Shown here: positions 1 to 64,000 of the stretch, piece by piece
Position numbering within the stretch: position 1 is the stretch's first letter
Layout of the letters: each line of letters starts with the position of its first letter
DNA from: an uncultured Colwellia sp.
Lineage (GTDB): Bacteria > Pseudomonadota > Gammaproteobacteria > Enterobacterales > Alteromonadaceae
Direction of reading: 5' to 3'
Length of the DNA stretch: 64,000 nucleotides
Assembly: GCA_913061475.1 (NCBI GenBank)
Contig: CAJXUN010000003.1
Location: 62,001-126,000, forward strand
Program-made: the position numbers and the translations under genes
Notes under the pieces: model-generated
The model's input: only the letters and a program-made list of their open reading frames with translations
What the model was told of the DNA's origin: nothing
The model's database searches: none

Positions 1-14
1 TTTTGTTTTGAATG

Positions 15-431
15 CTACGACTTGTTTGTGAAAAGAGCATCCACTATAGGACAGTCATCTATTGAATAGTTGCTGCCTTTACACTGATTCACCATTTCAT
101 TTAATGCTAACTGAAGACGTTGCAAATCATCTATTTTTTCTTGTACAACTCTTGCTTGCTGCATTGCCATTGCCTTTACCTCGCCGCAATAATGATCAGG
201 TTCATCGATGAATTTAAGCAAGTCTTTGATCTGCTCTATCTTAAAACCAAGATCACGGCTTCGTCTGATAAAATTTAGCCGCTTAATGTGTGACAAGGCG
301 TACACTCTATGCCCACCTACGGTTCTTGAAGGCTCAGGCATTAGCCCGATTTTTTCATAATAATGAACTGTTTCGACCTTACATCCTGATGCTTTGGCAA
401 GTTGCCCAATAGAGTATTTTTGACTATTCAT
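15..431 (-). CDS. MerR-family regulator, Hg(II)-type cysteines
   Basis: This is a metal-sensing transcription factor of 138 aa with an N-terminal winged helix (residues 6-40) and a dimerisation helix. Cysteines at about 82, 117 and 127 (YCGEV, QCKGS, DDCPI) match the three-cysteine Hg(II) site of MerR. It is divergent from the GDCCVxC/mer-like genes that begin at 497, and a 19-bp-spacer promoter (442-472) lies between them. That promoter has a CTATAG-type dyad, more typical of CadR/ZntR-like regulators than of classical MerR, so the inducer (Hg versus Cd/Zn/Pb) is uncertain even though the protein looks Hg-type. Confidence 0.85.
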   Translation of the reverse strand: MNSQKYSIGQLAKASGCKVETVHYYEKIGLMPEPSRTVGGHRVYALSHIKRLNFIRRSRDLGFKIEQIKDLLKFIDEPDHYCGEVKAMAMQQARVVQEKIDDLQRLQLALNEMVNQCKGSNYSIDDCPIVDALFTNKS

Positions 432-441
432 GTAAAACTCC

Positions 442-472
442 TTGAACCTATAGTTACTACAGGTTCTATACT
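442..472 (+). promoter_or_regulatory. MerR-type promoter/operator, CTATAG class
   Basis: The -35 is TTGAAC (442-447) and the -10 is TATACT (467-472), separated by 19 bp, the over-long spacer typical of MerR-activated promoters. The spacer holds the imperfect dyad CCTATAG-TTA-CTACAGG (447-463). It faces the genes at 497-2155, and the regulator at 15-431 starts on its other side. Confidence 0.75.
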
Positions 473-496
473 AGCATAAACAAACTAAGGATCTAT

Positions 497-718
497 ATGG
501 CTGAGATTATTACAAAGTCACAACTAAAATGCCCTGAATGCGGGCATACAGAGTTAATTGAAATGCCAACAAACTCTTGTCAATGGTTCTCTGAATGCAC
601 TTTTTGTAAAGCGCTACTAAAGCCTATCAAGGGCGATTGTTGTGTATTTTGTTCCTATGGCTCGGTTCCATGTCCTCCAGTTCAGGAGGATGGATCGTGT
701 TCAAGCTGTGGAGATTAA
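497..718 (+). CDS. GDCCVxC-domain small protein
   Basis: This 73-aa cysteine-rich cytoplasmic protein has a CPEC zinc-ribbon-like start, a second CxxC (CTFC) and the signature GDCCVFCSYG at about residues 46-55. It belongs to the family named GDCCVxC domain-containing (seleno)protein, commonly found in mercury loci; the function is not established. All the positions that carry selenocysteine in some homologues are Cys here. It is the first gene after the MerR-type promoter and its stop lies 1 bp before the next start. A paralogue lies at 34663-34887 beside merC. Confidence 0.85.
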   Translation: MAEIITKSQLKCPECGHTELIEMPTNSCQWFSECTFCKALLKPIKGDCCVFCSYGSVPCPPVQEDGSCSSCGD

Positions 719-719
719 A

Positions 720-1115
720 ATGTCTATAAGTAAGTTATTAGAAAAGCGTTACCTGAAATGGATCACCCTCTTCATTGCTAGTGGAACTTTGCTTTGCTGT
801 GCCTTGCCTATTTTGCTTGTGACATTAGGATTTGGTGCTGTCGTTGCTAGCTTAAATTACAACATTCCAGCACTGCTATTTCTTGCAGAACACAAGAGCT
901 GGACATTAACAATAGCAGCTCTTATTTTGATGGTTTTAGCTTGGGTTATTTGGCGGCCAAATCAGCATTGCCCATCAGATCCTGCTTTATCTGCGCTTTG
1001 TATTAAATCGAGACAATGGAATAAAAGAATCTTTTGGCTAAGTTTGTTGATCTGGTTAATTGGCTTTTTCACTAGTTACCTTTTATTACCCATTCGTAAC
1101 TTACTTGGTCTATAG
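720..1115 (+). CDS. MerT/MerC-like inner-membrane mercuric ion carrier
   Basis: This is a 131-aa, four-helix membrane protein. The start at 720 (MSISKLLEKRY) was chosen because it follows the upstream stop by one base; the longer open frame begins inside the previous gene. Helix 1 carries a vicinal cysteine pair (LLCCALPILL, about residues 25-26), as in MerT/MerC-type carriers that move Hg(II) from a periplasmic binding protein into the cell. More cysteines (QHCPSD, ALCIK) lie in the central loop. It sits between the GDCCVxC protein and a MerP-like protein, which supports a transport role. It is divergent from classical MerT, so it could carry another soft metal. Confidence 0.7.
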   Translation: MSISKLLEKRYLKWITLFIASGTLLCCALPILLVTLGFGAVVASLNYNIPALLFLAEHKSWTLTIAALILMVLAWVIWRPNQHCPSDPALSALCIKSRQWNKRIFWLSLLIWLIGFFTSYLLLPIRNLLGL

Positions 1116-1127
1116 CGGAGCAAAAAA

Positions 1128-1430
1128 ATGAAAAAATTTTTATTATTCACGTTGATTATAGCTTTATTTACTTCATTGTCAGCCAAGGCCAAGACAATCG
1201 AAGTTGAGGTACACGGTATGACTTGTGCCTTCTGTGTTGACAATTTGAATAGAAAATTCAATAAAATGGAAGGAGTATTAAAAGTTCAAGTTAGTTTGAA
1301 GACGAAGAAAGTTAGGATAGAAACAGAAGCAGAATTACCAACTATTGAGATGATTAAACAAGCAGTATTGGATGCTGGGTTTACCCCGATAAAAGTAACG
1401 GTGCTCTCTAATGAAAAAGCTAAAAAATAG
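1128..1430 (+). CDS. MerP-like periplasmic HMA metal-binding protein
   Basis: This 100-aa protein has a signal peptide (about residues 1-20, cleavage near SAKA) followed by one heavy-metal-associated domain. The metal-binding loop is GMTCAFC with cysteines at about 33 and 36, the same positions as in MerP. The probable role is to capture Hg(II) in the periplasm and pass it to the carrier encoded at 720. The C terminus (NEKAKK) overlaps the start of the next reading frame by 20 bp. Confidence 0.8.
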   Translation: MKKFLLFTLIIALFTSLSAKAKTIEVEVHGMTCAFCVDNLNRKFNKMEGVLKVQVSLKTKKVRIETEAELPTIEMIKQAVLDAGFTPIKVTVLSNEKAKK

Positions 1431-2155
1431 AATTAAATCAATCGCCATTATTACACTGATTTCAATACTCAATGTACAAACCGCTCATGGTATGGGATTG
1501 AAATCATTTGTCGCGTTACCTATTGATAAACATGGTTATGTTATTAGGTTTTCATATGAGCACTTAACAGGTGGTGACAAAGATAATTTTATTACAAGCG
1601 TTGCCTATGGCCTCAGTAATGACCAAGCACTACTTATTGCCCTACCCTACAAAGTAAAACCAAGGGAGGAAGAACGAGTTGGTGATCTATCAGCTTTATA
1701 TCGCCGCACTGTAATACAAAATGATTTTTTCTTAGGCACTTCAAGACTGGCATTACTAGCTGGTGCTGTTGTTCCTAGTGATAATGATCGAGATCCAGCA
1801 GTCCAAGGAGGATTTGTTTATACATTCTTCAAAGGTAGATATGAATTCGATATTGATGCACTTTATCAAGCTGGTATTAATAACCGTCCTGATAGCGGTC
1901 GATATGATATATCTTGACAATATCGTTTATCTCCTCCAGTTTACCCTGATTGGGGTATTGAATCTGAATTAATTGCGGTTACAGAGCTTAATGGAAGATG
2001 GGAAGAAGGAAAGGAAAGGAAATGAAATCACTCACCAAGTTACTATAGGTCTTCAATTGGTGAATCCAAAGTGGGTTTTGGAAGGAGGCTTGGTTAAAAA
2101 TTTAAACAATAATAATGATCTTAGTCTCTTGTTAAGTACACGAATTCATTTTTGA
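1411..2155 (+). pseudogene. Broken outer-membrane/beta-barrel-like protein gene
   Basis: A signal peptide (about residues 1-27) is followed by alternating hydrophobic strands (GYVIRFSYEHLTGG, AYGLSNDQALLIALPYK), which look like a transporter-type beta barrel. The frame is interrupted by TGA at 1915-1917. Reading through it continues with homology-like text (QYRLSPPVYPDWGIESE, ELNGRWEEG), then the frame shifts at a run of three GGAAA units (2008-2022). The last part (ITHQVTIGLQ...LLSTRIHF) is in another frame and ends in a terminal aromatic residue, typical of outer-membrane barrels. Two independent lesions support a pseudogene. The in-frame copy numbers of GGAAA would be 1 or 4. The family is known as a companion of small mer/copper loci, but its function is not defined. 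Confidence 0.7.
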
Positions 2156-2197
2156 AAATAATGGTTGTTATTTATTAAATTTACAGTGAGATTATTG

Positions 2198-2590
2198 ATG
2201 TCTAGAACAATTAGTAAAGTAGCGAAAGAAATTGGCATTAACATTGAAACAATACGTTTTTATGAACGTAAAGGCTTAATAGAACAGCCCATAAAACCTA
2301 TACAGGGGTACAGACATTATCCTGATGAAACAATCAATAGAATTCGCTTCATAAGGCGTTCTCAAGAATTAGGCTTCACGCTAAATGAAATTGAAGGATT
2401 GCTTTCTCTTAATGATAGTCCCTGCAATAAAGTCCAAGAGTTAGCCCAAAAAAAATTAATTGCTGTTCAAAAAAAGCAAAACGACTTATTGCTATTAGAA
2501 AAAGCTCTTTTAGAGCATTTGAGTCAGTGCAAGAACAACAAGGATAATACTCACTGCCCAATTATTGATTCATTACAGCCTAAACTATAA
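2198..2590 (+). CDS. merR: MerR mercury-responsive regulator
   Basis: This 130-aa regulator starts at ATG 2198; the longer frame upstream lacks MerR homology. The winged helix is at residues 3-40 (VAKEIGINIETIRFYERKGL). The Hg(II) ligands are conserved as Cys76 (SPCNK), Cys111 (SQCKN) and Cys120 (THCPI). It lies upstream of, and co-directional with, the glutamate dehydrogenase gene and merTPCAD. Both of those units start with CCGTAC-class MerR promoters (2657 and 4127), so this protein is their likely activator/repressor. Confidence 0.9.
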   Translation: MSRTISKVAKEIGINIETIRFYERKGLIEQPIKPIQGYRHYPDETINRIRFIRRSQELGFTLNEIEGLLSLNDSPCNKVQELAQKKLIAVQKKQNDLLLLEKALLEHLSQCKNNKDNTHCPIIDSLQPKL

Positions 2591-2656
2591 CAACGTTTTA
2601 ACCTGCCCCCTTTGTACCTCATATTTCTATCAATTTATTTATACCCAAATTAATAA

Positions 2657-2687
2657 TTGACCCCGTACCTAACCACAGAGTTTATTC
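2657..2687 (+). promoter_or_regulatory. MerR-type promoter upstream of glutamate dehydrogenase
   Basis: The -35 is TTGACC (2657-2662) and the -10 is TTATTC (2682-2687), with a 19-bp spacer. The left half-site CCCCGTACCTA matches the operator at 4127, but the right half (CCACAGAG) is degenerate, so binding may be weaker. Confidence 0.6.
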
Positions 2688-2811
2688 TCTATTTACCTAG
2701 CTGTGTTGGCAAGATTTTTCAAGCGAAAGACCAAAGCAAAATCAAAGGTCATTCTATGCATATCACAGTTTAGTTTGTTGCTTTAGTAATAAATAACGGC
2801 GGAGGATACCA

Positions 2812-4095
2812 ATGACAACTTTATTTGAAGATGCACAATCACGTCTTACTGAGGTTATGAAATATATAACACTATCTGATGACGTGATCAGTAGAATGAA
2901 ATTTCCTAAGCGAACACTGATCGTCAGTATCCCTGTGCGCATGGATGACGGCAGGTTACGGGTATTTAAGGGGTATCGTGTTCAATTCGATGACACACGA
3001 GGTCCAACCAAAGGAGGCATTCGCTATCACCCATCTGTAAATTTAGATGAAGTCACTTCGCTCAGCTTTTGGATGACCATAAAATGCGCGGTAGTTGGCT
3101 TACCTTTTGGCGGAGCTAAAGGGGGTATTGAAGTTGATCCTAAGGAGCTGTCGCTATTAGAACTTGAGAGGCTATCACGCGGATATATCAGAGCGATAGC
3201 CGATATTATTGGACCTAAGCGAGACATCCCAGCCCCTGATGTATATACCAATGCGACCATAATGGGCTGGATGGCAGATGAATATAACCAAATCATGCGA
3301 GAGCAATTACCTGCGGTTATCACAGGTAAGCCCATACATTTGAATGGTTCATTAGGTAGAGAGGCAGCAACAGGTCGAGGTGCCTTATTTGTACTTCTCC
3401 AATGGGCTAAGTTTAAAAATTTAATACCTGAACAGACAACTATTGCGGTGCAGGGTTTTGGTAACGCAGGCTTTCACTTTGCAAAACTAGCAACGCAAGC
3501 AGGGTTTAAAATTATCGCATTGTCCGACTCTAAAGGCGGAATCATCTCAAATGATAGCTTAGATCCCCAATTGATTATGAATCACAAACAAACAGAAAAA
3601 ACATTAAAAGCCATGCTTTATTGTGAAGGAACTGTGTGCGAAGAAGCTGAATTTGAAACTATATCTAATGAACAACTACTTGAATTAAATGTCGATATTT
3701 TAGTTCTCGCGGCATTAGAAAACCAAATTACTGAGCATAATGCCGCTAACATAAAAGCAAAGCATATACTCGAAATAGCCAATGGACCGATAAACGCTGC
3801 CGCTGATGAGTTACTTAATCAACGAGGCGTTAGTGTATTACCCGATGTACTTGTCAATGCCGGAGGCGTAACCGTAAGTTACTTTGAGTGGGTACAAAAT
3901 CGTGCAGGTTTCTACTGGGAAGAATCGGAAATCAACCATCGTCTACAGAATGTCATGGACAAGGAAGCTGTGAACATTTTTAACCTAGCTCAAAAAAATA
4001 ATACATCACTTAGAACTGCCGCCTATTTGCATGGAATCAACAGAATATCTGGTGCAATGACAGAGCATGGGACTCATGAATATTTCCAAAAGTAA
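2812..4095 (+). CDS. Glu/Leu/Phe/Val dehydrogenase (glutamate dehydrogenase family)
   Basis: This 427-aa enzyme of the Glu/Leu/Phe/Val dehydrogenase family should interconvert L-glutamate with 2-oxoglutarate and ammonia using NAD(P). Conserved segments visible are KGGIRYHP (about residues 65-72), PFGGAKGG with the catalytic-region lysine (about 97-104), APDVYTN with the catalytic aspartate (about 141-147), and the Rossmann loop QGFGNAGF (about 214-221). Length is normal. It has its own MerR-type promoter (2657) and lies between merR and merTPCAD, in the same direction. Inference: it may supply reduced cofactor for mercuric reductase or glutamate under thiol stress. Coenzyme preference cannot be told from this reading. 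Confidence 0.92.
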   Translation: MTTLFEDAQSRLTEVMKYITLSDDVISRMKFPKRTLIVSIPVRMDDGRLRVFKGYRVQFDDTRGPTKGGIRYHPSVNLDEVTSLSFWMTIKCAVVGLPFGGAKGGIEVDPKELSLLELERLSRGYIRAIADIIGPKRDIPAPDVYTNATIMGWMADEYNQIMREQLPAVITGKPIHLNGSLGREAATGRGALFVLLQWAKFKNLIPEQTTIAVQGFGNAGFHFAKLATQAGFKIIALSDSKGGIISNDSLDPQLIMNHKQTEKTLKAMLYCEGTVCEEAEFETISNEQLLELNVDILVLAALENQITEHNAANIKAKHILEIANGPINAAADELLNQRGVSVLPDVLVNAGGVTVSYFEWVQNRAGFYWEESEINHRLQNVMDKEAVNIFNLAQKNNTSLRTAAYLHGINRISGAMTEHGTHEYFQK

Positions 4096-4126
4096 CACTT
4101 AATTACATTTGCCTAACAAATAATCA

Positions 4127-4158
4127 TTGACTCCGTACCTAGGTACATAAAATACACT
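4127..4158 (+). promoter_or_regulatory. PmerT: MerR promoter/operator
   Basis: The -35 is TTGACT (4127-4132), followed by the dyad-bearing spacer CCGTACCTAGGTAC and a -10 at ATACAC/TACACT (about 4152-4158), giving a 19-20 bp spacer. It closely resembles classical mer promoters (TTGACTCCGTAC). It drives merT and the following genes. Confidence 0.8.
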
Positions 4159-4185
4159 TATTCCATAACTTAACGAGGTAATCAT

Positions 4186-4533
4186 ATGAATCAGAAAGAA
4201 TCCAACCTTCCAGTGATAGGAGGCATTATCGCCGCAATAGGCGCGGGTGTGTGCTGTGTTGGCCCGCTAGTGTTATTGCTACTGGGCGTTAGCGGCTCAT
4301 GGATTGGAAATTTAACCGCATTTGAACCTTATAGACCAGTATTTATTCTATTTGTCGTTGTACTGTTCAGTTATTCAGGCTGGAAAATTTATCGCCCGGT
4401 CGAAGAGTGTGAACCGGGAACAGCTTGCGCAGTTCCAGCCAAACAACAGCGACGTAAAGTTATCTTTTGGCTTAGCGCGATAACTGCCATTACTTTAGTC
4501 ACGAGCAATTACTGGATACTCATATTCGCTTAA
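4186..4533 (+). CDS. merT: Mercuric ion transporter MerT
   Basis: This 115-aa inner-membrane protein (classical MerT is 116 aa) has three predicted helices. The vicinal Cys23-Cys24 pair (GVCCVGP) is in helix 1, and a second cysteine pair (EECEPGTAC, about 76 and 82) lies in the cytoplasmic loop before helix 3. It accepts Hg(II) from MerP and releases it to MerA. It is the first gene after the MerR promoter at 4127 and is followed by merP, merC, merA and merD. Confidence 0.95.
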   Translation: MNQKESNLPVIGGIIAAIGAGVCCVGPLVLLLLGVSGSWIGNLTAFEPYRPVFILFVVVLFSYSGWKIYRPVEECEPGTACAVPAKQQRRKVIFWLSAITAITLVTSNYWILIFA

Positions 4534-4582
4534 TTTTTATCAAACTATTTACTATTACAAACATTAAACTGAGGAATCACCA

Positions 4583-4858
4583 ATGAAAAAATTACTACTA
4601 ACCGCTTTGCTTACTTTATCAAGCATGAATGTATTTGCAGAAATTCAAACCGTTACGCTTGACGTACCAACGATGAATTGTGCTACCTGTCCAATCACAG
4701 TTAAAAAATCATTAAAAAATGTCGATGGAGTTGAAAAAGCGGAAGTCACTTATGGAACCAAACTAGCAGTGGTTTCTTATGATGATGCCAAAACCAACGT
4801 TGATGCTTTAATCAAAGCAACAACCGATGCGGGTTATCCGTCCAAATTGAAAAAATAG
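4583..4858 (+). CDS. merP: Periplasmic mercury-binding protein MerP
   Basis: This 91-aa protein, the usual MerP length, has a signal peptide ending near NVFA (residue 19) and one HMA fold with MNCATC (Cys33, Cys36) as the Hg(II) ligands. It scavenges Hg(II) in the periplasm for MerT/MerC. It lies 49 bp after merT and 9 bp before merC. Confidence 0.95.
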   Translation: MKKLLLTALLTLSSMNVFAEIQTVTLDVPTMNCATCPITVKKSLKNVDGVEKAEVTYGTKLAVVSYDDAKTNVDALIKATTDAGYPSKLKK

Positions 4859-4867
4859 AGGTGTATT

Positions 4868-5287
4868 ATGCTTAACCCTTTGAAATTACTTACCCGCATT
4901 GGCGATAAAGCTGGCTCTTTGGGCGCTGTTATTTCCGCAATGGGTTGTGCTATGTGCTTTCCTGCTATTGCAAATGTTGCTGCCGCATTGGGCATGGGGT
5001 TTTTAGGGCAATGGGAAGGATTATTCATTAATACTTTGTTTCCGTTATTTGCTTCATTAGCGTTAGTTATGAATGTATTGGGTTGGTTTAGCCACCACCA
5101 GTGGCACCGTAGTCTACTTGGCTCAATAGGCCCCATTTTAGTGTTGTTATCGTTGTATCCTTGGTTTGAGTACGATTGGAGTACATACGTAACCTATACA
5201 GGGTTAGGTTTAATGGTTGCTGTTTCCATATTAGACATGGTTTCTCCTGCTAGTAAACGTTGTGATGACGAAACGTGTCCTGCTTAA
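4868..5287 (+). CDS. merC: Mercury transport protein MerC
   Basis: This 139-aa, four-helix inner-membrane protein has the MerC signature GCAMCFPA (Cys27, Cys30) in helix 1 and a C-terminal cysteine pair (KRCDDETC) at the cytoplasmic end. It imports Hg(II) in parallel with MerT. It lies 29 bp before merA. A homologue lies at 34875-35264. Confidence 0.93.
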   Translation: MLNPLKLLTRIGDKAGSLGAVISAMGCAMCFPAIANVAAALGMGFLGQWEGLFINTLFPLFASLALVMNVLGWFSHHQWHRSLLGSIGPILVLLSLYPWFEYDWSTYVTYTGLGLMVAVSILDMVSPASKRCDDETCPA

Positions 5288-5316
5288 ATTGAGAATAGAT
5301 AATTAAGGAAGTATAA

Positions 5317-6768
<1,452 letters not shown>

Positions 6769-6866
6769 TCTCTGCTGTAGCATAGCTTAATAGAACACTT
6801 ATTCGCTTAAATAAACGATCAAAAGCGTTAAGTGTTCTACTTCAAAATTCGATAAAGGAATTTATA

Positions 6867-7316
6867 ATGACCAAGCCGAAAATTGAAAATATTCCCATTG
6901 AACACGATTCTTTTTTAAATGAAATACCCGATTTTGATGGGTTTATTCATGCCAATGATGACCTTTTGAATTTCCCTTTGAGTATTTCCCAGTTAGCAAA
7001 AGCTGCTCAAACTACAGTTCACACAGTCAGGAATTATTTAATTGAGGATTTACTGCATTGCAGTGAACAGACTAAGGCAGGTTATGGCCTTTACGATTTG
7101 TGTGCATTGAAACGCCTTCGATTTATTCGTAGTGCTAGAGCAGCAGGTCTTCTAATTGTTGATATTAGGCCGCTATTACTAGCGATAAACGAAGATCAGC
7201 ACAGTATTCCAGCCAATATACTTACGCAACTATATACAAAAATTCAGCATAAAAGAATATTTTTAGAGCATGTTCGCAAGCAAATTGAAGAGATAGATCA
7301 GTTAGTCCAAGTTTAA
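6867..7316 (+). CDS. merD: MerD-like mercury coregulator
   Basis: This 149-aa protein has a MerR-type winged helix (about residues 38-75: ISQLAKAAQTTVHTVRNYL) but lacks the three-cysteine Hg site. The DNA-contacting segment and the GYGLYDLCALKRLRFIRSARAAG stretch match MerD, the distal-operon protein thought to displace Hg-MerR and shut the operon down. It has an acidic N-terminal extension of about 35 residues not present in Tn21 MerD. It is the last gene of the mer operon, 98 bp after merA. Confidence 0.8.
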   Translation: MTKPKIENIPIEHDSFLNEIPDFDGFIHANDDLLNFPLSISQLAKAAQTTVHTVRNYLIEDLLHCSEQTKAGYGLYDLCALKRLRFIRSARAAGLLIVDIRPLLLAINEDQHSIPANILTQLYTKIQHKRIFLEHVRKQIEEIDQLVQV

Positions 7317-7329
7317 ATAACCGATAATG

Positions 7330-7350
7330 GTTACTTATGAGTAACTTTAT
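7330..7350 (+). terminator. Possible mer operon terminator
   Basis: The stem GTTACT/AGTAAC (7330-7335 and 7340-7345) with loop TATG is followed by TTTATTTC, just downstream of merD. The stem is short (6 bp), so termination may be weak. Confidence 0.5.
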
Positions 7351-7556
7351 TTCACCATAGATAATGTTCTATTGAAATTTTATCTCAATACAGTTTTATC
7401 GTGAAACTCCAACTTTCAATATAAAGAAGCATACAATAGAAATAATTAGCCGCGAGCGGCTCAGAATAGATAATTAATATTTATTTTGTACTGATTTATT
7501 ATTTCCAAAAAAATATATAGACTGTATCTTTTCAATATCAATTCCAGAGGCAACAG
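7351..7556. other. AT-rich intergenic region between mer operon and defence block
   Basis: No gene is seen. It contains one small GC hairpin, GCCGC-GA-GCGGC near 7450, and an AGAGG ribosome-binding site (about 7546-7550) for the TTG start at 7557. The upstream end of this stretch probably marks the seam between the mercury genes and the next cargo block. Confidence 0.5.
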
Positions 7557-8312
7557 TTGGGTCTAGTAGTACAAGGAAGCGTAGTCAAAGTTGAGCATTC
7601 AAATAAGGATTGGTTAAAAACAACCCCTCATGGGAATCCCACCAAAGAAAATATTGAAGGATTACTTGTATATTCCTTATTTAAAAGACTGTTAGCTTCA
7701 CGTAAATCACGAAGAAAATATCGAGATAAAATTCCCGGTGATAACTGCCCTATTATTTATGCTTTGAAAGGTAAAGATAACCTTACAACAGATATAACTA
7801 GCATTAAAAAACTTAGGCTTAGCTACGCGACTATTGTAAGTGTTTTTCAGGCTAGTGAGCCTGATGGTTATGATTTGGTTATCTCAATGCCATCTGCTTA
7901 TAACATTAGCAGCATTATTGGCAAGCGGTTGGCAAGAACATTCACGGCTCAACACTCTTATGATTTTTTACGTAAGTTAACAATTGAAGAAGCATTTAAC
8001 TTACTAGATAGAGCTGACATAAGTGTTGAAGAGCATAAAACGTTATCTCATAGGCTAAGAAAGCAAATGAATGAAAAAGGGTTTCAGGGGGATTTTTCGT
8101 TAAAAGGTATTCCAGTTCCTTTTCGGAGCGAGTTCCCTCCACTATGCCTGAATAATACAGGAATTGAAAATTTGGAACCTAAGCGTATTCTACTAGTCGA
8201 TGATCTACTGGCGACAGGGACTACATTAAAAACTGCTTATAACTTAGTAGAATCATTGTATCCACATGCTGTAATACATGGCGCTAGTCTTATAAGTTCA
8301 TCGACGAAATGA
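7557..8312 (+). CDS. Phosphoribosyltransferase-like protein
   Basis: This 251-aa protein has a C-terminal PRTase signature RILLVDDLLATGTTL (about residues 210-224), the PRPP-binding loop with two aspartates followed by a TGTT turn. The N-terminal 180 residues are not recognised; they include KSRRKYRDK and ISMPSAYNISSIIGKRLA, the latter resembling the first strand-helix of a PRTase core. The start is TTG 7557, supported by AGAGG six bases upstream; no ATG is available. PRTase-fold proteins of this type occur as accessory effectors in anti-phage systems, including some retrons, but no reverse transcriptase is present here. A candidate structured RNA follows on the same strand. Confidence 0.7.
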   Translation: MGLVVQGSVVKVEHSNKDWLKTTPHGNPTKENIEGLLVYSLFKRLLASRKSRRKYRDKIPGDNCPIIYALKGKDNLTTDITSIKKLRLSYATIVSVFQASEPDGYDLVISMPSAYNISSIIGKRLARTFTAQHSYDFLRKLTIEEAFNLLDRADISVEEHKTLSHRLRKQMNEKGFQGDFSLKGIPVPFRSEFPPLCLNNTGIENLEPKRILLVDDLLATGTTLKTAYNLVESLYPHAVIHGASLISSSTK

Positions 8313-8316
8313 ACTT

Positions 8317-8332
8317 GACGAATTCGTCAATT
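8317..8332. repeat. 16-bp perfect palindrome after the PRTase gene
   Basis: TTGACGAATTCGTCAA is a perfect palindrome that starts just after the PRTase stop codon. It could be a protein-binding site, or in RNA a six-bp stem with an AAUU loop. There is no T-run after it, so it is not a classical terminator. Confidence 0.7.
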
Positions 8333-8359
8333 AACATCATAATGATCGATACAGAGTGT

Positions 8360-8528
8360 GCTTGAGTCTCCCCGCTCTTAAAATCCAGACGAGACCCGCG
8401 TAGGCACCTTGCTGAAGGTCGGTTCGTAAAGAACGAGTATTTGGCAGGTTAGGCAGCGGCTAACCCTTCAACTCTTTGTTGTCGTATTAGTAACTTTAGG
8501 AGAGCTTTTTGCTCTCCTTTGTTCTTTC
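8360..8528 (+). ncRNA. Candidate structured non-coding RNA
   Basis: No open frame of useful size exists here on either strand, yet the GC content rises above the surroundings and nested hairpins follow one another. They are GTCTC/GAGAC (8366-8370, 8391-8395), ACCTT/AAGGT (8406-8410, 8415-8419), GTTC/GAAC (8422-8425, 8431-8434) and GGTTAG/CTAACC (8447-8452, 8460-8465). They end in a strong intrinsic terminator (8498-8518). The orientation follows from the terminator. The RNA family is not recognised. It may be co-transcribed with the PRTase gene or have its own promoter. Confidence 0.5.
8498..8528 (+). terminator. Intrinsic terminator
   Basis: The perfect 8-bp stem AGGAGAGC/GCTCTCCT (8498-8505, 8511-8518) has a TTTTT loop and is followed by TTGTTCTTTC. 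It ends the PRTase/ncRNA unit on the plus strand and faces the convergent gene ending at 8546. Confidence 0.8.
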
Positions 8529-8545
8529 TGGGATTTGATATTTAA

Positions 8546-10288
8546 TTAGACCCCGATTCCTTCAGCGCTGATTTTTATTCCGTTTATCATTACACTCCTT
8601 GTAATATTCTTTGCTCCGTCAAAATGCTTTATTTCGGTAAACCTTGCTTCTCCTATATATGCGTCAATAACATTGCGAGGGTTAGATAAGTCAACGCTGT
8701 TGTTAACATTTTTCTTAGAAAAAGAACTTTCATAATAACCATTTTGGTAAAACTCAATTGACCCCCAACACCCAGATAGTACCTTCTTAAAAGTATATAA
8801 ATCGTAAAGGCAGATTCCGTTGTGGAGTGTAATGCAGTCAAGGGAACCAATATTATGAACGACAATTGGTTTTAGATTTAAAATTTCATCTTTAGTTAAG
8901 CCATTTTCAATTAGGTACTCCCTTGCTGAGCTGGAGTTATTGACGACTTCATCTAACCTTTCAAGTTGAAGTATTCCCGTATTAAGCTTTTTGTCTTCCT
9001 GCCCGATAAGCTTGAACCACGATTTCAAACCAGCTTCCGTATCTGTAGTAACATGTTTAAGCTGAACCGCGTATACGATATTGATTGATTTATCTCGAAT
9101 GAAAAAATCAACATCTAGTCTTAAATCTGGGTAGTCAGACGAATCAAATTTATCAGGCTTTAGTTCAAATTCGAGAACATCAAGGTGATTACATTTTATC
9201 AAATCATCGAGTAAAAAACGGGTTTGCTCTTTTTCAAGTAATGAGTGCCAATCAGGTCCTTGCTTTTTCAAAGCAAAATATTCCATCTGTTGGATTAGGC
9301 CACGTACCAATTTCAGTGGCCCCAAAACTAGTCCTCCATTTCTAATATCAAAGAGCCTATCTTCTGGTTTGTTCTTTTTCTGAAATTCCCTGATCAGCTC
9401 ATAAGTTTTCAATAGTCCTTTTCTCTCTGGGTATTGACGGATCATTCGTTTAACCTCGCCCTTACTTAAAGGTTTTTCAGATTTATCGATCTCTTTTCTT
9501 TGAACAACATTTACCAAGAAAATTACCAGATCTGCGATTTCATGAAATAGTTCCAACGTTCTACTGCCTAAGCCTAGTCGCCAGTGCTGAGGAATAATTG
9601 AGAGTACTCTGGCATGTAGACCTTGAATTGACTCACCCATTAGCTCTTCATTTTGATGTGTAGCAACAGCGAAACTTGCTATAGCATTGGTTGCCGCTTT
9701 TAACGACAGATATTCCAATGAATCGCCAAACCACGTTGGGGTAAGTATACCTGACTCCATTTGTTTAAATATAAGGGAGCCATCTGGTTGAGCTTCCAAT
9801 CTCAATGTACCCGCTGCCAATAAAGCAAAATGTTGAACAACCCAAGCTGTATCTAAAATTTCCGATACAACGCCAGAATCTAACTCACCATTGTTTAATT
9901 TAATCTGTTGATTATTAATAAGTTCGGCAACATTCATATTTACATTGCTTATAAGATTGTCAATACCTGCGGAGGTTAACGTTGTGGACGTGTCATCACG
10001 AAGCTCAGATTGGACATTTACGTAATTCGTCGTTTGATCAGTAATAACACTCTTAATCCTTTTATAGCCTTCTGCATCTTTGGAAGAAAAATCCATATGG
10101 TTTGCCAGCTTTAATTGTGACTCATTAAGCAATTCAATAAGGCGCTCCGCTGGATCATGTCCTTCAAACATTGTTTTCAATCTAGTAATGTTTGCAGGAT
10201 TAGCAAAATATTTATGAGGAAAGCTCAACATAGAAAAAGCAGCTTTCATGGCTCGTTGATCTTGGGTGTTAATTAAAGGCACTGACAT
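8546..10288 (-). CDS. Unrecognised 580-aa protein, possible nuclease-fold C-terminal region
   Basis: I do not recognise this family. It has no signal peptide or clear membrane span. A segment at about residues 386-412 (DLRLDVDFFIRDKS...VYAVQLKHV) has the spacing of a PD-(D/E)xK-like core (D-x-D followed by QxK on the next strand), which would suit a nuclease, but this is inference from one motif. It is the last of a run of leftward genes starting with the CD-NTase at 12583. It lies 42 bp after the membrane protein encoded at 10331, so it may belong to the CBASS transcription unit. Confidence 0.6.
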   Translation of the reverse strand: MSVPLINTQDQRAMKAAFSMLSFPHKYFANPANITRLKTMFEGHDPAERLIELLNESQLKLANHMDFSSKDAEGYKRIKSVITDQTTNYVNVQSELRDDTSTTLTSAGIDNLISNVNMNVAELINNQQIKLNNGELDSGVVSEILDTAWVVQHFALLAAGTLRLEAQPDGSLIFKQMESGILTPTWFGDSLEYLSLKAATNAIASFAVATHQNEELMGESIQGLHARVLSIIPQHWRLGLGSRTLELFHEIADLVIFLVNVVQRKEIDKSEKPLSKGEVKRMIRQYPERKGLLKTYELIREFQKKNKPEDRLFDIRNGGLVLGPLKLVRGLIQQMEYFALKKQGPDWHSLLEKEQTRFLLDDLIKCNHLDVLEFELKPDKFDSSDYPDLRLDVDFFIRDKSINIVYAVQLKHVTTDTEAGLKSWFKLIGQEDKKLNTGILQLERLDEVVNNSSSAREYLIENGLTKDEILNLKPIVVHNIGSLDCITLHNGICLYDLYTFKKVLSGCWGSIEFYQNGYYESSFSKKNVNNSVDLSNPRNVIDAYIGEARFTEIKHFDGAKNITRSVMINGIKISAEGIGV

Positions 10289-10330
10289 AACGATTATATG
10301 TATTCCTTACTGGTGTAAACAAATGTTCTA

Positions 10331-11002
10331 TTACTGAACAGGTTTAGATTGAAGAGATTTAACAGCATTGTGATTAAATACAGATGATGTTACTCCGTCA
10401 AAATATGCACATTGGTGGCTGTTACACGCTATTGAATAGCCAGTATATTTTTCAACCACTCCTTTATTAACTTCGACTAATAGTTCATCAACCGCAACCT
10501 GATTATTCTTGATCTTTTCCATATATTGCTCGGCATTTTCTTTGCCTACATGTTCAGCCGCAATAAGCACCAGTATTACAGAAAGATAAAAAAACACTCC
10601 AGCACAAACATACCAAAACACTTTTGCTGAAAATTCTGCAAAGTCTTCTAATGCAGGATGTAGTTCAATTTTATTGGGTTCTTTATTGAATGCATTTCTT
10701 AGCTTTGAAAATGCTGGTTCGACAAAATTGGAGCGTTTCGCTATTTCGATAACCAAAATAGCTAAATATGCCGTAATCAGTACGCCAGAAGCGCATAATA
10801 AAACAAAGCTAATATTAGGAGCGGTTAAATTAGCAAAGGCAAAAAAGCCCTGATAAAAGATCCTGTCAATTGACAATGGAAATTGCGTTTCTTCTATGCC
10901 AAACGTTTTGAGAAAACTTAAATGATACATCAACCCAAGCGCATATAATGCCGCTAAAATCAGGCTAATGATCACTGACGCATGATTTAAAAGTCCTTTC
11001 AT
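10331..11002 (-). CDS. Unrecognised multi-span membrane protein in the CBASS operon
   Basis: This 223-aa protein starts at ATG 11002 with GAGG directly upstream; the longer frame overlaps the previous gene in a non-membrane sequence. It has about three or four hydrophobic helices (about residues 5-25, 58-85 and 125-150) and a C-terminal soluble tail with two cysteines (IACNSHQC). The start lies one base after the Cap15-like gene stop, so the two are almost certainly translated together. A function in defence is inferred only from position. Confidence 0.7.
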   Translation of the reverse strand: MKGLLNHASVIISLILAALYALGLMYHLSFLKTFGIEETQFPLSIDRIFYQGFFAFANLTAPNISFVLLCASGVLITAYLAILVIEIAKRSNFVEPAFSKLRNAFNKEPNKIELHPALEDFAEFSAKVFWYVCAGVFFYLSVILVLIAAEHVGKENAEQYMEKIKNNQVAVDELLVEVNKGVVEKYTGYSIACNSHQCAYFDGVTSSVFNHNAVKSLQSKPVQ

Positions 11003-11003
11003 G

Positions 11004-11666
11004 TTACCTCTGGTTTTCAGGCTCTGTTTTCGGATGTTCACGGTGATCATCAGGCAACTCTTCAAGTAAATCATCACTGTAAAAATCGAAGATCATCTCA
11101 CCAGTAGTTTGTCGCTCAGTCCAATAGCGCCCTTTTAGCCTACGCTTAGGGTTTTCAATAATGGACAAGACACATGCGCCATCATGGGGGTTACTCCTAT
11201 GCGACAAACTAGCTCGTGGTCTACTCGTATAGCTGTATGTAAGCTCTTTTTGCTGACGCTGTTCGTCAATTAAAAAACCTTCTACATAAGAGTCACTCTG
11301 CATTTCAGAAGTTCGAACAACATATGATGTTGAGAAAAATGTCTGTTTAACGGTGAGCATTGCAGGTATAGGAGTTATTTTATTACCTGTAGCTTCGTCT
11401 ACCCAGTTAGAGTATACATAACCAACCCACGTACCGTTTAGATCGGGAAATGGTACTAGCCACCCCCTAAATATTTTAAACTTCCACCCCCATTTGACAA
11501 AAATAGCTATAAGCAATAAATCAGCACTAACAACTTTAGGTACAAGGCTAAAAAAATCTTTAGCTAAAGACAGGTTCAGGCCACTAATCCAAGCAAAACC
11601 AAACCAGATAAGCGCTGATACTCCAATTAAAACGTAAATGGTGCTTTTGAGTACTATATTTTTCAT
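11004..11666 (-). CDS. Cap15-like CBASS effector (2TM plus beta-barrel)
   Basis: This 220-aa protein starts at 11666. Two N-terminal hydrophobic helices (about residues 6-28 and 38-55) are followed by a beta-rich domain opening with FPDLNGTWVGYVYSNW, with strands such as AMLTVKQTFFSTSYVVRTSEM. This layout and the LNGTW motif match Cap15, a CBASS effector in which a membrane-anchored beta-barrel senses the cyclic nucleotide and disrupts the inner membrane. Its start overlaps the CD-NTase stop by one base (TAATG). No Cap2/Cap3 ancillary genes are seen, so this would be a minimal type I CBASS. Confidence 0.8.
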   Translation of the reverse strand: MKNIVLKSTIYVLIGVSALIWFGFAWISGLNLSLAKDFFSLVPKVVSADLLLIAIFVKWGWKFKIFRGWLVPFPDLNGTWVGYVYSNWVDEATGNKITPIPAMLTVKQTFFSTSYVVRTSEMQSDSYVEGFLIDEQRQQKELTYSYTSRPRASLSHRSNPHDGACVLSIIENPKRRLKGRYWTERQTTGEMIFDFYSDDLLEELPDDHREHPKTEPENQR

Positions 11667-12583
11667 TATTCGTACCCAACATAATTCCATGCCGCCACTA
11701 GTAGCCTTCGAGCCTGCTGTTTTGTCCATTTTTGATTGGAACCAAATAAATATTTTAACTCACTAACTTCACCCCATTCATCAGATGACTCTTTTCCCAA
11801 TTCTGCGTACAGATATACTATCGCGTTGCGTAAAACGTCATAAAAAGTAGTGTAATTGAAATATTCATTTGGCACGTTCCAGATCAAACACTCACATAAA
11901 AATCCCGGAATGCTTCTAGCATCCTCAATTCCATTTGCGGCCATTTCATTCGTTAATTTTTTAAAGACACGGACAGTTCGCTTATACTTTTTTGAAGTAA
12001 GTGTATTTTTACTAACACCGTTTTCGTAATGTTGTTCAGGCCAATTGATGATTTTTTTACCATCGTCAGAAAATTGTTGGACGCCTGTAATATAGCTTCC
12101 ATTAGTTTTAAATCGCCTGTGTTCCATAAATGGTGCAACATCTGCTTCAACTCTATAAGTGTTAGCTTTGATATCAAAGGCTTTGCTTCCCCGTGTTACC
12201 GCCGCCCTACCAAACTTGTCAACTAATGCCTTTTCTATGTCATCTTTGAAGTCATCAAAGCTATAAGATGCAGCAACATAGCCAAACGAATCTCTGTTAT
12301 ACCCTTTAGGGTAATGTCCAAAAAAGACATCCGAGCAAACAATCCCGACATCAACGTCAGAATCGGCCTGTACATTTACTTTATTTCGATAAGATCCCTG
12401 CAAAAAAACATTAATCGACTTGCTCGTAAGTTTTTCGGATGATTCTATTGCACTTTTAATCATACTAATGGCATTTTCGCAGCGCACTCGCTCTGTTTTT
12501 CCCGGACCTGTTGACCAGTCTTTAAACTTGTGTTCCCAATTTGATGTACCCAAGGCTTTAGCTGCGGAATTATTAAAAGACAT
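11666..12583 (-). CDS. CBASS cGAS/DncV-like nucleotidyltransferase (CD-NTase)
   Basis: This 305-aa protein starts at ATG 12583 with a strong AGGGGG site. It has the nucleotidyltransferase signature LQGSYRNKVNV (Gly-Ser at 63-64), the metal-binding pair Asp76-x-Asp78 (DSDVDVG) and a third carboxylate in VEADVAPF (Asp148). All active-site residues are therefore present. It makes a cyclic oligonucleotide signal on phage infection; the product (which bases, two or three) cannot be told from sequence alone. It is followed without a gap by the Cap15-like effector. The family looks CdnE-like, with moderate certainty. Confidence 0.9.
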   Translation of the reverse strand: MSFNNSAAKALGTSNWEHKFKDWSTGPGKTERVRCENAISMIKSAIESSEKLTSKSINVFLQGSYRNKVNVQADSDVDVGIVCSDVFFGHYPKGYNRDSFGYVAASYSFDDFKDDIEKALVDKFGRAAVTRGSKAFDIKANTYRVEADVAPFMEHRRFKTNGSYITGVQQFSDDGKKIINWPEQHYENGVSKNTLTSKKYKRTVRVFKKLTNEMAANGIEDARSIPGFLCECLIWNVPNEYFNYTTFYDVLRNAIVYLYAELGKESSDEWGEVSELKYLFGSNQKWTKQQARRLLVAAWNYVGYE

Positions 12584-12632
12584 ACGTCCCCCTTCTGCGC
12601 TCGAAAGCGCAGGTAATAGTTGCAATTATTTA

Positions 12633-12878
12633 CTATCTTGCTTTATTTGATTGAGATAGTACTGACGCAGCGAAAGACTTAGTCTCATCACTATATTTGC
12701 TACTTTTTAATACCTCAGAAGCTTTTGTTTCCATCTCACTACTAGTCTGGTTGCTTGAACTTGACTGGCTTAATACAGATGCTGCAAGCGACTTTTGCAC
12801 TTGCGATGCAGATGGGTCGTTTAATGTGGACGCTGCTTTTGACGCTAACGCCTTTGAGGATTGCTTAGAATTAGTCAT
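12633..12878 (-). CDS. Small Ser/Ala/Lys-rich protein of unknown function
   Basis: This 81-aa hydrophilic protein contains two imperfect internal repeats (SKALASKAASTL/KSLAASVLSQS and SEVLKSSKYSDETKSFAASVLSQS). It belongs to a widespread small family found in proteobacterial accessory regions, often next to the 48-aa RVPKG protein encoded just upstream (12955). The start has GGAG upstream. It lies 49 bp before the CD-NTase start. It looks alpha-helical; no function is known to me. Confidence 0.7.
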   Translation of the reverse strand: MTNSKQSSKALASKAASTLNDPSASQVQKSLAASVLSQSSSSNQTSSEMETKASEVLKSSKYSDETKSFAASVLSQSNKAR

Positions 12879-12954
12879 TTAAACTACTCCGTAAAAAATT
12901 AATAAGAATTTGGGCATCAAACATCAAGCAAAATGCCCTAGTTTTAGCTAGCTG

Positions 12955-13101
12955 TTATTCAGCAGGAACCAAAAGAGGCCAAGCCTTACAACCATATTTT
13001 CGAGCATCTAATAGTTGTTTTGACTTGGGATCTTTACGATATCTGCGAAAAATCAACTTCATGCCCTTAGGGACACGGATCTTCTTTTTCTTATCGGCCA
13101 T
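12955..13101 (-). CDS. Small basic protein (48 aa), RVPKGMK...WPLLVPAE family
   Basis: This gene reads ATG 13101 to TAA 12955, with AGGAG five to nine bases upstream of the start. The product is strongly basic at the N terminus (MADKKKKIRVPKGMK), with FRRYRKDPKS in the middle and a hydrophobic end AWPLLVPAE. The sequence looks like a real conserved family; I have a memory of it pairing with the Ser/Ala-rich protein encoded at 12633. The basic character suggests nucleic acid binding, which is inference. Confidence 0.75.
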   Translation of the reverse strand: MADKKKKIRVPKGMKLIFRRYRKDPKSKQLLDARKYGCKAWPLLVPAE

Positions 13102-13397
13102 CGCCAACTCCTTAAAGTATTAAAGAGAGGCTAAAGGTTGAAATTAATTACGAAATAGACTAAATTTAGCCGCGCTTGGAACGTAAAAAATTCCTAAGAT
13201 GTGCCTCTCAAGTATGGTTCATCGTTGCCTGATCTTGCTGGTAACTCGATCAGGCAATCCTTTCCTTGATAAGCTTCTTTGACTTTCATAAATCTAGTGA
13301 TTCAATCAAATGTACAACAAAGCTAGACCATCAAAATAAATTTTGATGGCCTAAGTATACATATTTGAACAAAAGGATCAAAGTTTTTTTTGATGGG
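13102..13397. other. Intergenic region with two inverted repeats
   Basis: No gene is seen. Perfect 10-bp arms TTGCCTGATC/GATCAGGCAA (13225-13234, 13248-13257) flank a 13-nt loop about 120 bp upstream of the 48-aa gene; they could be an operator or an mRNA leader hairpin. CCATCAAAAT/ATTTTGATGG (13328-13337, 13340-13349) and ATCAAA/TTTGAT (13377-13382, 13389-13394) lie just after the gene ending at 13398. The latter is followed on the minus strand by CCTTTTG and may terminate that gene. Confidence 0.6.
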
Positions 13398-13964
13398 TTA
13401 TTTTATGGCGTAGTATTTGAACTCAACACCGCCAGTTTCAGACTTATCTTCTGTTCGAAGTAAGAAGCCATCTTCATACAGTGATTTTAGCTTAGTACTA
13501 GCATTATTGACTTTAAAATCAAGGTATTCAGCAACTTCACTCGCGCTAGAAATACCGTTCTTGTATACGAAATCAAATATAGGTTTATTAGTTTTAGAAG
13601 GGCTACCAATCTTATCCATTTTAATATGATCATAACGATCACCATCATAAAAAGGCATAGGTTGGTTTAAACTTAATACAGGGGCCAAAATGTTAAGTCT
13701 TAACATTTCTTTTTCAGCATCAACTAGACAAATTCCTTTTTCTTTTCTGTAGTGCTTAGCTAAACGAACTAGTCCCTCTCTAGCAAATGATGCATCAAAT
13801 ACAACATCTTTAATAGAGATATAGAAGATTTTATATTCAGGTTTTTTATCGATAAAAAAAACAAGCTCGTTAAAAACTTGCTTGCCTTCATCATCCCCGA
13901 TCCCTGTCAAAGAATTCTCTTCGAAAATTCTTGTGAGACTTATAACATTTTCATTCTGTTTCAT
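13398..13964 (-). CDS. STAS-like (DUF4325-type) and winged-helix protein
   Basis: This 188-aa protein has an N-terminal alpha/beta segment, YKIFYISIKDVVFDASFAREGLVRLAKHYRKEKG (about residues 43-78). It resembles the STAS-like DUF4325 fold, in which FDASFAREGL corresponds to the conserved phosphosite-helix region. The C-terminal 60 residues (IFDFVYKNGISSASEVAEYLDFKVNNASTKLKSL) read as a winged helix. It lies 38 bp after the HATPase gene and is co-directional. The combination suggests a regulatory pair akin to anti-sigma/anti-anti-sigma switching. That is inference; I know of no assigned function. Confidence 0.65.
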   Translation of the reverse strand: MKQNENVISLTRIFEENSLTGIGDDEGKQVFNELVFFIDKKPEYKIFYISIKDVVFDASFAREGLVRLAKHYRKEKGICLVDAEKEMLRLNILAPVLSLNQPMPFYDGDRYDHIKMDKIGSPSKTNKPIFDFVYKNGISSASEVAEYLDFKVNNASTKLKSLYEDGFLLRTEDKSETGGVEFKYYAIK

Positions 13965-14002
13965 ATTTTATATTGAAGCAGATAAAGGCACATTCTGTCA
14001 AA

Positions 14003-14932
14003 CTATTTGTTAAACGGGACAGCAAAAGAAATGAATGTTCCGGTGAGTTCTAACAAATCATCACTGATCTTTAAGGAGTCTACTAAATTAGGTTTTTCAG
14101 CAACTTTAAAAAAATGATAATAAGTATCGGTAAGTCTAATATGCATATCTGAATTCGTTAATTTCGCATGGTGAAAACAAGTACATAAGCCATTTCCACC
14201 TTGATCACCTTCTTTACTTGAAATGCCTTTGGTTAGCATTTCCAATATAAGTTCTACATCAGAATAACTAGAGTATTCTTCATTGTGACTTGTCAAGCTA
14301 GGCTTAAGGGATTCAAGTAAGCCAATACCACTGTCACACACAACAATTTCGGCTCTATTTTTATATATTTGTAATGCAGCCAATCCATTCAATTCAGTTT
14401 GACTATGCTCACAAACGTTTCTAGTTAATTCACTGAATAAAGAAAAGAACTGGATGTAAAGTTCACTGCGCTGCTCTTCAGTTATGTTGGGAATTTTATC
14501 GGTGATTTTTTTTGCCAAATTTTTTGGCAAGGATTTATCGTGTACTGAGCCAGATATTTTATTAATCGAAATATAGGAATTACCAGATTTTTTAACTCTG
14601 CTAACTTTATTTATTCCGTTAGGTGATTTGAGCTTAACCCCTCCAGCTAGGCAATCAAAGAAACCCATAGTTTCGCAATAGCCCAGTAATTTATTAGTTT
14701 TACCTGAGAAGTCTAACGTTACTTTAACACCTTTTTCATCTAGCTGGTTAGCAACATTGATTAAACGAATTAGTGTGTTTATCGGTGCATTAGCTCTGGA
14801 TTGAATAACTATTGTTAACGCTTTTTTATTGGTATAAATACGGTCTTTTACTTCAGTTAAAAGCTGTTCAAGCTGATAGCCAGTTACCCAACTATTTTTT
14901 TTCTTGGGTTTAAATTGAATTGTCGCTGCCAT
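14003..14932 (-). CDS. GHKL/HATPase-domain protein with STAS-like N terminus
   Basis: This 309-aa protein has an N-terminal alpha/beta region (about residues 38-85, ALTIVIQSRANAPINTLIRLINVANQL) like a STAS domain. A histidine-kinase-type ATPase domain follows: N-box ELTRNVCEHSQ (about 168-178), G1 box VCDSGIGL (about 197-204) and G2 box GGNGL (about 246-250). No phosphoacceptor histidine domain or membrane span is seen, so it is not an ordinary sensor kinase. It probably works with the STAS-like/winged-helix protein encoded next to it. Confidence 0.75.
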   Translation of the reverse strand: MAATIQFKPKKKNSWVTGYQLEQLLTEVKDRIYTNKKALTIVIQSRANAPINTLIRLINVANQLDEKGVKVTLDFSGKTNKLLGYCETMGFFDCLAGGVKLKSPNGINKVSRVKKSGNSYISINKISGSVHDKSLPKNLAKKITDKIPNITEEQRSELYIQFFSLFSELTRNVCEHSQTELNGLAALQIYKNRAEIVVCDSGIGLLESLKPSLTSHNEEYSSYSDVELILEMLTKGISSKEGDQGGNGLCTCFHHAKLTNSDMHIRLTDTYYHFFKVAEKPNLVDSLKISDDLLELTGTFISFAVPFNK

Positions 14933-15012
14933 TTTTATTAATTCTAGTCCTTTAATTTATAGAGTGGGGGGAAATATCCCTATTTTCAACAGCATAGTTA
15001 TTAATTTTTACT

Positions 15013-15576
15013 TCAGTAACTTATACGCTCAATAGTTCGATGCACCGTAGGGCGGCTAACTTTATATTTTTTGGCTAATGCTGAAATTGACTCACCATTC
15101 AATTTATCTTTATATAATTCTTGAGCTAGTTTGTCTGACAATGCAGGCAATCTGCCCATATGCTTGCCTTTGGCTTTTGCTTCATCTCGCCCTTCAGCAG
15201 TTCTAGCTTTTATAAGATCCCGCTCAAGTTGAGCGAATACTCCACATAGGTTTATCATGGCGGTGGCAAACGGATTATCGTTTTTCGTATTGAGAGAGCC
15301 ATCTATAATATTTAGACACGCACCCTTTTTATGGATATTTTCTATCGCCTCAAGAATAGTTTTTAGTGATCGGCCTAGCCGATCAAGGCGAGTAACAATA
15401 ACCTCGTCACCTTCTCGAATAAAATCGATCAGTTCCTTTAGTTTTTCTTCATTTCTGATTGATGCTCCAGATTGCTTACCTTGAAAAACCTTTTCACAGC
15501 CAAAGTCATTCAATTTTGATAATTGAATTTCTAAATCTTGTTCTTTTGTCGATACTCTTGCAAAACCAACTTTCAT
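15013..15576 (-). CDS. Serine recombinase, resolvase/invertase family
   Basis: This 187-aa protein has the normal resolvase length and layout. The catalytic domain (about residues 1-140) holds the serine motif ARVSTKEQ (Ser8), ResGAS (QSGASIR), VTRLDRLGRS and the long E helix. The C-terminal helix-turn-helix is ISALAKKYKVSRPTVHRTIE (about 163-183). It cuts and rejoins DNA at a res-like site; repeats suited to that lie directly upstream (15579-15678). It may be a resolvase of a former transposon or a standalone DNA-inversion or dimer-resolution enzyme. No transposase is seen near it. Confidence 0.92.
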   Translation of the reverse strand: MKVGFARVSTKEQDLEIQLSKLNDFGCEKVFQGKQSGASIRNEEKLKELIDFIREGDEVIVTRLDRLGRSLKTILEAIENIHKKGACLNIIDGSLNTKNDNPFATAMINLCGVFAQLERDLIKARTAEGRDEAKAKGKHMGRLPALSDKLAQELYKDKLNGESISALAKKYKVSRPTVHRTIERISY

Positions 15577-15578
15577 AT

Positions 15579-15678
15579 GTACGAAACCTATAACTTTCGT
15601 ACACCCTAACCAACAGGCGAACGAAAGTCAATATAATTACTTTCGTACATGCACGAAATTAACTGACTACTTTCGAGC
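15579..15678. repeat. Putative res site: repeated CTTTCGTAC motifs
   Basis: The resolvase upstream region holds several copies of a CTTTCGTAC half-site in both orientations: GTACGAAA (15579), ACTTTCGTAC (15593-15602), CGAACGAAAGT (15618-15628), TACTTTCGTAC then GCACGAAA (15638-15658), and TACTTTCGAGC (15668-15678). Paired inverted half-sites at varied spacing are what a three-subsite resolution site looks like, and it would also autoregulate the gene. Confidence 0.75.
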
Positions 15679-15712
15679 GCTGTTGACATAAATTCAGTCT
15701 AATTACCTACAC

Positions 15713-15973
15713 TTATTTATCAGCCTGCAAATTATAAATCTTTGCAATCAACCATCCTGTAATTCCCGCCAGTGCAGCCCATAATATGCCGCCAAATAGG
15801 ACCCCAAATATAGACATATGCCAGCCCATACTTTTCCAGTCTGTATGCAACATATTGCCAGTCATATCTGACATCATATCAGGCATAGCCATCACAAAAA
15901 TTGAACAAACAACCCAAACAATGGCAAAGGCGGCGGCACAGGCCAACGCAAAAGCTTTTTCATTAAGTTTCAT
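15713..15973 (-). CDS. DUF5676-type two-helix membrane protein
   Basis: This 86-aa protein has two hydrophobic helices (about residues 8-30 and 54-78) around a loop rich in Met and Asp (MAMPDMMSDMTGNMLH). The shape and residues fit the DUF5676 family, often found in metal-resistance clusters. It is the last gene of the leftward copper operon that starts at the MerR regulator (21335). The Met-rich loop may bind Cu(I); this is inference. Confidence 0.7.
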   Translation of the reverse strand: MKLNEKAFALACAAAFAIVWVVCSIFVMAMPDMMSDMTGNMLHTDWKSMGWHMSIFGVLFGGILWAALAGITGWLIAKIYNLQADK

Positions 15974-16009
15974 CGTTATTCTCCTGTGGTGGCTTTCGCC
16001 ACCACTTTA

Positions 16010-16363
16010 CTAGTCTTCAAGTTCCACCATATCTTTCGCTGCGATGTCACCAGATATTAGTTTTACCGTCGCGAAGTGATCATTTACAATTTTAGTAATT
16101 TGTACCGTTCCCACTTTTTCAATAGTGTACGGATCATCACCTTCACCCGGCGCAATTTCCTCATGGAATCTAATAACACTGTATTTTTGTCCAACCTCTG
16201 CACCATGTTTGGCACCAATACAAATCAGAGTTCGATCAGTAGACTGCTCAACCACTTGGCCCCTCATCATATTTTTGTGATAAAACGCAGTATTCGAACA
16301 GCCTGCTAAAAAGATACCGAATACAACAAGCAAAAGAATTTTCATATTGGATGTTTTCATCAT
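16010..16363 (-). CDS. Small lipoprotein of copper operon
   Basis: This 117-aa protein has a lipobox LAGC at about residues 19-22, so it is probably anchored to the membrane. The rest is a small beta-rich domain (VVEQSTDRTLICIG, KYSVIRFHEE, VGTVQITKIV). The start at 16363 has GAGGA at good spacing. No function is recognised beyond operon membership. Confidence 0.75.
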   Translation of the reverse strand: MMKTSNMKILLLVVFGIFLAGCSNTAFYHKNMMRGQVVEQSTDRTLICIGAKHGAEVGQKYSVIRFHEEIAPGEGDDPYTIEKVGTVQITKIVNDHFATVKLISGDIAAKDMVELED

Positions 16364-16407
16364 TTTTTCCTCATCTAACTTATTAACTGAGCAAGCTCTT
16401 TGGAAGC

Positions 16408-16779
16408 TTACTTATTTTTCCGGCTTGCACCCGGAGGAACTTTGTGACAACTCCACGGTTTATGAACAGAGTTATCTTTGATGTTCTGATCAACAAATTT
16501 GTAGTAACTTTCTTTAGTGTGCGTCCACCAATCATCATGAACATCGGCACCATGTTTGCGAATAACTTCCTCAATCCCATCAAGGTTTATATTTGCCGCA
16601 TCATATGCTAGGTGTATTTCACCTTCTTTGATGTTGTAACTAACTTCATCTATACCAAAAAGCTGATCTATTTCTTTTACTAACTCGTCACAGCTTTCTT
16701 CTGTGACATTGCTAAGCTTTAGATTTCGAACAACTAAATTTTGCTCTCTAACGCCAACTCTATGATCTAAATCGCTCAT
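16408..16779 (-). CDS. HMA-like domain protein without CxxC
   Basis: This 123-aa soluble protein has a ferredoxin-like HMA fold pattern (QNLVVRNLKLSNVTEESCDELVKEIDQLFGIDEVSYNIKEGEIHLAYD), but the usual CxxC is reduced to one Cys (TEESCD). The C-terminal part has WWTHTKESYYKF and KPWSCHKVPPG, which add His and Cys ligands. It lies in the copper operon between a Met-rich protein and a lipoprotein. It may be a metal chaperone with altered ligands. Confidence 0.6.
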   Translation of the reverse strand: MSDLDHRVGVREQNLVVRNLKLSNVTEESCDELVKEIDQLFGIDEVSYNIKEGEIHLAYDAANINLDGIEEVIRKHGADVHDDWWTHTKESYYKFVDQNIKDNSVHKPWSCHKVPPGASRKNK

Positions 16780-16789
16780 AATTTTTCTC

Positions 16790-17212
16790 CTAATGTTTGT
16801 GTGAATGCTGTTGATTGCTATCTTTCATTTCTTCCATTTTGCGGTTCATCTGCGGCATCATGTTCCCCATCATTTCTAAATGATGTTCAGCCATCTTGAT
16901 TTGTTGATGCATTGGCATTTCTTCCATGTTTTTGTGCATGGATTGCATCATCTTCATCATTGAGCGGTGATGTTCAGCCATCATCTGCTTTTGCTTTTCA
17001 GGATCTTTTTCAGCTTTAATGGCATGGACTTCCTTTTTCATTTCCATCATTTTTGAATGCATTTTTCCCATGTTCTCATGCGACATTGCCATGCCTTGAT
17101 GCATATCCGATTTGTTCGCACCTTCATGTTTATTCTCATTGTTTTGAGCAAATAAGCTTGTGGCCGCCAATAGTGAGCTGACAAATAAAATTGATTTACC
17201 TAACATTTTCAT
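16790..17212 (-). CDS. Periplasmic Met/His-rich copper-binding protein
   Basis: This 140-aa protein has a signal peptide (cleavage near LFAQ, residue 23). The mature part is a helical sequence full of Met and His: HQGMAMSHENMGKMHSKMMEM, HHRSMMKMMQSMHKNMEEM and a His-rich tail (QQHSHKH). Such proteins bind Cu(I)/Cu(II) in the periplasm. The start overlaps the methyltransferase-like gene end by 17 bp. Confidence 0.8.
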   Translation of the reverse strand: MKMLGKSILFVSSLLAATSLFAQNNENKHEGANKSDMHQGMAMSHENMGKMHSKMMEMKKEVHAIKAEKDPEKQKQMMAEHHRSMMKMMQSMHKNMEEMPMHQQIKMAEHHLEMMGNMMPQMNRKMEEMKDSNQQHSHKH

Positions 17213-17861
17213 GATTTTTACCTTCTATGTTCTTATTAAAATTTGGAATCCAACTTGGTGTCGATTCCATATAGCTATGGTACTCCGAACCAAACTCGGC
17301 AATAGCTTGTGTCTCTTCGCGTTTCGCTAGCTTGACGTAAACAACGACTAAGATTGGAAACATCGCAAGTGTTGGGATGGTCGGCCACTGCAATAAAAAG
17401 CCGAACATGATTAGAATGAAAGCTACGTACTGTGGGTGACGACACCTCGCGTACCATCCTGTAGTAGCCAATTGATGGTGTTTTTGCGCGTGATGCAATA
17501 CGTTCCATGCTGAAGACAACATAAAGAAACCTGCCACAATAAACACCATACTCGCTATATGAAATGGGTCCCAATGGGCATCACCTTCCAAACCAAAGAA
17601 AGTATGTAATAAGTGCCCATTTTCATGCGCAAAGAAGTTAACTTCTGGGTAATTTTCAGTTAACCATCCAGACAAAAAATAGATAGTTAAAGGAAAGCCA
17701 TACATTTCAGTAAATAGGGCGACAATAAAGGCGGAGAACGCTCCTAGGCTTCGCCAATCAGTTGATGTTTTTGGTTTGACAAAACTAAAGGCAAAAAAGA
17801 TAAAAATTGCTGAATTCAGTATCACCATTGACCATAAGCCATAATCATATGTCTCATTCAT
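17196..17861 (-). CDS. Membrane methyltransferase, ICMT/PEMT family
   Basis: This roughly 221-aa membrane protein has five or six helices. The conserved C-terminal region TTGWYARCRHPQYVAFILIMFGFLLQW followed by REE...FGSEYHSYMESTPSWIP matches isoprenylcysteine O-methyltransferase/phospholipid methyltransferase-like proteins, which use S-adenosylmethionine. The substrate is unknown. Similar genes recur in copper operons with P1B ATPases. The start at 17861 has AAGGAGAAC upstream and overlaps the DUF2933 gene. Confidence 0.8.
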   Translation of the reverse strand: MNETYDYGLWSMVILNSAIFIFFAFSFVKPKTSTDWRSLGAFSAFIVALFTEMYGFPLTIYFLSGWLTENYPEVNFFAHENGHLLHTFFGLEGDAHWDPFHIASMVFIVAGFFMLSSAWNVLHHAQKHHQLATTGWYARCRHPQYVAFILIMFGFLLQWPTIPTLAMFPILVVVYVKLAKREETQAIAEFGSEYHSYMESTPSWIPNFNKNIEGKNHENVR

Positions 17862-18189
17862 CACTGTTCTCCTTCTTATGCAATTCCTTGCGTCCTTCTT
17901 CTAACCCTTGTATGTAGCCATCGCGATAGGCTTCATTTTTATCCGTGAGTTCTTGAAAGCTCTCTTCCTTTTTGTCATCAGGCGCATGTGAATGATCGTG
18001 ACCATGTTTGCCGTGACTGCCATGCATAAATACATGCATCAAAGGACATAACAGCAAAATTAAATAGGGAAGAAATTGCAGAACATGTTGTCCATGTTCA
18101 AAGATTAAAAAATAGGTGGCTGCGGCAATAAGCACCAATGCAGCCCAACCTGTAGGTGTTGACCAAAAATTAGGGTGTTGATTTTTCAT
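17854..18189 (-). CDS. DUF2933 family small membrane protein
   Basis: This 111-aa protein has two hydrophobic segments (about residues 12-30 and 36-54), then a His-rich stretch (HGSHGKHGHDHSHAPDD) and a charged helical tail. It matches DUF2933, typically linked to copper resistance clusters. It probably binds Cu at the membrane surface. GGAGGG precedes the start. Confidence 0.8.
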   Translation of the reverse strand: MKNQHPNFWSTPTGWAALVLIAAATYFLIFEHGQHVLQFLPYLILLLCPLMHVFMHGSHGKHGHDHSHAPDDKKEESFQELTDKNEAYRDGYIQGLEEGRKELHKKENSDE

Positions 18190-18198
18190 ATTGCCCTC

Positions 18199-18552
18199 CT
18201 AAACGACCTTTAAGACACCGCGATACATTTGCATCTGACAATGAAACTCATGCTCTCCCGGTGATAAGTTCAATAAGGTAATTTGAGTAATTTCATTTAA
18301 TTTAAGCTGCTCACTTATCTCCAATGATGGAATAAGCATTGTTTCAGCGCAGGGTGATTGATCTTTGCGCATAAACTTCAGAGTGACAGGCTGGCTAGCA
18401 GACACTTGAATTGAGGATGGTGAATACACGCCATCCCTCACTTCAATGAGTACTTCACTATCTTGAACAATTGTTTTATTGGGTTTGTATAGCCAAAACC
18501 ACCAAACAATCATTGCAATTAACACTAAGCCTAATAAGTTAATTATCATCAT
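18199..18552 (-). CDS. Membrane-anchored cupredoxin-like protein
   Basis: This 117-aa protein has one N-terminal helix (about residues 3-20) that anchors an extracytoplasmic cupredoxin-like beta sandwich. Possible copper ligands are Cys68 (SPCAET) and the C-terminal HEFHCQMQMYRG cluster with His, Cys and Met. It is followed by the DUF2933 gene and preceded by copA, which fits copper handling next to the exporter. Confidence 0.75.
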   Translation of the reverse strand: MMIINLLGLVLIAMIVWWFWLYKPNKTIVQDSEVLIEVRDGVYSPSSIQVSASQPVTLKFMRKDQSPCAETMLIPSLEISEQLKLNEITQITLLNLSPGEHEFHCQMQMYRGVLKVV

Positions 18553-18576
18553 TGTGATTCTCCTAATGCTTACTTT

Positions 18577-20910
18577 CTATGAGTTTTGGGCTTTAAAAAA
18601 GCGAAGTCGATTTGCATTTGACACTACGGTCAATGACGAAAACGCCATTGCAGCACCAGCAATTACAGGGCTAAGCAGAATGCCAAAGAAGGGGTATAGA
18701 ACCCCCGCAGCAAAAGGAATCCCGGCTACGTTATAGACAAACGCGCCAAACAAGTTTTGTTTGATATTTCGTAAAGTCGCTTTGCTTACCGCGATGGCAT
18801 CAGCAAGGCCATGAAGTGAACCACGCATCAGGGTAATATCCGCGCTTTCAATCGCAACGTCTGTACCTGTGCCTATAGCAAAACCAACATCAGCTAACGC
18901 TAGCGCCGGAGCATCGTTGATGCCATCACCTGTCATACCAACGATTTCGCCACTGCCTTGTAGCTCTTTCACCTTGTTGGCTTTGTCTTCTGGCAGCACT
19001 TCAGCAAAAAACTCGCTAATGCCCGCTTTTTTGGCAACAGCGGCAGCGGTTTCCTTGTTATCCCCCGTTAGCATGATGACGCGTATACCATTGGCCTGAA
19101 GACGTTGGATAGCAGAGATTGAGTCAGACTTGATTGGATCTGCAACAGCAATTATTGCGGCAAGCTCACCATCAACAGCAAAATACATAGGTGTTTTAGC
19201 TTCTTTTGCTAAAGACTGGGCTTTTCCAACAAAGCCAGTGAGGTCTATGCCTTTTAACTTCATTAGTTTATCGTTACCGAAAAGCAGGGCTTTATTGTTG
19301 CAGTTTGCTTCTACACCAAAACCCGTAATGGCGTTAAAGGCTTCAATTTTTAGTAACTCAATATCCTGATCTAACGCACTTTCAACAATCGCTTGCGCTA
19401 AAGGATGCTCTGAGCCGCTTTCTAAACTTGCTGCAAGCTGTAGTACGTCTTTTTCGTCAGTAGCTTTTGCTAAAATAATATCGGTTACCTTAGGTGCCCC
19501 TTCAGTAATAGTGCCCGTTTTATCTAAAATCATGGCAGTGATTTTAGAGGCGGTTTGCAGTGCCTCACCGTTGCGAATAAGCACTCCGGCTTCTGCTGCT
19601 TTTCCTACTCCCACCATGACAGACATGGGTGTTGCCAAGCCTAAAGCACACGGGCAGGCAATAATAAGCACAGTAGTTGCTGAAACGATGGCAAAAGCAA
19701 TGGCTGGCTCAGGTCCAAAGTTAAGCCATGCTAGCGCACTTAACACAGAGGTAATCATCACGACAGGTACGAAAAAAGCTGAAATAACATCGGCCAAACG
19801 GCCAATCGGCGGTTTTGAATTTTGTGCTCGTTTCACCATATTGATGATTTGTGCAAGCGCCGTGTCTTTACCAACGCGTGTGGCTCTAAATAAAATCATG
19901 CCTGATTTGTTCAAAGTACCTGCGACAACCTCATCTTCTTCAGCTTTTTCAGCAGGCATAGGTTCGCCTGTCAGCATGGACTCATCAATAGAGGTGTGTC
20001 CTTCCAATACCACGCCATCGACGGGAATTTTTTCACCCGGTTTTACCTTCACAATATCGTTAAATAAAACCTGCTCAATACCTATCTGAACTTCTTTGTT
20101 GTCACGAACCACGGTTGCTGTTTTGGCTTGCAAGCCGATAAGACGTTTAATGGCCTCAGAGGTTTTACCTCTGGCTTTGATTTCTAATGCTAAACCTAAA
20201 TCAATTAAGCCAATGATCATGGCGGTAGCTTCAAAATAAACATGCCGTGCCATCAATGGAACAGCGTCAGGTGCAAACACGACAACCATCGAATACAACC
20301 AAGCCGTGCCTGTTCCTAAAGCAATTAGGGTGTCCATATTGGCTGAATGATTTTTGAAGCTCTTCCATGCTCCTACATAGAAATGCTTGCCTGAAAAATA
20401 CATAACACCAAAAGTTAAAATGCCTACAACCAACCAAGAAATTCGTTCAAGGTTTGTTTCAACCGTCATTTCTCCAACTACAATGCTGTAGATCATCAAA
20501 GGAACGCCGAGTGAAAGGGCAATAAACGTATCGCGCATTAGCTTCTTATAATATGCCCAATCAGCCGCCTCTTTCTCATCAAGCGCATCTGTTGCTGAGC
20601 TATCATCAATTGGCTTCGCGTTATACCCCACTGACTCAACAGCTTTGATCAATTCTTTTGTTTTAGCTGTCCCATAAACTGTTACTGTCCTATCAGCAAA
20701 ATTCATTTCCGCACTGACGACTCCAAGAGTTGCCTTCAACGCCCCTTCAATTTTGCCTACACAGCTAGCACACCCAGCACCTTCAATGATAAGCTGTTGG
20801 TTATGTGATACTTTCTCCAACGTATTCTCCTTACTTTTACACGAAGAGGATTGAGCTTTTGCCTGACAGCAACAGCCTGATTCAGTTTTTATATTTGTGT
20901 TAGTAGCCAC
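18577..20910 (-). CDS. copA: Copper-exporting P1B-type ATPase
   Basis: This 777-aa protein begins with a Cys-rich segment (SGCCCQAKAQSSSCKS) and one HMA domain with GAGCASC (about residues 44-50). The transport Cys-Pro-Cys is in IACPCALG, the phosphorylation site is DKTGTITEG, TGDN and GDGIND hinge motifs follow, and HP (SEHPLAQ) is present. This is the Cu(I)/Ag(I) class. It starts at GTG with AGGAGG upstream. It is the second gene of the operon led by the MerR regulator at 20922 and moves cytoplasmic copper to the periplasm, where the neighbouring binding proteins take over. Confidence 0.95.
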   Translation of the reverse strand: MATNTNIKTESGCCCQAKAQSSSCKSKENTLEKVSHNQQLIIEGAGCASCVGKIEGALKATLGVVSAEMNFADRTVTVYGTAKTKELIKAVESVGYNAKPIDDSSATDALDEKEAADWAYYKKLMRDTFIALSLGVPLMIYSIVVGEMTVETNLERISWLVVGILTFGVMYFSGKHFYVGAWKSFKNHSANMDTLIALGTGTAWLYSMVVVFAPDAVPLMARHVYFEATAMIIGLIDLGLALEIKARGKTSEAIKRLIGLQAKTATVVRDNKEVQIGIEQVLFNDIVKVKPGEKIPVDGVVLEGHTSIDESMLTGEPMPAEKAEEDEVVAGTLNKSGMILFRATRVGKDTALAQIINMVKRAQNSKPPIGRLADVISAFFVPVVMITSVLSALAWLNFGPEPAIAFAIVSATTVLIIACPCALGLATPMSVMVGVGKAAEAGVLIRNGEALQTASKITAMILDKTGTITEGAPKVTDIILAKATDEKDVLQLAASLESGSEHPLAQAIVESALDQDIELLKIEAFNAITGFGVEANCNNKALLFGNDKLMKLKGIDLTGFVGKAQSLAKEAKTPMYFAVDGELAAIIAVADPIKSDSISAIQRLQANGIRVIMLTGDNKETAAAVAKKAGISEFFAEVLPEDKANKVKELQGSGEIVGMTGDGINDAPALALADVGFAIGTGTDVAIESADITLMRGSLHGLADAIAVSKATLRNIKQNLFGAFVYNVAGIPFAAGVLYPFFGILLSPVIAGAAMAFSSLTVVSNANRLRFFKAQNS

Positions 20911-20921
20911 CCTTTTTCCTC

Positions 20922-21335
20922 CTATGCTTTTTTAATTTGCTCAAAGTTTTCGATGAGATGACAAACCATGTTTGCAGTCGGTGCTTTGTCTTCCATTTCT
21001 TCCCATCGAGAAAGCGCAGAAGACATTTTTCCTCGAAGTGCCAACATTGCTTGAAACTGCTTTTCTGTTTCTTCAAGCCGCTCTTTGATCAGGCTTCTGA
21101 CTAATGGGCACGCACTTTTACCATCTTCAGATTCATTAATAATTTCCTTGATATCTGCAACGGAAAAACCAAGGTTTCTGGCACTTAAAATGAATTTAAG
21201 TCTCGATACTTCTTTATTCGAGTATGACTTGTAGCCGTTCACTGACTTAGCAGGTTTTAACAATCCTAATCTGGTGTAATAGCGCACCGTATCAGCAGTC
21301 GTTCCAAGGCTTTTTGCCAGCTCCGCAACTTTCAT
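20922..21335 (-). CDS. MerR-family copper-operon regulator
   Basis: This 137-aa protein starts at ATG 21335 (GAGGA six bases upstream). It has a winged helix at residues 2-38 (VAELAKSLGTTADTVRYYTRLGL). Cysteines lie at about 76 (SACPLV) and 125 (MVCHLI), not the CueR Cys112/Cys120 spacing, so its metal site differs from CueR. It is the first gene of the copper operon and its own promoter carries the GACCTGTGTCT dyad (21385-21407), so it is autoregulated. The likely signal is Cu(I). Confidence 0.85.
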   Translation of the reverse strand: MKVAELAKSLGTTADTVRYYTRLGLLKPAKSVNGYKSYSNKEVSRLKFILSARNLGFSVADIKEIINESEDGKSACPLVRSLIKERLEETEKQFQAMLALRGKMSSALSRWEEMEDKAPTANMVCHLIENFEQIKKA

Positions 21336-21378
21336 ATTCACTCCTCAGTTTTTTAGCTAAGTTTGTACTCTCATCTTC

Positions 21379-21409
21379 AGCTTAGACCTGTGTCTAAGAC
21401 ACAGGTCAA
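21379..21409 (-). promoter_or_regulatory. MerR-type copper promoter with perfect dyad
   Basis: On the minus strand, -35 TTGACC (21409-21404) and -10 TAAGCT (21384-21379) are 19 bp apart. The spacer is an 11-1-11 perfect palindrome, GACCTGTGTCT / AGACACAGGTC (21385-21395 and 21397-21407). It drives the regulator at 20922 and the copper operon. Confidence 0.85.
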
Positions 21410-21632
21410 GTACTAATTCTAGTGAATAAGCTAAAAACTAATTTTTTGGTAAAAGAGAAATCTCGGTCAAAATCGACAGCATTAAGTACTGTAAATAGCA
21501 ATAGTTTGAGCATTTCCATAATGCCTTTCCAAATATCGTACTAATCGTTCAAAACAATTGGTTATTTAAACCAATGAAAAAATCATTCTATTTTGATGGG
21601 AGTGGCGAAAAAAAGACGCACTGTTCCCGTGA
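21410..21632. other. Intergenic region upstream of copper operon
   Basis: This AT-rich stretch lies between the copper promoter and the convergent-side small gene at 21633. No gene or strong structure is seen. Confidence 0.5.
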
Positions 21633-22055
21633 TTAGCCAATAATTGGTGGACGATAAAGTAAGAGATGGATACCAGATTTTGGTAGGGGTGTACGCTGTA
21701 GAATTAGCTCAGAATGAATATTGCAAATACCTTCGTCTTGCGCTTCCACAAGATAGGCATTTAAATGAAAGCTTGTACAAAAACCGCCTTCACAACAAAC
21801 ACAATCACTAGCTTTGCATTTTTCACAGACTTCATCACCATGACGGTGTTTAGAATCTTGCGAGTTTACAGTGTGATAGTGACTATTGTCATTCATTGAT
21901 TGATGGTGAATATTTTTGCTTCGTTGCATAATATGCGTGTCGGAAGATCCATTTTGATGTTCTTCACAATTCATTGGCTTAGCTGTAGCAAAACTATGCT
22001 GCGTAAGCAACACAGTTATTATTACTATTTTAAACCACCTGAAAAGTCCAAACAT
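21633..22055 (-). CDS. CopL-like Cys/His-rich small exported protein, RPPI tail
   Basis: This 140-aa protein starts at ATG 22055 (GAAGGA six bases upstream). The signal peptide ends near FATA. The middle is rich in His and Cys (HHQSMNDNSHYH, CEKCKASDCVCCEGGFC) and the end is LLLYRPPIIG. Three other small proteins in the window share the RPP end (34149, 43361, 44807). This kind of protein resembles CopL/CzcI/DUF2946-type accessories of metal efflux operons. It is alone, between the two copper operons. Confidence 0.7.
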   Translation of the reverse strand: MFGLFRWFKIVIITVLLTQHSFATAKPMNCEEHQNGSSDTHIMQRSKNIHHQSMNDNSHYHTVNSQDSKHRHGDEVCEKCKASDCVCCEGGFCTSFHLNAYLVEAQDEGICNIHSELILQRTPLPKSGIHLLLYRPPIIG

Positions 22056-22560
22056 TATCATTCCTTCTTTAGCACCTACAATATTAGCCACTTTATAAAA
22101 ATAATTTTATGATCTTGATCAACCTTTGAACTAAAACCTAAACTTTTTACTTTTTACTTTTTACTTTTTACTTTTTACTTTTTTAAACAGCTTAAACTTC
22201 ACAAGTATAAAAGGGGTGTCTAATTTATACTCATGAGATTGAAGCCAAGCATGAGCACCATTAAAAGAAATAAAAACCCTACGCTCATAACTAGGTATTG
22301 AGTAATGGATCATTTTTCCAATTGTTCAGCTTTAAGCACAGTACTTTGCAACAATCGGTTCTATCCCGGGCACATCCAATTCCCGTTCATCAAAAGTGAT
22401 AAAATGGCCTATTGTACGTCTTTCAATGGCGATGTTTTTTGCCTTGACTCTTTAACCTTAACCATTCGCCAACTTTACTTCTTAGCTGATATTCCACCTT
22501 GATAGGTATACACCAGACTGGCACCGACTGAAAACAAGAAGTAGCTTACTATTACTGCTC
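22056..22560. other. Non-coding region with heptamer repeat
   Basis: No convincing gene is seen. A plus-strand open frame at 22305-22502 has no recognisable content. The region includes the (ACTTTTT)6 run at 22142-22183 and probably the promoter of the small gene ending at 21633. Confidence 0.5.
22142..22183. repeat. (ACTTTTT)6 tandem repeat
   Basis: Six exact copies of the 7-bp unit ACTTTTT are seen in non-coding DNA upstream of the gene starting at 22055. Such runs can vary in copy number by slippage. Confidence 0.9.
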
Positions 22561-22692
22561 TTAGTTCTTTCCAAAAAAACTATTAGCTAGGCCTTTCCTA
22601 ACATAACTAAAATGGTTTAAATCCCAAAAAACGAAAGCTACCATCAATATAGTTGCGGTAGCTCTCATCAAGTCAATATAGTATTTCTTCAT
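22561..22692 (-). CDS. 43-aa small membrane peptide after copB
   Basis: A short frame starts at ATG 22692, overlapping the end of copB (TGATATG). It encodes a peptide with one hydrophobic helix (LMRATATILMVAFVFWDL) and a basic end. Its place at the end of the copper operon and the translational coupling make it plausible; no family is recognised. Confidence 0.4.
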   Translation of the reverse strand: MKKYYIDLMRATATILMVAFVFWDLNHFSYVRKGLANSFFGKN

Positions 22693-22693
22693 A

Positions 22694-23554
22694 TCAGAGC
22701 CAGAACTTGATACCTGCAACAAAAGCAGTATCACGAGTACTTTGCCCATTTAACTTCGCAAAGTCGGCTGTATTACCAAATTTATTTGTCCACTCAACGC
22801 CAACATAGGGAGCAAACTGGCGGGTAAACTCATAACGAACCCGAAAACCAATAGCACTGCTAGACAAGCCACTACCAAGGTTATTTTGGACGTCATCCTT
22901 ACCGTAAAGCGTCAACTCTGCTCGTGGTTGAACAATTAACTTTTGAGTAAGTAATAGCTCATACTCAGCTTCGATCGAAAATGCACTATTACCTTGCTCT
23001 CCTAAATACGCAGTCATATCAATTTCAAACCAGTAGGGGGCTAGACCTTGTAAACCAAAAGCTAGCCATTTGCGGTTTTCACCTTCGTTATTGTAATCAA
23101 GTCGAATACCGACTTGTGTATCCCAATAAGCAGATATTGCGTGGCCCCATAGAAAATCTGTTTGGTTCTCCTCTAAATTACCTTCGCTAAAATCTCCTTC
23201 AGTTTTGATGACTAATCTATCAAAAGTAGTGCCATACCATGCCTGAAAGTCAAAAACACCTGCGTTTGTTTGCTCATTATATTCAAGACGATCCCCTAGT
23301 AGCGCGTAAAATGAATGCTCATCTGCCAAAGTCAGTCGTTTGTCGCTACTGAGTGCATAAGGGCCTTCAGTCAAAGTTGTACCTGCTGCATAAGCATGGG
23401 GGTCTCTAGCATCTTTAGGTGCATCTCCACCTTGTGCTTGCATTTTAGAATCACCCATCTCAGTCATCTCATCTTTTGCAGATACAGATACACTTATAAG
23501 GGGCAAACCTATTAATAATAGTCTTAACGTATTGGTTAGTATTAATTTTTTCAT
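22694..23554 (-). CDS. copB: Copper resistance outer-membrane protein CopB
   Basis: This 286-aa protein has a signal peptide (to about VSVSAK, residue 27), a short Met-containing linker (EMTEMGDSKMQAQGG), and a beta-barrel with the usual CopB/PcoB segments (DRLEYNEQTNAGVFDFQAWYG, LRLDYN-like strands, RYEFTRQFAPYVGVEW). It ends in FWL, a terminal pattern of outer-membrane barrels. It works with CopA, whose gene overlaps its start by 4 bp. Confidence 0.93.
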   Translation of the reverse strand: MKKLILTNTLRLLLIGLPLISVSVSAKDEMTEMGDSKMQAQGGDAPKDARDPHAYAAGTTLTEGPYALSSDKRLTLADEHSFYALLGDRLEYNEQTNAGVFDFQAWYGTTFDRLVIKTEGDFSEGNLEENQTDFLWGHAISAYWDTQVGIRLDYNNEGENRKWLAFGLQGLAPYWFEIDMTAYLGEQGNSAFSIEAEYELLLTQKLIVQPRAELTLYGKDDVQNNLGSGLSSSAIGFRVRYEFTRQFAPYVGVEWTNKFGNTADFAKLNGQSTRDTAFVAGIKFWL

Positions 23555-25374
23555 GATACAACTACCTCTCTAAACATACCTGCATCCATGTGGAATAATA
23601 AATGGCAATGCCATGCCCAGCGACCTACGTCATGAGGTGTTGTTAAAAAACTAATTCTTTGCGCTGGTTGTACAGGGATAGTATGGCGACGAACCTGTAC
23701 ATCACCTTTTTCATTCTCCAAATCGCTCCACATACCATGCAGGTGCATGGGATGTGTCATCATTGTATCGTTTTGTAAAATAACTCTTAAACGTTGATTA
23801 TGCTTCATGTGAACTGGCGTGCTTTTTCCAAATTCCAAGCCATCAAATGACCAGCTATAACGCTCCATGTTTCCAGTTAAATGTAATTCAATTTCAGCCT
23901 CTGGCTCTTGCTGGTTTGTAATTCCCTCAAGAGAATGTAAATCTGCAAGTGTTAAAACACGGCGTCCATTTTTACGTAAACCTATACCGGGATCATCAAG
24001 GTTTGTTCTAGGCATATCAACACGCATATCAACAGAAGCTCCATACTCTGTTTTTGCATGACGCACTTTAGTGCTAGCAACAGCTAATGGGTTTTTAGTC
24101 ATTCCATGTTTACTATGATCCATTGCCATCGCTCCATGACCCATTGCACTATGATCCATTTTATTAGAATTCATGCCCGACATACCTGCCGTATCAGCCA
24201 TTGTAGAATGCACACTATCATGGGTCATATTGCCCATCATATCTGTCATCGTTAACCATTCAACGGGGTCTAAAGAAGGTACTGGTGCATCAACGTTAGG
24301 TGCCATTGATAAAGTACCTTTAGCATAACCTGAGCGATCCATGCTTTGTGCAAAAATCGTATATGCATCATTTTTTGGCTCGACAAGTACATCATAAGTT
24401 TCACCGGGACCAAATCTAAATTCATCTACTGTCACAGGTTCAACATTTTGTCCATCAGCTTGTACAACTGTTAACTTCAGCTCAGGTATTCTTACATCAA
24501 AAAACGTATTGCTAGAACCGTTAATAAATCTAAGCCTAACCTTTTCGCCAGCTTTAAACATTCCACGCCAGTTTGTCAAAGGCGCACAACCATTCATTAA
24601 AAAAGTCATTGCAGATGCTGATAAGTCTGCAAGATCTGTAGGGTTCATTCTCATTTTATTCCACATTTCCCGGCGTTGTAGTGCATTTGAAACGCTGCTA
24701 TTTGAAATGTCATCAAAAAACTCTGGAACAGTAGGTTGATTAAAGTTAAATACATCGCTCTGTACTTTTAACTTGCGGAACAAATCCATTGGGTCATCAT
24801 CAGTCCAATCAGACAATTGGATAACATGCTCATTGTCAGCACTAATAATATCCTTTTCTCTTGGCTCAATAATTAATGCGCCGTACATACCTGTCATTTC
24901 TTGAAAGCCACTGTGTGAGTGATACCAATATGTGCCGCTTTGTTGCAGCTTAAATTTATAAACAAAGGTTTCACCCGGCATTATACCTTTAAAGCTAATA
25001 CCCGGTACGCCATCCATTTGATACGGAAGAATGATCCCATGCCAATGAATTGAACTCGGCACTGATAATTTATTAGTTACCCTGATAGTAACGTCATCAC
25101 CTTCTCTGAGGCGCAAGGTAGGAGCTGGTATTGAGCCATTGATTGTTGTAGCCATTCTTACAACACCTGTGAAGTTTACGGGTGACTCATCTATCACTAA
25201 ATCTATTACTTCTCCACTTAGTTCGGGCGCAGTACCTGTTGAAGTTCCAGCAATCAAAGATGAAGCTGCATGAAGAACACTTGGAAAAGCAGCTAATACA
25301 CCGCCAGCAATTACACCTTGTACAAAGCGTCTACGTGGCGTAGAAACTTGATGTAATGGACTTTTAATTCTCAT
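23551..25374 (-). CDS. copA: CopA/PcoA multicopper oxidase
   Basis: This 607-aa periplasmic oxidase has a Tat signal (PRRRFVQGVIAGG, about residues 14-26). All four copper motifs of the family are seen: HWHG (SIHWHGIILP), YWYHSHSG, HPMHLHG and HCHLLFHMDAGM. A Met-rich insertion lies before the last cupredoxin domain (MMGNMTHDSVHSTMADTAGMSGMNSNKMDHSAMGHGAMAMDH...), which binds Cu(I). It oxidises Cu(I) to the less toxic Cu(II). It is distinct from the P-type ATPase of the same name at 18577. Confidence 0.95.
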   Translation of the reverse strand: MRIKSPLHQVSTPRRRFVQGVIAGGVLAAFPSVLHAASSLIAGTSTGTAPELSGEVIDLVIDESPVNFTGVVRMATTINGSIPAPTLRLREGDDVTIRVTNKLSVPSSIHWHGIILPYQMDGVPGISFKGIMPGETFVYKFKLQQSGTYWYHSHSGFQEMTGMYGALIIEPREKDIISADNEHVIQLSDWTDDDPMDLFRKLKVQSDVFNFNQPTVPEFFDDISNSSVSNALQRREMWNKMRMNPTDLADLSASAMTFLMNGCAPLTNWRGMFKAGEKVRLRFINGSSNTFFDVRIPELKLTVVQADGQNVEPVTVDEFRFGPGETYDVLVEPKNDAYTIFAQSMDRSGYAKGTLSMAPNVDAPVPSLDPVEWLTMTDMMGNMTHDSVHSTMADTAGMSGMNSNKMDHSAMGHGAMAMDHSKHGMTKNPLAVASTKVRHAKTEYGASVDMRVDMPRTNLDDPGIGLRKNGRRVLTLADLHSLEGITNQQEPEAEIELHLTGNMERYSWSFDGLEFGKSTPVHMKHNQRLRVILQNDTMMTHPMHLHGMWSDLENEKGDVQVRRHTIPVQPAQRISFLTTPHDVGRWAWHCHLLFHMDAGMFREVVVS

Positions 25375-25401
25375 TTTGTACTCCGTTATTTAACCAATAA
25401 A

Positions 25402-25872
25402 TTAATGTGACCAATGAATGTGCTTAATCTTCCATTCACCATTTTGTTTTTCCAGCACCATCGTTTCCATGCCTTGATAATCGCGTTCAACACCTTTATG
25501 AGTACCTGTAGTTTGACTACGCGACGCAGAGATAGCGGTATTTCCAAGTATCGTCACTTGATGTTCAAGTGTGTCGCTCTTCATCGCTGCTAAATACTTC
25601 ATATCCGACAACATATGATGATGAGCATATTCATCAGCGCTCCTTTCAACGCGGCCTCCCTCGAAAATGGTGACATCATCCGCTAACTGCGCTCTAGCCT
25701 GTTTTTGATTGCCAGTTTCAAGTGCTTGATGAAATGCCAAAACAACTTTTGCGGCAGGGGTATCTATACCTTTAAACAAACCTTTGTCTTTGTTCTTATC
25801 ACCATGAGCGTTTGCTGCGAAACTAAACGTCATTAATAAAACGAGTAATATATTTATTGTTTTCATTTTCAT
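25402..25872 (-). CDS. SnoaL/NTF2-like periplasmic protein
   Basis: This 156-aa protein has a signal peptide (to about NAHG, residue 24) and an NTF2-like fold of the DUF4440/SnoaL kind (VVLAFHQALETGNQKQARAQLADDVTIFEGG, and the closing GEWKIKHIHWSH). It has several His residues (AHHHM). It lies between copD and copA in the copper operon, a recurring position for this family. Its role is unknown. Confidence 0.75.
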   Translation of the reverse strand: MKMKTINILLVLLMTFSFAANAHGDKNKDKGLFKGIDTPAAKVVLAFHQALETGNQKQARAQLADDVTIFEGGRVERSADEYAHHHMLSDMKYLAAMKSDTLEHQVTILGNTAISASRSQTTGTHKGVERDYQGMETMVLEKQNGEWKIKHIHWSH

Positions 25873-25887
25873 TCTCTCTTTTAGGTT

Positions 25888-26784
25888 TTAATTTGCAGGG
25901 CCAACAACACTAGTAAGCCCAGCCGTTACAGATAAAATGGCAAAAGCTACTACCATTTCTATCGAGATAGATTTAGATAAAGCCTCTCTGCCTTGACTAT
26001 TTTTAAGTTGTGGAACGAGTATTAGTTTATGTTTAGCAGCAAGTGCCAAAATAGACACTACAAGGGCCAATTTAAACAACAGTGTTTGTCCGTAACTTGA
26101 GCTTATTAGTGCATCAAGACTTCCGACCAATTGAATCACGAGCCAGAGGCCTGCTACCAACAATAGGCTCAATGTAAAACTTGCTTGTTTGCCAAAGCTT
26201 TCCATCAGCAAATGAAGTTCTGCATAACTTAGCTGATGGCAAGCCTGTTTTAATGGCAATAACGCCCCAAACCACCATGCCATAACGAGCACATGCAAAA
26301 TAAGCAAGCCTTTTTCAATTGTGCCTAACTCAGAAATATGACCCAGTAACGTGAATGAGTATGCAAGGATTAATAAACTCAACATTAAAGCGCTTTGTTT
26401 TAAGTACGAGTTCACAGCGAGTTTGAACCTTAAAGCTAAAGCGATTATTGCGGTAACTAGCCCAAGCGCTCGAAGCAAAGCTCCAGTGCCGACAGAGGAG
26501 TCCCACATAATAGCCAATATATCAGCGTCTATCGCCCCCTGAATTCCCTCTTCTGCCATTGCACCAGTACTGGCAAAGAACCAAGTAATATTAGCGATCA
26601 AAGCCATAACTATATAAGTTCTTGTCCACGTTAAATTCGCTATTACAGCATTAGTATGAGATTCATTATTCTCAAATATTTGCCTGAAAAATGTATAACC
26701 TGCAATACAGGCAAAGCCGACGTAAAATACAATTTTTGACAGTACAATGACTGTATTCCAGATATACATTTCCATATCAATCAC
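25888..26784 (-). CDS. copD: Copper resistance protein CopD
   Basis: This 298-aa inner-membrane protein has about eight helices. The CopD family features are present: HVLVMAWWFGALLPL (about residues 164-178) and the C-terminal helices ending in TSVVGPAN. It is thought to move copper across the inner membrane together with CopC, whose gene lies 10 bp upstream. The exact start among GTG 26784 and nearby ATG codons is uncertain. Confidence 0.88.
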   Translation of the reverse strand: MIDMEMYIWNTVIVLSKIVFYVGFACIAGYTFFRQIFENNESHTNAVIANLTWTRTYIVMALIANITWFFASTGAMAEEGIQGAIDADILAIMWDSSVGTGALLRALGLVTAIIALALRFKLAVNSYLKQSALMLSLLILAYSFTLLGHISELGTIEKGLLILHVLVMAWWFGALLPLKQACHQLSYAELHLLMESFGKQASFTLSLLLVAGLWLVIQLVGSLDALISSSYGQTLLFKLALVVSILALAAKHKLILVPQLKNSQGREALSKSISIEMVVAFAILSVTAGLTSVVGPAN

Positions 26785-26794
26785 ACCGCCTATT

Positions 26795-27142
26795 TTAGTG
26801 AACCATAAAGCCGAAGCTATGTTTCATTTTATGACCATCGTTACCTAAGAAGGTTACATCCACAGCGTAGTTTGCAGGAGCTAATTTAGGTAGTTTCCAT
26901 GTAAATTTGCTAGTAGCGACTTTAGAAGGCTCGAATCCAAATTTAAATTCTTCGCCTTGTTTATTGGCCAATGAAACTTTTACAACCCGTACCTCTTTGG
27001 TGAACATCAAAGTTAATTCTTCTGGAGGATTCATTAGCATTGCATTATCAGCAGGCACACTTTTTTCAAGATGCACATGCGCAAATACCGCACTACTAAA
27101 AACGACACTGATTACGGTTAAAAATTTAATTAGTTTTTTCAT
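26795..27142 (-). CDS. copC: Periplasmic copper-binding protein CopC
   Basis: This 115-aa protein has a signal peptide cleaved near VFAHVHLE, so that the mature protein starts with the Cu(II)-binding His. The beta-sandwich carries KSVPADNAMLMNPPEELTLMF, and the C-terminal GHKMKHSFGFMVH contributes further ligands. It hands copper to CopD. Confidence 0.93.
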   Translation of the reverse strand: MKKLIKFLTVISVVFSSAVFAHVHLEKSVPADNAMLMNPPEELTLMFTKEVRVVKVSLANKQGEEFKFGFEPSKVATSKFTWKLPKLAPANYAVDVTFLGNDGHKMKHSFGFMVH

Positions 27143-27195
27143 ATTTACCTCTATTTTAGTTTATTGAAATTGCTATTTATGGTTTCTTAACTTCG

Positions 27196-30100
27196 CTAAG
27201 CATTACTTTTTAGCTCCGCCTTAGAAAGCTCCTTGTTAAAGGCGTTTAATTCTGGCTTTTTAACGATTGAGTAAATTACTGGGAGCACAATAAGAGTGAG
27301 TAGCACAGCACTTGTCATTCCGCCTACCATAGGTGCAGCAATACGACTCATAATCTCCGAACCTGTTCCTGTACCATATAAAATGGGCATCAAGCCGATA
27401 ATGATTGTTGCAACTGTCATCATTACTGGACGAACTCGTAAGCCTGCACCGTGCAATAATGCATCTTGATATGCATCATCAGAGATAGGTTCAGCTCGCT
27501 CTTCAGCTTTTTCCTTAAGCTCAGCAAGTGCCTGATTGAGATAGACCAACATTATCACACCAATCTCAACCGCTACCCCAGCTAGAGCAATAAAGCCCAC
27601 GCCAACAGCCACAGAGAAGTTAAACCCTTCCAGATACATCAACCATAAGCCACCAATCATCGCCATCGGCAAGGTAACGATAATGATAGCCACCTCACTA
27701 AACGCTCTGAAGTTTAAGTAAAGTAGAATAACAATAATGGCGAGTGTTAAAGGCAATACATAGGTGAGCTTTTCTTTCGCTCTTTCCATATATTCGTATT
27801 GCCCAGCCCAAGTAATTGAATAACCTGCTGGTAGTTTTAGATTATTAGCCAAGTGTATTTTTGCACTTTCAACATAAGTACCTACGTCAACACCGTCTAT
27901 ATCGATAAACGTCCAGCCATTTAAACGAGCATTTTCACTCTTAATTCCCGGCGGACCGTTCTCAACTCGAATATCTGCGACATCACCTAGTGCAATGCGT
28001 TGACCACTTGGTGTTACAACAGGTAATCGTGATAGCTGCTCAGGAGAGTCTCGATAGTCTTGCGGATAGCGTAAGTTAACAGGGTAACGCTCTTGACCTT
28101 CTACCGTTTGGGTAACGTTCATACCACCAATAGCTGTAGAAACCACTTGTTGAACATCTTCGATGTTTAACCCAAAGCGACTTGCCTTATCGCGTGAAAT
28201 ATCAACCTTGATATATCGTCCACCTGCAACTCGCTCTGAGTAAACTGATGCTGTGCCTGTAACTTCGGGTAAAATTTGCTCTATTTGTTGGCCGATTTCC
28301 TGAATCACATCAAGCTCTGGTCCGGCGACTTTAATACCCACAGGCGTTTTTATGCCTGTTGCTAACATGTCGATTCGGGTCTTGATTGGCATAACCCAAG
28401 CATTCGTTAAGCCCGGAAACTTAACCAATTTATCAAACTCAGCTTTTAACGATTCTGTTGTAACTCCCTCACGCCACTCTTCTTGAGGCTTCAACTGAAT
28501 AAAGGTTTCAATCATGGTTAAAGGTGCAGGATCGGTTGCAGTTTCAGCTCTTCCTACTTTACCAAACACTGTTTCAACTTCTGGCACAGTGCGAATAAGC
28601 TTGTCTGTTTGCTGCAATATCTCCCTTGCTTTACCAATTGAAATACCGGGGTAGGTAGTAGGCATATACATGAGATCGCCTTCATCCAATGGCGGAATGA
28701 ATTCACTACCAATTTTATCTACAGGCCAAAAGCCAACGATAGTCACTAATATTGCTGCTACTATTGTCGATTTTGGAAACTTCATGACTTGCTTTAAAAC
28801 AGGCATGTAGATAGCAATCAATAATCGGTTTAACGGGTTTTTCTTTTCAGAAACAACTTTGCCTCGAATAAAGTAGCCCATCAAAACAGGCACCAATGTG
28901 ATCGCCAAACCTGCTGATGCCGCCATTGCATAGGTTTTTGTATAGGCGAGCGGAGAGAACATTCTTCCTTCTTGCGCTTCCAAGATAAATACAGGTAAGA
29001 ATGAGACTGTAATGATCAGTAAGCTAAAAAATAGTGCAGGGCCTACTTCACTCGCAGCCTTAGCAACAATTTGCCAGCGATTTTCATCTGTTAGTGGTGT
29101 TTTCTCCATATGCTTGTGCATATTTTCAATCATCACTATTGCACCATCAGTCATCGCACCAATCGCAATAGCGATACCGCCTAAAGACATAATGTTGGCA
29201 TTGATGCCTTGCATATACATGATAATGAACGACACCAAGATACCTAATGGCAGAGTAACAACTGCCACAATAGATGAGCGAAGATGAAATAGGAAAGCCA
29301 CACAGACAATAGCAACGACTGCAAGCTCCTCTAGCAACTTGCTCCAAAGATTATCAACAGCACGATCTATTAACTTCGATCTGTCATAAACAGGGACAAT
29401 CTCCACCCCCTCTGGTAGAGAAGATTTAAGCGATTCAAGTTTTTCTTTTACCCCGTTTATGGTTTGTTGAGCGTTTTCACCAAAGCGCATAACGACAACA
29501 CCACCAACAACTTCTCCTTCACCATTTAGCTCTGCGATACCACGGCGCATTTGAGGCCCTAAATTAACGGTAGCAACATCACCAATACGCAATGGCGTGC
29601 CTTGTTCGTTAATACCAAGTGGAATTTTCTCAATGTCTCCAACTGATTGAATATACCCCGTAGCAGTAACCATATACTCAGCTTCCGCCATTTCCACAAC
29701 AGATGCGCCCGTTTCTTTATTGCCTCGTTTAAGTGCCATTTGGATATGACTTAACGGCACGTTATAAGCTCTGAGCTTGTCGGGATCGACTTGTACCTGA
29801 TATTGCTTAACCATACCGCCAACGGCGGAAACCTCAGACACGCCCGGAACAGTTTGCAATTCATACTTTAAAAACCAGTCTTGAATACTTCTTAATTGGC
29901 TTAGATCATGGTTTCCTGACTTATCTGTTAAAGCGTAGATGTATACCCAACCCACACCTGTCGCATCAGGTCCTAATTGTGGTTTTGCCGAATCAGGCAG
30001 GCTTGATGCTACTTGGCTTAAGTATTCAAGTACTCTGCTTCTAGCCCAATACAAATCAGTATCATCATCAAAAATGATATAGACGTAGGAATCACCAAAA

Positions 30101-30360
30101 AATGAGTAACCACGAACAGTTTGCGCTCCCGGTACTGACAACATGGCTGTAGTAAGGGGAAACGTCACTTGATCTTGCACTACTTGTGGTGCCTGTCCCG
30201 GATAGCTCGTCTTAATTATCACCTGCACATCAGAAAGATCGGGGAGTGCATCTACTGGCGTTTTTTGTAATGAATACAAACCACCAAACGCGATAATTAA
30301 GGTAATCAACAAAACAAAGAAACGATTGCCGATAGACCATCTAATAATTGATTCAATCAT
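27196..30360 (-). CDS. cusA: CusA-type Cu/Ag efflux RND transporter
   Basis: This 1054-aa protein has the twelve-helix RND layout. The heavy-metal family features are the N-terminal IGNRFFVLLIT helix, the proton-relay region AIAIGAMTDGAIVMIENMHKH (Cu(I)/Ag(I) subclass, lacking the DFG of Zn/Co/Cd pumps), and Met-containing periplasmic segments. It forms a tripartite pump with CusB and CusC encoded just upstream in the same transcript and expels copper from periplasm to outside. Length is normal. Confidence 0.94.
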   Translation of the reverse strand: MIESIIRWSIGNRFFVLLITLIIAFGGLYSLQKTPVDALPDLSDVQVIIKTSYPGQAPQVVQDQVTFPLTTAMLSVPGAQTVRGYSFFGDSYVYIIFDDDTDLYWARSRVLEYLSQVASSLPDSAKPQLGPDATGVGWVYIYALTDKSGNHDLSQLRSIQDWFLKYELQTVPGVSEVSAVGGMVKQYQVQVDPDKLRAYNVPLSHIQMALKRGNKETGASVVEMAEAEYMVTATGYIQSVGDIEKIPLGINEQGTPLRIGDVATVNLGPQMRRGIAELNGEGEVVGGVVVMRFGENAQQTINGVKEKLESLKSSLPEGVEIVPVYDRSKLIDRAVDNLWSKLLEELAVVAIVCVAFLFHLRSSIVAVVTLPLGILVSFIIMYMQGINANIMSLGGIAIAIGAMTDGAIVMIENMHKHMEKTPLTDENRWQIVAKAASEVGPALFFSLLIITVSFLPVFILEAQEGRMFSPLAYTKTYAMAASAGLAITLVPVLMGYFIRGKVVSEKKNPLNRLLIAIYMPVLKQVMKFPKSTIVAAILVTIVGFWPVDKIGSEFIPPLDEGDLMYMPTTYPGISIGKAREILQQTDKLIRTVPEVETVFGKVGRAETATDPAPLTMIETFIQLKPQEEWREGVTTESLKAEFDKLVKFPGLTNAWVMPIKTRIDMLATGIKTPVGIKVAGPELDVIQEIGQQIEQILPEVTGTASVYSERVAGGRYIKVDISRDKASRFGLNIEDVQQVVSTAIGGMNVTQTVEGQERYPVNLRYPQDYRDSPEQLSRLPVVTPSGQRIALGDVADIRVENGPPGIKSENARLNGWTFIDIDGVDVGTYVESAKIHLANNLKLPAGYSITWAGQYEYMERAKEKLTYVLPLTLAIIVILLYLNFRAFSEVAIIIVTLPMAMIGGLWLMYLEGFNFSVAVGVGFIALAGVAVEIGVIMLVYLNQALAELKEKAEERAEPISDDAYQDALLHGAGLRVRPVMMTVATIIIGLMPILYGTGTGSEIMSRIAAPMVGGMTSAVLLTLIVLPVIYSIVKKPELNAFNKELSKAELKSNA

Positions 30361-30374
30361 TATTTTTCTCCCAC

Positions 30375-32117
30375 TTAATGATTAGAATGATCAACAGCAG
30401 CTTTATTTTCCTTGCCGTGTTGTTCATCTGATTCAAGAGAAATGTCAGTGATAACTAAGTCATCTCTAACCTCAAAAGTGAAAGTGACATTATCACCGAC
30501 ATTGAAATCAACCATTTCTATATTGTCCGCGATGATAAAATCCATCGTCGCAGCAGGTCTATCCCATTTCTCTATTGGGCCTCTGCTAATATTTAGAATC
30601 CGTGTATCAATATCAATCGCATTGATCAAACCAGATACTGTTGCTGATGATACTTCAGGCTCACTCATGATATGAATTCCAGTAATTTCATATCCACCGT
30701 CTTCGGTTTTGCTCACTTCAAAGTGCAAAGATTGACCTGACTTTAATGAGTCAATATCGACTTTTTCAGCCACAGTAAAATCCATAACCATTTCAGGCCA
30801 ATCCCAAGCTTCAGCAGGGCCATGTGAAATATTAACCATGCGGTGCCCTGCCATAACACTATTAACATCCCCTTGCATCCAAACAGAGTTAGGCACTTCA
30901 TCATGAGTCATTCGTTTAAAGTCAGAGCTTTTACTTGATTCAGAATCAATCAAGAATTGGGCAGATGTCACCACAACGTCATCTTCATTTAAGCCGTCTA
31001 ATATTTCGATGCTGTCGATATCAACCCGGCCAATAGTCACTTCAATAGATTTAAATTGCCCATCACCTAACGCAAGTACTACTCTGTCCTGTTTACCTGT
31101 TCTAATAACGGCTTCTTTAGGCACGAGGATGGTGCTATCAGCTTGATTAGCGTGAATAGAGACTTGTGCAAACATATTTGGTTTTAATTGATAGTCTGTG
31201 TTATCAAATTTCAATCTCACTCGGAGTGTGCGTGTTTTACTGTTCAATGTTGGATAAACATAATCAACGACACCAGCCCAGTCCTCACCGGGTAAATAAT
31301 CCAGTGTCATTGATACAGGAAGTCCTTTTTTAATTAAGGCTGCGTCACGTTCAAACACTTCTGCTTCAACCCAAACTTGATCTAGCTGGCCAATGCTTAA
31401 TAAGGTGTTTCCCGGCTTTACATAAAAACCTTCTCTAACCTTCAAACCATCGACAACACCTGCTTGTGGTGAATAAAAGGTAATTGTTTGCTGAACCTTT
31501 CGTGTTTGCTCTAATTCTTTAATAAAGTCTGCTGAAAGCTGTAACGCTTTTAGGCGATCTTTGGCTGCTGAAATTAAAGAACTATTGTTGCGCTTTAACG
31601 CTATTAACAGCTCTTCCTGAGCATTAACTAACTGAGGAGAATATAGTGTATAAAGAGGCTGCCCTTTCTCTACAGGGTTACCTGCTGCTTTGATGTAAAG
31701 TTTATCAATCCAGCCATCAACCCGTGGGTGGATATGAATTAGCTTATCTTCATCATATTGAACGTAACCTACCGTTGAGATTTCAGTATGCATATTTTTC
31801 AGTTCAACAGGTGCAGTGCGAACCCCAAGGTTATTCACTACATGAGGCGCAATTTTTACTGCTCCGGGGCCAAAGTCATCACCAGATGATCCTTCCTCAT
31901 ACACAGGAATTAAATCCATCCCCATAGGCGACTTACCGGGCTTGTCCCGGCGGTAATTAGAATCCATCGGTGCAACCCAATACAGCGGTTGTTTCTCTGC
32001 TGATGTAGCTTCATCAGTATCACTGTTTGAGCCTGCACCTTGATATAAGCTCAATGCTCCTGCACCTAGTGCTGCCCCAATAATGACGGCAATAATTGTT
32101 TTCGTATTCGTTGACAT
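30375..32117 (-). CDS. cusB: CusB adaptor with two C-terminal CusF-like domains
   Basis: This 580-aa membrane fusion protein starts with an anchor helix (about residues 6-26), then a metal-binding YWVAPMDSNYRRDKPGKSPMGMDLIPVYEE segment, followed by the lipoyl/barrel adaptor core (HPRVDGWIDKLYIKAAG, SPQAGVVDGLKVREG). The last 190 residues are two CusF-like barrels. The first has the full ligand set (NISHGP...DWPEMVMDF: His, Trp, Met, Met). The second reads NISRGP...DRPAATMDF and has lost the His, the Trp and one Met. Ordinary CusB is about 400 aa and CusF is separate. Confidence 0.92.
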   Translation of the reverse strand: MSTNTKTIIAVIIGAALGAGALSLYQGAGSNSDTDEATSAEKQPLYWVAPMDSNYRRDKPGKSPMGMDLIPVYEEGSSGDDFGPGAVKIAPHVVNNLGVRTAPVELKNMHTEISTVGYVQYDEDKLIHIHPRVDGWIDKLYIKAAGNPVEKGQPLYTLYSPQLVNAQEELLIALKRNNSSLISAAKDRLKALQLSADFIKELEQTRKVQQTITFYSPQAGVVDGLKVREGFYVKPGNTLLSIGQLDQVWVEAEVFERDAALIKKGLPVSMTLDYLPGEDWAGVVDYVYPTLNSKTRTLRVRLKFDNTDYQLKPNMFAQVSIHANQADSTILVPKEAVIRTGKQDRVVLALGDGQFKSIEVTIGRVDIDSIEILDGLNEDDVVVTSAQFLIDSESSKSSDFKRMTHDEVPNSVWMQGDVNSVMAGHRMVNISHGPAEAWDWPEMVMDFTVAEKVDIDSLKSGQSLHFEVSKTEDGGYEITGIHIMSEPEVSSATVSGLINAIDIDTRILNISRGPIEKWDRPAATMDFIIADNIEMVDFNVGDNVTFTFEVRDDLVITDISLESDEQHGKENKAAVDHSNH

Positions 32118-33544
32118 TATTTTTCTCCAAATTGCTTATTGGATAAGTGCTGATTAGTTTTGTGCGAAGTGTGCAATGGCTTATGTTCAGCATTTGATTT
32201 AGATTGAGAATGCGCAAAGAAATAGTTGATGCGAGTAACTGTTTTAAGTGCATCAACATCAATTCTTAAAGCTGATATTCTGGTATTTAATTCGGCAATT
32301 CTTGCTCGAACAACTTCGGCAAAATCGCCATCATCATTGGTGTAAGCCGTCAAAGACGCTTCCGCTTGGTCATGAGTTTGTTTAAGGAGTTGTTCTTGAT
32401 AGATAGATTGTCTATCAGATAAACGCTTAAGCTGTCTAAGCTCCTTTTCCACCGCACTGATCATTTGCTTTGTCAGCAATAGTTTCTCGGTTTTAACAGC
32501 CTCTGAATCTGCAATAGAAGCTGCAACTTGCTTATCTTGTCTGTTCTCGGTAAACAACGGTAAATCAAACGTTACACCAACAGAAAATAAATCAGCTCGG
32601 CTATCACCAGAAGGCATATTGTCACGATAGGCATAGCTCGCATTAACACCCCATTGCGGCTCATATTTCTGTTTAGCTAATTCAACACCTTTTTCTAAAG
32701 ATTTGCGTTTTACATCAATTGCAAGTATGGCTGGATGATTAGCAAGAGCCTGAGCCAATAGATTTCTTGAGTAATTAGATGCTTTTAGGACTGTTGGATT
32801 ATTCAATTGAATCGAAGGCAATTCTTTTGAGACGCTAAACTCTAGTGGTTGCGCGTCAAAGTTGAATGATTCATTCAATCGGTCAGCATCGTAAATATGA
32901 AGCCACTCATTAAGGCGAGCGATTGTCGTTTCTAGTTTCTGCTTTTGCGAAGTTAATCTGTCATCTAACTGCACTATTTCCAATTGAGCACGAATAACAT
33001 CTTGCTGTCTAGTTTTACCAACAACGTTTGAATAGCTAGCTTTAGCCACTTCCGCCATCTGCTCAAAGAGAGACCAATCATCTTCAATCAATTTAATAGT
33101 TTTCTGGGCTAAGTAAGCATCTAACCAAAGTTGTGACACTTGGCTTTTCAACTTAGCTTTACGATCCTCTCGTAGCAGTGGAAATTTCGTGGACTCAATT
33201 TGTAACTGATCTTGCTTGATCTCTAGACTGTCGCCTCTCGGAAACATTTGAGAGACGCCAACCTTTAGCTGAGTCATTCCTTCCTGATCTAAATCCCAAG
33301 TATCTGTTGGTAAATTCATTATCCCTAGCGATACTTTCGGATCAGGCAAAGTACCTGAAGCAATACTTCTATTTTCAACTGCACTTTGTTTCAATCGGCT
33401 ACCATGAAGCCAAGGATCATTTTGCTGAGCTAAGGTGATAGCTTGTTCAAGCGACACTACTTTCTCAGCTTGAGCTGAGAATACAGATAAGCCGAGTATT
33501 AATGCAGTTGAAAGTGAAGTAAGGTTTGAAGAGTTCAATTTCAT
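32117..33544 (-). CDS. CusC/TolC-type outer-membrane factor
   Basis: This 475-aa protein has a signal peptide (to about SAQA, residue 26) and two TolC repeats with long helices (LREDRKAKLKSQVSQLWLDAYLAQK; KLLLTKQMISAVEKELRQLKRL). It serves as the outer-membrane duct of the CusBA pump. Its stop overlaps the cusB start by one base, and its start overlaps the upstream DUF411 gene stop by one base. It has a His-containing tail. Confidence 0.9.
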   Translation of the reverse strand: MKLNSSNLTSLSTALILGLSVFSAQAEKVVSLEQAITLAQQNDPWLHGSRLKQSAVENRSIASGTLPDPKVSLGIMNLPTDTWDLDQEGMTQLKVGVSQMFPRGDSLEIKQDQLQIESTKFPLLREDRKAKLKSQVSQLWLDAYLAQKTIKLIEDDWSLFEQMAEVAKASYSNVVGKTRQQDVIRAQLEIVQLDDRLTSQKQKLETTIARLNEWLHIYDADRLNESFNFDAQPLEFSVSKELPSIQLNNPTVLKASNYSRNLLAQALANHPAILAIDVKRKSLEKGVELAKQKYEPQWGVNASYAYRDNMPSGDSRADLFSVGVTFDLPLFTENRQDKQVAASIADSEAVKTEKLLLTKQMISAVEKELRQLKRLSDRQSIYQEQLLKQTHDQAEASLTAYTNDDGDFAEVVRARIAELNTRISALRIDVDALKTVTRINYFFAHSQSKSNAEHKPLHTSHKTNQHLSNKQFGEK

Positions 33545-34041
33545 TAGAATTGCTCCTCGTATGTCTTAACTTTTGCATAGACTTTGCTCGTTCCATCTTT
33601 AAATAGAATTAACACGTTGTATGGCATAAAGCGGTCATCGACTTCCATACCGGGAGAGCCAACTGGCATTGCTGGAACTGAAAGCCCAATCGCATTGGGA
33701 TGTTCTTCTGATAAGAACTGCTGAATAAATTTAGCAGGTATATGACCTTCAAAGGCAAATCCATTTCTACTCACTGCCGTGTGGCATGAACGGTAATTAG
33801 GTTTGATACCATACTTAGTTTTGATGTTGCCGATGTTTCGGAAATCTTTGGAATGAGCAACGATCCCTTTGTCTTCAATATGAGTTATCCATTTTTTACA
33901 ACACCCACAAGTAGGGGTTTTATAAACGATTAACTCCAAAGGTGTTACGTCGTTATTGTGTGCATGGTTATGTTCGTTGGCGTTTGCAAACGCAGGTGAA
34001 AGCAGCATTACTACTGCTATTTTTAAATACTTATTGATCAT
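33544..34041 (-). CDS. DUF411 periplasmic metal-binding protein
   Basis: This 165-aa protein has a signal peptide (to about ANAN, residue 22), a His-rich patch (EHNHAHNN), and a thioredoxin-like DUF411 domain with TPTCGCCKKW (about residues 42-51) and a later RSCHTAV. It matches the DUF411 family linked to copper and silver tolerance. It may pass copper to the Cus pump encoded downstream. Confidence 0.9.
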   Translation of the reverse strand: MINKYLKIAVVMLLSPAFANANEHNHAHNNDVTPLELIVYKTPTCGCCKKWITHIEDKGIVAHSKDFRNIGNIKTKYGIKPNYRSCHTAVSRNGFAFEGHIPAKFIQQFLSEEHPNAIGLSVPAMPVGSPGMEVDDRFMPYNVLILFKDGTSKVYAKVKTYEEQF

Positions 34042-34148
34042 TTTTGCCCCCAGACATCGCTGGAAAATATCTATAGCGCTACGACGCTATATTGACTAAC
34101 AGAAAAATTAATTACATGTGCGCGAAATTTGGACGCACTAATCCTGTA

Positions 34149-34529
34149 TTAGGCAAAAATTGGTGGACGATAAAGGGAAGTGGAAATTGAATGAGGTTGT
34201 TTAGATTGCAGAGCAGCTACAGATTCACTGAATATTTGAATATCTGTCGAATCAATACTGGAATTTAGGACTGTCGTAGATGAGCAAGCATTTGCAGGAC
34301 AAATACATTCAACGTCACAACAATCTTCTGATTGACCATTACTGCTTTTATTCATATCCCCATGATTCATTCCTTCATGATGACTCATTTTGGAATGATC
34401 CATGTTCATGTGTGATTCGTGAGAACCTGATGACATTTCACAAGACATAGCAGTATAAGCCAATGCTTGCCCAACAAAGGCAATCAGCATAGCTACAACA
34501 ACTAAGACTTTTGAAAGTGGTTTAAACAT
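34149..34529 (-). CDS. CopL-like Cys/His/Met-rich exported protein, RPPI tail
   Basis: This 126-aa protein has a signal peptide (to about ALAYT), a Met/His-rich stretch (HESHMNMDHSKMSHHEGMNHGDM), a Cys cluster (DCCDVECICPANAC) and the end SLYRPPIFA. It is the first gene of the large leftward copper operon. It resembles CopL-type copper-responsive accessory proteins and shares its tail with the proteins encoded at 21633, 43361 and 44807. Confidence 0.75.
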   Translation of the reverse strand: MFKPLSKVLVVVAMLIAFVGQALAYTAMSCEMSSGSHESHMNMDHSKMSHHEGMNHGDMNKSSNGQSEDCCDVECICPANACSSTTVLNSSIDSTDIQIFSESVAALQSKQPHSISTSLYRPPIFA

Positions 34530-34662
34530 AAAGTTCTCTTAAGAAAAATACCATCACAATACTAAATTAAAGTCATATCTAAGTAAATGATAAACCGTGG
34601 TGCTTTTAAAAATTTTGATTAATACAGGAGACTAGTGAATATAGTCGAGAAAAAATAACTAA

Positions 34663-34887
34663 TTAATCACCAGTATGAGAGCAACAATTATGTCCTTCCT
34701 GAATTGGTGGACACTTTACTGTTCCATATGAACAGTAAACACAGCAGTCACCCTTTAATGGTTTTAACAAAACTTTGCACGATTCACATTCATAATACCA
34801 CTGACAAGCGTTTGTCGGCATTTCTTCAATTTTACTATACCCACATTCTGGACATGTAATAGTCGACTTTAGCTCTATACGTTGCAT
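34663..34887 (-). CDS. GDCCVxC-domain small protein
   Basis: This 74-aa protein starts at ATG 34887 (GGGAG upstream), overlapping the merC end by 13 bp. CPECGY, CESC and the signature GDCCVYCSYG are present. It is a close paralogue of the protein encoded at 497-718 (shared EMPTN(S/A)CQW and KP(I/L)KGDCCV(F/Y)CSYG). Its role in mercury handling is inferred from the repeated pairing with MerR and a carrier. Confidence 0.85.
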   Translation of the reverse strand: MQRIELKSTITCPECGYSKIEEMPTNACQWYYECESCKVLLKPLKGDCCVYCSYGTVKCPPIQEGHNCCSHTGD

Positions 34888-35264
34888 GTTTGCTCCCTTA
34901 CTGGTTTTACGATATCCAAAACCGACATAACGACCATTAAGCAAATACCAAAGTAAAATAGGTATGTGCTCCAATCATATTGCCAAAGAGGATAAAGCGT
35001 TAATAGCACTGCTACAGGCCCAAGAATGCTGAAGGCAGCTCTGGTATGGCTTTTATTTTTGTGCCAGTTGTATAAGTTTACTAGTAGCGCCAGAGTTGCA
35101 AATATAGGTAACAAGGTATTTACAGCAATCCCCTCAAAATGAGAAAGAAAACCTAACCCCAACGCTGATGCTAATGAACCAAGTGCAGGGAAACACCCTG
35201 TACAACTAAGTGCTGCAAGCCAAACCCCGCCTGAGCCAACTTTATCTAAAATTTTATTTATCAT
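34875..35264 (-). CDS. merC: MerC mercury transporter
   Basis: This 129-aa, four-helix protein has the MerC signature SCTGCFPALGSLASALGLGF (Cys21, Cys24) and an end cysteine (EQTCNV). It is driven by the MerR promoter at 35294-35325 and forms a small mercury uptake locus with the GDCCVxC protein. No reductase is near it, so it must rely on merA at 5317. Confidence 0.92.
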   Translation of the reverse strand: MINKILDKVGSGGVWLAALSCTGCFPALGSLASALGLGFLSHFEGIAVNTLLPIFATLALLVNLYNWHKNKSHTRAAFSILGPVAVLLTLYPLWQYDWSTYLFYFGICLMVVMSVLDIVKPVREQTCNV

Positions 35265-35293
35265 TTGAAAGTCTATTGGTTGATATTACCAGC

Positions 35294-35325
35294 ACTTTAA
35301 ACTCCGTACATGAGTACGGAGTCAA
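35294..35325 (-). promoter_or_regulatory. MerR promoter with perfect CCGTAC dyad
   Basis: On the minus strand, -35 TTGACT (35325-35320) is followed by the perfect dyad ACTCCGTAC-4 bp-GTACGGAGT (35301-35322). The -10 is TAAAGT with a 20-bp spacer (35299-35294). It abuts the stop codon of the MerR gene (35326) and drives merC and the GDCCVxC gene. Confidence 0.85.
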
Positions 35326-35703
35326 TCATTTTAATGAATCAATAATAGGGCAATATGTTGGATCATCGTTTTGTATACAGGTATTTGTCATATCCACAAT
35401 TACTTTCTCTAAACGTTGAAGGTCGCTAATTTTTTCTCGAATGATTGCTAACTTTTGTCGGCTTAATAACTCAACTTGAGCGCAGTCGTTGTCCATAGAC
35501 ATTAGCGATTTAATTTCTTTTAACGTAAAGCCGAGCATTTTGGCTTTTGTGATGAACCTAAGTTGTCCTGCTATTGTTTCGTCATATTGTCTATAACCTG
35601 ATATTGGTTTTGTAGGTTGTGTAATAAGTCCTTCTCGCTCATAAAAACGAATGGTTTCTACGTTTAAATTTAATGATTGTGCTAATTTACCAATGGTTTT
35701 CAT
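35326..35703 (-). CDS. merR: MerR mercury-responsive regulator
   Basis: This 125-aa protein has a winged helix (residues 3-38, IGKLAQSLNLNVETIRFYEREGL) and the Hg(II) triad Cys74 (NDCAQ), Cys109 (NTCIQ) and Cys118 (TYCPI). It precedes merC in the same direction, with the operator right after its stop. It is similar to the MerR at 2198. Confidence 0.9.
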   Translation of the reverse strand: MKTIGKLAQSLNLNVETIRFYEREGLITQPTKPISGYRQYDETIAGQLRFITKAKMLGFTLKEIKSLMSMDNDCAQVELLSRQKLAIIREKISDLQRLEKVIVDMTNTCIQNDDPTYCPIIDSLK

Positions 35704-35745
35704 AATTGCCTTTGCGACTAAGAATAGCTCAAAGCAGAATTTAGA

Positions 35746-36135
35746 TTAACTATCCAACGACTTAATAATACCGCATCCTTCAATGGTATTATCAGAATTG
35801 CATGTACTTGCCATATGTTGTAATTCATTTTTTAAGGCCTTTAATTCTTTCATGCGTTTGTTGACTAAATTTAATTGCTGCTTAATCAATTCATTCACAC
35901 TAGAGCAGCTTTCTTCTGGCTTATTCTTTAATTCAATAAGACGTTTGATATCATCAAGAGATATATCGAGGCTGCGACAATGCTTAACGAATTCCAGCTC
36001 TTTTAACGCCTTATTGGAATACAACCTAAAGTTACCCTCAGAGCGCTCAGGATCTGAAAGCAACCCTTCTCTTTCATAATACCTAATTGTTTGTATTGAA
36101 CAGCCTGATGTTTTCGATAATTCGCCAATTTTCAT
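35746..36135 (-). CDS. CadR/PbrR-like MerR regulator
   Basis: This 129-aa protein starts at ATG 36135. It has a winged helix at residues 2-38. Its ligands are Cys77 (ESCSSVNELI), Cys112 (STCNS) and Cys121 (EGCGII), the CadR/PbrR pattern for Cd(II)/Pb(II)/Zn(II). It is divergent from the transglutaminase-like and CDF genes, with a CTATAG-class promoter between them (36153-36183). A similar promoter stands before the HMA-CDF gene at 43741, so it may control that operon too. Confidence 0.85.
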   Translation of the reverse strand: MKIGELSKTSGCSIQTIRYYEREGLLSDPERSEGNFRLYSNKALKELEFVKHCRSLDISLDDIKRLIELKNKPEESCSSVNELIKQQLNLVNKRMKELKALKNELQHMASTCNSDNTIEGCGIIKSLDS

Positions 36136-36152
36136 AAACCTTTCCAATAAAC

Positions 36153-36183
36153 TTGACTCTATAGTTACTATAGGTTTTATAGT
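36153..36183 (+). promoter_or_regulatory. CadR-type promoter/operator
   Basis: The -35 is TTGACT (36153-36158) and the -10 is TATAGT (36178-36183), with a 19-bp spacer containing CTATAGTTACTATAGG. It drives the gene at 36213 and the CDF exporter; the divergent CadR-like gene starts 18 bp upstream. Confidence 0.8.
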
Positions 36184-36212
36184 TAAAGCATACAAGTTAA
36201 TAAGGGGTAAAA

Positions 36213-36944
36213 ATGTGTGATAAGTATCTAACCAAGACCAGCATAGTCAATTTTGAACACAAAAATATCCAATCCCTCATAAATCAACGAAGGTGGAAAA
36301 GCTTGGATGATTTCAACAAAATTGGTGCGGCCTACCAATTTGTTAAAGATGAAATATTATTTGGCTACAATGAAAGCGATGACATTTCTGCAAGCAATGT
36401 TTTAGCGGATGGTTACGGACAATGTAATACCAAAGGTAACTTACTGATGGCCTTGTTACGAGGGTTAGGTATTCAATGCCGATTTCACGGGTTCACCATT
36501 GCTCAGCAATTGCAAAAAGGTGCTATTCCAACGTATGTCTTTTGGTTAGCGCCGAAATACATTATCCACAGTTGGGTAGAGGTTTACTTTGATGGACGTT
36601 GGATCAACTTAGAAGGCTTTATCTTGGATGAGCAATATCTCACTTCGTTACAACAGAAATTTAGCGAAGAAAAAGATAACTTTTGTGGTTATGGTGTTGC
36701 GACAAAATGCTTCTCTACTCCAGATATAAATTGGCGCGGAACTGATACCTATATTCAAAAAGAAGGTATTCATGATGATTTCGGACTTTATGACTCTCCT
36801 GATAAGTTCTACCAAGAAAAAGGCACTAATTTGTCAGGCGTTAAACGTTGGATGTATCAACGAGTGATCCGTCACCTGATCAACTTCAATGTCGCCAACA
36901 TTAGAAAGACGACAGTACTGGAGGTGCAAAATGCACAACCATAA
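36213..36944 (+). CDS. Transglutaminase-like cysteine protease-fold protein
   Basis: This 243-aa cytoplasmic protein has a transglutaminase-core pattern: Cys in ADGYGQCNTKGNLLMALLRGLG (about residue 71), His in YIIHSWVEVYFDGRWINLE (about residue 114), and the following acidic position in FDGRW. Such domains cleave or form amide bonds. It is the first gene after the CadR-type promoter and overlaps the CDF gene start by 14 bp, so the two are coupled. A metal-linked transglutaminase of this kind has no role known to me. Confidence 0.8.
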   Translation: MCDKYLTKTSIVNFEHKNIQSLINQRRWKSLDDFNKIGAAYQFVKDEILFGYNESDDISASNVLADGYGQCNTKGNLLMALLRGLGIQCRFHGFTIAQQLQKGAIPTYVFWLAPKYIIHSWVEVYFDGRWINLEGFILDEQYLTSLQQKFSEEKDNFCGYGVATKCFSTPDINWRGTDTYIQKEGIHDDFGLYDSPDKFYQEKGTNLSGVKRWMYQRVIRHLINFNVANIRKTTVLEVQNAQP

Positions 36945-37818
36945 TCATAGTCATCAACATGGTAAAGATGACCGTATTGGTTGGGCATTTTTCCTTAATG
37001 TGACATTCACTATTATAGAATTTATAGGTGGTTGGCTCACTAACAGTACGGCGATAATGGCAGATGCAGTTCACGATCTTGGTGATAGTCTTTCAATAGG
37101 TTTTGCGTGGATTTTAAGTCGTTTTTCAGATAAAGAAGCATCAGATAAGTTTAGTTATGGTTATCGTAGACTTACACTCTTTGGCGCATTGATAAACAGT
37201 ATTGTTTTAATCATTGGCTCAATTTGGATTTTATTTGAAGCAATTCCAAGGCTGTCCAATCCTGAAATGCCTGTTGTCGAGGGGATGTTAGGGCTAGCGA
37301 TACTCGGCGTTGCCGTTAACGGATATGCTGTATTAAAATTAAAAGCTGGAGAAACCTTAAATGAAAAAGTACTTACATGGCACTTGCTTGAAGACGTACT
37401 TGGCTGGGTTGCTGTGCTTATTGTATCTATTGTGCTGTTATTTGTAGATTTGCCCATTTTAGATCCGTTACTATCTATTGGCTTCACATTGTTTATCTTG
37501 TTCAATGTTTTTAAAAATCTGAAATCAACAATTGTCTTGTTTCTTCAGGCCGCGCCAGATGAAGAAACTCAAGAAAGTATAAAAGAGTCGCTAACTAACC
37601 TTCCAGAAGTTAATGGCGTACATCATCTGCATTTTTGGTCGTTAGATGGCGAAAGTCACGTATTAACCGCTCACATAGAATTAGTCGAAAAAATTGACGT
37701 TGATGAATTAATTAAACTTAAGGAACAAGTGGCTAAGAGACTTTCTGCCTATCGCTTGTCTCATACAACCATTGAATTTGAGTTTCCTAAAGAGACTTGC
37801 CGAGATGATGCGAATTAA
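36931..37818 (+). CDS. CDF-family Zn/Cd/Co exporter (CzcD/ZitB type)
   Basis: This 295-aa protein starts at ATG 36931 with GGAGG upstream. It has a His-rich N terminus (MHNHNHSHQHGKDD), six helices, the metal-site motifs ADAVHDLGDS (helix 2) and HLLEDVLGW (helix 5), and the cytoplasmic dimerisation domain with HHLHFWSLDGESHVLTAHIEL. It exports Zn(II)/Cd(II)/Co(II) from the cytoplasm to the periplasm against protons, feeding the RND pumps encoded nearby. Confidence 0.93.
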   Translation: MHNHNHSHQHGKDDRIGWAFFLNVTFTIIEFIGGWLTNSTAIMADAVHDLGDSLSIGFAWILSRFSDKEASDKFSYGYRRLTLFGALINSIVLIIGSIWILFEAIPRLSNPEMPVVEGMLGLAILGVAVNGYAVLKLKAGETLNEKVLTWHLLEDVLGWVAVLIVSIVLLFVDLPILDPLLSIGFTLFILFNVFKNLKSTIVLFLQAAPDEETQESIKESLTNLPEVNGVHHLHFWSLDGESHVLTAHIELVEKIDVDELIKLKEQVAKRLSAYRLSHTTIEFEFPKETCRDDAN

Positions 37819-37850
37819 ACTTTAAAAATTAAAATAAAAAGATTAAATAT

Positions 37851-37886
37851 AAAAGCAGCTTAAACATAAATTAAGCTGCTTTTTTG
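37851..37886. terminator. Bidirectional terminator
   Basis: The perfect 13-bp arms AAAAGCAGCTTAA/TTAAGCTGCTTTT (37851-37863, 37871-37883) with a 7-nt loop have A- and T-runs on both sides. It separates the convergent CDF and czcA genes. Confidence 0.9.
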
Positions 37887-37889
37887 TTT

Positions 37890-41925
<4,036 letters not shown>

Positions 41926-41995
41926 TTTGAATTCCTAAACGATTCAGTTAATAACTGAATCAATAAATTGTTATTAAACTTAAAGTGATGTTTAT

Positions 41996-43288
41996 TTAGA
42001 GTGACAGCGCTTCGTTTGTTAGTTTTTCTATCTCTGCGCCATAAATTAGGGCAGCAGATGCCGCATCAATGAGGGTTCGCCGAGCATTTAACAGCTCTTG
42101 TCTAGCCGATACATAATCAAGATATCCATATCGACCTTTTTGATAGGCGTCTTGAGTATCTTCCAGTGCATCTTCAAGCATTGGGATAACCGACTGCTTT
42201 AATGAATTAGCTGTTAATATGGCTTGTTTTCTATTGGAGTATGCTCGTAGTAAGTGATTTCTAAACCTCAACTTAGTCGCCTCTTTCTCTATGGCAACTT
42301 GGTCACGCTCTGCTAGCGCACTAGCGATTGCACCAGAATTTCGCTTTTCAGCAAACAAAGGTAAGCTAAAGCCAGCGACCAGTACCGTATCATTGACTTC
42401 TTGAGAGCGCCTAACACCAACAGACCATTTGATATTGGCCGTTGACTCTGTTTTAGCCAACTGTAATTCGGCCTCTTTTAGTCGCTGCTCACTTGCATAA
42501 ACTTGAATAGCAGGGTTTTTCTCTAATTTCGCAAAGAGACTACTAAAATCACTATCATTGCCAAACTGAAACAGATCTCCAGTTACTCTAGAGAATGACA
42601 CTGATGTTTCTCCCCAGTAAGCTGATAAAGAAAGCTTTAGATATTCCAAGCGCTTTTGTTCAGATTGAAGGGTGAGGTTAGCCTGAGCAATAACTGCTTT
42701 TGAGCGTTTCACTTCAGCCTCAGGAGTAGCACCTGCGCGGTTACGCTGAGATACAATCTCTAACGTTTCTTGTGCTAAGCTCAAAGCATTTTCTGCCAAT
42801 ATAACTCTTTGTTGGGCTGCAAGTACTTCCACGTACTTCTCAGTGACTTGAGCCATTAAATTAAGCGCAGAGACTTCTTTCTCAGCATTGAGTAGTGCTC
42901 TTGATTTTGAAACAAGTCCAATCCGCGCTGAGCGTTTATCTCCCATTTCGATAACCGAAGATAGAGCGACTGTTAATTCAGCACTGTCGAATGCATTAAA
43001 TTCACCTGAGCCTGCAAAGTTCTCAGCTTCAACTTCTAGTTCATAAGCAGGATTTAAACTTGCTGTTTGTTCTTGTCCTGTTAATGCGGTTTGTTTGAAA
43101 TCAAATATTTTGAGTTCAGGATTTTGTTTAAGCGTCCACTGAATTGCCTCTTGAAGATTTAACTGCTTTTCAAAGGCATAAACATTAAATGTAAAAAGTG
43201 ACAACGCGAGAAACGCGATATATTTAAGCCGAGGTGTTACACACCTCAAAATTGCTATCTTGCGATGCACACAGGTATTAAGTGCCAT
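41996..43288 (-). CDS. czcC: CzcC-type outer-membrane factor
   Basis: This 430-aa TolC-family protein has a late signal peptide (to about VYAFEKQ, residue 39) and two helical repeats (LNLQEAIQWTLKQNPELKIFDFKQ; VKRSKAVIAQANLTLQSEQKRLEYL). It is the outer-membrane exit of the CzcBA pump encoded downstream. The N-terminal 20 residues may be an over-extended start. Confidence 0.9.
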   Translation of the reverse strand: MALNTCVHRKIAILRCVTPRLKYIAFLALSLFTFNVYAFEKQLNLQEAIQWTLKQNPELKIFDFKQTALTGQEQTASLNPAYELEVEAENFAGSGEFNAFDSAELTVALSSVIEMGDKRSARIGLVSKSRALLNAEKEVSALNLMAQVTEKYVEVLAAQQRVILAENALSLAQETLEIVSQRNRAGATPEAEVKRSKAVIAQANLTLQSEQKRLEYLKLSLSAYWGETSVSFSRVTGDLFQFGNDSDFSSLFAKLEKNPAIQVYASEQRLKEAELQLAKTESTANIKWSVGVRRSQEVNDTVLVAGFSLPLFAEKRNSGAIASALAERDQVAIEKEATKLRFRNHLLRAYSNRKQAILTANSLKQSVIPMLEDALEDTQDAYQKGRYGYLDYVSARQELLNARRTLIDAASAALIYGAEIEKLTNEALSL

Positions 43289-43360
43289 GTATACTTTCCT
43301 ATAAATTTATATGTTTTTTTCGGTCATTAACATTTGACCTTTCATAATTTTCTATAAAAT

Positions 43361-43732
43361 TTAGGCGTATTTAGGTGGGCGGAATGGCACCGAGATATAG
43401 CCTTTTAGCTCAGGAGAAACTAAGGCGTAGGTAAGGAAATATTCTATTGTTTGTAAAATGTTACAAGAATAATCTGCATTTAAAAATAAGTGACAACAGC
43501 AACAAAAATTACAATTATCAATTGAAGTGTTGCTATTACTCACCTCAAATATATTGGAGGTTTCTGGAGATTTTAGCGGGGTAATAGACTCAGTTAGTGA
43601 TGTATTAAAAGAACTTTCAATTAAGTTTACTTCAAGCTCTTCTAGCGAAAAAAACACAGATTGCACCGCGATTAAAATCATTATCACGTATGATATATTT
43701 GATTTGATATACGATGAGTGCATTATTTTCAT
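43361..43732 (-). CDS. CzcI-like small exported protein, RPPK tail
   Basis: This 123-aa protein has an N-terminal hydrophobic helix (YVIMILIAVQSVFFS), a Cys cluster (NCNFCCCCHLF) and the end ISVPFRPPKYA. It lies between the HMA-CDF gene and czcC, the place of CzcI in Czc operons. It has the same kind of tail as the proteins encoded at 21633, 34149 and 44807. Confidence 0.7.
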   Translation of the reverse strand: MKIMHSSYIKSNISYVIMILIAVQSVFFSLEELEVNLIESSFNTSLTESITPLKSPETSNIFEVSNSNTSIDNCNFCCCCHLFLNADYSCNILQTIEYFLTYALVSPELKGYISVPFRPPKYA

Positions 43733-43740
43733 TTCTCTGC

Positions 43741-44649
43741 TTAATACTTTAGCTGTAAGATGCGGCGAGCACCGTTTAAAACGACAAGAGCAATTATCAA
43801 ACCAATCACTAAATCTGGATAACGACTGCTTGTTGCTGTAACTAATAAGCCAGCTAAAATTACACCAACGTTTGCGATAACGTCATTTGCTGAAAAAATC
43901 CAACTCGCTTTCATATGAGCGCCGTCTTCTTTGTTGCCAAATATCAAAAACAGACAAGCAACGTTAGCGATTAGTGCTATTCCACCAAATATCATCATTA
44001 AAGAAGAGATCGGTTCACTACCGTAAACAAAGCGTCTTACGACTTCGCTCAAAGCACCTAGCGCTAGAATAACTTGAAGCACACCAGATATATGTGCTGC
44101 TCTAAGTTTCATGCTAATACTTTTACCTACGGCATAAATAGCTAAACCATACACAGCAGCATCAGCAAACATATCTAATGAGTCTGCAATTAGGCCAGCA
44201 GACTGTGCAATAATCCCAGCAATTACTTCTATAAAAAACATGACTCCATTAATGGCTAACAACCATTTTAGGGTTGATGCTTCTTTCATCTCATTTTTTT
44301 GGGCTAAGTCTTTTGCTTTTGCAGCTTCTGTACTGCAACTTTGTTTAGTTGACTCTAACTCTGCACCGAGTTTAAGTTGTTGTAACTTTTTTGTTATCTC
44401 ATCTAAATTTTCATCATGAAAAACTTTGACTAAGCGATTAGGAATATCAAACTGCAATCCAACTGAAGGCTGAATTGAGTCAAGTGCTAATCTGATCAAT
44501 CTCTCTTCTGAAGGACAGTCCATTTGAGGCACTTTATATGTACTGACAAACGCGCCACTATAGTTATCTAATTGTGTATCAATTTTTACGTCTTCGTTGG
44601 TAGGAGATGATTGACACTTACCACTACATTTTTCTGACATATTTAACAT
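43741..44649 (-). CDS. CDF-like cation transporter with N-terminal HMA-like domain
   Basis: This 302-aa protein has a Cys-containing start (EKCSGKCQSS), then an HMA-like domain whose metal loop reads MDCPSEE rather than CxxC (about residues 43-49), then six helices with CDF-like metal positions (SLDMFADAAVYG; SANDVIANVGV). The usual C-terminal CDF cytoplasmic domain is absent, so the regulatory domain sits at the front instead. It is the first gene after a CadR-type promoter and precedes the CzcI-like and czcCBA genes. Confidence 0.85.
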   Translation of the reverse strand: MLNMSEKCSGKCQSSPTNEDVKIDTQLDNYSGAFVSTYKVPQMDCPSEERLIRLALDSIQPSVGLQFDIPNRLVKVFHDENLDEITKKLQQLKLGAELESTKQSCSTEAAKAKDLAQKNEMKEASTLKWLLAINGVMFFIEVIAGIIAQSAGLIADSLDMFADAAVYGLAIYAVGKSISMKLRAAHISGVLQVILALGALSEVVRRFVYGSEPISSLMMIFGGIALIANVACLFLIFGNKEDGAHMKASWIFSANDVIANVGVILAGLLVTATSSRYPDLVIGLIIALVVLNGARRILQLKY

Positions 44650-44669
44650 TCCGAAACAATATTAAAATA

Positions 44670-44700
44670 AGTATAAAATCTATAGTGGCTATAGAGTCAA
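44670..44700 (-). promoter_or_regulatory. CadR-type promoter/operator
   Basis: On the minus strand, -35 TTGACT (44700-44695) and -10 TATACT (44675-44670) are separated by 19 bp. The spacer carries CTATAG-CCA-CTATAG. It drives the HMA-CDF/czcI/czcCBA operon, and matches the operator at 36153. Confidence 0.85.
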
Positions 44701-44806
44701 ATAAAAAGTTATTTAATTTGAAAAGATTGGGAAGTAACTAAATTGGCTAGTTTAAGTAAATAGTTTCTGCTAGTATTTTAAATACTATATTTAACAGGTA
44801 ATAACT

Positions 44807-45157
44807 TTGAACCTTAATGTTGTGCTAAAAATACTATTAGTCGTTTCTATTGTTTTGCAATCGTTAACTGCTGTTGTATCCGCAACATCTGAGAATCACC
44901 AGATAGATATAGAGCACCTTCAAACTCAACATGATCATGACGATGATCGAAATGTTTTAAATGATAATACAGATGATGAACAGCACGATGTAAAGGATTG
45001 TCATCACTGTGGTCATTGCAGTGGCAGCCACTTATCTTGGATTTTAGTCAGTAATTCAAATGTCGATGGTAAGCTAAATATTATCAATAAAACTCCTTAT
45101 CAATTTGACCAGACAAAAGCCTTCCTAGAAGCGATACATCGCCCACCTATTTCTTAA
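44807..45157 (+). CDS. CzcI-like His/Cys-rich small exported protein, RPPI tail
   Basis: This 116-aa protein uses a TTG start at 44807. It has a signal peptide (to about VSATS), an acidic His-rich part (HQIDIEHLQTQHDHDDD), a metal-binding cluster (DCHHCGHCSGSH) and the end IHRPPIS. It is the first gene of the second, rightward Czc-type operon. Possible roles are metal sensing, buffering or delivery to the pump. Confidence 0.7.
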   Translation: MNLNVVLKILLVVSIVLQSLTAVVSATSENHQIDIEHLQTQHDHDDDRNVLNDNTDDEQHDVKDCHHCGHCSGSHLSWILVSNSNVDGKLNIINKTPYQFDQTKAFLEAIHRPPIS

Positions 45158-45240
45158 TTAGATTAATTTTTAATGACCTATTTATTCTTTAACAATGGAT
45201 AAAGGGTTCGTGTTTATTAATTTTAAAATTAAGAACTTTT

Positions 45241-46458
45241 ATGTATATATATTTAAAAAATGCAGGTTTAGTCCTGTCTTTATGCATGGCTGTGAGTTTT
45301 TCAGTTGCCACTTATGGCAAACAGAAAAGTATTTCATGGCTAGATAGTCAAATAAATAAAGATCCCGAAGTTGTTGCGGCAAAAGAGTTACTTAATGCAA
45401 GTAATCATAGAGCCAAAAGTTTAACTCAAGCCGTATATAACCCAGAGCTTGAAGCAAACTATGAAAAAGAAGGTGATTTTGATAATTACTCTATTGGTAT
45501 CAGTCAAACGATAGATTTTTGGGATAAGCAATCAACAAATAAAACCATTGGTGAAATTGATGTTTATGCAAACCAGCAACAATTGTTATCTCTACTCGAT
45601 TCTAAAAAGGCTAATGCCTTAACTGCATTAGTTAATTGGCAAGCAGCAAAAAAAGCTGCTCAGTTACTTTCAGAAAGAGAAGAGCAATTGCAAACGCTCG
45701 TTGGAATTGTTGAAGACAAACGAAAAGCTGGACTTCTAGAGCCACTTGACGCTGAGCTAGTCTATTTAAACTTGTCGCAAATTTTTAGTGAAATATCTGA
45801 GTCTCAAATTGCTTTTAAAAATGCAGAGATAAAGGTTCAGGAGTTATTGCCAGATTGGACGCCTAATACCGCCAATTTACCCTTATTTACTTTTGGAGCA
45901 ACAAGCTATTCATTTGATTCACAGTGGGTTGAGGATCATCCAAAAGTTAAACTCGCAAGAGCGCAATGGAAGGGGCAACAATCTAAAGCTCAACTAACCA
46001 CTATGGAATCTAAACCTAATCCAACCATTGGAGTTAGCGCAGGTAAAAGTGGAGATGAAGACTTGGTTGGTGTGACTTTCTCAATTCCTTTAAACATCAG
46101 AAATAACTATTCAGATACTGTTAAAGCCGCTTATTCAGAAGCCATTGCAGCAGAGGCCCACTTTCATTCAATTTACCGAAAACAGTCTTTTGAAGCAAAA
46201 GCTAATTATGAGTCGCTGACTGTCAGTAAAAATTACTACCAGCAATGGCACAAACTCACCCAAGGCAGGTTGGCTAGCAGCGCAAAGTTACTCAACAAAC
46301 GCTGGGAAGCTGGTGACATAAATACTTCTGATTATTTACTCGCATTAAATCAACGCGCGGAAGCGCTTCATGCAGGCATCCGGTTGGAAAAGCAATTTAA
46401 GCTTGCAGAAATATCCTTCGTTTTAAGTATAGGTCAGTTATCAAAACTTGAGATTTGA
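45241..46458 (+). CDS. CzcC-type outer-membrane factor
   Basis: This 405-aa TolC-family protein has a signal peptide (to about ATYGK, residue 29) and two repeats of long helices (ASNHRAKSLTQAVYNPELEA; LARAQWKGQQSKAQLTTMESKPNPTIGVSAGKSG). It is the outer-membrane part of the pump encoded by the next two genes. It is only distantly similar to the outer-membrane factor at 41996. Confidence 0.88.
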   Translation: MYIYLKNAGLVLSLCMAVSFSVATYGKQKSISWLDSQINKDPEVVAAKELLNASNHRAKSLTQAVYNPELEANYEKEGDFDNYSIGISQTIDFWDKQSTNKTIGEIDVYANQQQLLSLLDSKKANALTALVNWQAAKKAAQLLSEREEQLQTLVGIVEDKRKAGLLEPLDAELVYLNLSQIFSEISESQIAFKNAEIKVQELLPDWTPNTANLPLFTFGATSYSFDSQWVEDHPKVKLARAQWKGQQSKAQLTTMESKPNPTIGVSAGKSGDEDLVGVTFSIPLNIRNNYSDTVKAAYSEAIAAEAHFHSIYRKQSFEAKANYESLTVSKNYYQQWHKLTQGRLASSAKLLNKRWEAGDINTSDYLLALNQRAEALHAGIRLEKQFKLAEISFVLSIGQLSKLEI

Positions 46459-46524
46459 ACGCGCTAATTTTTCATTAGCGAAAGAAGCGAAATCTTAAAT
46501 TTATAAAAAATATAGGTTACAAAA

Positions 46525-47859
46525 ATGAATACAATATTTAGTAAAAAATTATTAGCCGTAGTAATTAGCAGCCTGTTAGTAGGGCTTACTACAAGTCATG
46601 ATGCTTTTGCACAGTCGTCAGATGTTACTGATTCTGTCACAAAGCTTTCCAAACAAGACACAAAAGAACATAAACACTCTGAGAACGAGAGAGTTCATGC
46701 TAAAGAACACCCTGAGCATAGTGAGTACTCAGAAAGAGAAAGCCTAAAAGGTCAAGAAGAAGATCTTGACGAGCACGGCCACGAAAAAGGACATAAGGAA
46801 GAAAAAGGTGACCATGACCACGGAAATGAGAATAAAGAAGACGAACATGAAGAAGGTATAACTCTTAGCCCGAAAAATATGTCACTTGCTAACATCAAAG
46901 TAGAAAGCGTCATCCCAGAATATCAATTTAGCACGATATATGCCCCCGGAGAAATAAAAGCCAACGGTTATAAAAGCTACGTGGTTTCACCTCGTACTGA
47001 GTCCGTCATTATTAGTCGTCACGCAGCGCTTGGAGAGCACGTAGAAATAGGCCAAAAGTTAGTCACTTTATTTAGTGAGGCAATGGCACAAGCGCAAGCG
47101 GACTATTTAATTGCCTCCACCGAATGGCAACGTGTAAAAAAGCTGGGTAATAAGACGGTGAGTGAAAGTCGATTATTACAAGCTGAAACAACATACAATG
47201 CGAGTTATGGGAAACTCATTGCTTTAGGGTTAACTGAAAAAGCAATAAATGGTATTTCTAACAAAGACATTAAAGCATTTGGACAATATACATTAACTGC
47301 CCAGCGTGAAGGTGTCGTGCTTCTAGACGACTTTATCCAAGGCCAACGCGTTGATGCCGGAGATACTGTTATGTTACTTGCGGACGAAAAACAATTATGG
47401 GTTGAGGCTAAAGTCTCGCCAAACAAAAAGCTTAGTCTATCAATTAACTCTCCTGCGACAATCAAATTAGAAGGTCAAAGTTACAAAGCTAAAGTTATCC
47501 AAGAAGCACATACTATTGATCCCAAGACCCGCACCCGAATTATCAGATTAGCGGTAGAAAATGCTGATGACAAACTCCACTCTGGTATGTTCGTCAAAGT
47601 CTATTTCCAGTTCGCCACAAAACAGAAAGTGATGGCTGTACCAGAAGGTTCACTGATCCGCAGTGCCGATGGTGATTGGACAGTATTTGTTGAAGACCAT
47701 CCCGGAGAGTTTAAAGCGACTGAAGTTAATCTTGGTCGAGCTTTAGGTGATTTCAGAGAAATTATCGGACTAGAAAGTGGTACTCGAATTGTAACCAAAG
47801 GCGCATTTTTTGTTGCTTCTGAAATCGCTAAAGGCGGATTTGATCCGCATAACCACTAA
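46525..47859 (+). CDS. CzcB-type membrane fusion protein with His-rich N terminus
   Basis: This 444-aa protein has a signal peptide (to about AFAQS, residue 30), then about 70 residues very rich in His, Glu and Lys (HEKGHKEEKGDHDHGNENK is one segment), which can buffer Zn(II)/Co(II)/Ni(II). The adaptor core follows (SPRTESVIISRHAALGEHVEIGQKL; LTAQREGVVLLDDFIQGQRVDAGD). It precedes the RND gene by 11 bp. Confidence 0.9.
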   Translation: MNTIFSKKLLAVVISSLLVGLTTSHDAFAQSSDVTDSVTKLSKQDTKEHKHSENERVHAKEHPEHSEYSERESLKGQEEDLDEHGHEKGHKEEKGDHDHGNENKEDEHEEGITLSPKNMSLANIKVESVIPEYQFSTIYAPGEIKANGYKSYVVSPRTESVIISRHAALGEHVEIGQKLVTLFSEAMAQAQADYLIASTEWQRVKKLGNKTVSESRLLQAETTYNASYGKLIALGLTEKAINGISNKDIKAFGQYTLTAQREGVVLLDDFIQGQRVDAGDTVMLLADEKQLWVEAKVSPNKKLSLSINSPATIKLEGQSYKAKVIQEAHTIDPKTRTRIIRLAVENADDKLHSGMFVKVYFQFATKQKVMAVPEGSLIRSADGDWTVFVEDHPGEFKATEVNLGRALGDFREIIGLESGTRIVTKGAFFVASEIAKGGFDPHNH

Positions 47860-47870
47860 GGAGCAAGACT

Positions 47871-50800
47871 ATGTTTAATAAAATAATAGATTGGTCTGTT
47901 AACAACAGACTCCTTATATTAATTGCACTGTTTGCCACAATTGTCGGCTCAATTATGGTGATCCCAAAATTAAATTTGGATGCTTTTCCTGACGTTACTA
48001 ACGTTCAAGTCGCTGTTAATACTGAAGCACCGGGACTGGCTGCCGAAGAAGTCGAACAACTTATTACTTACCCCATTGAAGCGGTTATGTACGCCTTACC
48101 AGATGTTGAGCAAGTACGTTCAATTTCTAAAACAGGTCTTTCTGGCGTAACCGTAGTGTTTAAAGAAGGCACCGACATTTACTTTGCAAGACAACTCGTA
48201 TTTGAACGGCTTCAAGCAGCAAAAGAGTTAATACCAGAAGGTGTCGGCACGCCAGAAATGGGACCAAACACATCGGGTTTAGGTCAGGTGTTTCAGTACT
48301 TACTTATTTCAGATAAAAACGCTGGCTATGATGCTATGGCACTCAGGAGCCTCAATGATTGGATAGTAAAATTGCTTATTATGCCAGTCGATGGCGTTAC
48401 TGATGTGCTCTCTTTTGGTGGTAATGTTAGGCAATATCAAGTCAACGTCGATCCTTCTAAGCTCCTAGCATATGAACTAACGCAAGAAGATATCGTTAGC
48501 GCATTAGATAGCAATAATGCCAACGTTGGCGGATGGTACATGAACCGTGGACAAGAGCAGCTTGTCATTAGAGGCACAGGCTGGTTTGAGAGTGGTGAGG
48601 CTGGCATCAGTAACATCAAACAAGTTCCCGTTAAAACGGTTGATGGAACGGTTGTGACGGTTTCAGATATTGCTAAAGTTGAAATGGGCAGTGAAATTCG
48701 TCAAGGCGCTGTCACCATGACGCGAAAATCACCCAATGGAAAAGTCGAAAATTTAGGCGAAGTTGTCTCTGGTATTGTACTTAAACGCATGGGTTCAAAT
48801 ACTAAAGCCACCATTGATGGTATCAATGCAAGAATTCCATTAATTAATCAAGCATTGCCGGAAGGTGTTCGCTTTGAGCCATTTTATGATCAGGCTGATT
48901 TGATTGAAAAAGCCGTTAACACTGTTGTAGATGCCTTATTACTTGCATTTATTTTCATCGCGATTGTTCTAGCACTGTTTTTGATGAACTTACGTGCAAC
49001 CTTTCTCGTCTTAATATCTATTCCAATTTCAATTGGTATCGCGTTAATGATCATGGCTTGGTGGGGCATTTCTGCAAACCTTATGTCACTGGGTGGCATT
49101 GCCGTAGCCATTGGTATGCTAGTTGATGGTTCAGTCGTTATGGTTGAAAATATGTTTAAACATTTAAATAGACCTGACGCGACACATTCGAAATCGGTAA
49201 AGGAACGCGTTCCAACTTCTGACGCAGATCCGCACGATGTCGAACACGACGATCATGGTATTGAACTGCGCCTGACAGAAGCAGGTAAAGAAGTGGCTCG
49301 TCCTGTCTTTTTTGCAGCCTCGATTATTTTAGTCGTATTTGCGCCATTGTTCAGTTTTGAAGGGGTTGAAGCAAAGTTATTCCAACCTATGGCAATAAGC
49401 ATCATCTTAGCCGTTGTATCTGCGATTGTGGTTGCGTTGTTTATCGTACCTGCACTGGCAACTTATCTATTTAGATCTGGTGTAAAAGAGAGAGAAAGTT
49501 TCGTTCTCAAGCCGTTAAACATGCTCTACAAAAAAGGGCTGAAATTTTCTCTAAAACACACTAAATTGATTGTTTCTACATCCATACTATTAGTTATATC
49601 TGCTTTGGCAACCGTGCCTTATATTGGTACTGAGTTCGTGCCAGAGTTAGAAGAAGGCACGATAAACTTAAGAGTAACGCTGGCACCTTCTTCAAGTTTA
49701 GATACTGCGTTAACTGTCGCGCCAATTCTAGAAGAAAAATTAATGGCGTTCCCTGAAGTAACCTATGCACTTAGCCGTATAGGTAGGGCAGAAATTGGCG
49801 GCGACCCAGAGCCTGTAAACAATATAGAAATTTACATTGGTTTAAAACCTATCTCACAATGGACAAGTGCATCTAACCGCTATGAACTTCAAGGTAAGAT
49901 GGAAAGATCATTAGAAGAGTTTCCGGGGCTACTACTTAACTTTTCTCAGCCAATTGCGACTCGTGTTGACGAGCTAATATCTGGCGTTAAAGCTCAATTG
50001 GCGATTAAGTTATTTGGGCCAGAACTCGAAGTTTTGGCGGCTAAAGGTCAGGAAATTGAAGCTGCCATAAGAGAAGTCAATGGAGCAAAAGATGTTGCCC
50101 TTGAACAAATTGCAGGGGAAGCGCAACTAGTTGTAAAGCCTAACAGGCAAGAGCTTTCAAGATTCGGGCTTTCCGTCACTAATATTATGGAAGTTGTACG
50201 AGATGGTATCGGAGGCGTTGAAGCTGGGCAAATAATTAACGGCAATGAGCGTTATGATGTTTATGTACGTATTGAAGAAGAATACCGACGAAATAAGGAA
50301 GCGATTTCTGATATTCGCATTCAGTCACCAACAGGTGCTTGGGTACGCTTAGGTGATGTTGCAACGGTGTCGTTTGAATCGGGGCCTCCGCAAGTTAGAC
50401 GCGACGATGTACAAAGACGGGTTGTTATCCAAGCAAATGTTCAAAACCGTGATATGGGTAGCGTAGTTGCTGATATCAAAACGGTAATTGCTGATAAGGT
50501 TGATTTACCTTCAGGCTATTCTGTTTCGATTGGCGGTCAGTTCGAAAGCCAGCAACGTGCTCAAAATAGACTAGCTATTGTTGTACCTTTATCGTTAGCA
50601 CTAATCGCACTGCTACTCTACTTTGCTTTTGGCTCTGTTGGTCAAGCAATGCTGATATTGGTCAACGTACCGCTTGCTGTAATTGGCGGTGTTTTTTCCT
50701 TATATTTATCTGGACAATACTTGTCCGTGCCTAGCTCCGTTGGCTTCATTACACTATTTGGTGTTGCTGTATTGAACGGCGTGGTAATGGTAGAGAGTAT

Positions 50801-51071
50801 TAACCAACGAATTAGAGATGGCTTGGAAGTTTCTCAAGCTGTATTTGAAGGAGCAACCTCCAGATTGAGGCCAGTTTTAATGACAGCAATAACATCGGCT
50901 TTAGGTTTGATACCGATGTTAATGTCTAATGGTGTTGGTGCAGAAATCCAGCGTCCATTAGCGAGCGTTATTGTTGGCGGATTGGTAACAGCAACACTGC
51001 TAACACTGTTTGTCTTGCCTGTTTTATATAGCTGGTTTTCTAGAAAGAAAATTGAGGAGTTATCTAGATAG
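47871..51071 (+). CDS. CzcA-type RND heavy-metal transporter, second system
   Basis: This 1066-aa RND protein has the helix-4 region GGIAVAIGMLVDGSVVMVEN, which lacks the DFG of the pump at 37890, so the metal range differs and may be another divalent ion such as Ni or Co. A loop after helix 4 is about 20 residues longer and His/Asp-rich (DADPHDVEHDDHG). It ends the rightward operon that starts at 44807. It has the normal length and no visible lesions. Confidence 0.92.
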   Translation: MFNKIIDWSVNNRLLILIALFATIVGSIMVIPKLNLDAFPDVTNVQVAVNTEAPGLAAEEVEQLITYPIEAVMYALPDVEQVRSISKTGLSGVTVVFKEGTDIYFARQLVFERLQAAKELIPEGVGTPEMGPNTSGLGQVFQYLLISDKNAGYDAMALRSLNDWIVKLLIMPVDGVTDVLSFGGNVRQYQVNVDPSKLLAYELTQEDIVSALDSNNANVGGWYMNRGQEQLVIRGTGWFESGEAGISNIKQVPVKTVDGTVVTVSDIAKVEMGSEIRQGAVTMTRKSPNGKVENLGEVVSGIVLKRMGSNTKATIDGINARIPLINQALPEGVRFEPFYDQADLIEKAVNTVVDALLLAFIFIAIVLALFLMNLRATFLVLISIPISIGIALMIMAWWGISANLMSLGGIAVAIGMLVDGSVVMVENMFKHLNRPDATHSKSVKERVPTSDADPHDVEHDDHGIELRLTEAGKEVARPVFFAASIILVVFAPLFSFEGVEAKLFQPMAISIILAVVSAIVVALFIVPALATYLFRSGVKERESFVLKPLNMLYKKGLKFSLKHTKLIVSTSILLVISALATVPYIGTEFVPELEEGTINLRVTLAPSSSLDTALTVAPILEEKLMAFPEVTYALSRIGRAEIGGDPEPVNNIEIYIGLKPISQWTSASNRYELQGKMERSLEEFPGLLLNFSQPIATRVDELISGVKAQLAIKLFGPELEVLAAKGQEIEAAIREVNGAKDVALEQIAGEAQLVVKPNRQELSRFGLSVTNIMEVVRDGIGGVEAGQIINGNERYDVYVRIEEEYRRNKEAISDIRIQSPTGAWVRLGDVATVSFESGPPQVRRDDVQRRVVIQANVQNRDMGSVVADIKTVIADKVDLPSGYSVSIGGQFESQQRAQNRLAIVVPLSLALIALLLYFAFGSVGQAMLILVNVPLAVIGGVFSLYLSGQYLSVPSSVGFITLFGVAVLNGVVMVESINQRIRDGLEVSQAVFEGATSRLRPVLMTAITSALGLIPMLMSNGVGAEIQRPLASVIVGGLVTATLLTLFVLPVLYSWFSRKKIEELSR

Positions 51072-51095
51072 AATAATTTTATTAAGAACCAATAT

Positions 51096-51123
51096 CCCAC
51101 ACCTAAGTGACGTTTTGTGTGGG
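51096..51123. terminator. Possible terminator hairpin between convergent genes
   Basis: CCCACAC/GTGTGGG (51096-51102, 51117-51123) forms a 7-bp stem with a 14-nt loop, 25 bp after the RND gene stop. No strong T-run follows, so this is weak evidence. Confidence 0.4.
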
Positions 51124-51208
51124 ACTATTAATTAATAGTAAAGATTCACCAAAAAGTTTAATGAAATTAAATGTAATAGTTATTGCAACTCGCGTAGCAT
51201 ACTAACAT

Positions 51209-51556
51209 TCAATTCAATTTTGGAGTTTTGAGCTGTTCTCTCATTTCTAAAATACGTTCAGGTGAATGCACTCCTATTCTCATTACTACAAGCTCAGCAA
51301 ATGAAATGTCATATAACTTATGTTCAACATCAATTACATAACAACTTCCGTTATGAGTAATTACTTCTATTTTGTCGCCAACAACTCTTTTGTTAACAAT
51401 TTTTGAAGTAACTATTTGCTCAAATGGACGAAATCTAAATGTTTCATCGTCAATAACTACACCAGCTAAGACATCAATCAAAAATGTTTTTTCAAAATCT
51501 TTGTAGTCATAAACCGATACTATGCTTACGTCCTTTAAGTAAGTTTTTTCTGTCAT
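51209..51556 (-). CDS. Unrecognised 115-aa protein
   Basis: The start is ATG 51556, preceded by GAGAGGTG and overlapping the stop of the upstream gene by 3 bp. This small mixed alpha/beta protein (VSIVSVYDYKDFEKTFLIDVLAGVVIDDE; IEVITHNGSCYVIDVEHKLYDISFAELVVMR) has no signal or membrane helix. It is co-translated with the 345-aa protein encoded before it. No family is recognised. Confidence 0.6.
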   Translation of the reverse strand: MTEKTYLKDVSIVSVYDYKDFEKTFLIDVLAGVVIDDETFRFRPFEQIVTSKIVNKRVVGDKIEVITHNGSCYVIDVEHKLYDISFAELVVMRIGVHSPERILEMREQLKTPKLN

Positions 51557-52590
51557 ATCTGAACACCTCTCGTGTCTTCTAGAGAATATGGACGAAAGCA
51601 TGTTAAGTACTTAACCCCATTGACCTTTAATAACTCGTCATCTGCGTCAAAATGAGCAAGAACACTAGCTCGATACAACGAAATATGCTTTTCACAATCA
51701 ATCGTATTAAACAAACTAGCCTCTACTCGACGGGCGTAAAATATTAGGCTCTGCTGGTCAATACGAACTATAAACTTTTGGTCTCCGTCTAGGTTTTTAA
51801 CCTGAAGGTTAAGGTCAGGCTTATGCCAGTCTGATACCAACGAAGGCACCAGAGGAAAGCCATAAACTAAATATCGTACCCTTTCAATTTCGAAGGTCGT
51901 TGGATTTAATCTAGCGTCATTTCCTATTCCAGAGTTGAAAAGCTCAAGTGTCATCATCAGCCAGTCTTCATGCTTTGAGAAACTGTTACCATTAGAAATG
52001 CAGCCCTCAAACTCACCATCGTGCTCCCACTTGATTTTGTACAAATAACTTTTAATATTATCGAAAGATATTTTTTCAAAAGGAAACTTAGTGGCAATGA
52101 GCCTGTAGTAGCAGCCGTGAACCTTTAAATCCGCATATTGAACGGCTAATGGATCATCATATGCGTCAAAATAAGGTCGCCATTCCAGCCTAAAGTTAGC
52201 TCCTGTATTAATGATGAACTTGGCATCTTCAGACAAACCCAAAACTTTATAAATTGCAGAAACTAATTCTAAAGTTTCGATATCAACAAACATCTGGCTT
52301 TCTATGCGGGATGCCATTGCCGTTATTTCTTTATGAAGTGACTCAATTATTTCTTGATCATCGTATTCATTAATAATCAGATATTTGAAAGAGTCATGCG
52401 TAAGAATTGAATTTAAATCATTGCTGTCAAAAACGTCTCTAAGACGCTCATGAGCTTGTGGAATAGTAGCACAATCGTAAACACCGATTGACCATAGACG
52501 TTCAGCATATTGCTGGGGAAATTCTAATAGTAAGGCGAAGTTTTTTGTTTGATTATTTAATTTATTTTGTAATTGATTTAGCGATATCAT
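51553..52590 (-). CDS. Unrecognised 345-aa protein
   Basis: The start is taken at ATG 52590 (MISLNQLQNKLNNQTK), with GGAAAA upstream. It is a soluble protein. Its first 120 residues resemble the whole of the 120-aa protein encoded at 52801: both begin with Q(A/T)K...A.LL, have a Y/C-rich second helix and end in a segment finishing GLS. The remainder (WRPYFDAYDDPLAVQYADLKVHG..., FIVRIDQQSLIFYARRVEASLF) is not recognised. The order with the 115-aa gene suggests a two-gene unit. Confidence 0.6.
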   Translation of the reverse strand: MISLNQLQNKLNNQTKNFALLLEFPQQYAERLWSIGVYDCATIPQAHERLRDVFDSNDLNSILTHDSFKYLIINEYDDQEIIESLHKEITAMASRIESQMFVDIETLELVSAIYKVLGLSEDAKFIINTGANFRLEWRPYFDAYDDPLAVQYADLKVHGCYYRLIATKFPFEKISFDNIKSYLYKIKWEHDGEFEGCISNGNSFSKHEDWLMMTLELFNSGIGNDARLNPTTFEIERVRYLVYGFPLVPSLVSDWHKPDLNLQVKNLDGDQKFIVRIDQQSLIFYARRVEASLFNTIDCEKHISLYRASVLAHFDADDELLKVNGVKYLTCFRPYSLEDTRGVQI

Positions 52591-52800
52591 GTAATTTTCC
52601 AAATAATTTATTGCGAAAAAATAATGGCCTACCAACACACTATTTATTCGATTATTTGAATCACCAAATTTTTACGGATGCTCCGCTTCACTGCTCATAT
52701 TTTTATTTTAAAAACATGTGTAGGCGTAGGCTGTCCGTTCAGCCTTCACCTCATAATATCGGCAAATTTTGAAATAACAACTTACATATTTGTACAATTT
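52591..52800. other. Intergenic region
   Basis: This AT-rich DNA contains no convincing gene; short plus-strand frames here have no recognisable content. It probably holds the promoter for the gene starting at 52590. Confidence 0.4.
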
Positions 52801-53163
52801 TCAGTTGGAAATTTCCACTTTAAACTCGTTAAAGCTAAGCCCGAAGAGCGATACGACCATCTCTTCGCTAATATTCGAACCGGGAAATTTTTTTTCAAAA
52901 TTTCCAATTATTCTATCTAGGTTGCTTGCCAATAGTTTTAATAAAAACAATTCGGAGTGAGGAGATAAGGCAGTTAAAGTTATCAGAGGATTATCAAATG
53001 ATTCAGACTTTATCTTAGCAATTAAATCACTATAACTGTCGCAGCAATAAAGACAAATAGCCAAACTTTCTTGGGCTTGCCCAAGCTGGCAAGATAATAA
53101 CTTCGCTAATCGTTTTGCCTGTCTTTTAATGTTTTTCAACAGGTCTTCATTATTATGAGACAT
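52801..53163 (-). CDS. Unrecognised 120-aa helical protein
   Basis: This soluble, all-helical-looking protein (DLLKNIKRQAKRLAKLLSCQLGQAQESLAICLYCC; EEMVVSLFGLSFNEFKVEIS) has several cysteines. It is a paralogue of the N-terminal 120 residues of the protein encoded at 51553. It has no clear ribosome-binding site. Its function is unknown. Confidence 0.55.
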   Translation of the reverse strand: MSHNNEDLLKNIKRQAKRLAKLLSCQLGQAQESLAICLYCCDSYSDLIAKIKSESFDNPLITLTALSPHSELFLLKLLASNLDRIIGNFEKKFPGSNISEEMVVSLFGLSFNEFKVEISN

Positions 53164-53291
53164 TCAGATACCAACAAAAAAGCAGCAACAAAAGTCCACG
53201 TACTTTCATTACTAAATTTTTATTTGGTATTTGAGATAATTAATGTCAGAGTAAATCCATTTCGTTCTCTTCGTGGGAACTGGCCGCTCTG

Positions 53292-53319
53292 AAAAGGCCA
53301 CTACTTAAATAGTAGTGGC
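53292..53319 (-). terminator. Probable terminator of the PhoH gene
   Basis: GCCACTACT/AGTAGTGGC (53297-53305, 53311-53319) is a perfect 9-bp stem with loop TAAAT, followed on the minus strand by CTTTTC. It lies 36 bp after the PhoH-family stop. Confidence 0.65.
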
Positions 53320-53354
53320 TATTGTCGCAAGATTATAAAGAAATGTGAAATATG

Positions 53355-54737
53355 TTAGAGGTTTTGCTCTGTAAATTGAGCCAACGAACTTCTTTCTACT
53401 TCATCAAAGATTAAAACGCTGCCCTTTTCATAGTTCCTGTAGATATTTACCGCAGCACTAGCTCCGCTGCTTGCGGGGGTAATAAATCGATCATCAATTT
53501 GCGCTAAGTTTCCGAGCACAATGGTTCTACAATTCTTGCCACCTCGACTAAGCATTCCTTTCATCTGAGCACGAGTCATATTCTGCGCTTCATCAATGAT
53601 CAATACCGCATCATCTATCGAGCGTCCTCGAAAGTAAGCCATGGAAGTAAACTCAATATTCGCTTTTTCAATAATGTGCTCTATAGTTGCATGAATATTG
53701 GTCTCATGATTATCGTCAGAGTGCATCGAAATTAAAGCATCTGTAACTCCTGCTAATAATGGCATGGACTTATCTTTAAGATCCCCCGGCAAATACCCCG
53801 GATCATCATCCATAAAGTCACGGGAACGCACCACCACTATCTTTTTGTACTGTTTTAACTCTAAAACTTGGTGCAGCCCTGCCGCAACCGCCAAGAAAGT
53901 TTTTCCTGACCCCGCTGGGCCAAGGATTATATTTAAGTCGTAATCGGGGCTTGTGAGCTGCTCTAAAGCAATTGCTTGCCTGTGGTTTTTAGGTAGTATT
54001 CCCCAAATTTTTTCATGCTTTCTAGAAAGGAGTTCAGTGAAAACATGTTCATCGGTTACTTCAGTGATCTTCCCAATATGTTCGGCTTCATCAAACCAGT
54101 ACATCCGTGGTTGCGCTTCTTCATTGAAAGTTTCACGGCTAAAGCGATAGGTTTTACCTGACATCGCAAATCCATCTTGCTCATCACATCTATCAAACAA
54201 ATCGCCATCAAATTTTTGCACTCCAGTGTATAACAAGTCCATATCTGAAATTTGATTGTCAACAAGTACGTCTTCTGCATCAACACCTATTGTTCTTGCT
54301 TTTAGTCGCATATTTATATCTCGACTAACAATAGTGACATCCTTATCTAACTCTTTCTGTAAATGAAGGGCATAATTAATTATTCGATTATCTGCATCGC
54401 TACCGATACCATGCTTTAGCTCTTTCGCCATATCAAGCTGGGTATCAATACCAATGTATAATTTCCCACGCTTTGCTGTTTCTGTGGAAGGCAGCTCTAT
54501 ACCAGCTTCCATCTGTTCTGCACTATGTCCATTAATAATATCTTCAAGCATCCTGATCACTACGCGAGCATCTGCACTTACAGACTTGTTTGTGCGTTCT
54601 TTCAAATTATCTAATTCTTCAAGTACCGTTAGGCAAATATAAATATCCTCCTTATAGGCCAAGAGGGACTTGGGATCATGCACTAGCGCTGATGTGTCTA
54701 AAACTCGTGGGTTTCTGTTTTCTTTACTATTCTTCAT
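53355..54737 (-). CDS. Intact PIN-PhoH ATPase (PhoH2-like), island copy
   Basis: This 460-aa protein has an N-terminal PIN ribonuclease-like domain (VLDTSALVHDP, residues 12-22; ELDNLKERTN; SDADNRIINYAL; VSRDINMRLKA) and a C-terminal PhoH ATPase. The Walker A is GPAGSGKT (273-280), LPGDLKDKSMP lies at about 316-326, and Walker B LIIDEAQN and a final ERSSLAQFTEQNL are intact. PhoH2 proteins couple RNA unwinding to PIN cleavage. It has the same architecture as the host gene that the island interrupts (61887-62912), but differs from it clearly in sequence. Confidence 0.9.
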   Translation of the reverse strand: MKNSKENRNPRVLDTSALVHDPKSLLAYKEDIYICLTVLEELDNLKERTNKSVSADARVVIRMLEDIINGHSAEQMEAGIELPSTETAKRGKLYIGIDTQLDMAKELKHGIGSDADNRIINYALHLQKELDKDVTIVSRDINMRLKARTIGVDAEDVLVDNQISDMDLLYTGVQKFDGDLFDRCDEQDGFAMSGKTYRFSRETFNEEAQPRMYWFDEAEHIGKITEVTDEHVFTELLSRKHEKIWGILPKNHRQAIALEQLTSPDYDLNIILGPAGSGKTFLAVAAGLHQVLELKQYKKIVVVRSRDFMDDDPGYLPGDLKDKSMPLLAGVTDALISMHSDDNHETNIHATIEHIIEKANIEFTSMAYFRGRSIDDAVLIIDEAQNMTRAQMKGMLSRGGKNCRTIVLGNLAQIDDRFITPASSGASAAVNIYRNYEKGSVLIFDEVERSSLAQFTEQNL

Positions 54738-55205
54738 ATAAAATTCTCACAATTATTTTTGTAATTTTCTGCGCTAAATAAAGTTTTATTTTCAGATGCG
54801 AAATTACTTATATTGAACAAGCAAATACTATTTGCTCTTATTTTTTTGAAGTATTTAGAGGTAAATTTATCTGTTACTTCTAGAAGTAGAAGTAATAATA
54901 TTGAAAAGGCATAGAACAGTGTATTTTTTACTATTTCACTATTCTCCTATTTTACGAAAACGCATATAAATATTAGATCCTTCATTACTGCTTTAACGTT
55001 TATCATATTCCCTGATTCCCATTAAGCCATTTAATAATTACCATCGGATGACAAATCATCAAAAAGTAAAATTTATCTAATACTCACCTATAACTTTAGC
55101 AAAAAAAAGGGCTGTCAACTACTTAATTTTGAGTAAAGTCAATGGTTAATTGAGATTATTTATATTTATGAAAGACTTATTAAATGGGCACTTTTAAAGC
55201 TATAA
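54738..55205. other. AT-rich intergenic region, gin operon end to PhoH gene
   Basis: No gene is seen in this 468-bp stretch. It contains an imperfect repeat TTACTTC/GAAGTAA (54874-54880, 54889-54895) and probably the promoter of the PhoH-family gene (start 54737). Confidence 0.5.
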
Positions 55206-56648
55206 TTAACTATTCTCCGCTTTTCCATCTAATAGCTCATAGATGTCATCAAGTATATGTCCAACATCATCCATTAACTCAGCACTACTAATGTGACCCG
55301 ACAGAATTTTTTCTTTTAACTCCTTCACCTCATCTTTTGCAGAGCTAACACCATATATCACTTGTGCAGCATCCATAGTTTTATTAACACCAGATAACTC
55401 ACTAAATGCTAAGTGAATATAAGGAGACAAAGATTTTTCATGTTTATGCCCTGTCCAAGCCATGACTTTATCTTTGAAGGCTTTTTCAACAGCAAACTTG
55501 GCTTTAAACTCCCCTTCATCTTGTAAATTGAAAAGCTCAATTAACATTTCAATCTTGTCTGTAATAAAGCTATGTCTAAATGCATGAGCCATTAAGTTTC
55601 CTGTAGCACCTATATCTTTTGCCCACTGATTAAAATAGGTTGTAATGGTATCAGGACCTAATGGCAATCCACTATTCTCCCCTATAAACACAAAACCATG
55701 ATCTCCCATGGTACTCATACCTTTGTTTTTACGGGACTTATTAACTTTTTTCAGTATTCTCGCTCGGTTCCGCTTAATATATTTAGCTATAGACTTCAAC
55801 GTAGTTCTGTAGACAGGAACAAATCTTTCTTCTTTTTCCTGTTCAAGCGCATGTTCTTTTTGCTTAAGCGTGATTAGTCGTAATAAAGGTATTTTTTCAT
55901 TGCTGGCTAACGCTTTTTCAATATCGGATACTCTAAGATTCGCAACTTCAGAACGCCTTCCACCAGTTGCCTTGTATGCTTTAACTAAACTCTTATTCCT
56001 TTCTACAAGGTTTCTATTTTCTCCAGCAGATATAAAAGCCATTAGTTTTTCAACATCTCTTAAAGCGACTGGCAAACGTTTCTTATATTCATCTTTAGTG
56101 GGAATACATACGTGATTATAATAGGTAATTGTTTTTCCGTATTCCTTGTATTCACACTCATCTACCGTCAATCGACAGCCAGATTCCCCTATAAACGACT
56201 TGTCACTTAGTCTTTTTCCTATATCCACTAAAAAAGCTAATGTTTGACGGCCAATTTTTCCTACACGAGTATTACTTCTTACCTTCAGGTCTTTCTTTTT
56301 TCCTGTCTGGTGCTTTTCAGCCATTAATCCATTTATGAAAAGTTCAAAATAAGCATTATTTAATTCGCTAAAATGAATATCATTTTGATAACAAAAACGA
56401 ATGATATGCGGTAATAAATCGGCATCGGCATTTGCTTTCGCTGTACCACCTTTCCCTTTTAATGACCAGTTTTTAGTAGTGATACCTTTCATAATATACA
56501 AATTAGCTTCAATACATGGCAGCCCACTAGGCCAATAAAGCATAGGCATGTTCGGTAAAGTACGATACCTATAATTATCTCTTAGTACATTGTGAAATAA
56601 TGGTATTTCCACATTCTCTAAGTTTATTCTTAATTGATGCTTTTTCAT
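55206..56648 (-). CDS. Tyrosine recombinase of four-gene gin-like operon (480 aa)
   Basis: This site-specific integrase has a full catalytic set: Arg in TGGRRSEVANLR (about residue 232), HAFRHSFIT (HxxR, about 380-385), WTGHKHEKSLSPYIH with the second His/Trp region and the nucleophile Tyr (about 425). It lacks homology to phage integrases outside the core. It is the last gene of the operon and overlaps the coiled-coil gene by 4 bp. Probably one of GinA/B/C of GInt islands; the exact letter is not assigned. Confidence 0.85.
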   Translation of the reverse strand: MKKHQLRINLENVEIPLFHNVLRDNYRYRTLPNMPMLYWPSGLPCIEANLYIMKGITTKNWSLKGKGGTAKANADADLLPHIIRFCYQNDIHFSELNNAYFELFINGLMAEKHQTGKKKDLKVRSNTRVGKIGRQTLAFLVDIGKRLSDKSFIGESGCRLTVDECEYKEYGKTITYYNHVCIPTKDEYKKRLPVALRDVEKLMAFISAGENRNLVERNKSLVKAYKATGGRRSEVANLRVSDIEKALASNEKIPLLRLITLKQKEHALEQEKEERFVPVYRTTLKSIAKYIKRNRARILKKVNKSRKNKGMSTMGDHGFVFIGENSGLPLGPDTITTYFNQWAKDIGATGNLMAHAFRHSFITDKIEMLIELFNLQDEGEFKAKFAVEKAFKDKVMAWTGHKHEKSLSPYIHLAFSELSGVNKTMDAAQVIYGVSSAKDEVKELKEKILSGHISSAELMDDVGHILDDIYELLDGKAENS

Positions 56649-57196
56649 GATTTATCTAACTTGAAGCTTTTCATTAATAAGCTTTCAATTCGATTTCTTT
56701 CTGACTCAATAGCATTTAGAACTTTTTGTTCTTTCGCTGATTCTGCCACACTTCCTAGAGCCTCAAGCGTGACTTCTATGGCTTTAGACAGCATTAGATT
56801 TGATGCACGAACATTTCGGAGTTGTTTTTCTAATTCATCCACTTTTAAATTCAAGCCCTCTCGTGTATCTGCCCTGACTTCTCGCTTTTTGCGACTTAGC
56901 TCTCTTTCGTGTTCTTCAATTGCTTTTAAGGCGTTTTCTCTAAGCTCGTCTAATTCAGTGAAACCGCCTAATAAAGCTTGTTCGCAATGACTTTTAAAAG
57001 AGTTCAAAGACATTGATATAAATTCATCACCTCTACTAAATTTGGCCCAGCTTGTTTGAGAACGAAGCGCATTGATTAACTCCCCATCTTTAACAAACTT
57101 CCCGACTTCTTCAGCTTTTTCAAATAACTTGAGAAAATCATTTCTTCGTTGTATTGAAACCAACTTTTTTTCTTTGTTTTCAGAATGACTACTCAT
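56645..57196 (-). CDS. Small coiled-coil protein of gin-like operon
   Basis: This 183-aa protein is highly charged and helical with a strong coiled coil (about residues 85-165, e.g. LRENALKAIEEHERELSRKKREVRADTRE and VDELEKQLRNVRASNLMLSK). It overlaps both neighbours (8 bp and 4 bp). In GInt islands a small protein is required with the three integrases, and in Tn554 a small TnpC plays a comparable part with TnpA/TnpB. It probably helps synapsis or orientation. Confidence 0.75.
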   Translation of the reverse strand: MSSHSENKEKKLVSIQRRNDFLKLFEKAEEVGKFVKDGELINALRSQTSWAKFSRGDEFISMSLNSFKSHCEQALLGGFTELDELRENALKAIEEHERELSRKKREVRADTREGLNLKVDELEKQLRNVRASNLMLSKAIEVTLEALGSVAESAKEQKVLNAIESERNRIESLLMKSFKLDKS

Positions 57197-59471
57197 ATTT
57201 CAATACCAAATCCATAACTTCAGCCTTACTTCCATTAGCATTAGTTACTACCGCATAATCTGCTTTTAAATCAATTACCCCATCTGCCAACATTTGCTCT
57301 ATAGATAATAATAATGCTTCGTACCCACTGTATCTTTGAGGGACAACGTGCTTATGAGCTGGTGACAATGATATAATTTCATCTTCTACATCTTCACTTA
57401 TCTCTTCATAAGTTCGATATTCCAAACTATTGATGCCGAACCTATTTTTTAAAACAATTTCTAACTCACCAATCTTACTAATGTCATCATTTTTAATTCC
57501 ATCGATTAGCCGCTCAGCTTGTACGCCTCGCAATTCTTCCCCTGTCATTTCTTCCTTGATATAGCGTTCCAAATGAGAAATATCTGTATGCGCCAAAAAG
57601 TACCTCAGTGTTTCACCAGCTTCATAGCCATAAGACCAGTAAAAAGTCATGGCAAAGAATCGTCTCAATTGATGTTGTCGAATATAAAGCCTTCTTGTAA
57701 TACCATCTTCATCAACATAGGTTCTAGTTTCAAAGTAATCACAAAAGGCATCTAGGTTATCAACAAAAGACTCTGAATTTCCTTCTTTAAAAGTCAACGT
57801 ATGAGAGCTTAACGAGTTAAACAATCCCATATTATCAAGATGTTCAACTAGCCCCAGCTTCTTTATTTTTGCATTAAATGTTTGCCATTTATAAATTAGT
57901 GAAGCCAAACTATTCAATATGGGTCTACTCAATTCTTCTCTAAGAATTTCACCACCATAAGCGACACCTGACTTTCTGTTATCAAAAATAAGATTAAACT
58001 CCTGATCATTTGAATCACTGGGATCTACATCTGATGGTGAAATTGCACTCAATGGGTCCAAATCTACTAGCTCACCCATTCTTCTTGCCATTGTCGCACC
58101 GATAACTATCTGCAATGAGCCTTGGAGGACGTTAAATAAAAAGAATAAATCTTTATTTTCTCTTCTTTTTTGATATCGATCCTTTTCTGTCGAAGCATAA
58201 CCGATCACCTCAACTCCCAACTCAATGACTTCAGGGGTTAAGTATTTTTTATAGCCAAAGTTAATAAACTCTAATAACGAAGTCTCTTCTATTTCTTTGC
58301 TTCCCGCTTCAAGCATTTTGGTAATTGAATCAAAAAGAATCTCTCGATTGTCATAGATAAATTCAAATGCATTTCTCATTTGGATTAAAACTTCACCAGC
58401 TCCAATTGTTAAGGTTCTACCTGCTCGCTTCGCAGGTTTTGCCATCAGTGCTTCTAAGTTTATTTCTCCAAACAAGCGGCTATTAATTTCAACAACTTCC
58501 AGTCCACTAAGCTCTGCAACATGAGCGATATCAGACAATAAAAAGAAATTCTGACGAATAGCCCTAAAATAAGCATGAGAGATCCCAAGCTCAGCTCTTT
58601 TATTTAAAGGGTGCTGTTTAAATTCACTGGTTTGATTATATGCGGGGCTAGCTATGATCTGATATGCCTGAGGCATTGGTAGTTGAACCCTATGTCCATA
58701 AAGCGTGTTTGAGTAAAGCCTAGTACGCAAAAATGATGCGCTAATATTTCCATATCGATTACTTCCCTTTTTAAAATCAAAAGCCCCTTGCAACATCAAA
58801 AAAGCAATTTCTCGACTTTGTTTCTTATTACCTACTGTCGAGTCATCAAGCGTAAATTTCTTTGACAATTTATCAAAGTGTTCATCTAATTCTTGAGCAC
58901 TATTCGAAGAAATATTCTGCTCAATATAACTAGCTAGTCGCTCTTCAGTGTCATAAACACCAACGGTTATTTTATCTTTATCAAATAGGTCAGCTAACAT
59001 TGAATAAACATAGTCAGAGTTCCAGTTGGAAAAATGTTTTTCCAAATGAAATTTATCCGAGTTTAATAACAGGTAATCAATTAAATATAGGGTATTCCTA
59101 ATTTTTTTAGATATTGTGGTAAGCGATAGTTTTTGAAACCCACAATGTAATGAGGACGATTGAATCAACAACCAACATTTAAATGTATTGAGTAGCTTAT
59201 AGTGTGCTGGAGACAGTAACTTTTCTACCCCTCCTTCACTGTTAATAAACGCGACATCGAAATCTATCTTAACCGTAGCGCTATCTAACCTTATGTTCCA
59301 CACATTATCTTTATGATTCGAAAGCAGCCATGCGGGAGCTAAGATGTCAGAATCATATCCTTCAACATACTTGTCAACCAACTCTTTACTTTGAGCAACG
59401 CTCTCCGATGGGGAAAGCCCTACGACCAAGCGGTGATATTCATTTTTGTTTTCAACATCAACTAATTTCAT
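57189..59471 (-). CDS. Large tyrosine recombinase of gin-like operon (760 aa)
   Basis: This integrase has an unusually long N-terminal part (about 460 residues) before the catalytic domain: Arg in GATMARRMGELVDLDP (about 466), HQLRRFFAM (HxxR, about 604-607), then AHTDISHLERYIKEE with the last His and the nucleophile Tyr (about 640). The catalytic residues seem complete. It starts one base after the stop of the 777-aa recombinase gene. Confidence 0.85.
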   Translation of the reverse strand: MKLVDVENKNEYHRLVVGLSPSESVAQSKELVDKYVEGYDSDILAPAWLLSNHKDNVWNIRLDSATVKIDFDVAFINSEGGVEKLLSPAHYKLLNTFKCWLLIQSSSLHCGFQKLSLTTISKKIRNTLYLIDYLLLNSDKFHLEKHFSNWNSDYVYSMLADLFDKDKITVGVYDTEERLASYIEQNISSNSAQELDEHFDKLSKKFTLDDSTVGNKKQSREIAFLMLQGAFDFKKGSNRYGNISASFLRTRLYSNTLYGHRVQLPMPQAYQIIASPAYNQTSEFKQHPLNKRAELGISHAYFRAIRQNFFLLSDIAHVAELSGLEVVEINSRLFGEINLEALMAKPAKRAGRTLTIGAGEVLIQMRNAFEFIYDNREILFDSITKMLEAGSKEIEETSLLEFINFGYKKYLTPEVIELGVEVIGYASTEKDRYQKRRENKDLFFLFNVLQGSLQIVIGATMARRMGELVDLDPLSAISPSDVDPSDSNDQEFNLIFDNRKSGVAYGGEILREELSRPILNSLASLIYKWQTFNAKIKKLGLVEHLDNMGLFNSLSSHTLTFKEGNSESFVDNLDAFCDYFETRTYVDEDGITRRLYIRQHQLRRFFAMTFYWSYGYEAGETLRYFLAHTDISHLERYIKEEMTGEELRGVQAERLIDGIKNDDISKIGELEIVLKNRFGINSLEYRTYEEISEDVEDEIISLSPAHKHVVPQRYSGYEALLLSIEQMLADGVIDLKADYAVVTNANGSKAEVMDLVLKYE

Positions 59472-59472
59472 A

Positions 59473-61806
59473 TCACCCTCTCACTCTAAAATTACTTATC
59501 GTCAACGGCTGCGCTTTGGCCTCTTGATACATGTCTAAAATTTCTTCTTCAAACGACTCTGTTGTGACATCATCACTTGTCAACTGATGCTCTAATTGAG
59601 TGATTATCAAAGTTGATAGCTCTTCCCATGTATTGATAGTTTCAACCGCATAATCTAAACCTTCAATTTCTTCACTTGTTGCCTCAAAGAAAAAGAGTAG
59701 TATCCGCAGCAAAGGCGTAGATAAAACTACCGTCCCATCCTGTTTAGGTTTTGCCTCATTAATATTAAAGACATTTCCATCTCTAATATGCCCATGCATA
59801 CTGTTTAGCCTATGATTTTCTAGAAACTCATCTAATGCCTCTGGTGATATATCAATTGCTTTATGCAGATACTTAGACTCCTTCATTGCTTCATATACAA
59901 TTGCATTCTGAAAGATCCTTATCCAGCGATCTTTAAAATACTTCAATATTGGTAAAGGTAAATAACGATTAACCAAATCAGCTCTTTCTTCTTTATGCCC
60001 TAGCGCTTCACACATTTTTTTAACTGAATTGGTTTTTAAGAATACTTCAACGCCTGAACTAGACCTCAGCCTGCTAATAGTCAACATACTTGCGACTTCT
60101 TGTGCTCTTTCTTTAGATACACGCGAAGACGGCAAAGATAAACTTCTCGTGAATACGGAACTGGATGTTATTTTCTTTAAATTTGTAATACCTTTGAGCT
60201 TAGCTGGCAGCTTTTCCAAAGAAGCTATCAATAACATATACTGATAGTCATTATTGCCTTGGCGCTTCAAAAATTCCCTCGCCAATTTTGTATGTTCAAC
60301 AATACGTTCAACAATAACTTTGGAAGTATCGTTTAACTTAACTATCTGTTCTGCATTAACTGGACCTCTGCGTTTTTTAACACTTCGAATAACCCAGCCA
60401 TCTTTCACTTTTACATAACCTAATGGTTTTCCACCATCATCATAAAAGCGCCAGTTCAATAACCATGAGTCTGTTATCTTAGGATGCTCATGGACTAGAG
60501 AAAGTATTAATGGATATAGAACATGATATGTTGGAATACATAATAATTTGTTGAGATATTCAGTTTGATCTCGAAAACCTAAAAACGTTGAATAACCTCC
60601 CTTTTTTCCGGGTTGTGCCCACAAAAAATGATTGAACGTTGCACATGCTATTGCTCGTTTTTGAGCGATTGAATCATAATCTATGACATCACCAAGTTCC
60701 TTCGGTGCAGCAAGAGCTGCATATTTTTCATATCGTTTTAGTCTTTTGTAATTAATCTCACTTGCTCTGTCAGATATGGTGATCACATGACCTATATCTC
60801 TTCGAATGTCCTTAACCACTTCTTTTATGGCTTGCTTATCAGTTCGTTCAAGTGGAATTTTCGTTAATAATTTATTGTTAAAAATGCCGGAACTACACCC
60901 TTCAGACTTTTCCATTGAATTATGAGAGCCTGACAATGTGATAGCTTGTCTAAATCTGGGCACAGGAAGAGGAAAAATGGGTTCTTCAAAAATAGCATAG
61001 GTGATTAAACACTCTCGATAAATACTCATTTTTATCGACCAAGCTTTTACAAATGCGCTTCCATCCAATCCTTTCTCGATATGGCTTTTCAGCTCAATAT
61101 TGAAGATGACGGAAAGATATTTGACCGCCAAACTAGACTGTAGATACTGCTTAAGGGTAGGAAAATCATCAGCTAATTTTATAAAGTATTTAAACAAGCC
61201 TTTAAAGTGCTTAATGTTTGTTTGAACCGTCTGTTCTTTATTCTTCCGACAAAAACGTGAAAGTGCTGAAAAAAGTTGCTGAGCTACTTTGTCACCATAA
61301 GCTTCTCTAATAAAAGAAAATTCTACTGATATTTTGTTGCCTGTATTATCTTCTAGTAACCAGCCTGAAAAAAAGCCAAGCTTTTCTTCGTTAACGCCAC
61401 TAAAGCTATCAAGTATTTTTTGAACATCGGTATGCACTTTTACCTTAGATAACACTGGAGCAGACAATGCTACATTTGCCTTTTCAGCAACATGAACAAA
61501 CACTTGAACCATGTAAGTACTGTAATTGTATTTATGAATTAGAGAGCCATCTAATCTTTCATAAATAAAACCAATCACTGATGAAAGATAACGGTTGATT
61601 TCGCTGCTACTATTGAATGACTTTAAAGTTAAGTGCTGCTCAGTAGAATAAAGATATGCGTCAAGAATTTTTAGAACAAGAGAGTAGCTCTTTTGTACTT
61701 TGTCAGTGCAACTTAGTATATGCTCTTCAAATGTAGCTCGTTGCGGTTCGGATAATACTTTAAAAGGAAACTGCGATAATATTTTTGTATTGATTAAATT
61801 TGTCAT
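59473..61806 (-). CDS. Large, divergent tyrosine recombinase-like protein of gin-like operon (777 aa)
   Basis: This is the first gene of the operon, starting about 140 bp from the island junction. Its C-terminal region (about residues 575-650) keeps a recombinase pattern: SMLTISRLRSSSG where HxxR is expected (His replaced by Ser), EALGHKEERADLVNRYLPLP with His and a candidate Tyr. The N-terminal 550 residues are not recognised. It may be catalytically weak or act as an architectural partner. The operon position agrees with a Gin integrase. Confidence 0.75.
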   Translation of the reverse strand: MTNLINTKILSQFPFKVLSEPQRATFEEHILSCTDKVQKSYSLVLKILDAYLYSTEQHLTLKSFNSSSEINRYLSSVIGFIYERLDGSLIHKYNYSTYMVQVFVHVAEKANVALSAPVLSKVKVHTDVQKILDSFSGVNEEKLGFFSGWLLEDNTGNKISVEFSFIREAYGDKVAQQLFSALSRFCRKNKEQTVQTNIKHFKGLFKYFIKLADDFPTLKQYLQSSLAVKYLSVIFNIELKSHIEKGLDGSAFVKAWSIKMSIYRECLITYAIFEEPIFPLPVPRFRQAITLSGSHNSMEKSEGCSSGIFNNKLLTKIPLERTDKQAIKEVVKDIRRDIGHVITISDRASEINYKRLKRYEKYAALAAPKELGDVIDYDSIAQKRAIACATFNHFLWAQPGKKGGYSTFLGFRDQTEYLNKLLCIPTYHVLYPLILSLVHEHPKITDSWLLNWRFYDDGGKPLGYVKVKDGWVIRSVKKRRGPVNAEQIVKLNDTSKVIVERIVEHTKLAREFLKRQGNNDYQYMLLIASLEKLPAKLKGITNLKKITSSSVFTRSLSLPSSRVSKERAQEVASMLTISRLRSSSGVEVFLKTNSVKKMCEALGHKEERADLVNRYLPLPILKYFKDRWIRIFQNAIVYEAMKESKYLHKAIDISPEALDEFLENHRLNSMHGHIRDGNVFNINEAKPKQDGTVVLSTPLLRILLFFFEATSEEIEGLDYAVETINTWEELSTLIITQLEHQLTSDDVTTESFEEEILDMYQEAKAQPLTISNFRVRG

Positions 61807-61886
61807 TAGGATAAAACTTTACTTTTATCCAGACTACCATTATTTTTTGACAGTTGTCAATAAAAATAAATTCATCAAATAACACT

Positions 61887-62912
61887 TCAAGCAGCTAAAT
61901 ACGGCAACACAACATCTTTTTGACAACTACTGTAATTTAGGAAATTTTCGGTACCGGGCAAAAAACCTATGGATTCAGCGATTTCAGGTGTGCTACGAGT
62001 GACAATGATTTTATCGTAAAGCCCACGTTCAATAACTTGTTCCAAAGCCGTAGCTAAAGCAAGTAAGGTTTTACCGCAGCCGGCTGGCCCAGTCAAAATG
62101 ACTAAGTCAATGGTTGGATCAAGTAGAGCATCCATCGCCATGCCTTGATAAATGTTCTTTGGGTGAATGCCCCAAGCCTGTTTTGCCATCAGGCGTTCAC
62201 GGCTCAAATCAGTTATTGCTACGTTGTCATTATCCCAGCCAGTTACCTTAGCGGCAAAATGTTCGCCTTCATCAATCAAATATTCGTTCATGTAACGATT
62301 AGGCAAGACATCACGTTTAATATAATGCGTGGTATTACGGCCTTCCGTTTCACTTTCACACTTATCAACATGCTGCCAAAAATCACCTGAAAACTGATGA
62401 TAGCCTTTGGTTAAAAATTTAATATCATCAATTAATTGATCAGTGCGGTAGTCTTCAACATAAGCTAACCCTGCCCCTTTAGCTTTTAAACGCATGTTGA
62501 TATCTTTAGTAACGAGCACAACTTTATTTTTAGGATTATTTGACTGTAAATAAATCGCACAGCTAATTATACGGTTATCATTTTCATTGAAAGATAATTT
62601 AACTTTGCTTTCTTCTAACGCGTAATCATTAAAAATAGACAAACAGCCGCTGGGATGTAATTCATCATTTTGCGGTAATTTAACTCCCGCAAGCACTTGT
62701 TCAGGCGAGGCATCAACAAGAATATCTTCAAGCGCTCTGATCGCCACTCGCGCATCACGACTAACATCTTTCTGGCGGTCTTTGATAGAGTCAAGTTCTT
62801 CTAATACCGTCATGGGTACGACGACATCATGTTCTTTAAAGGAGAGAAAAGCGAAAGGTTCGTGCAGTAAGATATTGGTATCTAAAACATAAATAATTTT
62901 TTCTGCTGTCAT
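61887..62912 (-). pseudogene. Host PIN-PhoH ATPase gene, truncated by the island
   Basis: The remaining product is 341 aa from ATG 62912 (AAGGGA upstream). The PIN domain (IYVLDTNILLHEP, residues 7-19; NDNRIISCAIYL; VTKDINMRLKAKG) and Walker A GPAGCGKT (275-282) are intact. Native sequence runs through STPEIAESIGFLPGTE (to residue 322). The last 19 residues (starting NFLNYSSCQK) are unlike any PhoH and come from island DNA. The Walker B, sensor and C-terminal parts, about 120 residues, are missing. It was presumably a 460-aa YlaK/PhoH2-type protein before insertion. Confidence 0.85.
61941..61965. other. Island/host junction (att site) inside phoH
   Basis: Homology to PhoH stops after the Glu codon at 61947-61949; the motif around it is CGGTACCGGGCAAAAAACC (61949-61967 region), which encodes GFLPGT on the minus strand. 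Island DNA begins at about 61946 and the first recombinase gene at 61806. The partner copy of this core should lie at the left end of the island, outside this window, before the rest of phoH. Confidence 0.65.
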
Positions 62913-63501
62913 ATGAAAGTCCCTTACCAAGTGAAGGCTCCACAGCATGTTTGTTATAAACTGCTGCCAGAAACCACAAAAAGTTGTAACTCATCTAACC
63001 AAAAACAATTTAATTACCTATTCGTTCTTATCATTGTTTCACAATCATAAAAACAGCTCGCGCTACTAGAATCATTGCTACTTTGACAGTTTACTTTAGA
63101 GTAAGCAAGTCGCTTTATTAAATATTATGACTACACTAAAACACTTTTTTGACACTTTGATGACTATAGTAAACTAAGCGATTGCTATTAACATTTTATC
63201 CATAAGGTTCGGTTAAATTTTCAGTACTACAATCCTGAATATTTAACAAAATAAAAACATAAGCAACTGATAATTAAATCCCTTCAATATAACAAAAACA
63301 GTTTACTTTAACTTCAAGTTAACTTGCACAGAAGCAGTAATCGCGATGAGTGATAAAACAAAATTCAATTTTATAAGTTTTAATCAAAAAAAGTGCCATT
63401 TTCCGGATTTATTTAATGATCACTTCTATGATTAACGATACTATAGCGCCTTTTTTTTGACGTGTGTTTATTACGCGAATTATTGAGTTGGAGTTTTTTC
63501 T
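62913..63501. other. Divergent promoter region, host phoH and rapA
   Basis: This 589-bp AT-rich stretch between divergent genes holds no ORF of note. TTGACG (63457-63462) is a possible -35 for rapA, but no good -10 is seen at the right distance. GGAG (about 63490) precedes the rapA start. Confidence 0.5.
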
Positions 63502-64000
63502 ATGACATTTTACCCTGGACAACGCTGGATTAGTGATAGTGAGTCAGATCAAGGGCTAGGTACCGTTACCGCAGTCGAAGGTCGTTTTGTAACTATCGTG
63601 TTTACGGCAACTGGGGATGCAAGACAATACGCCATAGACAATGCTCCACTCACCCGAGTTATATTTAATACTGGTGATAGTATTCCAAGCCATGAAGGCT
63701 GGTCACTTACTGTTGAGTCTTTCGAAGAAAGTGATAATTTACTGACCTATTTTGGCGTTCGACAAGACACTGGCGAAGCCTGCTCGCTAAAAGAAATGAT
63801 GATTGATCATTTCATAAAGTTCAATAAACCTCATGACCGCCTACTCAACGGTCAAATCGATCGGCTTGATTGGTTTCGCTTACGTAAAGATTGTTTACAT
63901 CATCAATTTAGCCAGCAGCAATCTGAACTTATGGGCCTTAGCGGTGGTCGAGTCAGCTTAATTCCGCATCAATTATACATTGCCGAAGAAGTTGGCAGTC
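63502..64000 (+). CDS. rapA: RNA polymerase-associated protein RapA (5' part)
   Basis: The first 166 residues are visible, from ATG 63502. FYPGQRWISDSESDQGLGTVTAVEGRFVTIVF is the N-terminal Tudor-like domain of RapA (HepA), and LSGGRVSLIPHQLYIAEEVG is the start of the SWI2/SNF2 ATPase region (Q-motif-like). RapA binds core RNA polymerase and promotes recycling. The gene runs off the right edge; it is chromosomal host DNA. Confidence 0.95.
   Translation, partial: MTFYPGQRWISDSESDQGLGTVTAVEGRFVTIVFTATGDARQYAIDNAPLTRVIFNTGDSIPSHEGWSLTVESFEESDNLLTYFGVRQDTGEACSLKEMMIDHFIKFNKPHDRLLNGQIDRLDWFRLRKDCLHHQFSQQQSELMGLSGGRVSLIPHQLYIAEEVGS

Follow-up and report, generated by a model that had tools for sequence, protein, structure and literature searches.

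An island of 62.5 kb interrupts the host phoH2 gene in the genome of an uncultured Colwellia, and it is likely that this is a site-specific, multi-recombinase island which entered the LPGTE codons of that gene and makes up for the break by bringing along a complete phoH2. The window that we analysed comprises 64,000 nucleotides, bases 62001-126000 of contig C3 in a 4.28-Mb draft genome (G000), and the functions given below to its genes and to the island are predicted from sequence.

Insertion of the island into host phoH2

The 5' part of host phoH2, from the PIN domain to LPGTE, was assigned to positions 61946..62948 (minus strand) by homology to intact relatives. The open reading frame itself covers 61887-62948, its frame continuing to 61887 within island DNA. 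Aligned with three intact relatives, the gene tracks them to LPGTE and diverges at about 61946, which is where the initial annotation had drawn the island boundary. That annotation also predicted that the missing 3' part of phoH would lie to the left, and we found it there, 0.58 kb outside the window: with the island's other PhoH as the query, a 3' piece was matched at C3:61009-61494 on the same contig. This host 3' part reaches C3 base 61424 and restarts at T-E-E-E-K past the far island end. The Thr-Glu codons are common to both host parts; with the one half closing on LPG-T-E and the other opening on T-E-E-E-K, no phoH codon was lost. Both gene halves are thus present on contig C3, a phoH remainder does stand in the left flank, and the placement of the island inside host phoH at LPGTE holds. 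A CGGTACCGGG core that had been expected at the other end is absent; the two ends share only an imperfect 6-7 bp sequence, AC(C/T)GAA(G).

By its ends as read in our analysis, the island spans C3:61425-123945 (62,521 bp), of which positions 1..61945 fall inside the window and the start lies 576 bp further left, at C3:61425. It carries metal-resistance and defence cargo, in agreement with the earlier estimate of an island of at least 61.9 kb with such cargo. A metal-resistance GInt of this size with a phoH target had been called notable at the outset; size alone is unremarkable, as cargo of at least 70 kb is given for GInts in the accessible part of PMC5385486.

Each end of the island bears one copy of a terminal motif, where none would be expected by chance. 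On the operon side this is TTTCCTAA-N10-TTGTCAAAAA at 61917..61944 (minus strand), and its inverted partner at the far end occupies C3:61426-61457, left of the window. In the inward direction, ATTTCCTAA-N10-TTGTCAAAAA stands at the operon end and TTTTCCTAA-N14-TTGTCAAAAA at the far end. The 64-kb window has a single match to the pattern TTTCCTAA N5-16 TTGTCAAAAA, and a 15-kb stretch around the other end has one more; both copies stand at the junctions in mutually inverted orientation, and shuffled sequence contains none. Without its last A, the end motif is matched at 9 of 220 loci, every one at a phoH junction; six of the nine are copies of the window's own two ends, and the rest are L160, L139 and L140. 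Strand-biased circularizing integrative elements (SEs) bear imperfect inverted repeats of 13-19 bp, C and C', at their ends; the ends here bear inverted TTTCCTAA and TTGTCAAAAA arms, unequally spaced. Positions 61946..61951 (minus strand), with a host-like CCGAA whose last base differs, are presumed to be a 6-bp spacer between the host and the element end; the assignment follows the SEs and GInts, and such a spacer fits by inspection. A promoter scan at the operon end found no promoter.

The recombination operon and its relatives

One end of the island holds four minus-strand genes that overlap or abut one another, and the ORF coordinates bear out the overlapping four-gene operon of the initial annotation. 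Gene 1 (59473..61806) encodes a Tfp-like protein of 777 aa, a degenerate recombinase candidate with no database support. Gene 2 (57189..59471) encodes a predicted large tyrosine recombinase of 760 aa, recognised by conserved residues, and gene 3 (56645..57196) a small protein of 183 aa whose weak matches suggest a coiled coil. Gene 4 (55206..56648) encodes an ordinary tyrosine recombinase of 480 aa with a Pfam-type match, to Phage_integrase (E 7e-12). We refer to this arrangement as type B.

Neither Pfam, NCBIfam nor PDB returned a match for the 760-aa protein, and PHROGs gave a single weak integrase match (E 0.04). Residues R463, R464, H600, R603, H628 and Y637 of this protein are invariant in six aligned relatives and are readable as the recombinase residues. 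In the 777-aa protein, for which there was no meaningful database match, only R581, G603 and Y615 are kept in all six relatives, and the His of LGH is kept in five of the six. Profile searches of PDB with both large-protein families gave nothing useful, and hhalign found no match between the two families. An AlphaFold model of the 777-aa protein, built from two sequences, was discarded at a mean pLDDT of 34. Given the few residues kept in the 777-aa protein, the three tyrosine recombinases originally proposed become two (760 and 480 aa), which stand, and a third that is only a degenerate candidate. Across the class, the 760-aa protein was found in one of 369 genomes, namely the window's own; the genome-contig collection, searched with this protein alone, yielded no relatives, and neither did viral contigs searched with the Tfp and IntB profiles.

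Homologous operons with the same gene order are present on plasmids of Providencia, Pseudomonas sp. FeN3W and P. aeruginosa (pPA1609), and on P. aeruginosa pF068 two genes replace the first operon gene. The operon region of a P. koreensis relative is poorly annotated. Acinetobacter defluvii has the first two operon genes whole, and only a short piece there matches the integrase. The plasmid-borne A. defluvii element, of about 10 kb and with qatC and qatD, sits inside a helicase gene that is uninterrupted in A. lwoffii pALWED1.1, which provides a clean empty site (flanks of 1534 bp at 99.9% and 1131 bp at 99.5%, with a 5-bp overlap); its ends contain TTTCCCTAA, and the far end has a TTGTCAAAA arm. 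A second copy at phoH is L160, from a Colwellia MAG, in which host phoH is cut after codon 322, at the same bases as in the window, and is followed by the four genes (59, 61, 44 and 55% identity) and then by a second, spare phoH2. The recurrence of the same cut codons in L160 upholds the earlier description of a site-specific multi-recombinase island. Together these loci define a type of four-gene element whose ends have been located both in a chromosome and in a plasmid.

The spare phoH2 gene and its carriers

The spare phoH2 of the window (53355..54737, minus strand) lies behind the recombinase operon and encodes a complete PIN-PhoH protein of 460 aa that is 42% identical to the host protein. 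Two uncharacterised minus-strand genes, C7 (120 aa; 52801..53163) and C5 (345 aa; 51553..52590), occur behind the spare in 14 and 16 of 31 clustered loci, respectively. In a sample of 17 genomes of the genus, G000 included, a second PhoH2 of the spare kind is found in four (G000, G001, G003 and G005), which are exactly those with an island-cut host phoH. Host phoH is uncut, in the part searched, in 11 of the 17, or 11 of the 16 other than G000, and the possibility raised at the outset that relatives already carry the truncated gene is thus set aside. G009 has no host phoH, and in G010 the gene is disrupted without a spare being present.

The family sample consisted of 295 genomes, one per species, many of them draft assemblies, and its carriers share ancestry. 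The spare clade is present in 32 of these genomes at 67-86% identity, and the next matches listed reach at most 43%. No uncut host-type phoH was found in the 32 carriers, 31 of which were searched with the C-terminal part of phoH and gave pieces only, several being drafts. By eye, a match of 1e-80 or stronger was counted in 246 of the 263 non-carriers and is missing in the other 17. A scan of genome contigs returned 52 loci, 46 of them clade members matched nearly full-length (L185 at a contig end), with hosts that include Colwellia, Thalassotalea, Pseudoalteromonas, Glaciecola, Alteromonas and Idiomarina and, further, Shewanella gelidii, Vibrio ruber and Ferrimonas marina. On plasmids and viral contigs the best identities among the matches listed are 38% and 31%, so these matches lie outside the spare clade.

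The spares resemble one another more than their hosts do. Mean identity between carriers is 83% for the spares versus 65% for the host 5' parts, and the spare is the closer of the two in 848 of 861 carrier pairs, which are non-independent; the spares of G001 and G005 are identical, and their hosts are different. Values of dN/dS were 0.03 and 0.04 in the two usable pairs out of nine (synonymous changes are saturated in six of the others, and the remaining pair is identical), and these two pairs suggest that the spare is under strong purifying selection. An intact spare stands beside a decayed host remnant in four loci, L165 by tblastn and L155, L178 and L184 by eye, with no recombination machine within the DNA taken.

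Cut sites and accompanying machines

We pooled 78 oriented loci and removed near-duplicates, leaving 56 spare-clade carriers for a census of sites. In 42 of the 56, the spare lies downstream of a host phoH that is cut in a conserved motif and whose 5' part reaches at least codon 270. The motifs cut are the P-loop, LPGTE, Walker B and GNLAQID-NYL. BLAST alignments end at codon 282 in 21 carriers, at codons 379-392 in 13, at 408-409 in two, at 419 in three and at 429 in one; the ends at codon 322 in L160 and 332 in the window correspond to the same bases, the window value being an overshoot. For L118 (392) and L175 (429), the alignment seems to run on past the junction into the element. The 14 carriers without such a 5' part include contig edges (L151, L164), a cut resident of the spare type (L157), the four decayed host remnants, and seven loci without a recognisable host piece (L156, L171, L177, L181, L187, L190 and L194).

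Three different recombination operons, types A, B and C, occur with the spare clade. Type A has the SE gene order and was detected by tblastn with the G445 operon, which lies behind the spare, in 9 of 20 3' regions taken for machine typing (the G570 stretch is host side, outside its island). At least three type-A genes are present in G558, G443, G529, G438, G655, G408 and G635, and IntA or a piece only in G511 and G434. Type C is a run of six consecutive genes that adjoins the 3' piece of phoH in G484, G548, G422, G449, G645 and G414, all of which are cut at the P-loop. The G484 copy has a RecD2-like fifth gene and a sixth gene that matches recombinases weakly, and a set of the same kind is present in L193. 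A 5-bp overlap had suggested that the islands at the P-loop are Tn7-like; this interpretation was dropped because a six-gene operon ending in a recombinase stands beside six of them. The 3' regions of G487, G531, G005 and G445 yielded no recognisable machine, nor did the islands of G001, G512 and G631. Types A and B show no BLAST match to each other, and hhalign comparisons of their large proteins gave probabilities of 0.1 and 2.5%. The IntB of type B and a 787-aa type-C protein form the only pair that matches between machines by profile (hhalign 94%), with a weak tblastn match in L129.

The position of the spare relative to the cut gene differs among the types. In types A and C it lies directly behind the cut host gene, whereas in type B the operon separates the two. 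A script that picked the start codon nearest to the stop placed the spare start and the host-frame stop no more than 5 nt apart in 17 of 19 sites of type A, in 1 of 21 of type C and in neither of the two of type B. The truncated host-frame tails are unlike the PhoH C-terminus.

Several loci show signs of repeated rounds of insertion. At L157/L193, a spare-type resident beside rapA is cut at the P-loop by a type-C island that carries another spare, and in L161 the host gene and a first spare share the same tail and are followed by a second spare. Two hybrids, G487 and G531, combine a 5' cut at the P-loop (type C) with a type-B far end at LPGTE on the 3' side, which indicates that islands stack or recombine at phoH. 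In G005, G408 and G434, the 3' piece begins well behind the 5' cut.

Explanations for the carried phoH2

If the island is indeed a self-compensating insertion, its two recombinases, large and ordinary, would pair the inverted ends with the aid of the Tfp-like protein and the small one, and strand exchange would take place over the 6-bp spacer, as proposed for SEs and GInts. The spare would then restore PhoH2 function. In types A and C the spare directly follows the cut gene, and in type A its start nearly always abuts the stop of the truncated frame; integration would thereby bring the spare under the transcription of the gene that it interrupts. Several observations run counter to this account: the 17 non-carriers without a strong phoH2 match and the disrupted gene of G010 show that phoH2 can be lost; 20 of 21 sites of type C and both of type B lack the start/stop coupling; the promoter scan at the operon end was negative; and the islands of G001, G512 and G631 showed no recognisable machine.

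Other roles for the island gene are conceivable. It may work for the island itself, as an RNA nuclease-helicase needed in its maintenance, in defence or in the expression of its cargo, with the break in the host gene avoiding mixed assemblies rather than calling for a replacement; an idea of mixed assemblies has been proposed for RecA in recA islands, in the accessible text of PMC4405046. The distinctness of the spare clade and its company with three machines would agree with this reading, which we nevertheless regard as unlikely in view of the spares that stand beside decayed host copies in four loci with no machine in the DNA taken, and of the tie between the type-A spare start and the cut host frame. 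We likewise give little credence to the spare as a passenger, by which an ancestral island held phoH near its end and later machines recombined or stacked there with no selection for replacement. The hybrid islands G487 and G531 and the displaced 3' pieces of G005, G408 and G434 are what such a history might leave, but the apparent purifying selection on the spare (two usable pairs), its persistence beside decayed host copies and the 32 carriers with no uncut host gene argue against it. A last alternative concerns the machine: the operon could be that of a true GInt in shuffled order, genes 4, 2, 1 and 3 being ginA, ginB, ginC and ginD. Four genes comprising recombinases and a small protein, imperfect end repeats and a cargo island all fit; yet the altered order recurs in L160 and on the Providencia, FeN3W and pPA1609 plasmids, which makes it a stable type of its own and a shuffled GInt quite improbable.

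Returning to an island that replaces the gene it breaks, we see about an even chance that phoH2 is a self-renewing landing pad, used by three little-alike machines that cut at different motifs and carry the same portable spare clade. Each insertion would destroy the resident phoH2 and install a fresh copy that retains some of the motifs, so that the locus could take successive islands with function kept.

Relation to known elements

The window's operon was initially attributed to a GInt. The accessible portion of PMC5385486 describes GInts as ginA-ginB-ginC-ginD, with the small protein last. GInts share with the present island a four-gene operon at one end, large cargo and site-specific integration, with imperfect repeats as a possible further point in common. 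The published gene order nevertheless sets our island apart, in which the small protein takes third place and the ordinary integrase closes the operon; the GInt identity is therefore not supported. GInts are flanked by imperfect direct repeats of 10-17 nt; the ends here have AC(C/T)GAA(G) in common, 6-7 bp only. A spare of the target, present here, is not described in that portion of PMC5385486.

SE-6283 (Tn6283), of the strand-biased circularizing integrative element family, cuts bcp and carries a bcp homologue, according to the available parts of PMC9345347 and PMC5991714. Several recombinase-type genes at one end, a 6-bp spacer (presumed in ours) and a carried target homologue are common to this element and ours; it differs in its target, bcp, and in its order intA-tfp-intB-srap, which the window's operon does not have. 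SEs are further marked by a strand-biased circle that arises without an empty site. Type A, which has the SE order and served as a stand-in for the SE proteins, could not be linked to the large proteins of the window by BLAST or by profile comparison. In the RME of Vibrio cholerae, an island in recA has a complete divergent recA at one end and inverted end repeats (PMC4405046, accessible text); it differs from the present island in its target, its single phage integrase with a XerS-like recombinase, and its size of 32.8 kb.

As in a target-replacing island, a conserved gene is cut here and a complete homologue is carried. Purifying selection on the carried copy and its persistence beside decayed host copies would be indirect signs that it restores the lost function. 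Target replacement is already known for recA and bcp, and phoH2 is added as a target with a probable carried replacement. Among the listed titles and abstract openings of the open-access literature, we found no report of phoH2 islands, of the four-gene order or of one spare with unlike machines. One spare clade with unlike machines is what the present loci display, and they suggest a testable rule: a conserved gene can house a mobile element, provided that the element brings a spare and makes use of the broken gene's expression. They also carry a warning, since in phoH2 trees of marine Gammaproteobacteria the genes of hosts and of islands are intermingled.

Gamma-Mobile-Trio (GMT) islands are recombinase-based and carry defence cargo. 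Membership of this group was considered and rejected, as an NCBIfam scan of six proteins, at E 0.1, matched no GMT model (GmtX, GmtY, GmtZ). At a GmtY locus in another genome, genes for proteins of 441, 764 and 200 aa stand in a row.

Insertions at the host phoH gene

At L157 (8802-11386) and L193 (10001-10549), a phoH gene adjacent to rapA is itself of the type of the spare, the complete divergent phoH2 gene carried by these islands, and its own P-loop is cut by an island with another spare. At locus L161 (6875-11383), the same element tail terminates both the host phoH and a first spare, and an intact second spare comes next; this arrangement represents tandem insertions. In genomes G487 (L139, 893-923) and G531 (L140, 2255-2285), the 3' side of phoH bears the far end of a type-B island, the kind defined by the four-gene recombinase operon of the window, and the opposite, 5' cut of the host gene is at the P-loop site of type-C islands. 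G487 and G531 carry hybrid islands.

In Vibrio ruber (L184, 9582-11356), the start of host phoH is decayed and is followed by an intact spare, behind which lie ordinary-looking genes. In genome G010, which lacks a spare phoH, approximately 324 bp interrupt phoH near codon 50 (L043, 10191-10516).

Recombinase operons and neighboring genes

An operon seen at P-loop islands comprises six genes, with products of 1092, 787, 234, 147, 743, and 466 aa at L128 (7527-17867), and is also present at L129-L132, L145, and L193. Its products include a RecD2-like helicase, a weak match to recombinases, and a weak match to the VPA1267 family. It looks like a separate recombination machine in its own right.

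Relatives of type B are found on plasmids. An Acinetobacter defluvii plasmid (L055, 5683-15292) carries a type-B-like element with qatC and qatD in a helicase gene that is uninterrupted on related plasmids. On a Providencia plasmid (L051, 3576-11638), a type-B operon has a gene for a class A beta-lactamase on one side and umuD on the other; umuC lies farther along.

In both type-B phoH islands, approximately 0.5 kb without a listed gene separates the last recombinase from the spare (window, 54738-55205; L160, 9461-10000). These gaps look similar, and each is possibly a leader or regulatory region. C5 and C7 (window, 51553-53163), genes whose proteins have no Pfam match, come after the spare in about half of 31 clustered loci. 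Elsewhere in the cargo, PADLOC models identify a CBASS-like pair on the minus strand (11004-12625), consisting of an oligonucleotide cyclase (11666-12625) and a 2TM effector (11004-11729).
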